From a virus, in the IMG/VR virus record IMGVR_UViG_3300034072_001496, positions 1 through 34,392 of that record: a DNA stretch of 34,392 nt; one strand, written 5' to 3'. The position numbers and the translations under genes are program-made. Positions within the stretch are counted from its first letter, which is position 1; each line of letters starts with the position of its first letter. Positions 1 to 34,392 of this stretch are shown here, one piece after another. The notes beneath the pieces are model-generated. The model worked only from the letters and a program-made list of their open reading frames with translations. It was not told the origin of the DNA and made no database searches.

Positions 1-2618
1 ACCTCGCTCACGATCTGCGCGGTGATCTCCTGTCGCGCGCCGGCAACAGCTCCGTTCAAATCGCGGCGGCTCTGATCGTTGTTGAGCAGCGCTGCGAGCA
101 ACAGATCGGCGAGGTCCGATGCCTGCCCCTCGACGACACGGCCTGCGGTGACCTGCTGGGCAAGGCCTGCAGCGATCAGGCCATCGGCAGCGGCGCGGGC
201 CTGCTCCTCGGTTTCCACAGCAGCCGCCAGATTGCCGAGTTCGGTGTCGATATCTGCGCTCAGCGTGGCGATCGACGATGCAAGCGCCGCGTCACCATCG
301 ATCCGCGCCTGGTCAGCCGTTGCGAGGCTAGCCTGTAGCGTGCCGGTGGCCGTAGTCAGGCTGGTGGTCAATTGTGTGATCTGCAGGGCGAGTGCTGAGT
401 CCGCAGATGCGCGGGCAACGCTCTCCGTCGCCAAAGCCGCCTCTGCGGCACCGACGCGCACCTGCAGCGCAAGGCGAAGCGCCGCCTCTGCCGCATCGCC
501 GTCGACGATGCGCGCGGTAAGCTCCTGCCGCGCTGCAGCCAGTGCAGTGACCTGTTCCCGCTTTGCCTCATCACCGAGCAGCAGGGCACGCAGATCAGCC
601 TCGGCGTTGCCTTCCTGGGCTATATCGATCAGGCGGATCGCCGACACGGCGTTGACGATCGAGGCGGAATCGCCGAACGCCGTCAATACCGTCTCTGCAT
701 TGGTGACACGCGTGGCCAGCAGGTCGAACGTGGTCGTATCGACTTTGGTGCTGATCGTGCCCTCGAGCGCGTCGATCGCTTCCTCAGCGGTCGTGACGCG
801 GCCCGCCACAAGGCTCAGTTCGGTAACAGTCGCCAGCGTCGCCACCGTGGCGTTGAGGCCGTCGATATCGACCTCGGCGGCACCAAGGCGCAGGAAGATG
901 TCGGTCAGTTCGGCAATCTGGCTGGGATCGATGACCGCCAGCGCAATCTGCTCATTGACGTAGCTGAAGCCCGCCTTGAGGTTGATGTTCGCCTCGGCGG
1001 CATTGAGCCGGATTTCCGCAGTGCTGACCCGTTCCCTGGTCTGCTCGATCGCGTGAATGCGGATCTGCCCCGTGGCGGCGTCAACATAGAAACCGGCATC
1101 GCGGAAGGTCGCACGGGTCGAGGAAGCCTCATCCAACGCCGTCGCCAGCGCGCGGGCCATCTGGTCGATGTCATCCTCGGCGCGGCGCATTGCTGCTTCG
1201 CTCACTGCGCCTAGAGCCGGTAGGGTGATCTGGCCAAGTTCGACGGGCGACGCGTCGGGCAGCGGGCGGTAGGTCAGGCGACCAGCGGGTTCCAACTCGA
1301 TCTCGCTGTTGAGCAGATCGCCCGGGTTGCGAACGTTGCCGTTCTCGTCCTTGATATTGCCTGCCCCACCGCTGCCCGGTGTAGGGATGACAGCGCCATT
1401 GGTTGCGCCTGGTTCAGCTGGCCGCAGATCCTCCCCCAAAACACCATCGTCATAGCGGAGGCTCTCGGCGATCTCGCTCTCGCTGTGGCGGCGGTTATTC
1501 GCCCGGAAACCGACGCGGCGGCGGTAGTGCGGCGCATAGGCCCGTTCACGCCCGATGAACTGACCTTGCAACACCGCTGCACCACCATTTTCGAATGTCC
1601 AGGGAAGCAGGCGGATGACACCTTCGGGTGCAGCAACCCACATCAGGGAAGATCCCAGCGCCAGGCGATCGATCAGCTGCGCGCCTGTGGTCGTTTCTTC
1701 GCCGAGATGAATGCCGGCTGCTGCGGGACGAAGAGCCGTAGCTGCGATCCTGTCGGCCACGGGCGGTCCGGAGAAGTTGGCAGAGATGGCATCGATCAAC
1801 GCGGCAGCAGCCATAACACCGCCAGTGCCCGGCGTTCCCACGAAGTCAGCCGTCAACGGCCCGCTTGGCTCCGTCCACCATTTTGCACAGGCGATCGAGG
1901 GGGCAACTACACCTCCGCCTTGGACGGGCGTGCTGGCTTGCAGCGCGGCAAAGGTCGCCGCGATGCTGCCTTGCCAGGCCAGCACCGTGAACGGCCCGCT
2001 ACGCCCCTTGTCGCGCAAGGCAGACCAGCTGGAGAACGGAAATGCCGGATCGCCGAATTCATAGATGCTGTTGGCCGGATCGAGCAGCCGACCTTCGACA
2101 TTGAAGACAAAGCCCCAGCTGCGCCGCTTGGTCCGCCCCTCAGCCTCTTCGCCGCCTTCGATGCCGCCATTACCTGCAAAGCGTGTGGTGCAGACCGGTT
2201 TGTCGAGTCGGGTCGAGAGGTCCGCAATCGTGAGGGTGAAAACCCCGTCGGCAATCGAATCTCCGACGACCGTACCTGTAAACAGCCGGGGAAAGACGTC
2301 GGCATCCTCGGGTCCGGCGTCGATCGTGATTGCGGCATCTTTCCAGAAATAGCCTGCCAGGCTTTCGAAGACCTGGGCCTCGCCAGGTGCAATCTGGATG
2401 CGGCTGGCTTGCGGGACGGTCTGCCCGGTAAACCCGTCTTTCCCGAAACCTATCCGGGCTGCAAAGCGGGGAGCAGCAACGAGCCCCGCCTTGTAATGCT
2501 GCCCATTCTCCTCGCGATAATAGCTGCGCTCGCGCGCCCCACCGGCAAAACGCAGCGTCACCAGGCCCGCTGAAGCCGGATCGCGAGGACGAAGCTCGAC
2601 CCAATGCACCCGGCTCAT
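1..2618 (-). CDS. Tail tip / tail fibre-like protein, 3' end outside the window
   Basis: I translated this by eye: the frame is open from the ATG at 2618 to the window edge, giving at least 872 residues with no stop. The ATG overlaps the tape-measure stop as ATGA, so the genes are coupled. The first ~400 residues are globular with many aromatic residues (start MSRVHWVELRPRD), as in the minor tail/baseplate proteins that follow the tape measure in B3-type phages. From about residue 470 on it is alanine-rich and heptad-like, with AE/AD/RA repeats suggesting a trimeric coiled-coil stalk. Within the stalk a stretch near plus-strand 504-625 resembles one near 10-130 (both contain ARQE-(L/I)-TA and LLL segments), a repeat of about 165 residues. 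Position and shape suggest a central tip or host-recognition fibre. No receptor-binding end is visible because the C-terminus is missing. Several plus-strand reading frames across it are shadows. Confidence 0.8.
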   Translation of the reverse strand, partial: MSRVHWVELRPRDPASAGLVTLRFAGGARERSYYREENGQHYKAGLVAAPRFAARIGFGKDGFTGQTVPQASRIQIAPGEAQVFESLAGYFWKDAAITIDAGPEDADVFPRLFTGTVVGDSIADGVFTLTIADLSTRLDKPVCTTRFAGNGGIEGGEEAEGRTKRRSWGFVFNVEGRLLDPANSIYEFGDPAFPFSSWSALRDKGRSGPFTVLAWQGSIAATFAALQASTPVQGGGVVAPSIACAKWWTEPSGPLTADFVGTPGTGGVMAAAALIDAISANFSGPPVADRIAATALRPAAAGIHLGEETTTGAQLIDRLALGSSLMWVAAPEGVIRLLPWTFENGGAAVLQGQFIGRERAYAPHYRRRVGFRANNRRHSESEIAESLRYDDGVLGEDLRPAEPGATNGAVIPTPGSGGAGNIKDENGNVRNPGDLLNSEIELEPAGRLTYRPLPDASPVELGQITLPALGAVSEAAMRRAEDDIDQMARALATALDEASSTRATFRDAGFYVDAATGQIRIHAIEQTRERVSTAEIRLNAAEANINLKAGFSYVNEQIALAVIDPSQIAELTDIFLRLGAAEVDIDGLNATVATLATVTELSLVAGRVTTAEEAIDALEGTISTKVDTTTFDLLATRVTNAETVLTAFGDSASIVNAVSAIRLIDIAQEGNAEADLRALLLGDEAKREQVTALAAARQELTARIVDGDAAEAALRLALQVRVGAAEAALATESVARASADSALALQITQLTTSLTTATGTLQASLATADQARIDGDAALASSIATLSADIDTELGNLAAAVETEEQARAAADGLIAAGLAQQVTAGRVVEGQASDLADLLLAALLNNDQSRRDLNGAVAGARQEITAQIVSE

Positions 2619-5600
2619 TTTAGGTTCACCGATCGCGCAATCGCGCCCAGGTCGATACCGGCGTTGCCGCCACCGCCACCCGCAATGTTCAGTCCGTCGA
2701 GCGTGAGCAGGTTGCGGATGCCAGCATTGATCTCGGCCAGGATGTCGTTCTGCTCGTTGCTGAGCTGGTTGGCCGTCGCCAGCTGCCGGTTGGTCTCTGC
2801 AGCCGCTTCCTGAGTTCCGCGGATCCGGTCATTTTCGATCTGGATGATCCGCTCGGCGCTGGCGATCGCCTGCGCGCGATCGGAGGCGTATTCGCTGCCG
2901 GCAGTGCCATAGGCATCGCGCGACAGCTGGATCAGGCGACGATTGAGGTCGGCCAGGCGATCGGCGGCACCATCGATGCCCTTGGCGGCATCGGCCTCGG
3001 CCTTGCTGATCTCCTCGAGCAAGCGCTGGCGACGCTCGGACAAGGTGCCCTCGGCCAGGTCGCCGAACACCAGGTCGTTGAGCAAGTCCTGCAATGCGCC
3101 GACGCGGTCCTCCAGGATGCTCTCGATCAGCTTGGACCGTTCCTCGGCGTTGATCCGCTCGATCTCGAGAATGTCGAAGCCATAGTCGCGCGCGATGCGC
3201 AGGCGCTCGTCAGCCTGGCGATCGAAGTCGCGCACTTCCTTCCGGATCTTCCCGCCGATGCCGTCGAGCAGCTCCTCGACGTCGCGGACTTTGAGCGCTT
3301 CCTTGATCGCCTTGTCGACATCAGGGTTGGAGTTGAGCGCCTTCTGGATAGCCGCTGACAGGCCCTTGATCGCTCCGTCGCTGATCGCATCGCGCAGTGC
3401 GAACGCAACCGCCGCTTCCTCGTCCTGGCCGAAATCGACCGCGCCGCGCTTCGTCTTGGTCTTACCCGAACCGGTGGTGTCGACCCGGAAATTCTTGCCC
3501 CGCTGGCCGATTGAAACAGCAAAGCTGCCGATCTCGGCGTCGAACTCCTCGGCGATCTGGCGCAGGCGCTGCTGAACGCTGCCTGCCAGGCCGAGCGATG
3601 CCTGGATGCGTTGCTGGTCGTTTCCGCGCGAAGTCGCGTCGCCGTCAACGCTGGTGATGGTCGCGGATCCGCGCTTGGTCGGCTTCAGCGCCTGGCCAAT
3701 CAGACCACCGGCGATTGAGCCGATGATGTCGCCGCCGGGAATGCCGGTCGCGGCACCAAGCGCGCCACCAAGGGTCGATCCGGTCTTGGAGTTGCCGATA
3801 CCCAGCGCATCCATGATCTGGGAATTGCGATACCCGGCCACTGCGCCGTCAAAGGCTCCGCCGAGCGTCTTGGTGAGGCTCTCAGGCAGGCCCTTGACCT
3901 CCTTAAGCGCACCCAGCGCCGCACCGACGGGGCCAGCCTGGACGTAACCTGAAAGTGCGCCCGAAAGCACACCCTGCAACCCAGCGAAGAACTTGACGCC
4001 GAGCGTGCTGTCGAGCGATTTGGCAATGCCGCCGATCATCCGATCGATCAGCTTGTCGAAATACTCCTGGGCGGTCGGGTCCGTGATCGGATTCCGGCTT
4101 TCTGCTTGCACAATGATCGTGCCGTCAGGTGCAACCGGGCTGGCAGGCGCATCGCTGGCACCCGCAACAACAAGGCCAGGATTGGCAATGCGATAGGCGG
4201 CCTGCGCGATCTTGTCGGCAGCATCGTCCATTACATTGGCCAGGCGCACGCTGGCGACACCCGGCTTCTCAAGATCCTGCGCCAGGCGCTCGCTCTGGGC
4301 CTTCAGGCCGACGCGACCGTTCAGGAAATCCTGCATCTCCCGCTCGATCGGGCCGAAAATCTCCTCGGTGATGATCCGGCTCTGCAGGCGGCGGAAACTG
4401 GTCTGCAGGTTGTCGAGGAAATCGCCGACATTGCCACCGGACAGCAGATCCTCGAGCGCCCCGCGCGCATCGTCGATCGTGGTGAGATAGATCGAGAGCT
4501 TGCGGTTGCGCTCCTCGATCAGGATGTTGATCTCACGCTCGGCCTCGACTTGCGCGAGGATGGCTTCGCGCTGCTCGACCGTCATTGCGCCGTTGCGTTC
4601 TTCGTACTGCTGGATCCGTTGCAGCGCCTCGGCTTCGGCCTCGCGGCCCTGCAGGACCAGCATCATCTGCTCGAGCTGGCGATCGCCAGCATCTTCCATC
4701 TCGCGGAACGGGCGCAACAGCGCATCCTCGACCGCGCCGCGTGCGTCCTTGATCGCGGAGGTCAGCTCCTTGACCTTGTCGGGCTGATCCCTCAGCCGCT
4801 TTTCGACGTCCTTCTGGATGTCGTCCAGCTCACGGCTCGCCTTTGCAGCCTGGTCGAGCAGACGCGGCTGTTCGTTGAACTGCTCGTTGATCCGCTGGAC
4901 CCGTTCCTCGGCGGCGTCCGTAAAATCGAGCAGGCGCTGCGCCTCGCGCGCGGCCTTGTCGCCCGAGGTGTCCTTCCGTCCCTTGGGAGGGTCGCGGCGC
5001 AGACCGGCTGCAAGGCCTTTTCCGTCCAGCGCATCCAGCATCTGCTGGCCGACAAGCTGATCCTGCTGCGCGATCGCAAGGTTCAGGCCGCGCTCGACGA
5101 CATCGATCGCATCTTCGCCACCGAGGCGACCGGCCTTGTCGAGGCGGTCAATTTCCTTGCGGAACTCGGTTGCTGCAATTCTGCCCTTGATCAGATCCTC
5201 AGTCAGCTGCCGGACAGGCCTGGTCGAGCTTTCGAACTCCGCGCGACGACGGTCGTTAGCGCCGAACAGCGTGAACAGCCCGGGACGGCCAACGTCCTCT
5301 AAAGATTCCCTGGCCTCCCGCTCGGCTTTGCGCCCCTCGACAATCTGCTTTTGCGCCAACAGCCGGATCTGCTCGCGCAGGACGACGTTCTGCGAGCTGA
5401 TCTCACCGGTGGTGAGGTTCATCACCTTCGCGAGCTGCGACTGCGCCGACGCATAGGCATCGTTCGCCTGGGTCGCGCCGGTGGCAGCGTCCTCGTTGTC
5501 CCACAACGTCTGTGCCAGCAGCCCGCCGATAGTGACCGCGCCGAGGATCGCCGCGCCCCATGGCCCGGACAGGAACGTCATGAACCGCGTGAACTTGGTT

Positions 5601-6259
5601 TGCTGCGCCCCAACGCCTTCGCCCATCAGCGCAAAGGCGCTGGTCACCTGGCCGCCCTGCTGGGCAAGGATGACCAGCGGATTGATGCCCAGCGCGAACT
5701 GCTGGAACACGTCCTGGACCTGGAAGCCAAGCTGCTGATAGGCGGCGCGCTGTCGGCCAGCGGCAGCGGTATTGGCGAGCTTGGCTTGGGTGTCGTCCTC
5801 GGTAAGCTCGGCGTTCTGGCGGGTGGCAAGGCCCGCCCGCTGGATGGCCTCAGCAGTACGGTCGTATTCAGCGCCAATGTTCCGAGCGAGAACCAGGGCT
5901 TCCTCGCGCCCAACCATACCCTGGCGCTCGAGTGCGTTCAGCTCGGCCAAAGCAGCCTGGGCACGGTTTTGAGCTGTGGTCAGAGGGTCATATTGCTGGA
6001 CCAGACCAGCCAACGACTGCTGCAGCGCTCGCCGGCTTTCAACCACCTGGCTCTGCGCTGCAGCCTCGGTGCGCGCTGCCTCAGCCGCATCGCGCTGCGC
6101 AGCGGACATGGTATTGGTCGCAGCCGTCAGCGCCGCCGCGCCGGTGGCGGCTTCGCGATTGGCATCGCCGACCTGTTTGACCGCCTCAGAAGCCTGGCGC
6201 AGATCCGCCTGGGCGCTGCCCTTGTCGACCTCGATCCGGGCGCGAACGACGAGGGTCAT
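2615..6259 (-). CDS. Tail tape measure protein
   Basis: This 1214-residue protein sets tail length and lies in the tail lumen of siphoviruses. Residues 1-170 are alanine/glutamine-rich coiled coil. Residues 176-210 contain the segment GFQVQDVFQQFALGINPLV typical of the N-terminal tape-measure domain (PF06791 type). A hydrophobic stretch follows at about 231-253 (GPWGAAILGAVTIGGLLAQ), and further glycine/alanine-rich membrane-like segments lie mid-protein, as expected of a protein involved in DNA passage through the membrane. The C-terminal third is again helical. The start overlaps the chaperone stop as ATGA, and the end overlaps the downstream fibre gene the same way. At roughly 1.5 angstrom per residue, the length predicts a tail of about 180 nm (inference). 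It is the largest complete gene here, and its place after the chaperone pair is diagnostic. Confidence 0.95.
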   Translation of the reverse strand: MTLVVRARIEVDKGSAQADLRQASEAVKQVGDANREAATGAAALTAATNTMSAAQRDAAEAARTEAAAQSQVVESRRALQQSLAGLVQQYDPLTTAQNRAQAALAELNALERQGMVGREEALVLARNIGAEYDRTAEAIQRAGLATRQNAELTEDDTQAKLANTAAAGRQRAAYQQLGFQVQDVFQQFALGINPLVILAQQGGQVTSAFALMGEGVGAQQTKFTRFMTFLSGPWGAAILGAVTIGGLLAQTLWDNEDAATGATQANDAYASAQSQLAKVMNLTTGEISSQNVVLREQIRLLAQKQIVEGRKAEREARESLEDVGRPGLFTLFGANDRRRAEFESSTRPVRQLTEDLIKGRIAATEFRKEIDRLDKAGRLGGEDAIDVVERGLNLAIAQQDQLVGQQMLDALDGKGLAAGLRRDPPKGRKDTSGDKAAREAQRLLDFTDAAEERVQRINEQFNEQPRLLDQAAKASRELDDIQKDVEKRLRDQPDKVKELTSAIKDARGAVEDALLRPFREMEDAGDRQLEQMMLVLQGREAEAEALQRIQQYEERNGAMTVEQREAILAQVEAEREINILIEERNRKLSIYLTTIDDARGALEDLLSGGNVGDFLDNLQTSFRRLQSRIITEEIFGPIEREMQDFLNGRVGLKAQSERLAQDLEKPGVASVRLANVMDDAADKIAQAAYRIANPGLVVAGASDAPASPVAPDGTIIVQAESRNPITDPTAQEYFDKLIDRMIGGIAKSLDSTLGVKFFAGLQGVLSGALSGYVQAGPVGAALGALKEVKGLPESLTKTLGGAFDGAVAGYRNSQIMDALGIGNSKTGSTLGGALGAATGIPGGDIIGSIAGGLIGQALKPTKRGSATITSVDGDATSRGNDQQRIQASLGLAGSVQQRLRQIAEEFDAEIGSFAVSIGQRGKNFRVDTTGSGKTKTKRGAVDFGQDEEAAVAFALRDAISDGAIKGLSAAIQKALNSNPDVDKAIKEALKVRDVEELLDGIGGKIRKEVRDFDRQADERLRIARDYGFDILEIERINAEERSKLIESILEDRVGALQDLLNDLVFGDLAEGTLSERRQRLLEEISKAEADAAKGIDGAADRLADLNRRLIQLSRDAYGTAGSEYASDRAQAIASAERIIQIENDRIRGTQEAAAETNRQLATANQLSNEQNDILAEINAGIRNLLTLDGLNIAGGGGGNAGIDLGAIARSVNLK

Positions 6260-6983
6260 CGTGCGGCCTTCCGGGCGATCTGGTCGAGCGCGGCCTGTTC
6301 CATCATGCGCAGGTCCAGAAACCGCACAGGATCGAGCGCGATGCCCAGCATCTGCGCGGTCGGCGGGATCACGCCATAATCAAGGCCCAGGCACATGCCG
6401 GTCATCGCGTGCCGCCGCCATTGCGTGCCGAGCGCGAGGAAGAGCTGCGCTGTGTCAGCTTCATCGGGCAGGAGCTGGATTTCATCCGTCTCTTCCTTGC
6501 GCTTCATCCAGGCGGGCAGCTTGGCATTGGCGGTCGCCGCATCGTCGGCCAGCACAGCGCCACCGCGACCGCCCGCCCAGCGCGCCGCCAGCGCCTTCAG
6601 TTTCCCGCGCGCGTCGCCTTTTCGCCCAGCGAGCAGCTGCGATAGGCTTCCAGCACGGCCATGAATGCGCCGGGTACTTTCATGGCTTCGATGAGATTGG
6701 TGCGGCAGAAGGGCAGCGGCTCCTTTTCTCCCTCCACGGCGACGTCCTTCCAGTCGGTTGCGAGCTGCATCACGAAATCGGCATAGGACTCTGACAGCAG
6801 CGGTTTGTCCGCCGTGTCGCCGGGGGCCATCGCAGGAGCGCTCGAGAGCAGCTCACGATTGCCGTCGACGTCGCGGACGCGGAACTTCAGGCTGAAGCTC
6901 TGCTCTTCCACATCGCCGTCATCGGCGGGAATGGCGACCGTCACGGGCCACCAGACCAGGCGTTCCTTGACTAGCTTGAACAT
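6256..6983 (-). CDS. Tail assembly chaperone, frameshifted long (G-T-like) form
   Basis: A -1 shift at G GGA AAC (6600-6606) moves ribosomes from the 128-residue chaperone frame into an open frame that continues CTG AAG GCG and ends at 6256-6258, adding 114 residues for about 242 in total. The downstream frame has no stop from the slip site onward. Read alone it has only a GTG start (6555, about 99 residues) without an evident Shine-Dalgarno, so frameshift expression is the better explanation. The added part (RKEETDEIQLLPDEAD, then QWRRHAMTGMCLGLDYG) resembles the short conserved proteins found before tape measures in Mu-like siphoviruses (DUF1799-like, from memory). The stop overlaps the tape-measure ATG as ATGA. 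Frameshifting has not been measured; the inference rests on the exact heptamer and the reading frames. Confidence 0.75.
6597..6983 (-). CDS. Tail assembly chaperone, short (G-like) form
   Basis: This 128-residue protein lies between tail tube and tape measure, the standard place of the lambda G / G-T type chaperone that coats the tape measure during tail assembly. It starts MFKLVKERLVWW and is acidic in the middle. The last codons before the TGA stop are GCG GGA AAC, which contain the slippery heptamer G GGA AAC, so a fraction of ribosomes should move to the -1 frame and make the long form listed separately. I do not recognise a catalytic motif and none is expected. Size, position and the frameshift site together support the call. 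Confidence 0.82.
   Translation of the reverse strand: MFKLVKERLVWWPVTVAIPADDGDVEEQSFSLKFRVRDVDGNRELLSSAPAMAPGDTADKPLLSESYADFVMQLATDWKDVAVEGEKEPLPFCRTNLIEAMKVPGAFMAVLEAYRSCSLGEKATRAGN
6600..6606 (-). promoter_or_regulatory. -1 ribosomal frameshift slippery site G GGA AAC
   Basis: The minus strand reads GCG GGA AAC TGA at the end of the short chaperone. The heptamer fits X XXY YYZ in the correct phase and lies immediately before the stop codon. It is one base different from the lambda G-T site (G GGA AAG). Slipping gives GGG AAA followed by CTG in the downstream frame. Confidence 0.8.
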
Positions 6984-7015
6984 CCTACGTCTCCTGTTGC
7001 TTCGCTGTGGGGTTT

Positions 7016-7043
7016 GGGGGTGAGCAGCGGACCACTCACCCCC
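7016..7043 (-). terminator. Hairpin between tail tube and chaperone genes
   Basis: GGGGGTGAG (7016-7024) and CTCACCCCC (7035-7043) form a perfect 9-bp GC-rich stem with a 10-nt loop in the 99-bp gap after the tail tube stop. There is no clear T-run on the minus strand after it, so it is more likely a partial terminator or an mRNA-stabilising hairpin than a full stop. Such an element would let the tail tube, needed in many copies, be made in excess of the chaperone and tape measure. Confidence 0.5.
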
Positions 7044-7082
7044 GTGCGACCCGATCTGGCTGGTCGCCTTGGGCTCGGGGGG

Positions 7083-8021
7083 TTATTTCGCGGTGATGAC
7101 CAGGTCGTCGGCTCCGCCATCCGTGGTGAACAACAGGTCCATGTTGAACATCAGGATGTCGTCCTCGGCGGACTCGGTGATGTTGGTCACCTGGACCTTG
7201 GTGGCGCTCAGCTCGATGATGTTGCCGGCAACGGTCCCATGGGTCAGCGTGATCGGGATCAGCGCGCCGCTTTCCAGCGAGGCAAGATAATCCTTGGTCG
7301 CCGACGATGGCGCTTCGATCATTAGCCTGCCGGTGGTGTTGTGGTTACCCCGGCGCACATAGCGCGCGCCGATGAGGTTGCGCAGGTTGACCGCGACGCC
7401 GGCATCGATCGTGAGCGAGCGGGTGACCGCCGCAAAGCCATCGAGCATCAGGATCGTATTGGCGTTGTTGACCTCGAGCGGTTCCTGCCAGTCCGTAAAG
7501 TCCGCTCCGACCGGCGCGGCGACGACGCGCGCGCTGGCGGCAGGCACCAGGCCGGTGAACTGCAGATTGGCAAACGGCACCTGGCCCGCCGTGAAATCCA
7601 GCGAATAGGTGCCGCGCGCGCCAATCATCTTGCGCTGCTGATTGTCGACCCAGCTGTATTCGCTGAGCGAACCGGGCGCAGCGCCTGCTGCCGCGAACTT
7701 CTGGGTCGCAGACGTGGTGGCGACCAGCGTCGGCGCGGCCATGCCGCAAGCCGCGAGCAGCTTCATCCAGGGCGCGGCAGTGCCTGCAACGCCCGAGCCT
7801 GCCAGCTCCACCTCATAGGAGGAGCGCATGCGCTTGTTGGTCGGCTTGCCAGGCGTCGCACCATAGGCCCGGTTGTCCAGGTTGCGCTGCAGCTGGTCGA
7901 CCTCGACCGGCACGATCGAATAGTTGCGGGTGACGATGGCGTCATCGGCCAGGGTCGGCGTGCTGTCGGTGCCATAGGTCGTCTCGGCCTTGGCTGCGAT
8001 GACGCGGCGGACATCAACCAT
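7083..8021 (-). CDS. Major tail tube protein
   Basis: This 312-residue protein forms the tail tube of a long non-contractile tail. It begins MVDVRRVIAAKAETTYGTD, the E-x-T-Y-G pattern common at the start of siphovirus tail tube proteins of this group. It is rich in beta-prone sequence with many Thr/Ala/Gly residues, and the C-terminal part (TKVQVTNITESAEDDILMF) matches the beta-rich ends of this family. A good Shine-Dalgarno (GGAG) precedes the ATG, and the gene overlaps the upstream small gene by 8 nt. It is followed by a strong hairpin and then the chaperone gene. No sheath gene lies beside it, which argues for a siphovirus rather than a Mu-type myovirus tail. Confidence 0.85.
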   Translation of the reverse strand: MVDVRRVIAAKAETTYGTDSTPTLADDAIVTRNYSIVPVEVDQLQRNLDNRAYGATPGKPTNKRMRSSYEVELAGSGVAGTAAPWMKLLAACGMAAPTLVATTSATQKFAAAGAAPGSLSEYSWVDNQQRKMIGARGTYSLDFTAGQVPFANLQFTGLVPAASARVVAAPVGADFTDWQEPLEVNNANTILMLDGFAAVTRSLTIDAGVAVNLRNLIGARYVRRGNHNTTGRLMIEAPSSATKDYLASLESGALIPITLTHGTVAGNIIELSATKVQVTNITESAEDDILMFNMDLLFTTDGGADDLVITAK

Positions 8022-8346
8022 AAATCTTCTCCATCACCTCGGCGGCACGCTCGCCGTCGCGAAAATCCCACTCGCCCGGCTCCAGCGCGGGGTCGGGCAC
8101 TTGCATCTGCGCCAGAACCGCTGCACGCGCCGGGCCGTTGACAGGCAGACCGAACCGGTCCAGTTCCAGGCCATATGCATTGCGAACCGGGTTGCTCGTG
8201 GGGGTGAGCCCACTCACAGGTTCCCGCGCTGCATCGCCTTCGGTTTTCTCATTTCCCGTCGCGGCGGGGGTCTCCTGCGGCACGGGCTTGGCGGTGGCGG
8301 CGGCGATGGCTTTTGCATCATCGGCAGGCTTTCTCGGGCCTTTCAT
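8014..8346 (-). CDS. Small protein of unknown function before the tail tube gene
   Basis: This 110-residue protein has a low-complexity alanine/proline/lysine-rich first half and a more ordered second half (NAYGLELDRFGLPVNGPAR, then GEWDFRDGERAAEVMEKI). It overlaps the upstream gp37-like gene by one base (TGATG) and the tail tube gene by 8 nt, so it is a true member of the tail operon. The position matches small variable genes between the tail terminator and tail tube in B3-like phages. I do not recognise the family. A small tail-completion or assembly factor is possible. Confidence 0.7.
   Translation of the reverse strand: MKGPRKPADDAKAIAAATAKPVPQETPAATGNEKTEGDAAREPVSGLTPTSNPVRNAYGLELDRFGLPVNGPARAAVLAQMQVPDPALEPGEWDFRDGERAAEVMEKIYG
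8204..8217. promoter_or_regulatory. Candidate weak third activator site GTGAG-N4-CTCAC
   Basis: GTGAGCCCACTCAC has the same half-sites and the same 14-bp length as the palindrome at the heads of the two late arms, but the centre is not symmetric. It lies inside a coding region about 190 bp upstream of the tail tube start. An AT-containing stretch (around 8173-8180) lies near the expected -10 distance on the minus strand. It could boost tail tube transcription or be a chance match. Confidence 0.25.
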
Positions 8347-8762
8347 CAGATCTTCCTTTCGGTGCGGGATGTTCGGAACTGGACAGCCCAGGCGATGACC
8401 TGGCCGTCGGAAAGCAGCAGCGCGCCGCCATCATATTGGCACTCGCCATTGGCCTCGGGATGCTTCCATCCCAGCAGCGCGCCGGTGATTGCATCGGCAT
8501 GCGTCTTCAGATCTTCGCGGACCTTGTCCTGGTTGCGCGCCTGGGCTGACAGAACGACCACAACCTGAAAGCGGACATCGACCCGCTGGTGGATCGTGCT
8601 GGTCCTCTCATTCTGGCTGGCCGTTTCGCGGGTCGGGATCACGTACCAGGCGGGCAACACCGTCGGCGCGCTGCGCAGCGAGGCGAACTCGATCGCGCCG
8701 TCGACGTGCTTGGCGAGGCGCAGCGGCTTGAGCCGGTCGACAATGGGCTGCAGTGCGATCAT
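8346..8762 (-). CDS. gp37-like tail terminator / tail completion protein
   Basis: This 138-residue protein sits directly after the gpG-like gene and two genes before the tail tube, the place of Mu gp37-type (DUF1834-like) proteins. It has the alternating alpha/beta look of tail terminators: an N-terminal helix (MIALQPIVDRLKPL), a beta-rich middle (AWYVIPTRE, VDVRFQVVVVLSAQ) and a conserved-looking GALLGWKHPE segment. Its likely job is to cap the growing tail and join it to the head. Start and stop overlap the neighbouring genes as ATGA and TGATG. The family match is from memory of size, order and motif pattern; no search was run. Confidence 0.7.
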   Translation of the reverse strand: MIALQPIVDRLKPLRLAKHVDGAIEFASLRSAPTVLPAWYVIPTRETASQNERTSTIHQRVDVRFQVVVVLSAQARNQDKVREDLKTHADAITGALLGWKHPEANGECQYDGGALLLSDGQVIAWAVQFRTSRTERKI

Positions 8763-9259
8763 GCCTCGCCCCCTGCATCGGCGCTGAATGCCGCTTTCAG
8801 ATGGTCGCTGAGCACTTCTACCGCGTGGGCTTGATCGCTTTCCGACGCTCCGATGAACTGCCGCTTGGGGATGACGATGACTGCGAACGCGCCATAGGCG
8901 CGCTTGGTGTTTTCGCGGAACGGCCTGGTTGTGCCGCCATAGTTGTGGATGGCAGCATACTTGGCCGGTCCAGCAGTCTCTTCGACGCCAATTTCTGCGA
9001 AATCTGGACCATTGGCGCTGTCGATCTGATTGCGCAGGTGACCGTCTTTCACCAGGAGCGGCTTCTGGTTGTCCTTGTCTTTACGGGGTGCCCAGGGCAC
9101 ACCCATGGGATCAATCTGCTGATTGAACCGATTGCGTGTTTCGACGAGCCAGTTTCCGGCGATGTCGGCCATCGGCTGGCTCAGGTCACCGACCGCTTCC
9201 AGCGCGCGCTGCAACGCCGGGCTGAGCTGGTCGAACAGGTTGATGCTGACGCCGCTCAT
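8759..9259 (-). CDS. gpG-like virion morphogenesis / tail completion protein
   Basis: This 166-residue protein belongs to the Mu gpG-type phage virion morphogenesis family, which helps connect tails to heads. Diagnostic segments are the helix with NRFNQQIDPMGVPWAPRK followed by LVKDGHLRNQI, then an AAIHNYGG motif about 100 residues in and the R-x-F-IG segment (PKRQFIGAS) near the end. Length is normal for the family. It overlaps the gp36-like gene upstream and the gp37-like gene downstream as ATGA, making a tight head-tail joining cluster. Confidence 0.88.
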   Translation of the reverse strand: MSGVSINLFDQLSPALQRALEAVGDLSQPMADIAGNWLVETRNRFNQQIDPMGVPWAPRKDKDNQKPLLVKDGHLRNQIDSANGPDFAEIGVEETAGPAKYAAIHNYGGTTRPFRENTKRAYGAFAVIVIPKRQFIGASESDQAHAVEVLSDHLKAAFSADAGGEA

Positions 9260-9960
9260 CGCACATAGCTCTTGAGCCGGTCGGGATAGACAGGGCGACC
9301 CGGCGCGATCAGCACGGGATCCGTGCTGGTCGACGGGGCCATGGCAATGCCCAGCTTGATCTTGCCACTGCCGATCGCCTCCAGATTGCGCATCGCAATC
9401 TTCTGCGCGTCCTCGACATTCTTGGGCAGCTCGCGGCGATACAGCCGGGCGTGCGCAATGTCGGCGATCGCCATCTCGACCAGCTGCGGCACGCTGGGCA
9501 GCGGCAGCGTGTACCGGTCGGCCAGATACGCCTCGGCCTGCGCCTGGGCGTCGGCCAGCGCACCGATCAGCATCTTGCGATCGATGCGCCCGTCGCCGGC
9601 ATCGGTGAGCAGGATGATCTCCTCCAGGCCAAACCGGTCGACAAAGGCCTCGATCGACAGCATCGGCGCGCCGCCGCCCGGCATCGTCCAGCTGCCGTCA
9701 AGCACGGCCAGCTCGATCTGCGTATCGCGGTCGCCGCCAACGGTGCCGAGCAGCGCGGTAATCAGATACAGCTCACCATCGCTGCCGCCGCCGATCGTCA
9801 GGCTGGCTCGGCCAGCAGCCAGCGTGTCGTCCAGGTCAAGCGCCGCTGCGCCGCTGACCAGCCCGCGCGCCTCGCTGGTGACGCTGACGATCGCCTGAGC
9901 AGGCCCCAGATCCTCGACCAGCGTCTCCTGCGGGCTCTTGAGGCGGCGGATGACGCTCAT
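9256..9960 (-). CDS. gp36-like (DUF1320) head-tail joining protein with extra N-terminal domain
   Basis: Of 234 residues, the C-terminal ~135 form a DUF1320/Mu gp36-type domain: LSIEAFVDRFG at the start, then ADAQAQAEAYLADRYTLPLP and the helical IADIAHARLYRRELP. The first ~95 residues (MSVIRRLKSPQETLVED, then a beta-rich stretch with GRASLTIGGGSDGELYLIT) are a separate domain resembling small phage proteins that otherwise precede gp36-like genes. This looks like a fusion of two head-tail proteins. I chose the ATG at 9960 because it overlaps the upstream stop as ATGA; a longer upstream frame exists but is antisense shadow. gp36-like proteins are taken to form a connector ring between portal and tail. 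Confidence 0.8.
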   Translation of the reverse strand: MSVIRRLKSPQETLVEDLGPAQAIVSVTSEARGLVSGAAALDLDDTLAAGRASLTIGGGSDGELYLITALLGTVGGDRDTQIELAVLDGSWTMPGGGAPMLSIEAFVDRFGLEEIILLTDAGDGRIDRKMLIGALADAQAQAEAYLADRYTLPLPSVPQLVEMAIADIAHARLYRRELPKNVEDAQKIAMRNLEAIGSGKIKLGIAMAPSTSTDPVLIAPGRPVYPDRLKSYVR

Positions 9961-10181
9961 GCCGCCCACCAGGCGTCGAGAGCCCAAAACACGCCCGACA
10001 GAACGGACAGGCCGATTGATAGCAAACCGAGGCAGCCGGAGATGACGATCAACCGCTCTTCGCGCCGCGTGTCTTGTTGTGCCTGCAGGTTGTCCAGCAC
10101 GACGAGCCAACAGAATGGTACGCCCGCCGCGAAGGCAACGACCGATGCGCAGATTGCGAGCAGGATCGCCAGCTGCTGCAT
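9957..10181 (-). CDS. Small membrane protein, two predicted membrane helices
   Basis: This 74-residue protein has hydrophobic segments at about residues 4-29 and 46-70, separated by a charged turn (DTRREER). It starts in TAATG overlap with the upstream gene and ends in ATGA overlap with gp36. Its size and two-helix hairpin are compatible with a holin or spanin partner, but no endolysin lies beside it and it sits within the head genes, so the function is open. It could also be a late-expressed inner-membrane modifier. Confidence 0.65.
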   Translation of the reverse strand: MQQLAILLAICASVVAFAAGVPFCWLVVLDNLQAQQDTRREERLIVISGCLGLLSIGLSVLSGVFWALDAWWAA

Positions 10182-10537
10182 TACGCGGCCTTCGCGGCTT
10201 CAGCCATGACCACAAATGCGGCAACCTGGTCCGCATCGTTGCGATCGACGCTGTCAGCCAGAAGCTGCTGGATGTCCGGCTTCTTGGTTGCGCTGCCCAG
10301 ATCGAGCTGTGCAACTTGCGCGAGCGCCTTCAGCTGCTTCACGCTCAGCGGGGCAAGCGCGGCATCGATCGGGTCGGAACCATCGGTCGCAACCGCGCCT
10401 TCGGGTACCAGCTCGAGCGCGCCGAGTGCGACCAGCTCGATCGCATCGTTTTCGTCCAGCTCGATGACGGAGCCGGGCAGATCTTCGCTCTTGGGTTCGC
10501 GGCCCAACAGGCGCGTCAAGACGGTGTAGAGAGGCAT
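10181..10537 (-). CDS. Small head-module protein of unknown function
   Basis: 118 residues with the ATG at 10537, chosen because a GGAG Shine-Dalgarno lies 8 nt upstream; a start at 10573 lacks one. The N-terminal half (PLYTVLTRLLGREPKSEDL, then GSVIELDENDAIELVALG) and the C-terminal half (LSVKQLKALAQVAQLDL) look like a short acidic adaptor. Proteins of this type follow the major capsid in Mu-like siphoviruses. I know no function. It is the first of a run of overlapping genes (TAATG at its end). Confidence 0.68.
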   Translation of the reverse strand: MPLYTVLTRLLGREPKSEDLPGSVIELDENDAIELVALGALELVPEGAVATDGSDPIDAALAPLSVKQLKALAQVAQLDLGSATKKPDIQQLLADSVDRNDADQVAAFVVMAEAAKAA

Positions 10538-10623
10538 GGGTTTCTCCGGCAAATGGGGAGGGAGAGAACGCAAGGGGCGGGTGAACAGGGAACCCGCCCC
10601 TCACGCCAGGCTGCACAACGGGA

Positions 10624-11565
10624 TCAGAATGCGGCCTGGAACAGGTAGCCGGCATCGGCGCCGACCAGCTCGGCGGAGAACTCGTCCAGGACGGCGTTCT
10701 TCCAGCTGCGGATGTCGCCGTCCCATTCGACGGCCTCGACCAGCGGATGGTTGGCCAGCTGATAGGTATATCCATAGCTGGGCAGCGGCATGGCTCGCAT
10801 GCCTTCGGGCGGTACGTACGCCAGGATCACGTCGCCGCCCCAGACGTCCACGGTGGTGACATCGTCAGTGTCGTAGATCGCATCGCCCGACACCACATTC
10901 TCGATGTCGAAATACGACTGCAGCATCGGCATCGTAACTGCCGAGCTGTTCGTGTACTTGAAATGGTCGAGCAGCTTCGGATGCTTCTGCAGCGAGCTGG
11001 TGACCGCCCCGCCGAGGACAAGGGTGTTGGGTCGGCGACCGATGCGCTTGCGGATCACTTCCTTAGCATCGAACACCTGGGTCTTCGGGTCGCTGTCCGG
11101 GCTGGACCACTTGTTGGTGCCGGTCAGCGCGACCTTGTTGGTCGAGGCATAGCTGGCTGCGTTGCGCGCGACCTGAGCCTGCTGGATTTCCTTTTCCAGA
11201 GCGATCACGGCCAGCACGGTGTCGACACCGGTCTGCTGCAGGTTGATGCCCGGAATTGCTCCAGCTTCTTCCTGGTGCTCGATCGGGATCACGCTGGCCA
11301 GCGCCTCCTGGTGCAGATTCACCGCCTTGCCCTCGTACCCGAATTCGAGCCGGGCGATCTGCGAGCCGGGCGCGCGCCGCGTGCGGCGACGGCGGAAGCT
11401 CGAGCGGTCGAACTCGATCCGCTTGGCTGCGCGGGTCGGCATGGTGACCTGGGGGAAGAGGAAGCGACCGACCATCTCGGCATTGACGTAGCCGCGCGCG
11501 TGATTGGTCAGGATGGGATCGACAACGCGCGCCTGGGCAGCGTTCATCTGTTGGCCGACAGTCAT
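10624..11565 (-). CDS. Major capsid protein
   Basis: 313 residues. It follows the protease and cement genes and fits the HK97-fold capsid group of Mu-like siphoviruses (major capsid GpT/E type). Recognisable parts are an N-arm (MTVGQQMNAAQARVVDPILT), FPQVTMPTRAAKRIEFDR, an R-rich loop, a long helix (DTVLAVIALEKEIQQAQVA) equivalent to the spine helix, and a C-terminal P-domain with IRKRIGRRPNTLVLGG. Near the end it has the aromatic strand YGYTYQLANHPLVE. The ATG has GGAG 10 nt upstream. Product would be abundant, consistent with gaps of 86-88 bp on either side in an otherwise packed operon. Confidence 0.88.
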   Translation of the reverse strand: MTVGQQMNAAQARVVDPILTNHARGYVNAEMVGRFLFPQVTMPTRAAKRIEFDRSSFRRRRTRRAPGSQIARLEFGYEGKAVNLHQEALASVIPIEHQEEAGAIPGINLQQTGVDTVLAVIALEKEIQQAQVARNAASYASTNKVALTGTNKWSSPDSDPKTQVFDAKEVIRKRIGRRPNTLVLGGAVTSSLQKHPKLLDHFKYTNSSAVTMPMLQSYFDIENVVSGDAIYDTDDVTTVDVWGGDVILAYVPPEGMRAMPLPSYGYTYQLANHPLVEAVEWDGDIRSWKNAVLDEFSAELVGADAGYLFQAAF

Positions 11566-11653
11566 GAAATGGGTCTCCGATAAGCTGGATTTGCGCCTGG
11601 TGTGAAAGGGTCAGCAGGCAGGCAGCGCGCGCCTGCCCGCTGGGGGTTCGGGT

Positions 11654-11986
11654 TTACGGGGTGAGCAGCATCTCGATGATCTTGCCGTCGCCGGATGCCG
11701 CCTCGATCGCGTAGCCAAGGATCTCGCCAGTACCGCCCTGGGCGATAGCTTTTCCGGCAGCGTCGGACTTGATCGGACCGCCGACGGCGATCGCGCCGCC
11801 AGCCTCGACCTTGGTGGTGCCCAGGACATTGACGGCCACGGCATCGCCGGCTGCGGCGGGATATTGCGTGACGCCAGCGGCCTTCGCGCCTGCGCCGCAA
11901 ACGGCACCGGCAAATGTGGTGAAACGATTAGCGGAAAGCGCGGCGGCTGCGATCAGCGACAGCGCCAGGACCGGGGTACTCTGCAT
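11654..11986 (-). CDS. Capsid cement / head decoration protein (DUF2190-like)
   Basis: 110 residues, small, glycine/alanine/valine-rich and beta-prone, lying between protease and major capsid, the usual place of decoration proteins. The N-terminal MQSTPVLALSLIAAAAL is hydrophobic but reads as a beta-prone start rather than a sure signal peptide. The middle repeats AGDAVAVNVLGTTKVEAGG and AIAVGGPIKSDAAGK, as in DUF2190 capsid cement proteins. The Shine-Dalgarno AAGGAAA precedes the ATG. Its role would be to stabilise the capsid lattice after expansion. Confidence 0.75.
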   Translation of the reverse strand: MQSTPVLALSLIAAAALSANRFTTFAGAVCGAGAKAAGVTQYPAAAGDAVAVNVLGTTKVEAGGAIAVGGPIKSDAAGKAIAQGGTGEILGYAIEAASGDGKIIEMLLTP

Positions 11987-12075
11987 CGGGGTTTCCTTCA
12001 GGTTGAAACGGGGTTGAAAGCGGGCTGCGCGCCGGTCAGGACGCGGAAGCCCGCCACGTCATCAGCGCGCGTTCG

Positions 12076-13095
12076 TCAGACCTGGGCCTGGCGAACGGCA
12101 TCCATCCAGGCCATGTCGGGCTTTTCGGCCTGGATCGCCTTGGCGCGGGCGAAGAGTTCGGCCTGGCCGGGATCGACCGAATAGCCCGGAGGGGCAGCGA
12201 AATTGGCCACCTTGACCTTGGGGTCGCCGCCCTTCGGGGCCAGCTCGGCAAAGCTGACCAGCGGCTTTGCGCCGCCCAGCAGCTTCTTGAGCGCGGCAGC
12301 GGGCGGCATCTTTTCCGCATCGGCCTCGCCGAAGCTCACCGGCTCAACCTTCTCGCCCAGCTGGTCGAGCACGCCGACGAGCAGGCTCTTGCCGGCCGGG
12401 GCCAGCGTGCCCTTGGACACCATGTCTTCGGCAAAGCTGACATGGTCGGCATGACGGGCATCTGCAGCGGCCTTGGCGGCAGCTTCTTCGCGCGCCTTGA
12501 TGGCGGCTTCGCGTTCGTCCAGCGCGCGCTGGCGCTCGGCGAAATCGGCGGTCTGGTCGTCGGTCTTGGTCGTCGGGCTCGGGGGCATTGGGGACTTCTC
12601 CTGGCTGTGTTCGGGTTCGGGGGTTTCGTGCAGGGCAAAGCTGACCAGGCCGTCAGTGCCGCCCTCGGCGAGCGAGACGGTGCCGAGGCCCTTGAGCGCG
12701 GGCGCAGCAGCGCCGAGAAAGCCGATATGCTTGAGGTACCAGCTGCCGGGCCTGGGATTGCCGTGATGCGTCGGGGGGTAGAATGAGGCGCTGACCTTGC
12801 GGTACCGGCCGGCGTTAACCGCATCGGCAAACTCGGGCTCGACCTTGTCGACCTCGGCGATCAGCTCGTCGCCCTGCAGGCGCAGGCCCGTAGCCCAGCC
12901 ATAGGCAGGATGATCGATCGCAGGATGCCCGATGACCAGCGGCGCGGGATCGCCCTCGGCGTCATAGGCGGCTGCGGCCTGGACCAGGTCGTCACGCGAA
13001 AAGCTGTGACGGCTCCCGTCCACCGACGTGAAGCTGCCTGGCTTGAAGATGCGGATGGTGCCCGCGCCGCTGCTGAAGGAAACTGCCTGATCCAT
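12076..13095 (-). CDS. Mu I-like head maturation protease with scaffold region
   Basis: 339 residues. The N-terminal ~170 form the Mu I-type phage protease: IRIFKPGSF, then PLVIGHPAIDHPAYGWATGL, then RKVSASFYPP, ending around LKHIGFLGAAAPALKGLG. The histidines in GHP and the serine in VSAS fit the protease family. Residues ~190-250 are a charged helical stretch (RALDEREAAIKAREEAAAK) acting as scaffold, as in Mu I/Z. It is the first gene of the left late arm and the palindrome at 13134-13147 lies 39 bp upstream. No in-frame alternative start exists before an upstream stop and no Shine-Dalgarno precedes the ATG, so the message may be leaderless. Confidence 0.9.
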   Translation of the reverse strand: MDQAVSFSSGAGTIRIFKPGSFTSVDGSRHSFSRDDLVQAAAAYDAEGDPAPLVIGHPAIDHPAYGWATGLRLQGDELIAEVDKVEPEFADAVNAGRYRKVSASFYPPTHHGNPRPGSWYLKHIGFLGAAAPALKGLGTVSLAEGGTDGLVSFALHETPEPEHSQEKSPMPPSPTTKTDDQTADFAERQRALDEREAAIKAREEAAAKAAADARHADHVSFAEDMVSKGTLAPAGKSLLVGVLDQLGEKVEPVSFGEADAEKMPPAAALKKLLGGAKPLVSFAELAPKGGDPKVKVANFAAPPGYSVDPGQAELFARAKAIQAEKPDMAWMDAVRQAQV

Positions 13096-13103
13096 GGACC
13101 AGG

Positions 13104-13109
13104 GCTTAG
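13104..13109 (-). promoter_or_regulatory. Candidate -10 of left late arm promoter
   Basis: CTAAGC on the minus strand lies 31.5 bp from the centre of the palindrome at 13134-13147, the spacing expected if an activator binds at about -43, as Mor does at Mu Pm. It would start RNA near 13098, a few bases before the protease ATG. The hexamer is a poor match to TATAAT, as is usual for activator-dependent promoters. Prediction only. Confidence 0.35.
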
Positions 13110-13133
13110 GCCGTGTTGGAAAGCGCCGTCGGT

Positions 13134-13147
13134 GTGAGCTGGCTCAC
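13134..13147. promoter_or_regulatory. Perfect 14-bp palindrome, probable late activator site (left arm)
   Basis: GTGAGCTGGCTCAC is fully self-complementary. With one flanking base on each side it is a 16-bp identity (TGTGAGCTGGCTCACC) with 23756-23771, just before the right late arm. It lies in the only sizeable gap between the leftward head/tail operon and the rightward gene at 13256. I infer it is the operator of the Mor-like activator encoded at 23260-23760. Confidence 0.7.
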
Positions 13148-13171
13148 CGGGTCGCAAATCGGTCAGACAGC

Positions 13172-13177
13172 TATTGT
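13172..13177 (+). promoter_or_regulatory. Candidate activator-dependent -10 for the rightward gene at 13256
   Basis: TATTGT matches TATAAT at four of six positions. It starts 31.5 bp from the palindrome centre, so a start near 13184 would place the activator at -43.5, the Mu Mor geometry. The hexamer sits within a second inverted repeat, CAGACA-N5-TGTCTG (13164-13180), which could bind another regulator. No -35 box is evident. Confidence 0.45.
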
Positions 13178-13255
13178 CTGGCCCGGATCAGGCGAAAAGG
13201 CAAGCGCGATGCTCGGGGCCGTCTCTCCTGGTCGGACTTCCACAGGAGACGAAAA

Positions 13256-13696
13256 ATGGCTTTTGACACGATAGCTTATGTCGGCCCCGCCAAGTCGACG
13301 GTCAGCCTTCCTTATGATGGCGTAAAGGTGCAGGCGCGTCACGTTATCCGCAAGAACGGGGGCAAAGTTCGCTACCTCAACATCCAGATTGGCGCTGGCC
13401 TGGCGAAGAAGCTGGCAATGCATCGCGATCTTCACGAGATGCAGGTGCAGCTCGGCCGCGACAACGATGCCGGCAAGGTCGCGCTCATGCTGGACACCAA
13501 GGGCAACTTCGTCGCCAGGAAGGCGAAAAAGGCGGGCAGCTATACGCTCACTATCAACGAGCTCAGCGCCACCGGCAAATTCGCATTGGAGTTCGACGCC
13601 TTCACCAGGGACAATGTCGAGGTGCTGAAAATGCAGAGTGGTGCCAGCTTCTGCGCGTTTCTGGCAACTGCCGGCATGCTCGCTGTGGAGGGCTGA
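13256..13696 (+). CDS. Unknown protein, first gene rightward of the late control region
   Basis: 146 residues from the ATG at 13256, which has AGGAG 8 nt upstream; longer upstream starts lack support. The protein is basic and beta-prone (MAFDTIAYVGPAKSTVSLP, then KVRYLNIQIGAGLAKKL and AGSYTLTINELSATGKFAL) with no membrane segment or motif I know. The imperfect hairpin around 13211-13250 would partly cover the Shine-Dalgarno. The gene is three bases before the next one on the same strand, so they form a pair. If the shared palindrome is an activator site, this pair would be expressed late. Confidence 0.7.
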   Translation: MAFDTIAYVGPAKSTVSLPYDGVKVQARHVIRKNGGKVRYLNIQIGAGLAKKLAMHRDLHEMQVQLGRDNDAGKVALMLDTKGNFVARKAKKAGSYTLTINELSATGKFALEFDAFTRDNVEVLKMQSGASFCAFLATAGMLAVEG

Positions 13697-13699
13697 ACC

Positions 13700-14455
13700 A
13701 TGGGCGATGCAAATTCGGACGATGGCGCAATCGCAGACTTGCAGGCTCGGGTTGCGAGAATTCCCGACGAGCTCAAAGCAACAATACCGGAAGGCACCTC
13801 ACTCGTCATGTCGCCGCAGATCCTGCTGACGCGCATCCACAAAGCGACGACAATTCTCACGGGGAGCCTTGTTCCAGGCGTTGCGATCACCCTGTTCAAC
13901 GCACTCCAGAACCAGCCAACGATCGCGCAAGGGGTGTTGATGGCCGCGTTCACCAGCCTCCTCGCCCTCTCTCTTGGTACTTTGGCGTTGCTCCGCGACC
14001 AGCGCCGCAACATTGATTTGGTAAGGCGGCTAATCCGTGACCAAAGCTCCTCCGCTTATGGTGACACCCTGCGCGCCGCGAGCGCCAATGCTGACCAGGC
14101 GATTAGGCATGCCATGATCGACTCCGGCGAATTGGACGCCCGAGTCAAAGCCGATCTTGAGTTGGCGGAGTCCATTGCCAGCCTCGCGGCCACCAGCCCT
14201 GCGCCGCTAGAAGACGGACGCGAGGCAAAGATCGCAGAGGCTAAAGCAGAGATCGCTGAGCGTTTGCGTCAAAGTGAACTGGCTGAACGGCAGTTTGCTA
14301 CCTCATTGCATCAATCAGTTTTGCGGTGCTCCGGGCATAACCAAATACTTCAGCCAGCTGCTCTTCGCGGTTACGCTGAACCAATTCTAGCCCTGTTTGG
14401 CCTGGCTGTGTATTTTTTATGGCTTCAAAAAGTGAAGCCTCGTGGAAACAGATAA
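13700..14455 (+). CDS. Unknown membrane protein with coiled coil
   Basis: 251 residues. Hydrophobic segments lie at about 50-68 and 78-98 (ending LSLGTLALLRDQRR), followed by a long charged helical region to about residue 200 and a third hydrophobic stretch near 223-241. The last 158 bp (14298-14455) overlap head-on with the minus-strand gene 14298-14663, and base composition here is lower in GC than in the phage core. Either the true end is earlier through a rearrangement, or both genes genuinely overlap. No family recognised. A lysis, exclusion or signalling role is conceivable but unsupported. Confidence 0.55.
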   Translation: MGDANSDDGAIADLQARVARIPDELKATIPEGTSLVMSPQILLTRIHKATTILTGSLVPGVAITLFNALQNQPTIAQGVLMAAFTSLLALSLGTLALLRDQRRNIDLVRRLIRDQSSSAYGDTLRAASANADQAIRHAMIDSGELDARVKADLELAESIASLAATSPAPLEDGREAKIAEAKAEIAERLRQSELAERQFATSLHQSVLRCSGHNQILQPAALRGYAEPILALFGLAVYFLWLQKVKPRGNR

Positions 14456-14663
14456 TTTCATCCGCGCGTCCGAGTGGATCATTTGCGAAACGCGCCAGCT
14501 CAGCAATGAGCGAGCCAGCAATGTGATTTAGACAGCGAACCCTTTCTCGCAAAAGGGGCACCTCATCAGCCAGTACTTTTATAAGATCTAGCTGCTGGTG
14601 AAGCGCATGTTCAAGCCTGGCAACGGACTTTTTGAGCGCGGCAATTTCCTGTTCGTGGTCCAT
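14298..14663 (-). CDS. Small coiled-coil protein of unknown function
   Basis: 121 residues from the ATG at 14663, preceded by AAAGGACAGGACG as a Shine-Dalgarno; a longer frame starts at 14729 but runs back through the inverted repeats. The N-terminal half is a clear coiled coil (MDHEQEIAALKKSVARLEHAL, then EVPLLRERVRCLNHI). The C-terminal part has CFHEASLFEAIKN and EEQLAEVFGYAR. It converges on and overlaps the rightward membrane-protein gene. Two inverted repeats and a TTGACC -35-like box lie upstream, so it probably has its own regulated promoter. Confidence 0.55.
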   Translation of the reverse strand: MDHEQEIAALKKSVARLEHALHQQLDLIKVLADEVPLLRERVRCLNHIAGSLIAELARFANDPLGRADEIICFHEASLFEAIKNTQPGQTGLELVQRNREEQLAEVFGYARSTAKLIDAMR

Positions 14664-14676
14664 CGTCCTGTCCTTT

Positions 14677-14702
14677 CGTGAGCGAGTCGCAGCCCGCTCA
14701 CG
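14677..14702. repeat. Inverted repeat CGTGAGCG-N10-CGCTCACG
   Basis: An 8-bp perfect inverted repeat upstream of the minus-strand gene at 14663. It contains the GTGAGC and GCTCAC half-sites of the late-arm palindrome, but spaced 12 instead of 2 bp apart, i.e. one helical turn more. It may be a variant activator/repressor site or an mRNA leader hairpin. Confidence 0.45.
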
Positions 14703-14718
14703 ATAGGAGCTCCCAGCA

Positions 14719-14748
14719 CTAACCGACACCGGTTAGGGTCAATAGGAG
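14719..14748 (-). promoter_or_regulatory. Operator-like repeat CTAACC-N6-GGTTAG with adjacent -35 box
   Basis: CTAACC (14719-14724) and GGTTAG (14731-14736) form a perfect 6-bp dyad. On the minus strand TTGACC begins about 14742 and lies just before the dyad, so a repressor bound there would cover the spacer of a promoter for the gene at 14663. The -10 is not clear. The plus side is followed by TAGGAGCGA-ATG at 14752, which I do not accept as a gene. Confidence 0.4.
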
Positions 14749-14887
14749 CGAATGACCCCGAATTTCCCGATGGGCAGCCTGTCCATGCATGGTGGCGGGC
14801 TCCGGGGCACCCAAGTTGCGGACGGGGTGTCGATCGCGCTCTACGGGGCTCCTAGGGCGCTTTTCGTTTGGCCGCGTTCTGGACCCC

Positions 14888-15532
14888 TCATCCAGGTGGA
14901 AGCACCGCCTCCGTTATCAGCGTCGTGCCGAGCGTTTCCAAACTGCCCGCCGATACCTCGCGCAGCACCGTCAGGCAGTCGAACCACTGGCCCTGCACCT
15001 TATTGTCCGCCATGAACTTTGTCACGAACCGACGCGACCAGCGATCGTCCAGACTGCGCAGCCGGTTGGAGGTCAGCGTGACACGGCCATCGCCGATGAT
15101 CTCCTGGGGAGAGCCCAGGACCATGCTGCAGGTGTAGCCGGACTGGTCTGGGAACGGGAACATGCCTTCAGGCAAGCTTTCCGCATCATAGGCTGCAACC
15201 GAGGTCATGTCGCCGATCCCCCCGCTTTCGACTACATCGACACATTGGTAGGCCTTCTGCTTCTGCCAGCATCGGGTGGCACCGAACGGAGCATCAATCC
15301 GCTCCCCTGACTCGCCGGGCAAGCCGTATCGACCAGAGAAATAGCTACCGTCTGCCGCCTGCACCCAATCAACACGCAGGCGGCTCTCAAACTGATGGCC
15401 GCTCTTGTGGGTTACATCATTGCCATTGCTCAACGCATACACCGACATGCAGGTTATCAGTGTCAGAACCCCAATCGGTATGAGTATTTTGTTGCGCTCA
15501 CCGTCGTCTGCGCCCGCATCTTGACCGCTCAC
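14888..15532 (-). CDS. Membrane-anchored protein coupled to the repressor; possible exclusion or conversion factor
   Basis: 214 residues from a GTG at 15532 that overlaps the repressor stop as GTGA, with GGGAAG upstream; a TTG 18 nt earlier is a weaker start. A short polar N-terminus is followed by one membrane helix (residues ~17-35, ILIPIGVLTLITCMSVYAL) and a soluble domain of about 175 residues, probably periplasmic, with cysteines that could pair (RCW, QCVDV, TCSM, DCL). Being translated with the repressor, it should be made in the lysogen. That is typical of superinfection exclusion or lysogenic conversion genes, but I do not recognise the family. Confidence 0.68.
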   Translation of the reverse strand: MSGQDAGADDGERNKILIPIGVLTLITCMSVYALSNGNDVTHKSGHQFESRLRVDWVQAADGSYFSGRYGLPGESGERIDAPFGATRCWQKQKAYQCVDVVESGGIGDMTSVAAYDAESLPEGMFPFPDQSGYTCSMVLGSPQEIIGDGRVTLTSNRLRSLDDRWSRRFVTKFMADNKVQGQWFDCLTVLREVSAGSLETLGTTLITEAVLPPG

Positions 15533-16230
15533 AACATCTTCCCGGTCCAAACAACCCGCCCGATTACCTGAAACGCCTCGCGGTCGGCCTTGTCTTTCAG
15601 GTTGATGACAAAAACCTCGTGCGACGGGTTATCGCTAACTGCCAACACCCTCGTTGCCTGGAAATGTAGCCGCTTGATGTAGACCTGATCATACAGACGT
15701 ATCGCGAAGATCCCGGCTCCAGTCGTTCGATCTAGATCTATAATGACCCAGGAGCCATTTGTGATCGTCGGCTCCATGCTATCCCCGGCCACGCGGACCA
15801 TTCGAAGCTTCCCGACAGATCCGAATTGTTGCCTTAGCCACGCCCTAGGAAATGACACGTTCATTTCCGATACGCCCGCCAAGATCACATCCGCGCCACT
15901 TCCAGCCGAAAATGACACATCCTGGATAGGAATTTCAGCGAGACTATCAGCTGCGGCAGCACCGACCTCTCCCTGAAATCCGCGCAGCACGAAATCCAAC
16001 GACACGCCAAGCACGTCGCAAAGACCCGCTAGCCGCGAAACGCTTGGCTCACCCTTGCCGGTCACTAAGTGACTGAGATTGCTTGGCGACATTCCTGCGA
16101 GCTTGGCGACCTGTGCTTGCGAGCCTTTAGCCAAAACTAACTTTTTGAGTCGAGCGCGCACCTCCTCATTCCAAAAGGTACCCTCAGATCGTTCATTGGC
16201 ATTGACTGATGCTGAATTATCAGTATGCAT
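15529..16230 (-). CDS. LexA/CI-like phage repressor (HTH plus S24 peptidase)
   Basis: 233 residues. Residues ~23-83 form a lambda-type helix-turn-helix (SQAQVAKLAGMSPSNLSHLV). The C-terminal domain is an S24/LexA protease: GDSMEPT at 149-155 gives nucleophile Ser151, and Lys186 in YIKRL is the expected general base. An Ala-Gly pair at 109-110 (FSAGSG) is a candidate self-cleavage site. Hence the prophage is probably SOS-inducible through RecA, unlike Mu, whose c repressor has no peptidase domain. It diverges from ner with only 28 bp between starts. The first ~20 residues are poorly conserved-looking and the ATG has only a weak Shine-Dalgarno. Confidence 0.9.
   Translation of the reverse strand: MHTDNSASVNANERSEGTFWNEEVRARLKKLVLAKGSQAQVAKLAGMSPSNLSHLVTGKGEPSVSRLAGLCDVLGVSLDFVLRGFQGEVGAAAADSLAEIPIQDVSFSAGSGADVILAGVSEMNVSFPRAWLRQQFGSVGKLRMVRVAGDSMEPTITNGSWVIIDLDRTTGAGIFAIRLYDQVYIKRLHFQATRVLAVSDNPSHEVFVINLKDKADREAFQVIGRVVWTGKML
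16203..16230. promoter_or_regulatory. Repressor/Ner operator and candidate early promoter
   Basis: ACTGAT (16205-16210) and ATCAGT (16219-16224) form a perfect 6-bp dyad with an 8-bp AT-rich centre, at the 5' end of the repressor gene and just before ner. TTGACT at 16203-16208 is a good -35 for rightward early transcription. A -10 is less clear (TATGCA at 16224, spacer 15; or ATGCAT at 16225, spacer 16). The dyad inside this spacer suits repression of the early operon. Confidence 0.5.
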
Positions 16231-16258
16231 ATCGAGACTCGACGTTCAGGATCACGAT

Positions 16259-16537
16259 ATGGACTGGCATCCAGAAGACATCAAAGCAGCGATCCGCAAA
16301 CGTGGCGCAACGCTCACGTCTGTCGGGATCCGAAACGGGATTGATGTCCGCCTGATTTCTCTCTCGCTGAGCTACCCGCATAAAGCTGCAGAGGCTGCTA
16401 TTTCGGACTTTTTGAGCGTGCCAGCCCATGTCATTTGGCCTTCGCGATACTATGGCGATGGCAAGCGGAGGTGTCCGCAGCCTGCCCAAAATTACGATCG
16501 TAAGCCACGCCCGGTTGTGACGGGGGCGGCCGCATGA
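16259..16537 (+). CDS. ner: Ner-like DNA-binding regulator
   Basis: 92 residues from the ATG at 16259. It begins MDWHPEDIKAAIRKRG and has VPAHVIWPSRYYGDGKRR, both hallmarks of the Mu Ner / Nlp (SfsB) family of small lambda-like HTH proteins. In Mu, Ner down-regulates the early and repressor promoters after induction. Here it is the first gene of the early operon and divergent from the repressor. The C-terminal tail (after KRR) is longer than in Mu Ner. Its stop overlaps the next ATG as ATGA. Frames beginning further upstream read through the operator and are not credible. Confidence 0.9.
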   Translation: MDWHPEDIKAAIRKRGATLTSVGIRNGIDVRLISLSLSYPHKAAEAAISDFLSVPAHVIWPSRYYGDGKRRCPQPAQNYDRKPRPVVTGAAA

Positions 16538-16626
16538 GTGTGACCTACCACAACCCGTACCGCAATCGAACCGTTTTTGTTCTATCTCGGAATGAAACAA
16601 CCCGTTTTTGCCGGGGGCGTTCATGA
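16534..16626 (+). CDS. 30-residue micro-ORF bridging ner and the next gene
   Basis: ATG at 16534 overlaps the ner stop as ATGA, and the stop TGA at 16624-16626 overlaps the next ATG as ATGA, so the frame exactly fills the gap with coupling at both ends. The peptide is basic and aromatic (MSVTYHNPYRNRTVF, then ending FCRGRS). Two copies of CCGTTTTTG lie inside it. It may be a real peptide, or a coupling device that carries ribosomes through. Its exact fit makes chance less likely, but 30 codons is too short for certainty. Confidence 0.45.
   Translation: MSVTYHNPYRNRTVFVLSRNETTRFCRGRS
16571..16610 (+). repeat. Direct repeat CCGTTTTTG, two copies 31 bp apart
   Basis: CCGTTTTTG occurs at 16571-16579 and 16602-16610, both preceded by AAC or AACC-like bases. 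The 31-bp period is about three helical turns, which would put two binding sites on the same face of the DNA. T-runs are uncommon in this GC-rich sequence. Candidate operator or transposition enhancer; not tested. Confidence 0.35.
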
Positions 16627-16940
16627 CGTCGCCTACGCATCTTACCGCTCAGCAGATCGCAGATCTCAAACTTGACGGGCTTCCGCGCTCTGCCCACCGG
16701 ATCCGTGTTTGGGCCGCCAAGCATGGTTGGGCTTTTGTTCAACATCCTGACTGCCTTGGCGGCCGCCATTTCGCCGTCGCCTCGTTGCCTGCGGCCGCCC
16801 AGGTGGACCTCAAAGCTCGCAAGCCTCTTAAGCGCAGACCCGAACCAGCGAGAAGCAGCGGCCCCATTGCTCAGCGGGCATGCCGGGCACTCGTCGCCGC
16901 CATCCAAGCATTTTCTCTGGAAATGTGGGGTGACGCATGA
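16623..16940 (+). CDS. Stand-alone MuA N-terminal-like DNA-binding domain protein
   Basis: 105 residues from the ATG at 16623. Its first ~65 residues (THLTAQQIADLKLDGLPRS, then GGRHFAVASLPAAAQ) match the first ~65 of the transposase encoded immediately downstream (THLTAQQIADLKLEGLPRS, GGRQFSIAALPEAAR). This is the Mu-type winged-helix domain that in Mu binds the enhancer/operator and is shared by MuA and the c repressor. Catalytic domains are absent; a short tail ends in MWGDA. Starts and stops overlap neighbours as ATGA. A free copy could compete with or assist the transposase at shared sites. The duplication is seen; the regulatory role is inferred. Confidence 0.8.
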   Translation: MTSPTHLTAQQIADLKLDGLPRSAHRIRVWAAKHGWAFVQHPDCLGGRHFAVASLPAAAQVDLKARKPLKRRPEPARSSGPIAQRACRALVAAIQAFSLEMWGDA

Positions 16941-18763
16941 AGGTCCAGACGCACCTCACTGCACAACAGATCGCAGACCTGAAGCTTGAAGGATTGCCGC
17001 GCTCGGCGTTTGGCATCCGAGACCGCGCTCTGGTGGAAGGCTGGGACTATGTCGAGCGCCCTAGAAAGCTCGGCGGTCGGCAATTCTCGATCGCTGCGCT
17101 GCCCGAAGCGGCGCGCGCGGATCTGCTGGCGCGCGAAGCAGCAAAGCGATCGGACACACCCCGCGCCGCCAATGAGAACCGGCGCGGTCGCGGTCGGCCG
17201 AGCTGGTGGGATGAGCATCCCGAGGTGGCGTCGGCGGTCGAGGCCTATCTGTGCCAGCGCAAGCTCTCGTCGACTGTGATCCTGGATGCGTTGAAAGCGG
17301 ATTTCACCGAGCTTCCAACGGGCCGCACGCTGCGCCGGTTCATCAAGGAATTCGAAGAGCGGCGCACCGCGCTGATCGCCTCGTTCCGCAACCCTGACCA
17401 GTTCAAGGGCAAGCACCGAGTCTCGATCGGCAACATGTCGGCCACCGTTACGGCAGCGCACCAGGTCTGGGAAATCGACACCACGCCTGCCGATGTGATG
17501 ACCACCGATGGCCGCAAGGCCGTGCTGGGCCTGATTGACCGCTTCTCGCGCCGCGTTCGTTTCATGGTGTGCGATTCCGAAAGCGGGCAGAGCGTCCGCA
17601 ACCTGCTGATCGGCACGATCCGCGCCTGGGGCGTGATGCCCGAGGCGATCATCACCGACCAGGGCAGCGGCTTCATCAACCGGTCGATCGTCAGCGCGCT
17701 GGATATCCTGGGCATCGAGCATCGCCCGTGCCCGCCTGCCAGCCCGGAGCGCAAACCGTTCATCGAGCGCGTCTTCGGCACCTTCACCCGCCAGCGCGCC
17801 GAGATCTATCCGGGCTTCATCGGACACAATGTCGCCGAGGCGCAGGCCCTGCGCGCTCGCGCCCGCAAGGAAACGGGCCGCGCCGTGATCGAGGCGGGCA
17901 TGTCCGCTGCCGAGCTGCAGGCCGCGATCGATGCCTGGACCGATGGTGTCTACCATCTGAACGTCCACAGCTCGCTCAAGATGACGCCGATGGCGAAATG
18001 GCAAAGCTCGCCTGCCACCGCTGCTGCCGCGCCGAGCGAGGACGTCCTGCGGATCGCGCTCTCGGCAGAGGTCGGCCCGCGCATGGTCGGCAAGCGCGGC
18101 ATCCAGTGGAAGAGCGGTCGTTACTGGTGCGCGGCGCTCGCTGGCTATGTTGGCCAGACCGTGCTGGTCCGCCGCGACGAGGATGACCTGGGCGCGCTGT
18201 TCGTTTTCGACGAGGATAGCCGCTTCATCGACATCGCCGTCAATTACGAGCGCGCTGGCCTCAGCGAGCAGGAATTCGCGCGCCAGGCCCGCCTGCATCA
18301 GGACCAGTGGATGAAGATCCAGCGCGCCGAGATGCGCGGCAGAATGCGTCGCTACAGCCTGGAGCGAGCCGCGCAGGACATCATGCGCGCCGATGCCGAG
18401 GCTGCAGGCAAGGTCACCTCGCTGCCGATGCCGACGCATCGTCACAGCACGCCCGCGATCGACAGCATTGCATCGCCGCCCGCACCAGCACCCGCTCGCG
18501 CACCGCGCCCGGCGATTGTCAGCCAACCTAGCCCGCTTGCCCAGCTGACCACTGCCGAGAAGGTCGCACGGGCCGACGCCGTCCTGGGCGCGGCACAGCG
18601 CGGCGAACAGGTCGACGAAGCCGCCCTGCGCGCAGCCCGCGCCTACGCCGCGTCCACCGAATACCGGGTCGAAAAGATCATGATCGCCGAATTCGAGCCG
18701 CGCCCCTCGCGCGCGTCCACCGACACCCCAGGCCCCGACCGCATGTCGGGCCAGGCCAGCTGA
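16937..18763 (+). CDS. MuA-like DDE transposase
   Basis: 608 residues. Residues 1-65 are the Mu-type DNA-binding domain and ~70-150 further end-binding helices (RGRPSWWDEHPEV, LPTGRTLRRFIKEFEERR). The integrase core has Asp181 (VWEIDTTPAD), Asp241 (IITDQGSGF) and Glu277 (KPFIERVF), giving a DD35E triad. Residues ~360-470 form the beta-barrel and the C-terminal ~130 the proline-rich tail that in MuA contacts MuB. The protein cuts phage ends and joins them to target DNA, for both integration and replicative transposition. It follows the stand-alone domain gene (ATGA overlap) and precedes MuB. The long antisense frame over it is a codon-bias artefact. Confidence 0.96.
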   Translation: MKVQTHLTAQQIADLKLEGLPRSAFGIRDRALVEGWDYVERPRKLGGRQFSIAALPEAARADLLAREAAKRSDTPRAANENRRGRGRPSWWDEHPEVASAVEAYLCQRKLSSTVILDALKADFTELPTGRTLRRFIKEFEERRTALIASFRNPDQFKGKHRVSIGNMSATVTAAHQVWEIDTTPADVMTTDGRKAVLGLIDRFSRRVRFMVCDSESGQSVRNLLIGTIRAWGVMPEAIITDQGSGFINRSIVSALDILGIEHRPCPPASPERKPFIERVFGTFTRQRAEIYPGFIGHNVAEAQALRARARKETGRAVIEAGMSAAELQAAIDAWTDGVYHLNVHSSLKMTPMAKWQSSPATAAAAPSEDVLRIALSAEVGPRMVGKRGIQWKSGRYWCAALAGYVGQTVLVRRDEDDLGALFVFDEDSRFIDIAVNYERAGLSEQEFARQARLHQDQWMKIQRAEMRGRMRRYSLERAAQDIMRADAEAAGKVTSLPMPTHRHSTPAIDSIASPPAPAPARAPRPAIVSQPSPLAQLTTAEKVARADAVLGAAQRGEQVDEAALRAARAYAASTEYRVEKIMIAEFEPRPSRASTDTPGPDRMSGQAS

Positions 18764-18787
18764 CCCCAAGAACAGGAGGAAAGACCC

Positions 18788-19606
18788 ATGACCCACAGCA
18801 GCGCAGTTTCCAGCGCCAATACAGGAGGAGGTGATAGCCACCTCCAGCTGATACCGGGGACGGCAGCGCCGATCGTCGGCGGACAGGCCCAGCTCACCAA
18901 TATGGGGCTGGCGCTCCGCACGATCATGGACTGCATGGCGGGCAATCGGGACTCGCCCCGGCTTGGGCTGCTGTACGGCTATTCCGGCTATGGCAAGTCG
19001 GTCGGCGCGGCCTTTGCCGCCGCGCGCACCAATGCCAGCTATGTCTGCGCCAAATCGGTCTGGACCCAGCGCACGCTGCTGGAGGCGATTGCAACCTCGC
19101 TCGGCATCGTGAAGCTGGCGCGCACCGCGCCTGCGATCCTCGACCAGATCATCGATCAGCTGACCATCCATCCGCGCCCGCTGGTCATCGACGAGATGGA
19201 CTTCCTCGTGAAGCGCCAGTCGGTCGAGATCATCCGCGATATTCACGACGCGACCGCGATCGCCATCATGATGATCGGCGAGGAGGCGCTGCCCTCAAAG
19301 CTGAAGGAGTGGGAGCGGTTCGACAACCGGATCCGGGTGATGACGGCAGCGCAGCCTGCGACCCAGCAGGATGCGCTGAAGCTTCGTGACCATTACTGCC
19401 GCCGCGTCCGCGTCAGCGATGACCTCGCCCTGCGGTTCCTGGAGGCCTGCAAGGGCTGCACCCGCCGCATCGTCAACAACCTCAACGAGGCCGAGCGTGA
19501 GGCGCTGGCCTCCGGCCACGACCATGCGGACCTGGCATGGTGGGGCAATCGCCCGATCATGACCGGCGATGTCCAGGCCCGCCGCATCCAGGGAGCCTAC
19601 GCATGA
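18788..19606 (+). CDS. MuB-like AAA+ ATPase, transposition target activator
   Basis: 272 residues. Walker A is GYSGYGKS at 64-71 and Walker B is PLVIDEMD at 131-138; MMIGEE around 161-166 fits sensor 1. The C-terminal part has RRIVNNLNEAEREAL as in MuB-type proteins. MuB binds target DNA, recruits and stimulates the transposase, and gives target immunity. A strong AGGAGG lies before the ATG, stronger than for most genes here, which overlap. The N-terminal ~40 residues are Ser/Gly-rich and shorter than the HTH-bearing N-terminus of Mu MuB. The stop overlaps the next start as ATGA. Confidence 0.92.
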   Translation: MTHSSAVSSANTGGGDSHLQLIPGTAAPIVGGQAQLTNMGLALRTIMDCMAGNRDSPRLGLLYGYSGYGKSVGAAFAAARTNASYVCAKSVWTQRTLLEAIATSLGIVKLARTAPAILDQIIDQLTIHPRPLVIDEMDFLVKRQSVEIIRDIHDATAIAIMMIGEEALPSKLKEWERFDNRIRVMTAAQPATQQDALKLRDHYCRRVRVSDDLALRFLEACKGCTRRIVNNLNEAEREALASGHDHADLAWWGNRPIMTGDVQARRIQGAYA

Positions 19607-20235
19607 ACTTCATCACGCCCCGGCTGCTCAACCCCCAGCGCGCGCCCGATCCTGCGGCGTGCCTCTGGAGCCACCTCCGCCACGCGGCTGAGCCGCTTTC
19701 CATCACCGACCTGGTGCGGCGCACCGACATCGATGTCGCGATCGTCGGGCGGCAGCTGCGCGCCTGGAAGAAGGACGGGTTGATCGTCTCGGTGGAACGA
19801 ACAGGACTTTTCAAAATGGCCAAGATTGCCGCCGCGCAGGACGCGCCGCCGACCATCCGTGACGCGAAGAAGCTGCCAGTCCGCTTCACGCCCAGGTCGA
19901 TGCGCCAGCGCATCTGGACAGCGATCCGGGTGCTGAAGACCTTCGATCTGCCGATGCTGCTGATCGCCGCCGAGGCGACCGAGAAGACGACTGTGGCCTA
20001 TCTCGCGCAGCTGGTGCGAGCGGGGTTCCTCGAGCGCCTCGACCAGCCCGGCGAACCGCACCGCCGCTACCGGATCGTTCTCGATACCGGGCCGCATCAT
20101 CCCTCGATCGGAAGGGCGACCATCAACGGCCAGCCCCACACCCGCCTGCTCGACCACAATTCCGGAGCAGAGCTGCACATGCCGATTGCCGCGCGCCGCA
20201 AGCCTGCCGCCCCTTTTTTTGACCAGGAGCGTTAA
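19603..20235 (+). CDS. Winged-helix regulator-like protein of unknown role
   Basis: 210 residues from the ATG in ATGA overlap with MuB. Two winged-helix-like segments are visible: residues ~18-70 (HAAEPLSITDLVRRTDIDV, then WKKDGLIVSVERTG) and ~100-150 (RIWTAIRVLKTFDLPMLLIAAEAT, then YLAQLVRAGFLERL). This is the pattern of small proteins that follow MuB in many Mu-like phages and presumably bind DNA. The C-terminal ~60 residues are Pro/Arg-rich. I cannot name targets. Confidence 0.72.
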   Translation: MNFITPRLLNPQRAPDPAACLWSHLRHAAEPLSITDLVRRTDIDVAIVGRQLRAWKKDGLIVSVERTGLFKMAKIAAAQDAPPTIRDAKKLPVRFTPRSMRQRIWTAIRVLKTFDLPMLLIAAEATEKTTVAYLAQLVRAGFLERLDQPGEPHRRYRIVLDTGPHHPSIGRATINGQPHTRLLDHNSGAELHMPIAARRKPAAPFFDQER

Positions 20236-20237
20236 CC

Positions 20238-20654
20238 ATGTCTGTTAAGGTTACCCTGACCAATATCGAGCGCGCGACCGCTGCCTGGGGCGAGGACATG
20301 CCTGCCTGGGTGCGCCTGCTCGCCGGTGCCGCCGACGCTACCAACCAGCGCAAGGCGGGCGAGAAGATCAACCGCAACGCCAGCTATGTCAGCCGGATCC
20401 TCAACCGTGATTATGCGGGCAGCTACGAGGAGGCCGAACGCTTGGTCCGCGCGGCCTGGGGCAACGAAGACGTCCTCTGCCCGATCTGGAACGACAGCAT
20501 CCCGCTTGCTTCCTGCATGAACAACCGCAGGCGGAAAGGTGCGCCGAAGAACACCTTCGAGCATCTCTACACCGTCAACTGCCCGCGCTGCCCGAACAAC
20601 ACCGACAGCCCGACCGAGGCGGTTGGCCAGGAGGCCGCGTCATGCGCCGCCTGA
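20238..20654 (+). CDS. Small HTH-like protein
   Basis: 138 residues. A segment near residues 40-65 (KAGEKINRNASYVSRILNRDY) has the shape of a helix-turn-helix recognition region, as in phage regulators of this type. A C-terminal CPRC with other cysteines nearby may bind a metal. AGGAG precedes the ATG by a proper distance. Its last 13 nt overlap the next small gene. Likely an early regulator; the family is not certain. Confidence 0.68.
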   Translation: MSVKVTLTNIERATAAWGEDMPAWVRLLAGAADATNQRKAGEKINRNASYVSRILNRDYAGSYEEAERLVRAAWGNEDVLCPIWNDSIPLASCMNNRRRKGAPKNTFEHLYTVNCPRCPNNTDSPTEAVGQEAASCAA

Positions 20655-20785
20655 CCGCCAAGATCGCCGAGCAGGGCTACAGCCCGCTGGGCTTCGTCCT
20701 GACGGTCATCCTGCCGACAGCGGCAGCGATCTTCCTTGGCACCGCGCTGATCGTGGTGACAGCACCTTCAGGAGTTTCATCATGA
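20642..20785 (+). CDS. 47-residue single-span membrane protein
   Basis: Found by reading the gap: ATG at 20642, stop TGA at 20783-20785, which overlaps the next ATG as ATGA. A basic N-terminus (MRRLTAKIAEQGYSPLG) is followed by a hydrophobic helix at ~17-40 (FVLTVILPTAAAIFLGTAL). Many Mu-like phages carry such tiny membrane proteins in the early operon; Kil-like toxicity is one possibility but there is no direct evidence. Confidence 0.6.
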   Translation: MRRLTAKIAEQGYSPLGFVLTVILPTAAAIFLGTALIVVTAPSGVSS

Positions 20786-21027
20786 TCGCGCAATATGCCC
20801 TTACACCTGTCGCGCAGGAGCTGCTCGTCGCGCTGAGCCAGACCACCGGGTTCGATATCTATTGCTTCAGCCAGGCAAATGCCGGGCGTGATCTCGAGCG
20901 GCAGGGGCTGGCGAGGATCGTGCGCGCCAAGGCACCGCCGCCTGGTTGGCAGCAGCAGCCGTATTTCGGGATCAAGATCAAGGCAGCAGGCCGCAAGCTA
21001 CTGAAGTCGGCGGAGGCAAGGCAATGA
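20782..21027 (+). CDS. Small early protein of unknown function
   Basis: 81 residues starting MIAQYALTPVAQELLVAL, with a short hydrophobic N-terminal half and a basic C-terminus (AGRKLLKSAEARQ). Both ends are in ATGA overlap with neighbours, and FGIKIKAAGRKLLKS looks like the C-terminal strand-helix of a small winged-helix domain. No family recognised. Confidence 0.62.
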   Translation: MIAQYALTPVAQELLVALSQTTGFDIYCFSQANAGRDLERQGLARIVRAKAPPPGWQQQPYFGIKIKAAGRKLLKSAEARQ

Positions 21028-21242
21028 CCGCGCCGATCTGCACCGACTATCGCGCCGTCCAGAGCGAGCGCGGTTACCTCGTCCTCTACCGCAGCACCGG
21101 CGACAATGTCTGCCCAGGCTGCGGCGGTCGCCAATGGGAGGTCGGTCGCACCATGGCCGAATGCGCCCTGTGCGGCACCGCCATCCCGCTCGTCTCGCCC
21201 GACATCCCGACACCCACCGACTTTGAGCCTGAAAGGAACTGA
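21024..21242 (+). CDS. Small zinc-ribbon protein
   Basis: 72 residues in ATGA overlap with the gene before. CPGC and CALC, about 16 residues apart, form a four-cysteine zinc ribbon. The rest (ICTDYRAVQSERGYLVLYR) is short. Such ribbons in early phage genes may bind nucleic acid or RNA polymerase; the role is unknown. It ends two bases before the Gam gene start. Confidence 0.65.
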   Translation: MTAPICTDYRAVQSERGYLVLYRSTGDNVCPGCGGRQWEVGRTMAECALCGTAIPLVSPDIPTPTDFEPERN

Positions 21243-21244
21243 CC

Positions 21245-21727
21245 ATGGCTGCTGCCCGCCGCAAGGCACCCACCCAAGTCGCCCCGCAGACGATCCAGGA
21301 AGCGACCGCGACCATCGACAAGTACATGGCCATGCAGGCCACCGTCGACCAGCTCAAGGCCGATGCCGATGCCTCGATCCAGCAGATCGAGGGCAAGCGC
21401 AAGTCGATCGAGCTTGCTGGCGCGATCATCGGCGAGCGAACCAACACGCCGTCGCTGAAACTGCCCAAGGGCGTGAAGCAGGAAGACTTCATCGAGAAGA
21501 TCCGCGCCGCGCTCGAGGCAAATGCCGAACCTTTCATCCGCACCAAGCTCGAGCTCGACAAGCAGGCGATCATCAAGACCCTGCGCAAGGGCGAGGACGA
21601 CCCCATGGCGGAGCGTCTCGCTGCCCTGGGCGCGGGCGTCTCCCAGGCCGATCAGTTCTTCATCGATCGCGCCGGCAAGCGTGAGGCCGATCCCGAGCTG
21701 GTCGATGTCGAGGGAGGTGCAGCATGA
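21245..21727 (+). CDS. gam: Gam-like host nuclease inhibitor
   Basis: 160 residues. Mu Gam is a Ku-like protein that binds double-stranded DNA ends and shields them from exonucleases. The match is clearest in PFIRTKLELDKQAIIKTL (~residues 96-113), which parallels FIRTKQEINKEAI in Mu Gam as I recall it, and in the N-terminal helix with Q-x-x-VDQLKADADASIQQIEG. The family segment between these, including the CEANR-like and V-x-WR motifs, is not evident, so this is a shortened or divergent form. AAGGAAC precedes the ATG. The C-terminus overlaps the next gene as ATGA. Confidence 0.8.
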   Translation: MAAARRKAPTQVAPQTIQEATATIDKYMAMQATVDQLKADADASIQQIEGKRKSIELAGAIIGERTNTPSLKLPKGVKQEDFIEKIRAALEANAEPFIRTKLELDKQAIIKTLRKGEDDPMAERLAALGAGVSQADQFFIDRAGKREADPELVDVEGGAA

Positions 21728-22029
21728 CCACCGCACCCGCCACTGGTGTCCCGATCAGCGTCGCCATCCGGCTGATGCGCGCGGCGATCGCTTCGGGCCC
21801 TGCTCAATCAATCTTCGATGAAAATGGCGATGAGGTGAAGAAGGCAGCAGGCATCGCGACCAAATATGTCAACGGCACGCCGATGATAATCCTGTCACTG
21901 GTCGAGGACGGCTCCCAGACCACGATGTGCATGGACTCCGACGCGATCGACCAGTTCTGCGACATGCTGGCGGATGCGGTGCGCTGGCACAATGCCGCCA
22001 TCACGCAGGCAACCGGGAGCGTCAACTGA
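21724..22029 (+). CDS. Small early protein of unknown function
   Basis: 101 residues starting in ATGA overlap with Gam. It has an N-terminal helix (VPISVAIRLMRAAIAS) and a mixed domain with TPMIILSLVEDGSQT and DSDAIDQFCDMLADAV. No family recognised. The stop overlaps the next start by one base (TGATG). Confidence 0.65.
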   Translation: MTTAPATGVPISVAIRLMRAAIASGPAQSIFDENGDEVKKAAGIATKYVNGTPMIILSLVEDGSQTTMCMDSDAIDQFCDMLADAVRWHNAAITQATGSVN

Positions 22030-22244
22030 TGTCGCGCCACAGCGCCAGCCTTCGCGAAGCCCAGGCTCTTGCTGCCCGTCTCGACCGCAGCGGCGACAAA
22101 CGCTCCGCTGAAATCATTCGGGCACTGATCCGCAGCTTCCAGGCCAGCCGCACAACGAACCAGATTTTGCACCAGGACAATCTCGAGCTTCGCGGCGCGG
22201 GCGTTTTGGCACCGCAATCTCGAAAGATGGATATCCGTCGATGA
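22029..22244 (+). CDS. Small basic early protein of unknown function
   Basis: 71 residues, basic and helical (ASLREAQALAARLDRSGDK, then IIRALIRSFQASR). It is coupled upstream by TGATG and downstream by ATGA. Possible DNA- or protein-binding accessory protein; no motif seen. Confidence 0.6.
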   Translation: MSRHSASLREAQALAARLDRSGDKRSAEIIRALIRSFQASRTTNQILHQDNLELRGAGVLAPQSRKMDIRR

Positions 22245-22552
22245 CAGAGAACCAACTACGAACGCTCGACAACATCAGGGCCTTTTACGACGCACATGGT
22301 CGCGGTCCTGGCATCCGCGAGCTCATGGCGATTGAAGGCCTCAAATCGACCTCGGGGATCCACACGAGGATCCAGACGCTTGTCAAATACGGGTATCTGC
22401 GCAAGCTCGACGATTACCATGGTCGCTATGTGCCCGTAGAGGCACCGGTGGAAATCGACCTGAGGCCATACCCGACTCAGGCACTCGAAATGGAGCTTCA
22501 GCGGCGCGGGAAGCTCGCTGCAGATGTCAAAGCTCAAGGTAGCTCGGCATGA
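22241..22552 (+). CDS. LexA-type winged-helix DNA-binding protein
   Basis: 103 residues. Residues 1-60 match the LexA N-terminal DNA-binding pattern: LRTLDNIRAFYDAHGRGPGIREL, then GIHTRIQTLVKYGYLRKL. There is no peptidase domain, so it cannot self-cleave. A second LexA-like reader beside the S24 repressor may tune early or middle transcription. Coupled on both sides by ATGA. Confidence 0.75.
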   Translation: MTENQLRTLDNIRAFYDAHGRGPGIRELMAIEGLKSTSGIHTRIQTLVKYGYLRKLDDYHGRYVPVEAPVEIDLRPYPTQALEMELQRRGKLAADVKAQGSSA

Positions 22553-23256
22553 CCGCCGCGTCCCGGCCCTCCCGCACGCGCCGCGCACCCGGTAGCGATC
22601 CGCGAACGCGCAAGATCCGCGCGATCATGGCCGCGTGCAATCGGCTCGGCCTGGACGAGGACGCTCGCCGCGATCGCATCGAGCAGGTAAGCGGCCAACG
22701 GTCGCTGTCCGGACTCAGCGATGGGCAGCTCGGCAAGCTGCTCGATGCGCTCAACGGCGGATGGAGGGCCGGACGCGCCGATCGTCCGCACCTGGGCAAG
22801 ATCAAGGCGCTTTGGTGGAGCCTCTATTGGCTGGGCGAGATCGACGAGCCGGGCGACGCGGCGCTGGACAGCTTCGTGAATCGCCAGACCGGCCTCGCGG
22901 CGCTCCGCTTTGTCGACCATCGGCACTCGGCCTCGGTGATCGAGGGGCTGAAGGCCTGGGCGGCGCGCGTCGGCGTCCATTGGCCATGCCCTGCGGACAT
23001 CCGCGCCATGGAGCTAACCATCCCCGATTATTCGCCCGCCCATGGCGAGCGGGTGGCCGTGATCGAGCGCCTGGCTGAGCTATGCGCCGACCGCGCCATG
23101 ATGTTCCCGATCGAGCTGGCGCGGCTCGAGATCGGATCGCGGGCGAACCTGCACCACTGGTCCGTGCGCGAGATGGACGACGCCATCCGATTCCTGGGCC
23201 GCAAGTGGCGCGCGAAGATGCCGCGTCGCGACCAGAAGCCCCAGGCGGAGGGCTGA
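22549..23256 (+). CDS. gemA: GemA / Mu gp16-like regulatory protein
   Basis: 235 residues. RKIRAIMAACNRLGLDEDARR and SGLSDGQLGKLLDALNG near the N-terminus are the gp16 (DUF1018) signature. The rest is helical with ALWWSLYWLGEIDEP, as in longer alphaproteobacterial forms (Mu gp16 is shorter). In Mu, GemA is reported to influence host gene expression and DNA supercoiling. It lies directly before the Mor-like activator, as in Mu. Confidence 0.88.
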   Translation: MTAASRPSRTRRAPGSDPRTRKIRAIMAACNRLGLDEDARRDRIEQVSGQRSLSGLSDGQLGKLLDALNGGWRAGRADRPHLGKIKALWWSLYWLGEIDEPGDAALDSFVNRQTGLAALRFVDHRHSASVIEGLKAWAARVGVHWPCPADIRAMELTIPDYSPAHGERVAVIERLAELCADRAMMFPIELARLEIGSRANLHHWSVREMDDAIRFLGRKWRAKMPRRDQKPQAEG

Positions 23257-23259
23257 TCG

Positions 23260-23760
23260 ATGTCGGTCGCCTATTTCCCTGGTATGCGGCTTGAGGATCT
23301 GCCGATCCCGCGCGATGTCGCGATGACCCGGCGGTGGCCCGCTCAGCTCGTCGAGATGGCGGACCATATCGGTGCCTATCACGCCATGCGCATCGTCGAA
23401 CGCTTTGGGGGGCAGCAAATCTATGTCTCGGCCGATCCGGAACGAAACTGCCTACGCGAGGTTCTGGACGCCAGGCTGACCCGCATCATGAGCCATGTCT
23501 ATGGCCGACAGGAGATCGAGGTTCCTGTCGCCAGGGCAGCGCTCATGGAGGCACGCCGCGCGCCGGTGATTGCATCCGTGCGAAATGGCGATATGACTGT
23601 CGCCGAAGCAGCCCGGATCCTCGGCACCGCCAGGACCTATGTTTCGCAGCTTGTGAACCGGAGCCGGGAGGCTGAAGTCGCACAGCCTTTGCGCCGCCCG
23701 AGCCTGCGCGACCCTCGCCAGATCGAGATGTTCGAACCCTGGGATGGCAAGCCCCTGTGA
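23260..23760 (+). CDS. mor: Mor-like activator of late transcription
   Basis: 166 residues. GAYHAMRIVERFGGQQIYVS (residues 38-57) is the Mor/C family dimerisation-strand region with the conserved GG-x-x-IYV. A C-terminal helix-turn-helix follows at ~113-135 (TVAEAARILGTARTYVSQLVN). Mor binds a dyad centred near -43 of Mu Pm and recruits RNA polymerase. Here the stop codon lies within a perfect palindrome (23757-23770) repeated at the head of the left arm, suggesting it drives both arms. GGAGGG precedes the ATG. Only one Mor/C-type gene was found, so this protein may replace Mu's two-step Mor then C scheme (inference). Confidence 0.85.
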   Translation: MSVAYFPGMRLEDLPIPRDVAMTRRWPAQLVEMADHIGAYHAMRIVERFGGQQIYVSADPERNCLREVLDARLTRIMSHVYGRQEIEVPVARAALMEARRAPVIASVRNGDMTVAEAARILGTARTYVSQLVNRSREAEVAQPLRRPSLRDPRQIEMFEPWDGKPL

Positions 23761-23770
23761 GCTGGCTCAC
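23757..23770. promoter_or_regulatory. Perfect 14-bp palindrome, probable late activator site (right arm)
   Basis: GTGAGCTGGCTCAC, identical to 13134-13147; 16 bp in common including flanks. It begins inside the activator's stop codon and lies upstream of the right late arm. Both copies are followed 4-6 bp later by GTCGC. A -10 at the Mor spacing would be 23795-23800 (TTAGCA, weak). Confidence 0.7.
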
Positions 23771-23802
23771 CCCAAGTCGCGCGAGCTATCCCGCTTAGCA
23801 GT

Positions 23803-23825
23803 GCCTCATCGTTTTTCGATGAGGC
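23803..23825. promoter_or_regulatory. Perfect hairpin GCCTCATCG-T5-CGATGAGGC
   Basis: A 9-bp perfect stem with a 5-T loop between the activator gene and the first right-arm gene. There is no T-run after it on either strand, so it is a doubtful intrinsic terminator. It could be a second operator or a leader hairpin. Confidence 0.5.
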
Positions 23826-23832
23826 CCATCCA

Positions 23833-23889
23833 ATGCATTCCGCAATTCTCGCCAGCGCACAATCCGAATGCTGGAGCGTGCAGTCGTGA
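23833..23889 (+). CDS. 18-residue possible leader ORF
   Basis: ATG at 23833 (peptide MHSAILASAQSECWSVQS), ending TGA in GTGA overlap with the chosen start of the next gene. GAGG from the preceding hairpin lies about 8-11 nt upstream. It may couple translation into the late operon. Very short, so tentative. Confidence 0.3.
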   Translation: MHSAILASAQSECWSVQS

Positions 23890-24266
23890 GCTGGTGGCAG
23901 ATCATCCAGACCCTTTGGCCGATCGCCGCCACGATGACGCCACTGATCCTGCTGGGCGGCTTCGCTTGGCTGCAGACCAAATTCCCATCGCGCGCGGACC
24001 TGAAGGAACATGAAACCGAGCTCAGGGACCTCACCGATCAGGTTTCAGGCCTCGTCACGCGCATCACGACCAACGAGAACCGCATCGACAATGTGGTTCG
24101 CGATCTCGAGAGGGAGCCGACCCGGGCAAGCCTCGCCAACTCCATCTCCGACATTCGCGACCGGCTCGGCTCGGTGGAATCGTCCGTCAGGGCGATGCAA
24201 CACCAGCTCGAAACACAGAACGACTATTTGCACACGCTGGTCCAGCAAGGACTCGGCAAATCATGA
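23886..24266 (+). CDS. Mu gp25-like (DUF2730-like) membrane and coiled-coil protein
   Basis: 126 residues from GTG at 23886, chosen for GGAG at 23873 and the GTGA overlap; an ATG at 23868 would add six residues but has no Shine-Dalgarno. One membrane helix near the N-terminus (TLWPIAATMTPLILLGGFAWL) is followed by a long coiled coil (ELRDLTDQVSGLVTRITTN). That layout is typical of DUF2730/gp25-type proteins that open the late operon ahead of gp26 and gp27 in Mu-like phages. Function unknown; a role in lysis timing or packaging is only a guess. Confidence 0.75.
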   Translation: MSWWQIIQTLWPIAATMTPLILLGGFAWLQTKFPSRADLKEHETELRDLTDQVSGLVTRITTNENRIDNVVRDLEREPTRASLANSISDIRDRLGSVESSVRAMQHQLETQNDYLHTLVQQGLGKS

Positions 24267-24553
24267 TCGCGCCCGCCATCCGTCCGCTGGTGCGCCGCGC
24301 CATTATCGATCTGCTGGCCGAGATCGGCGGCGAGCATAATGATCACCACCTCGCCACGCTGCTGGCCGAGGTCGGACACCGCGTCGCGCGGCGCGACGTT
24401 GCCGAAGAGCTGCGCTGGCTGGCCAACGAGGGCTTTGTCCGGGTCGAGGAGGTGCCGCGTTACCTGCTCGCCGAGATCCTTCCCGACGGCGAGGATGTCG
24501 CGGCCAGCCGCCTGATCGTCGACGGCATCTACCGCCACAGAACAGGCCGCTGA
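24263..24553 (+). CDS. Mu gp26-like small winged-helix protein
   Basis: 96 residues. RRAIIDLLAEIGGEHNDHHLATLL and RDVAEELRWLANEGFVRVEE have the shape of a winged helix. Its place between gp25-like and gp27-like genes matches Mu gp26-type proteins. It starts in ATGA overlap. Probably DNA-binding; packaging involvement is inferred from position. Confidence 0.72.
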   Translation: MIAPAIRPLVRRAIIDLLAEIGGEHNDHHLATLLAEVGHRVARRDVAEELRWLANEGFVRVEEVPRYLLAEILPDGEDVAASRLIVDGIYRHRTGR

Positions 24554-24554
24554 C

Positions 24555-25088
24555 ATGGCCCGCTGGTCTTCCGTCGAGGAACTGCCGGCAGACGTCCAGG
24601 ACGAGCTGGACGAGGCCGTGAAACGCAAGTTCACCACCGATGCACTGGTCGAGCTGGCCGCCAGCCACGGCCACCAGATCGCGCGATCGTCGATGGGCCG
24701 ATGGGCCAAGCGCCGCCGCGACTGGCACCGGGTGGTGGAGCGCGAAAAGGCCGTGCGCGGTATGGCCGAAGTCGTCGACAGCGAGTTCGGCGATGAGAAC
24801 GAAAAACGCAACCGGATGCTGCTGCATCTGGCGCGCAACAACCTCTCGATCATCGCGGCGCGCATGGGCGGCGAGGAAAAGCTCGAGCTGGGCGACGCCA
24901 TGGGCCTCATCAAGGCGCTGAAGGACCTCGTCGTCGCCGACAAGCTCGATGCCGAGCGCGAGCGTGCCATCCGCCTCGAACAGAACCAGCGCGCCGCCAA
25001 GGAAGCCGAGGGCGAGCTGCGCAGCCGTGGTGCCACCGAAGAAACCATCCTGGCCGTGAAGACCAAGCTGCTCGGCCTCAAAGCCTGA
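24555..25088 (+). CDS. gp27-like (DUF3486) protein, probable small terminase
   Basis: 177 residues. An N-terminal HTH region ([26 protein letters not shown], then [20 protein letters not shown]) is followed by helices for oligomerisation ([20 protein letters not shown]). This is the DUF3486/Mu gp27 pattern; these proteins are taken as small terminase subunits that recognise phage ends before packaging. In Mu it directly precedes gp28; here three extra genes separate it from the large terminase. Confidence 0.85.
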
Positions 25089-25101
25089 AGGGAGAAAGAC
25101 C

Positions 25102-25344
25102 GTGAGTGAAGCTATCAGCGCCGACGATCAGCTCCGCCTGTTCATCGAACGCATCGAGCGGCTCGAGGAAGAGCGTAAGGGCGTCGCCGACGATATCCGC
25201 GACACCTACAACGAGGCGAAGGCGCAGGGTTACGACGCCAAGATCATGCGCCAGATCGTCCAGCTGCGCCGGATGGAGCCGCATGATCGGCAGGAAATGG
25301 CTGCGATCCTGGACACCTACAAGGCCGCACTGGGCCTGGGATGA
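25102..25344 (+). CDS. GapR-like (DUF2312) nucleoid-associated protein
   Basis: 80 residues from a GTG start with GGGAG upstream. It is nearly all the GapR/DUF2312 domain: [19 protein letters not shown], then [22 protein letters not shown], then [15 protein letters not shown]. GapR is an essential alphaproteobacterial protein that clamps over-twisted AT-rich DNA and helps replication. Lying between small and large terminase genes, the phage copy might manage DNA topology during replicative transposition or packaging. It also ties the phage to an alphaproteobacterial host. Next gene overlaps as ATGA. Confidence 0.85.
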
Positions 25345-25679
25345 CTGTTCTGTTCGGTCCCTTTCTGAATCAGCTCGAAGGCGGGTTCATGGCGCGCTGT
25401 CCCGGCTGCAGCGAGGTGCATTACATTGCGGTAAGCAAGCCTCTGGCGAATGGCGCGGCGTGGTCTTTCAATGGCAACGCCGATGCGCCGACGTTTGCAC
25501 CAAGTTTGCTGATCCGGACAGGCCGAGCCGTCGACCCCAACTTCGTGCGCGAAGAGGGTGATCCACCTGACGTCTGCCATAGCTTTATCCGTAATGGCCG
25601 GTGGGAGTTCTGCGGCGACAGCACTCATCATCTCGCCGGTCAAACCGTGCCCATGCTCCCATGGAGTGAGGATGCATGA
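25341..25679 (+). CDS. DUF6527-like small metal-binding protein
   Basis: 112 residues. CPGC-x-x-VH near residue 20, [16 protein letters not shown] near 42-57 and [15 protein letters not shown] followed by [11 protein letters not shown] near the end are the pattern I associate with DUF6527, phage or prophage proteins with conserved Cys/His likely to bind zinc. Function is not known to me. It lies inside the packaging module and overlaps both neighbours as ATGA. Confidence 0.7.
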
Positions 25680-26095
25680 ACGAACCACACCGCATCGTTG
25701 CTGGCCTGAGCGCGAACGGACCCGGCGACATAGCCTCGCTGGCGTTCGCGATCGCACAGGACGCCAAGCCCTTCGGCTTTCGCGTCCTGTCGATCAAATC
25801 CTCGCGCGCGGTCAAGGCGGCAAATGCGGCTCGGGGCTCGCGCACCAAATATGTGCACTTGGCCGACAAGCTTGAGCGATGCTGGATCATCCGGGTGTCG
25901 GACCATTATCGGCCCCGCCGCGCAGTTCGTCACCCATTGCACTTTGACCTGGTCGCGCTCGATGGCAAGTCGGGCCAGGCCGACGTCCGCGAATGGCTGG
26001 CATCGGTTGCCAGGGGCGAAGTCGCCTGGGTGCAGCCCATTATTTCGCAGAACGTCCGCAAGTCGCGCCAGCGCTGGAAAGGTCGCCGGCAATGA
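25676..26095 (+). CDS. Unknown protein before the large terminase
   Basis: 139 residues, basic, with an alpha/beta N-terminal half (RIVAGLSANGPGDIASLAFAI, then FRVLSIKSSRAVKAANAARG) and an RRAVRHPLHFDLVALDG segment. The C-terminus is strongly basic (RKSRQRWKGRRQ) and could bind DNA. It is joined by ATGA to genes on both sides. I do not recognise a family. Confidence 0.65.
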   Translation: MNEPHRIVAGLSANGPGDIASLAFAIAQDAKPFGFRVLSIKSSRAVKAANAARGSRTKYVHLADKLERCWIIRVSDHYRPRRAVRHPLHFDLVALDGKSGQADVREWLASVARGEVAWVQPIISQNVRKSRQRWKGRRQ

Positions 26096-27651
26096 GCGCC
26101 AAGGTCGGCTCGCTCGCGCCGCTGGATGATCTGCCCTCGCTGCTGATGCCGTATCAGGTCGAGGCGATCCAGCTCAGCGCCGAAAACCAGCTGTTCGTGA
26201 GCGAGAAATCGCGCCGAACCGGCCTGACCTATGCGTTCGCAGCCGATGCGGTCCTGACGGCTGCGCCTGCTCAGGGCGGGCAAGATTTCTTCTACATCGC
26301 CTACAACAAGGACATGACCCGCGAGTTCATCGGCTATTGCGCCGAGTTCCTGCAGGCCTTCGACCAGCTGGCGGTCGAGCCGAAGGAATTCCTGCACAAC
26401 GATGGCTCGGATGAAGGCATCAACGCCTTCAGGATCGATCTACCCTCCGGCCACAAAATCGTCGCGCTGTCGTCCAAGCCGCGATCACTGCGCGGTATGC
26501 AGGGCAAGGTGCTGATCGATGAAGCGGCCTTCCATGACCAATTCCAGGACCTGCTCGACGCGGCGATGGCGCTCACGATGTGGGGCGGCAGCGTCGTCGT
26601 CATCTCCACGCACAATGGCGCGGACAATGCTTATAACGAGCTGATCGAGGATATCCGCAGCGGCAAGCGCGAAGGCGTCGTCCAGCGGGTGACCCTCAAG
26701 GATGCGCTGCGCCAGGGCCTGTTCCAGCGCATCTGCCTGCGCACCGGCCAGAAATGGTCGCCCGAGGCCGAGGCGGCCTGGGAAGCATCGCTTCGCAAGC
26801 GCTATGGCGCTGCTGCCGAGCAGGAACTGGACGTCATCCCGTCGCGCGGCTCGGGCATCTATCTTGCCCGTGCCACGATCGAGCTGGCCATGTCGCACGA
26901 GCTGCCGGTCATCCGCCTGGCTTGCCCGGATGGCTTCGAGCGCCATGACGATGAATATCGCACCAGCTGGATCACCGAGTTCCTGGAGCGCGAGGTTGCG
27001 CCCTGGCTGCTGGATTTCGCCCCGAACCGCCCGACCTATTTCGGCCAGGACTTCGCCCGCAACGGCGACGTCTCGCCGGTCGTTTTCGGCCAGCGCGATG
27101 AAAGCATGCGCCGCGTCGCCCGCTTCCTGCTCGAGATGCGCAACGTGCCCTTCAAGGACCAGGAGCTGATCCTGAACTGGATCATCTCGCGCGTGCCGAT
27201 GTTCGCCTGCGGCAAGATGGATGCGCGCGGCAACGGCTCGGCTCTGGCCGAGGCGATGCAGCAGCGCTGGGGCTTTGACCGCGTCGAGGCCGTCCAGACC
27301 TCCGAAAAGACCTATCTCGCCTTCATGCCGAAGCTGCGCGCGGCGATCGAGGATCGGATGCTGCTCATCCCCTGGGACGAGGGCGTGATGGACGATCTGC
27401 GCATGATCAAGCTCGTGCGCGGCATCCCGATGATTCCGGATCGCGGCAAGGTCAGCAAAGCCGACGGCGATAGCGGCAAGCGCCACGGCGACGACGCGAT
27501 CGCGCTGATGCACTTCGTCGCCGCGTCCGACGAGAATATCGGCCCGATGGAGTTCTATTCGGCGGGCCAGCGCAGCACCCAGATGGCCCCAGGGCCTGTC
27601 TCCTCGCGCGGGTTCGGCACTGCCGGTCGCCGCGCCGGATTTGTGAGGTAA
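26092..27651 (+). CDS. Large terminase (Mu gp28-like)
   Basis: 519 residues from the ATG at 26092 (ATGA overlap). The ATPase half has a divergent Walker A in SEKSRRTGLT (37-46), Walker B VLIDEAAF (140-147, Asp143-Glu144) and coupling motif VVISTHNG (169-176). The nuclease half has GQDFARNGDVSP and GKRHGDDAIALM with the expected acidic residues. This is the gp28 type that packages Mu-like DNA by headful, carrying flanking host DNA. Length and order (terminase, then portal) are normal. Confidence 0.92.
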   Translation: MSAKVGSLAPLDDLPSLLMPYQVEAIQLSAENQLFVSEKSRRTGLTYAFAADAVLTAAPAQGGQDFFYIAYNKDMTREFIGYCAEFLQAFDQLAVEPKEFLHNDGSDEGINAFRIDLPSGHKIVALSSKPRSLRGMQGKVLIDEAAFHDQFQDLLDAAMALTMWGGSVVVISTHNGADNAYNELIEDIRSGKREGVVQRVTLKDALRQGLFQRICLRTGQKWSPEAEAAWEASLRKRYGAAAEQELDVIPSRGSGIYLARATIELAMSHELPVIRLACPDGFERHDDEYRTSWITEFLEREVAPWLLDFAPNRPTYFGQDFARNGDVSPVVFGQRDESMRRVARFLLEMRNVPFKDQELILNWIISRVPMFACGKMDARGNGSALAEAMQQRWGFDRVEAVQTSEKTYLAFMPKLRAAIEDRMLLIPWDEGVMDDLRMIKLVRGIPMIPDRGKVSKADGDSGKRHGDDAIALMHFVAASDENIGPMEFYSAGQRSTQMAPGPVSSRGFGTAGRRAGFVR

Positions 27652-27656
27652 CGACC

Positions 27657-29732
27657 ATGGCCCGCAGGCCCAGACCATTTTCCGCCAGCACCACCCGCGC
27701 GATCGCCCGGCGCACCAGCGAGCCGACGGGGACGATGCAGGCGCTAATGCGCCCGATCGCGACGACCGCCGACGGCCGCGATATCACGCGGCCCTTTACC
27801 GCCGGGCTTCAGCAGCCGCGTGACCCGCGCATCAGCATGGCGATCGACTGGGGCGTCTACGACGTCATCCTGGAAGATGATCAGGTCATGTCGACGCTGC
27901 AGCAGCGCATTGGCGGTGTCGTCTCGCGGAACTGGAACGTGCTGCCAGGCGATGAGGACGATCCGCGCTCGGTCGAGGCGGCAGAGAAGCTCAACGACAA
28001 CCTGTTGCGCCTGGGCTGGGACCGCGTCACGCGCAAGATGCTGTTCGCCACCTTCTACGGCTATTCGGTCGCGGAATGCCTGTGGGAGGTCCGCGATGGC
28101 CTGTTCCAGTTCGCCGATCTGCGCGTCCGCCATGCCCGCCGCTTTCGCTATGACGATGCCGGCAATCTGCGCCTGATAACCCGCGTCAACTGGAACGGCG
28201 AGCTGCTGCCCGATCGCAAGTTCTGGGTGGCGACCGCTGGCGCCAGCGACGACGACGAGATCTACGGGCGCGGCCTGGCCGAGTGGCTCTATTGGCCGAC
28301 GCTGTTCAAGCGCAATGGCCTGCGCTTCTGGAACAACTTCCTCGACAAGTTCGGCGCTCCGACCGCTATCGGCAAATATCCTGCCGGCACGCCGCAGAAC
28401 CAGGTCAACAAGCTGCTCGCCGCGCTGCAGGCGATCCAGACCGATACCGGCATCGCGATCCCCGACCGCATGGTCATCGAGCTGCTGCAGGTCGCCAAAA
28501 GCGGCGTGGCCGATTACGAGCAGCTCTGCCGCTACATGGACGAGTGCATCGCCAAGGTGGTGCTCAGCCAGACCATGACCACCCAGGACGGCTCCTCGCT
28601 CAGCCAGGCGCAGGTGCATGCCGGCGTGAAGCTCGAGGTGGTGAAGTCCGACGCGGATCTGCTGTCGGATAGCTTCAACTCAGGCCCGGCGCGGTGGTGG
28701 ACCGATTTCAATTACGGCCCCGATGTCGCTTCGCCGCGCGTTGTGCGCGATGTTGAGGAGGAAACCGACTCCAAGCTCGCTGCCGAAACCGACACCATCC
28801 TGAAGGGCCTGGGCTGGGAGCGCGATGAGGAGAGCTTCCAGGACACCTATGGCGATGGCTATGTCCGCGTGCAGCAGGCCTCGTCGTCGGAGGCGGACCT
28901 TGTTCCCGACGTCGGGGAAAAGGTCGGCGAGCAGCTGCTGATCGAGGACAATCGCCGCGAGCCGCTCCAGCCCGTCACCGAGTTCGCCGCAGACGATCCG
29001 CGCCCGCTCTACGTCCATCGCAAGCTACTCAATGCCGAAAAGCTCGTTGCATGGGCAAGGAAACAGGGCTTCAAAACCGTTGTCGATCCTGCCGAAATGC
29101 ATGTCACCGTGGCCTATTCGAAGAAGCCGGTGAACTGGTTCGGCATGGGCGACGATTTCGGCTTCTACCGTGAGCCGTTGCGCGTCATGCCGGGTGGCCC
29201 GCGCGTCGTCGATCGCTTGGGCAACCAGGGCGCGGTGGTGCTGCATTTCTGGGACGGCTATCTCGCCAACCGCCACCGGACCATGCGGGAGGCAGGCACG
29301 AGCTGGGATTTCCCGACCTATCTGCCTCACGTCACCTTCACCTATGATCCTGGCGAGGTCGATCTGGCCGAGGTCGAGCCGTTCACCGGTGAGCTGCTGT
29401 TCGGCCCGGAGATATTCGAGCCGATCGACGACGATTGGGCCAGCGGCATCCGAAGCGTCGACCTGGCCGAGGGCGATCCCGATTATGTCGAGCAGACGCC
29501 CGAAAATGCCCTGATCGACGAACTGATCGCTGCCGAGGACGACCGCGTCAGCGCGGCGATGACCGGTTCGATCTTCAGCCGCATCGCCGCCGCCGCAACC
29601 GCCGAGGAGCTGCTCAAGCTGCTCGACACCGAGGCAACCGCGCTGATGAACGACGCGCCGCTCCGCGAGAGCATCGAGCGCGCCGCATTCGCCCTTCGCC
29701 TGGCCGAAGAGAACCGGGAGGGCGCGGGATGA
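27657..29732 (+). CDS. Portal protein (Mu gp29/DUF935) carrying an Acb1-like anti-CBASS domain
   Basis: 691 residues, about 150 longer than a usual gp29 portal. Residues ~30-430 are the portal: GLQQPRDPRISMAIDWG, VYDVILEDDQVMSTLQQR, FGAPTAIGKYPAG, LSQTMTTQDG. Residues ~448-592 are a separate domain with two HxT motifs, His482-Val-Thr484 (MHVTVAYSK) and His558-Val-Thr560 (LPHVTFTYD), plus LYVHRKLLNAEKLVAWA at its start and GELLFGPEIFEPI at its end. This is the 2H phosphoesterase pattern of Acb1, which cuts the cyclic nucleotides that activate CBASS defence. The last ~75 residues return to gp29-like C-terminal helices, so the domain appears inserted. Both HxT motifs are intact, suggesting activity. 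Whether the domain acts fused, after cleavage, or from the virion is unknown. Confidence 0.9.
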   Translation: MARRPRPFSASTTRAIARRTSEPTGTMQALMRPIATTADGRDITRPFTAGLQQPRDPRISMAIDWGVYDVILEDDQVMSTLQQRIGGVVSRNWNVLPGDEDDPRSVEAAEKLNDNLLRLGWDRVTRKMLFATFYGYSVAECLWEVRDGLFQFADLRVRHARRFRYDDAGNLRLITRVNWNGELLPDRKFWVATAGASDDDEIYGRGLAEWLYWPTLFKRNGLRFWNNFLDKFGAPTAIGKYPAGTPQNQVNKLLAALQAIQTDTGIAIPDRMVIELLQVAKSGVADYEQLCRYMDECIAKVVLSQTMTTQDGSSLSQAQVHAGVKLEVVKSDADLLSDSFNSGPARWWTDFNYGPDVASPRVVRDVEEETDSKLAAETDTILKGLGWERDEESFQDTYGDGYVRVQQASSSEADLVPDVGEKVGEQLLIEDNRREPLQPVTEFAADDPRPLYVHRKLLNAEKLVAWARKQGFKTVVDPAEMHVTVAYSKKPVNWFGMGDDFGFYREPLRVMPGGPRVVDRLGNQGAVVLHFWDGYLANRHRTMREAGTSWDFPTYLPHVTFTYDPGEVDLAEVEPFTGELLFGPEIFEPIDDDWASGIRSVDLAEGDPDYVEQTPENALIDELIAAEDDRVSAAMTGSIFSRIAAAATAEELLKLLDTEATALMNDAPLRESIERAAFALRLAEENREGAG

Positions 29733-29941
29733 GCCTCACACCCCGAGAAGCGCGAATACTCGAGCTATGGGATACGGGTCTGTCGATATCGCAGATTTCC
29801 GAGCGGCTCTCGTGCCGCAAGAAGGTTGTCGAGAACACCGTCTCCTACTTCAGCGGCAGATCGGACCAGCGCCTGGCTGAGAAGAGCATCCGGGAAGGAT
29901 CGCAGAAGCTCGCAGCTGCGCTCAGCGAGGCGCGACAATGA
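29729..29941 (+). CDS. Small LuxR/sigma-4-like HTH protein
   Basis: 70 residues in ATGA overlap with the portal gene. LTPREARILELWDTGLSISQISE then VVENTVSYFSGR is a LuxR-type or GcrA-like helix-turn-helix. A small DNA-binding regulator; target unknown. Confidence 0.7.
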   Translation: MSLTPREARILELWDTGLSISQISERLSCRKKVVENTVSYFSGRSDQRLAEKSIREGSQKLAAALSEARQ

Positions 29942-30204
29942 CCCGCGCGACCCAGCCACAGATTGCTTACGCACTCGGAATGGTTGAAGCTTTGTCGCGG
30001 CAATTGCCCGCGATCAGCGTCATCTATTCTGTGCAGATGCAGCTCGGCGATGGCTGGGCCAAGCACGGCGACGAAGCCTTCACCTTCCGCCTTGCTGGCA
30101 TCTCCGCCACCTGTGAGCCAACGCACCCGGATGCACCCTCCGAAGCCCTGCGAAACTGGCAACGGGCCGCGCGTGAGCGGCTTGGATGGGAGTACGTGTC
30201 ATGA
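29938..30204 (+). CDS. Small protein of unknown function
   Basis: 88 residues, mixed alpha/beta (TQPQIAYALGMVEALSRQL, then DEAFTFRLAGISATCEP), ATGA-coupled at both ends. No family recognised. Part of the inserted block between portal and MuF. Confidence 0.6.
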   Translation: MTRATQPQIAYALGMVEALSRQLPAISVIYSVQMQLGDGWAKHGDEAFTFRLAGISATCEPTHPDAPSEALRNWQRAARERLGWEYVS

Positions 30205-30542
30205 CGGTGAGTTTACCCGCAGGCGACTATGCGATTGTCGAGGTTCTTGGCCACCGGACCATTGTCGGTCGGGTTGAGGAGGTCGAGCGGTTCGGGACCA
30301 AACTGATGTCGATCGAGCCACTTTACCAGGGCCAACTGCTGCCCGCCGTACTGATCGGTGGCAGCTCAATTTACCAGTTCACACCATGCACTGCAGAAGT
30401 GGCCGCTTTGCGGCAACCGAAGAACGACTGGCAGTTAGCGCCATCCATCCGCGCGGCGCTCCCGCCCGAGATGCTTCCCGCGCCAGAGCCCGATCAAATC
30501 GAGGAAGCGGAGTTCGAGCCAGAGTTCCTGAGTGATGAGTAA
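30201..30542 (+). CDS. Small acidic protein of unknown function
   Basis: 113 residues from the ATG at 30201 in ATGA overlap. The first half is beta-rich (LPAGDYAIVEVLGHRTIVGRV, then SIYQFTPCTAEVAALR), like a small barrel. The C-terminal tail is very acidic (EEAEFEPEFLSDE). Similar small proteins accompany methylase or parB-like genes in phages, but I cannot name it. It overlaps the methylase start by 8 nt. Confidence 0.6.
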   Translation: MTVSLPAGDYAIVEVLGHRTIVGRVEEVERFGTKLMSIEPLYQGQLLPAVLIGGSSIYQFTPCTAEVAALRQPKNDWQLAPSIRAALPPEMLPAPEPDQIEEAEFEPEFLSDE

Positions 30543-31110
30543 CAGCCCCTTCGCGCATCTCCCGATGTTCGGCTTCGATATCATCTATGCCGACCCGCCC
30601 TGGAGCTTCGACAACTGGTCGGAAAAGGGCGAGGATCGCAATCCCAACCAGCATTACGACACCATGGGCTGGGAGGAGATCGCCGCGCTACCTGTGGGCG
30701 AGCTGGCCAGCCGCGACTGCGCCTGCTTTCTGTGGGCCATTGATCCGCTGCTCGACAAAGCCTTCGAAACCCTGCGCCGCTGGGGCTTTCGCTATGCGAC
30801 TGTCGCTTTCACCTGGGTAAAGCTCAACCCGTCGGGCCAAGGCTATGCCATGGGCACCGGCTATTACACCCGCGCCAACCCGGAAATCTGCCTGCTGGGC
30901 ATGACCGGAAGCATGCCCCGCCTGGACGCCGGCGTTCGCCAGCTAGTCGTCGAGCCGCGCCGCGAACACAGCCGCAAGCCCGATCGCATCGCCGACGACA
31001 TCGTCCGCCTGTTCGGCGACCGCCCGCGCATCGAGCTGTTCGCCAGGACGAAGCGGCCTGGCTGGGCAGCGTGGGGCAATCAGGTCGAGAAGTTTGGAGA
31101 CGAGAGATGA
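30535..31110 (+). CDS. MT-A70-family N6-adenine DNA methyltransferase
   Basis: 191 residues from ATG 30535 (a GTG at 30532 is possible). The catalytic DPPW is at 20-23 (IIYADPPWSF). MT-A70 signatures follow: CFLWAIDPLLDKAFETLRRWGF, TVAFTWVKLN, the MGTGYYTRANPEICLLG region and EPRREHSRKPD. Product would methylate adenine in phage DNA, protecting it from host restriction. Target site cannot be read from sequence. It sits in the middle of the morphogenesis genes, so it is expressed late, before packaging. The next gene overlaps as ATGA. Confidence 0.9.
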   Translation: MSNSPFAHLPMFGFDIIYADPPWSFDNWSEKGEDRNPNQHYDTMGWEEIAALPVGELASRDCACFLWAIDPLLDKAFETLRRWGFRYATVAFTWVKLNPSGQGYAMGTGYYTRANPEICLLGMTGSMPRLDAGVRQLVVEPRREHSRKPDRIADDIVRLFGDRPRIELFARTKRPGWAAWGNQVEKFGDER

Positions 31111-31355
31111 GCGCCTCAGAGAAGGCAAAACAGACCCTGCTCAGCATTGAAATTCCGAGGGATGAGCTGGCATTCAGGATCGCGCAGAAGTGTATCGGCG
31201 CAACTGCGCCGATTGGCGCCAACGCCACCCAAGCACTGGACGAGATGAATAAAATGGGAGGCGTTCTTCCGATGGGGGAAAGCTTCCGGCGTGCAGCGGA
31301 TGCTGCTGTCATCTACCTGCATGAATGCTTGAACGCAGGACGGCAACCGTCATGA
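31107..31355 (+). CDS. Small protein of unknown function
   Basis: 82 residues (MSASEKAKQTLLSIEIPRD, then IYLHECLNAGRQPS), helical, coupled by ATGA to the methylase before and the gene after. No family recognised. Confidence 0.58.
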   Translation: MSASEKAKQTLLSIEIPRDELAFRIAQKCIGATAPIGANATQALDEMNKMGGVLPMGESFRRAADAAVIYLHECLNAGRQPS

Positions 31356-31630
31356 GCTTCATCCACTGGGGGCCGGAAGACACCGTTCTCAAGAAGTACA
31401 GCGCCAGCACGACCAGCGGCCCACGCGGGAAGACTGTCATCCGGATCGAGCTTGAAACCTCCGATTCCTATGCGCTGGCAAGCCTTCTGCAGAGCTTGGC
31501 GGAGATCGAAAGTGAGCAACACCGAGCGAAGGAAAGGGCGAAAGCACCGTCAAAAAAGGCCAAGGCTATGCTGGCATTGCCAGCGCCTCAGTTGCAGCTG
31601 ACGGATGGGCGGAACCCCTTTGATGCCTGA
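31352..31630 (+). CDS. Small basic protein of unknown function
   Basis: 92 residues. An N-terminal beta segment (GPRGKTVIRIELETSDSY) is followed by a helical, lysine-rich stretch (EQHRAKERAKAPSKKAKA). It is ATGA-coupled upstream and overlaps the MuF start by 8 nt. No family recognised. Confidence 0.58.
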   Translation: MSFIHWGPEDTVLKKYSASTTSGPRGKTVIRIELETSDSYALASLLQSLAEIESEQHRAKERAKAPSKKAKAMLALPAPQLQLTDGRNPFDA

Positions 31631-32837
31631 GCTTCGCCCAACCATGTATCTCAGCCCGGAAAATACTGTCCGGGTCTGGCAGGAGCGGCAGGATCTGCGC
31701 CCGACCGTGCGCTGGTCGGAGATGATGCACGAGGAGCATTCTCGCGCCTTCACTGTGGCCAAGATCGCCAAGCTCGATCTACTCGCCTCGGTCCAGAAAT
31801 CGCTCGACAAGGTGATCCGCGATGGCGGCACGTTCGAAACCTGGAAGGCGAACATCCTGCCGGAGCTGAAGCGGGCAGGCTGGTGGGGCGAGGTCTCCGA
31901 CCCGGCAATCACAGGCACCGACCAGACCATCATCGTAAATGATCGCCGTCTCCGCACGATCTACCGGACCAACATCCGGATGAGCATCGCCGCAGGCCGC
32001 TGGCGGCGATTTCAGGCACAGAAGGAACTGTTCCCATATCTCCGCTACCGATCGGATCATCCGCGCAAGAAGCCTCGCCAGGACCATCTGAGCTGGCACG
32101 GCATCATCCTGCCGGTCGATCACCCCTGGTGGCAGGAGCATTTCCCGCCCAATGGCTGGGGCTGCAATTGCCTTCCAGAGCAGGTCTCCGATGGCATGCT
32201 GAAGCGGCGCGGATGGAAGGTGACGACCGATCTCCCGCCAACTGGGCGTGAGCGCTTCTATCCTGCCGGCAGAACCGATCCGATCATGGTGCCCAAGGGC
32301 ATCGATCCGGGCTTCAGCTACAATCCTGGCACCGCGCATCTGCGTGCGATCGCTGACAAGGCACTCGAATCGGTCGAGGATGCTGCCCAGGCAGGCCTGA
32401 CAAATGCCGCGCAGCAGACCATCCGCGAGATCGTCGCGGATCCTGCGTTTGACCAGTTTGCGGCCTTGCCTGATCAGCCTTTTCCGATCGCCGCGCTCAC
32501 GGCTGATCAGGCGGCTGCAGTCGGCGCAACTGTCCGAACGGTGAGGTTCTCGCCGCAGACGCTCGAAAAGCAGAAGCGCCGCCATGCCGAGCTCACGATC
32601 GCGGATTATCGCCTGCTGCCGGAGATCATCAGCAACCCTGCTTACGCACTGCGCGAGGACGATCGCAGGGTCCGGTTGCTGTGGGAATCGGATGGTCAAT
32701 GGTGGCGGGCCACCGTTAAGGCAACCGAGCAAGGCGACGAGCTCTACGTGCTGAGCATGCATCGCCTTCGGATAGATGACGTCTCGTCGCTTGTGGCCCG
32801 ATTTGCAGCGATCTTGGAGTGGTTCGGTGCGCGGTAA
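31623..32837 (+). CDS. MuF-like head protein with C-terminal PBECR-like nuclease domain
   Basis: 404 residues from ATG 31623. Residues ~60-200 are the MuF minor head domain: NDRRLRTIYRTNIRMSIAAGR, HPRKKPRQDHLSWHG, HPWWQEHFPPNGWGCNC. MuF proteins enter the head and can be injected with DNA. Residues ~306-385 form a second domain, RFSPQTLEKQKRRHAEL, then YRLLPEIISNPAYAL, RRVRLLWESDGQWWRATVK, ELYVLSMHRL. This matches my memory of the PBECR (Barnase-EndoU-ColicinE5/D-RelE-like) RNase group found at MuF C-termini. The likely effect is cleavage of host RNA, possibly in the injected cell. No immunity gene is obvious beside it. Last gene of the packed late operon. Confidence 0.85.
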   Translation: MPELRPTMYLSPENTVRVWQERQDLRPTVRWSEMMHEEHSRAFTVAKIAKLDLLASVQKSLDKVIRDGGTFETWKANILPELKRAGWWGEVSDPAITGTDQTIIVNDRRLRTIYRTNIRMSIAAGRWRRFQAQKELFPYLRYRSDHPRKKPRQDHLSWHGIILPVDHPWWQEHFPPNGWGCNCLPEQVSDGMLKRRGWKVTTDLPPTGRERFYPAGRTDPIMVPKGIDPGFSYNPGTAHLRAIADKALESVEDAAQAGLTNAAQQTIREIVADPAFDQFAALPDQPFPIAALTADQAAAVGATVRTVRFSPQTLEKQKRRHAELTIADYRLLPEIISNPAYALREDDRRVRLLWESDGQWWRATVKATEQGDELYVLSMHRLRIDDVSSLVARFAAILEWFGAR

Positions 32838-33011
32838 GGACTGCCGATTCCCTTACACGCGCTCCGGGCTTGTGGCCCGTGCTACGGCAGGCAGGATCAC
32901 CGTGTTTCGCGCACCGGACACCCACATACACCTGGCCAGCTTAACGATCAATGACGCGAGGCTTCACATGCCCTGCAACACAGTTTCCAGCGCCCTGCAG
33001 GGGCGGGGGAA

Positions 33012-33029
33012 AAGGCGCGCCAACGCCTT
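33012..33029 (-). terminator. Inverted repeat in the MuF-Dam gap
   Basis: AAGGCG (33012-33017), loop CGCCAA, CGCCTT (33024-33029). Read on the minus strand the stem is followed by TTTTCCCC, a weak intrinsic terminator for leftward transcripts. The rest of the 286-bp gap (32838-33123) shows no gene, tRNA or clear promoter. It holds a CCCTGCAGGG palindrome at 32994-33003. Confidence 0.35.
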
Positions 33030-33123
33030 AAGCCGACGGATACGACCCGCCATGACCGACCTGGTCCATAACCCGGTCATCCCGCCACTCGCATGCAAGC
33101 GGGTGGAACATAATAGGAACATC

Positions 33124-33969
33124 ATGCAAGAGTCGAGTCCCGAATCCGCTCAGGTCCAAGGCCTGGCGCGGGTGCAGCCCGTCCATCCTCCCGCTGCCTA
33201 TATCGGTGGCAAGCGCCTGCTGGCCAAGCGCATCGTGGCGCGCATCAGCGCCACGCCGCATACCGGATATGCCGAACCGTTTGTCGGCATGGGAGGCATC
33301 TTCCTCCGCCGCGACATGCGCCCGAGCGCCGAGTTCATCAACGACTGGTCGATGGACGTCGCGACGTTCTTCCGAATCCTCCAGCGCCACTATGTCGCCT
33401 TCATGGACATGCTGCGCTTCCAGCTCACGACCCGCGCTGGGTTCGAACGGCTCGCGGCCACCGATCCGTCCACGCTTACCGACCTCGAGCGCGCGGCGCG
33501 CTTCCTCTATCTCCAGCGGCTCACGTTCGGCGGGAAGGTCGCCAGCCGCACCTTTGGCGTCGATCGCAACACCCCGGCCAGGTTCGACGTGACCAAGCTC
33601 GGCAGCATCCTCGAGGCGATCCATGAGCGGCTGTCATCAGTCGTCATCGAGCGTCTGCCCTGGGCGGATTTCATCTGCCGCTATGACCGGCCTGGCATGC
33701 TGTTCTACCTCGACCCGCCATACTTCGGTTGCGAGAACGACTATGGCCAGGACGGCACTGGCGCGCCGCTCTTCGATCGCTCACAATTCACGAAAATGAA
33801 TACCCTACTGGGGCAGATCAAAGGCCGGTTCATCCTCAGCCTCAATGACACCCCCGAGGTCCGATCGATCTTTGGGGGCTTCACGATCGAGGACGCGGCG
33901 ACGGCCTATTCGGTCGGCGGAGGCGATCGCCAGAAGCCGGTCAACGAGCTGATCATCACCGAGCCATAA
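33124..33969 (+). CDS. Dam-type (D12 class) N6-adenine DNA methyltransferase
   Basis: 281 residues from ATG 33124, chosen because AGGA lies 6 nt upstream; a start at 33052 would add 24 residues of no evident family character. Motif I is EPFVGMGG (51-58), the SAM-binding site, with IGGKRLLAKRI before it. The catalytic DPPY is at 197-200 (LFYLDPPYFG). ND in FINDWSMDV is the usual second motif. Product methylates adenine, often at GATC in this class. It is separated from the late operon by 286 bp and so may be transcribed separately. Together with the MT-A70 enzyme it gives the phage two adenine methylases. Confidence 0.9.
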   Translation: MQESSPESAQVQGLARVQPVHPPAAYIGGKRLLAKRIVARISATPHTGYAEPFVGMGGIFLRRDMRPSAEFINDWSMDVATFFRILQRHYVAFMDMLRFQLTTRAGFERLAATDPSTLTDLERAARFLYLQRLTFGGKVASRTFGVDRNTPARFDVTKLGSILEAIHERLSSVVIERLPWADFICRYDRPGMLFYLDPPYFGCENDYGQDGTGAPLFDRSQFTKMNTLLGQIKGRFILSLNDTPEVRSIFGGFTIEDAATAYSVGGGDRQKPVNELIITEP

Positions 33970-33995
33970 TTGGCCAAAAAACCGTGCGAGAGAGC

Positions 33996-34096
33996 GTGCG
34001 AATAACAATGCGAATAACCGGGGCGCTGTATGCGTCAGAAGTCCGATGTTTTCGGATTCTCGGTTAGCTGATCGGCCAAATCCCGGTTATTCGCAC
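33996..34096. repeat. TGCGAATAAC repeats with a 14-bp perfect inverted repeat
   Basis: GTGCGAATAAC (33996-34006) and ATGCGAATAACC (34008-34019) are direct copies 12 bp apart. The second, extended to TGCGAATAACCGGG (34009-34022), is perfectly inverted at 34082-34095 (CCCGGTTATTCGCA). A partial copy, CCGTGCGA, lies at 33982-33989. The outer end of the inverted copy is CA. Multiple short sites beside a CA end resemble transposase end-binding sites, so a phage terminus may be near. A cruciform or other protein-binding array is the alternative. Confidence 0.55.
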
Positions 34097-34392
34097 TTCG
34101 CTGGGTCGCCGAACGGATTTTTGCGGGTTTCAGAGGGCGATTGCGGCCCGATGGCGTCTGCGCTGGCCAAAAATGCCCGAAGGCCCTCCAGCGGGGCTCA
34201 AGTTGCCGAGATGCCCCGATTTCTGCGGTCCCGCGTCCCGGCAAGGCCCAAAATGTCCCGCTGATCCCGCCACCGGTATTTATGGCCAGTCACAAGCTTT
34301 TGCAGCCAGCCGGTTGTCGGCACGCTTGACAGTTGCGCCCGTTGCGGGTGGGGCGTTAACCAGTGGACGCGCCTGTTTCCGGGCGCTTGCGA
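34097..34392. other. Non-coding or unassigned DNA at the right edge
   Basis: No credible gene: the short frames lack Shine-Dalgarno sites and normal composition. GGCCAAAAATGCCCG (34165-34179) and GGCCCAAAATGTCCCG (34245-34260) are near-repeats, and GGCCAAA also occurs at 33972 and 34073. TTGACA at 34326 has no -10 at proper distance. This may be phage end or host DNA. Confidence 0.45.

Follow-up and report, generated by a model that had tools for sequence, protein, structure and literature searches.

Acb1 is known from T4 and FBB1 (gene 57B; structures 7t26 and 7t27; profile PF23474), and in T4 it is a separate protein of 152 residues. It also occurs joined to a portal protein in Pam3 (8hds) and in other portals of the PF06381 family (Phage_portal_3, formerly DUF1073), where it forms the C-terminal end of the protein, followed by next to nothing. 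The portal family to which the protein described here belongs by sequence, DUF935, includes gp29 of Mu and gp32 of JBD30 (9khx, 9knu, 8rka), which are without Acb1 and whose C-terminal part is unmodelled in virions: PDB entries include 369–383 of 512 residues for the Mu portal and 405 of 526 for that of JBD30. In the Mu virion, the cryo-EM portal is without its last 124 residues, a loss that the authors attributed to protease I (PMC11915804).

Proteolysis of this kind has precedents. The T4 protease gp21 cleaves after L/I-x-E (PMC9026906), while gp245 of SPN3US cleaves after AxE and counts the portal among its substrates (PMC10052503). T4 IPI (PMC9026906) and P1 DarA (PMC12810830) further illustrate that counter-defence proteins can be carried in the head and leave it with the DNA after the prohead protease has trimmed them. 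These, however, are separate proteins with terminal propeptides that act on restriction; neither is excised from a portal or known to target cyclic nucleotides. Acb1 and portals are not new in themselves, nor is the fusion of the two in a different portal family. A literature search of incomplete coverage returned no report of a portal–Acb1 fusion, and none of the DUF935 arrangement, the cassette polymorphism or the protease-motif match that we describe below.

The window, by which we mean the whole stretch of 34,392 nucleotides that was analyzed, is an IMG/VR virus record whose gene content is that of a Mu-like transposable temperate phage, including a transposase (16937–18763) and a CI-type repressor (15529–16230); its probable hosts are Sphingomonas-type bacteria. 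Head genes are divided between two blocks. The minus-strand block (2615–16624) holds the protease, a scaffold-like protein, the major head protein and the tail genes, while the plus-strand block (16937–33969) holds a gp27-like small terminase, the large terminase subunit (25993–27651; PF03237, E 7.8e-9), the portal and a MuF-type minor head protein (31605–32837; PF04233, E 1.2e-13). Mu differs in this respect, since its head genes are not split over two strands as they are here. The head maturation protease-scaffold protein (12076–13095, minus strand; phrog_976, E 6.7e-85) was identified via PHROG and a protein search; the profile of the Mu-like protease, PF10123, gave nothing above cut-off. 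Genes for MT-A70 and D12-class DNA methyltransferases also lie among the head genes (30532–31107 and 32776–33966), where they probably serve anti-restriction.

The portal gene (27657–29732, plus strand) follows the terminase and lies near the MuF gene, a position that fits a portal of Mu/B3 type. The gene is one unbroken frame, as the original prediction had it, and its 691 codons encode a complete portal core, an Acb1-like domain and gp29-like C-terminal helices. The core (PF06074, Portal_Mu or DUF935; residues 67–399, 27855–28853) matches profile positions 3–335 of 336 with E 2.2e-100. A variable linker (residues 400–442, 28854–28982), modeled with low confidence and with pLDDT below 50 from residue 407, leads to the motif FAADD (residues 443–447, 28983–28997). 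The Acb1 domain follows (residues 450–596, 29004–29444), then the motif LAEGD (residues 603–607, 29463–29477), in place of which most relatives have SFAE, and finally a helical tail (29490–29729). Both motifs are candidate maturation-protease sites. Because portals that carry no Acb1, among them those of B3 and phiSHP3, have a homologous tail, Acb1 is best described as a domain insertion: a cassette inside an essential structural protein, where T4 has a free-standing enzyme. The span originally given to the domain, 28998–29432 (residues 448–592), stops just short of W594 and of the second motif. A fragment cut at both motifs would run for about 160 residues, from N-terminal of the strand bearing Y452 to just past W594. 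The AlphaFold model of the full-length portal is of low confidence (mean pLDDT 49) and was not used to place the domain. Mu produces its scaffold Z from gene I through an internal translation start. A separate Acb1 product made in the same manner was considered and rejected, as none of 11 genes checked offered a start codon with a Shine-Dalgarno-like site before Acb1.

Some 20 different viral contigs share this portal–Acb1 arrangement, as do several bacterial genomes, so that it does not reflect chance; among the latter, DUF935 fusions occur chiefly in Sphingomonadaceae, with one Thermomonas MAG in addition. Nor is fusion peculiar to the window phage, an idea rejected both on this distribution and on the presence of Acb1 in the Pam3 portal sequence (8hds). 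A thinned tree set, drawn mostly from viral contigs, comprised 20 distinct portals of the DUF935 type, in which Acb1 is internal, and 36 of the PF06381-like type, likewise distinct, in which it is C-terminal; the statement in the original prediction that the DUF1073 class also has Acb1-like domains is thus correct. Two further Acb1-bearing portals, again with the domain at the C-terminus, are of the HK97 type PF04860 (L078, 3223–4941; L095, 2704–4488), bringing to three the portal families in which the fusion was found: DUF935, PF06381 and PF04860. In the tree of Acb1 domains the DUF935 type changes label at least twice, but the AU test does not reject a single clade, and with it one origin of the fusion (p 0.22).

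Within the DUF935 family, Acb1 is an optional in-frame cassette. It is present, always in the same place, in 27 of the 74 complete portals from a scan that favored this portal type, and close relatives differ in having it: L172 has it and L175 does not, at 88% identity elsewhere, and the same holds for L183 and L173, respectively, at 86% identity. The insertion point, identical in alignment with the portals of B3, YPCBV-1, phiSHP3 and Suso, falls directly 5' of the tail motif SFAE, and the cassette brings its own upstream copy, SFAADDPRPLY.

Short motifs bracket the cassette. In counts that were dereplicated rather than phylogenetically independent, [FL]A[AE] precedes Acb1 by no more than 16 residues in 23 of the 24 distinct fused DUF935 portals (0.6 expected from shuffling), and follows it by no more than 45 in all 24 (3.3 expected), even though the linkers on either side vary in length and sequence. 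Of 47 portals without Acb1, 32 have FA[AED] in their tail, where 8 are expected. Other portals use other motifs. The PF06381 junction with Acb1 seldom shows FA[EA] but bears an LxDA-type motif (LxDAAPRPLYV) in 25 of 36 portals (1.2 expected), as does that of Pam3 (AVTDATPRPLYM); Mu and JBD30 have AALSA and VAALA, respectively. For the HK97-type portal of L078, we applied the HK97 delta-domain cleavage rule and read the junction as AEAK/SSTPRSLY, which resembles AEAK/ALSITPDAAGG, the sequence at which the major capsid protein of this phage is expected to lose its delta domain.

In both the DUF935 and the PF06381 class, the junction motif recurs in the phages' own proteases. The protease-scaffold protein of the window carries SLAEGG at residue 142, DFAER at 185, SFAED at 221, SFAEL at 282 and NFAAPP at 299; the window major head protein contains none. 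The portal thus shares a repeated motif with its own protease-scaffold protein, as a substrate of the maturation protease would. Since the motif was first noticed in portals and only then tested in proteases, the protease test is the stronger of the two. After residue 130, FA[EA] appears 33 times in ten dereplicated proteases from phages with fused DUF935 portals (4.2 expected), yet only 5 times in 23 proteases from PF06381 phages (3.4 expected). The converse holds for [LIFMV]xDA, with 119 occurrences in the 23 PF06381-phage proteases (25.9 expected) and 5 in the DUF935 set (6.1 expected). One and the same Acb1 domain is thus joined through a junction that differs by portal class and is matched to the protease of that class.

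The match extends beyond Acb1-bearing phages, although it is uneven. Portal and scaffold have in common AALSAE in Mu, EFAEGD in B3 and FNEPT in Pasteurella phage AFS-2018a. Across seven diverse phages, own-pair matching of portal and protease was better than mispairing with 6-residue words (16 of 5040 permutations), and the test was weaker with 7-residue words (311 of 5040). In JBD30, which was held out, RVAALAT in the portal agrees by eye with the threefold IAALT of the scaffold, albeit not as the top-scoring word. Two phages fit poorly: the fused portal of L065 has both motifs, but its protease has a single FA[EA] (p 0.55), and the protease of YPCBV-1 likewise has one.

We propose that the optional Acb1 cassette is bracketed by recognition motifs of the phage's own protease and excised in the prohead, a reading that we regard as more likely than not. 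The portal precursor would enter the procapsid with its C-terminal side, and Acb1 with it, towards the lumen. There the maturation protease would cut at FAA/DD before Acb1 and LAE/GD after it, as it would wherever this motif recurs in its own scaffold portion, freeing a protein of about 160 residues, the size of T4 Acb1, in up to 12 copies per particle. The scissile bonds are placed by analogy with T4 L/I-x-E and SPN3US AxE, whose form, hydrophobic-x-acidic or small, the motifs here share. Cleavage and release into the lumen are likely. The position of the missing segment in Mu is consistent with this: the 124 residues absent from the virion model (PMC11915804) lie in the corresponding region, and AALSA, about 85 residues from the portal C-terminus, lies within them. 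Likewise, the listed Foldseek hits of the Acb1 model do not include 8hds despite a clear sequence relation, which fits cleavage; disorder, or a library without 8hds, would give the same picture.

The most serious competitor is that Acb1 remains tethered to the portal of the mature virion, or works late in infection from unassembled portal alone, with the motifs serving as flexible linkers. This draws support from the fusion being in one frame, with neither a frameshift nor an internal start, and from the low-confidence, probably unstructured stretches that AlphaFold places on both sides of the domain. Flexible linkers, however, would not account for a motif that is nearly invariant while the linkers around it vary, that matches the motif of the phage's own protease-scaffold, and that switches with the protease class; the corresponding tail of Mu is gone from the virion model, and an enzyme on the luminal side would have no access to signals in the cytoplasm. 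We consider tethering unlikely on these grounds. The original prediction of up to a dodecamer of the enzyme at the portal vertex is not supported as stated, because the domain is bracketed by motifs resembling the sites of the phage's own head-maturation protease and so is more likely to be cut free.

The motif might alternatively be a scaffold-binding or capsid-targeting tag that recruits cargo into the head without freeing it. Capsid-targeting sequences of T4 demonstrate that short motifs can direct cargo to the capsid (PMC9026906), and the presence of the motif in portals that lack Acb1 is as expected of such a tag. Nevertheless, a tag would not need a second copy beyond Acb1, the P3-x-P1 pattern of the motif, F/L-x-E/A, resembles the gp21 and SPN3US sites, and the AALSA of Mu falls within the stretch missing from the virion model, so that this explanation strikes us as improbable. 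The motif could instead mark a recombination point.

The cassette encodes an intact Acb1 with a full active site. The PF23474 profile scores 129.4 bits against a cut-off of 27 (E 1.1e-37), the best sequence matches of known structure are 8hds, the portal of Pam3 (E 5.7e-23), and Acb1 7t26, and the domain as modeled by AlphaFold2 (pLDDT 85.8) has the predicted 2H phosphoesterase fold, with 7t26 as its top Foldseek match in the PDB (E 4.5e-9, TM 0.73); 7t26 and 7t27 together are the best matches, followed by other 2H phosphoesterases. Chance resemblance of the HVT triplets, which lie exactly at residues 482–484 and 558–560 as originally predicted, is rejected by the profile and fold matches. By alignment, H482-V-T484 (29100–29108) corresponds to H44/T46 of T4 Acb1 and H558-V-T560 (29328–29336) to H113/T115, while Y452 is the equivalent of Y12. 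The segment EPIDDDW (29418–29438) aligns with EPLKLDW of T4, such that E588 and W594 match the adenine-contacting E141 and the lid residue W147, roles defined for the T4 enzyme (PMC9117128). The likeness to T4 and FBB1 Acb1 therefore spans the fold, the HxT/HxT tetrad, Y12, an aromatic residue at F107 and the E141/W147 pair. Across 91 Acb1 domains aligned to T4 Acb1, Y12, T46, H113 and T115 are present in every one, H44 in 89 and E141 in 86; the F107 position is aromatic, and the full catalytic tetrad is retained in 89. The column aligned with the base-stacking W74 is mostly E or D in this group, in a region where the alignment is uncertain. Activity on CBASS signals is very likely.

It is improbable that the domain is a 2H phosphoesterase with a different target, such as RNA 2',3' ends or some other signal built on adenine nucleotides, of the Thoeris or type III CRISPR kind, instead of an anti-CBASS enzyme. 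Members of the wider superfamily with such activities (LigT, AKAP18) do appear in the Foldseek list, PHROG 755, which matches this same Acb1 domain, is named RNA ligase, and CD-NTases are uncommon in the host family: among 200 host-family genomes, SMODS nucleotidyltransferases score above cut-off in 21 and AGS_C in 5. Potential CBASS targets thus exist in the host family, if sparingly; a sample of 10 genomes with Acb1 loci, not all of DUF935 type, was too small to speak to CBASS in lysogens. Against another target stand an Acb1-specific profile far over its cut-off, best fold matches that are themselves Acb1 crystal structures, and retention of the base-contacting glutamate and lid tryptophan in an EPxxxDW context. 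A decayed, non-functional passenger is very unlikely: the first catalytic histidine is gone in two relatives, but 89 of 91 domains keep the whole tetrad, and mean dN/dS among six close relatives comes to 0.080 in Acb1 as compared with 0.076 in the essential portal core, a parity indicating that the domain is kept by selection. The two exceptions are the portal of L006 (a contig shared with L025 and L043), where the first HVT is NVT in an otherwise intact Acb1 domain, and L151, where tyrosine replaces that histidine.

Acb1 also turns up in other phage proteins. Three giant proteins of 1,164 to 1,552 codons contain it (L010, 3779–8434; L011, 3137–7462; L012, 3785–7276, incomplete at the contig end), with NUDIX beside it, as tested with Pfam for L010 and L011. 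Further domains are an ADP-ribosyltransferase in L011 and, in L010, a weak match to HipA; the proteins have the look of virion effectors with several enzymes in one chain. In L068 (4417–5403), as we read the sequence, Acb1 forms the N-terminus of an XkdF-type prohead-protease-like protein, with a junction, LLAKGK, similar to the LAK[SA] repeated in the following scaffold-like gene. Both settings would fit packaging. A gene of Ruegeria phage V10 named "prohead protease" (MH015255.1; L159, 2995–3447) is, by tblastn similarity, merely a stand-alone-sized Acb1 of 150 codons, and was not counted as a fusion. Separately, the DUF935 portal frame of L239 (2300–5323), 1,008 codons long, has a 610-residue tail with no Pfam match past the portal, possibly another cargo or a fused neighbor gene.

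Part of the released Acb1 may exit with the DNA and destroy the adenine-containing cyclic di- and trinucleotide signals of CBASS from the first minutes of infection, while surplus portal would also supply Acb1 activity late in infection. By analogy with ejected head proteins, co-ejection is plausible, though we hold it with noticeably less conviction than cleavage, and twelve copies per virion may be few. It is a comparably tentative suggestion that Acb1 serves as protease-excisable portal cargo in at least two portal families, injected to disarm CBASS before phage genes are expressed.

If CBASS responds early, a DNA-borne enzyme would explain how a phage whose Acb1 is expressed late is nevertheless protected. 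Were the proposal true, the portal tail would constitute a cargo slot for counter-defence enzymes, and a domain bracketed by the motif of a phage's own protease would become a rule for finding such cargo. The co-variation of motifs between portal and protease, for its part, predicts the maturation cleavage sites of Mu-like phages.
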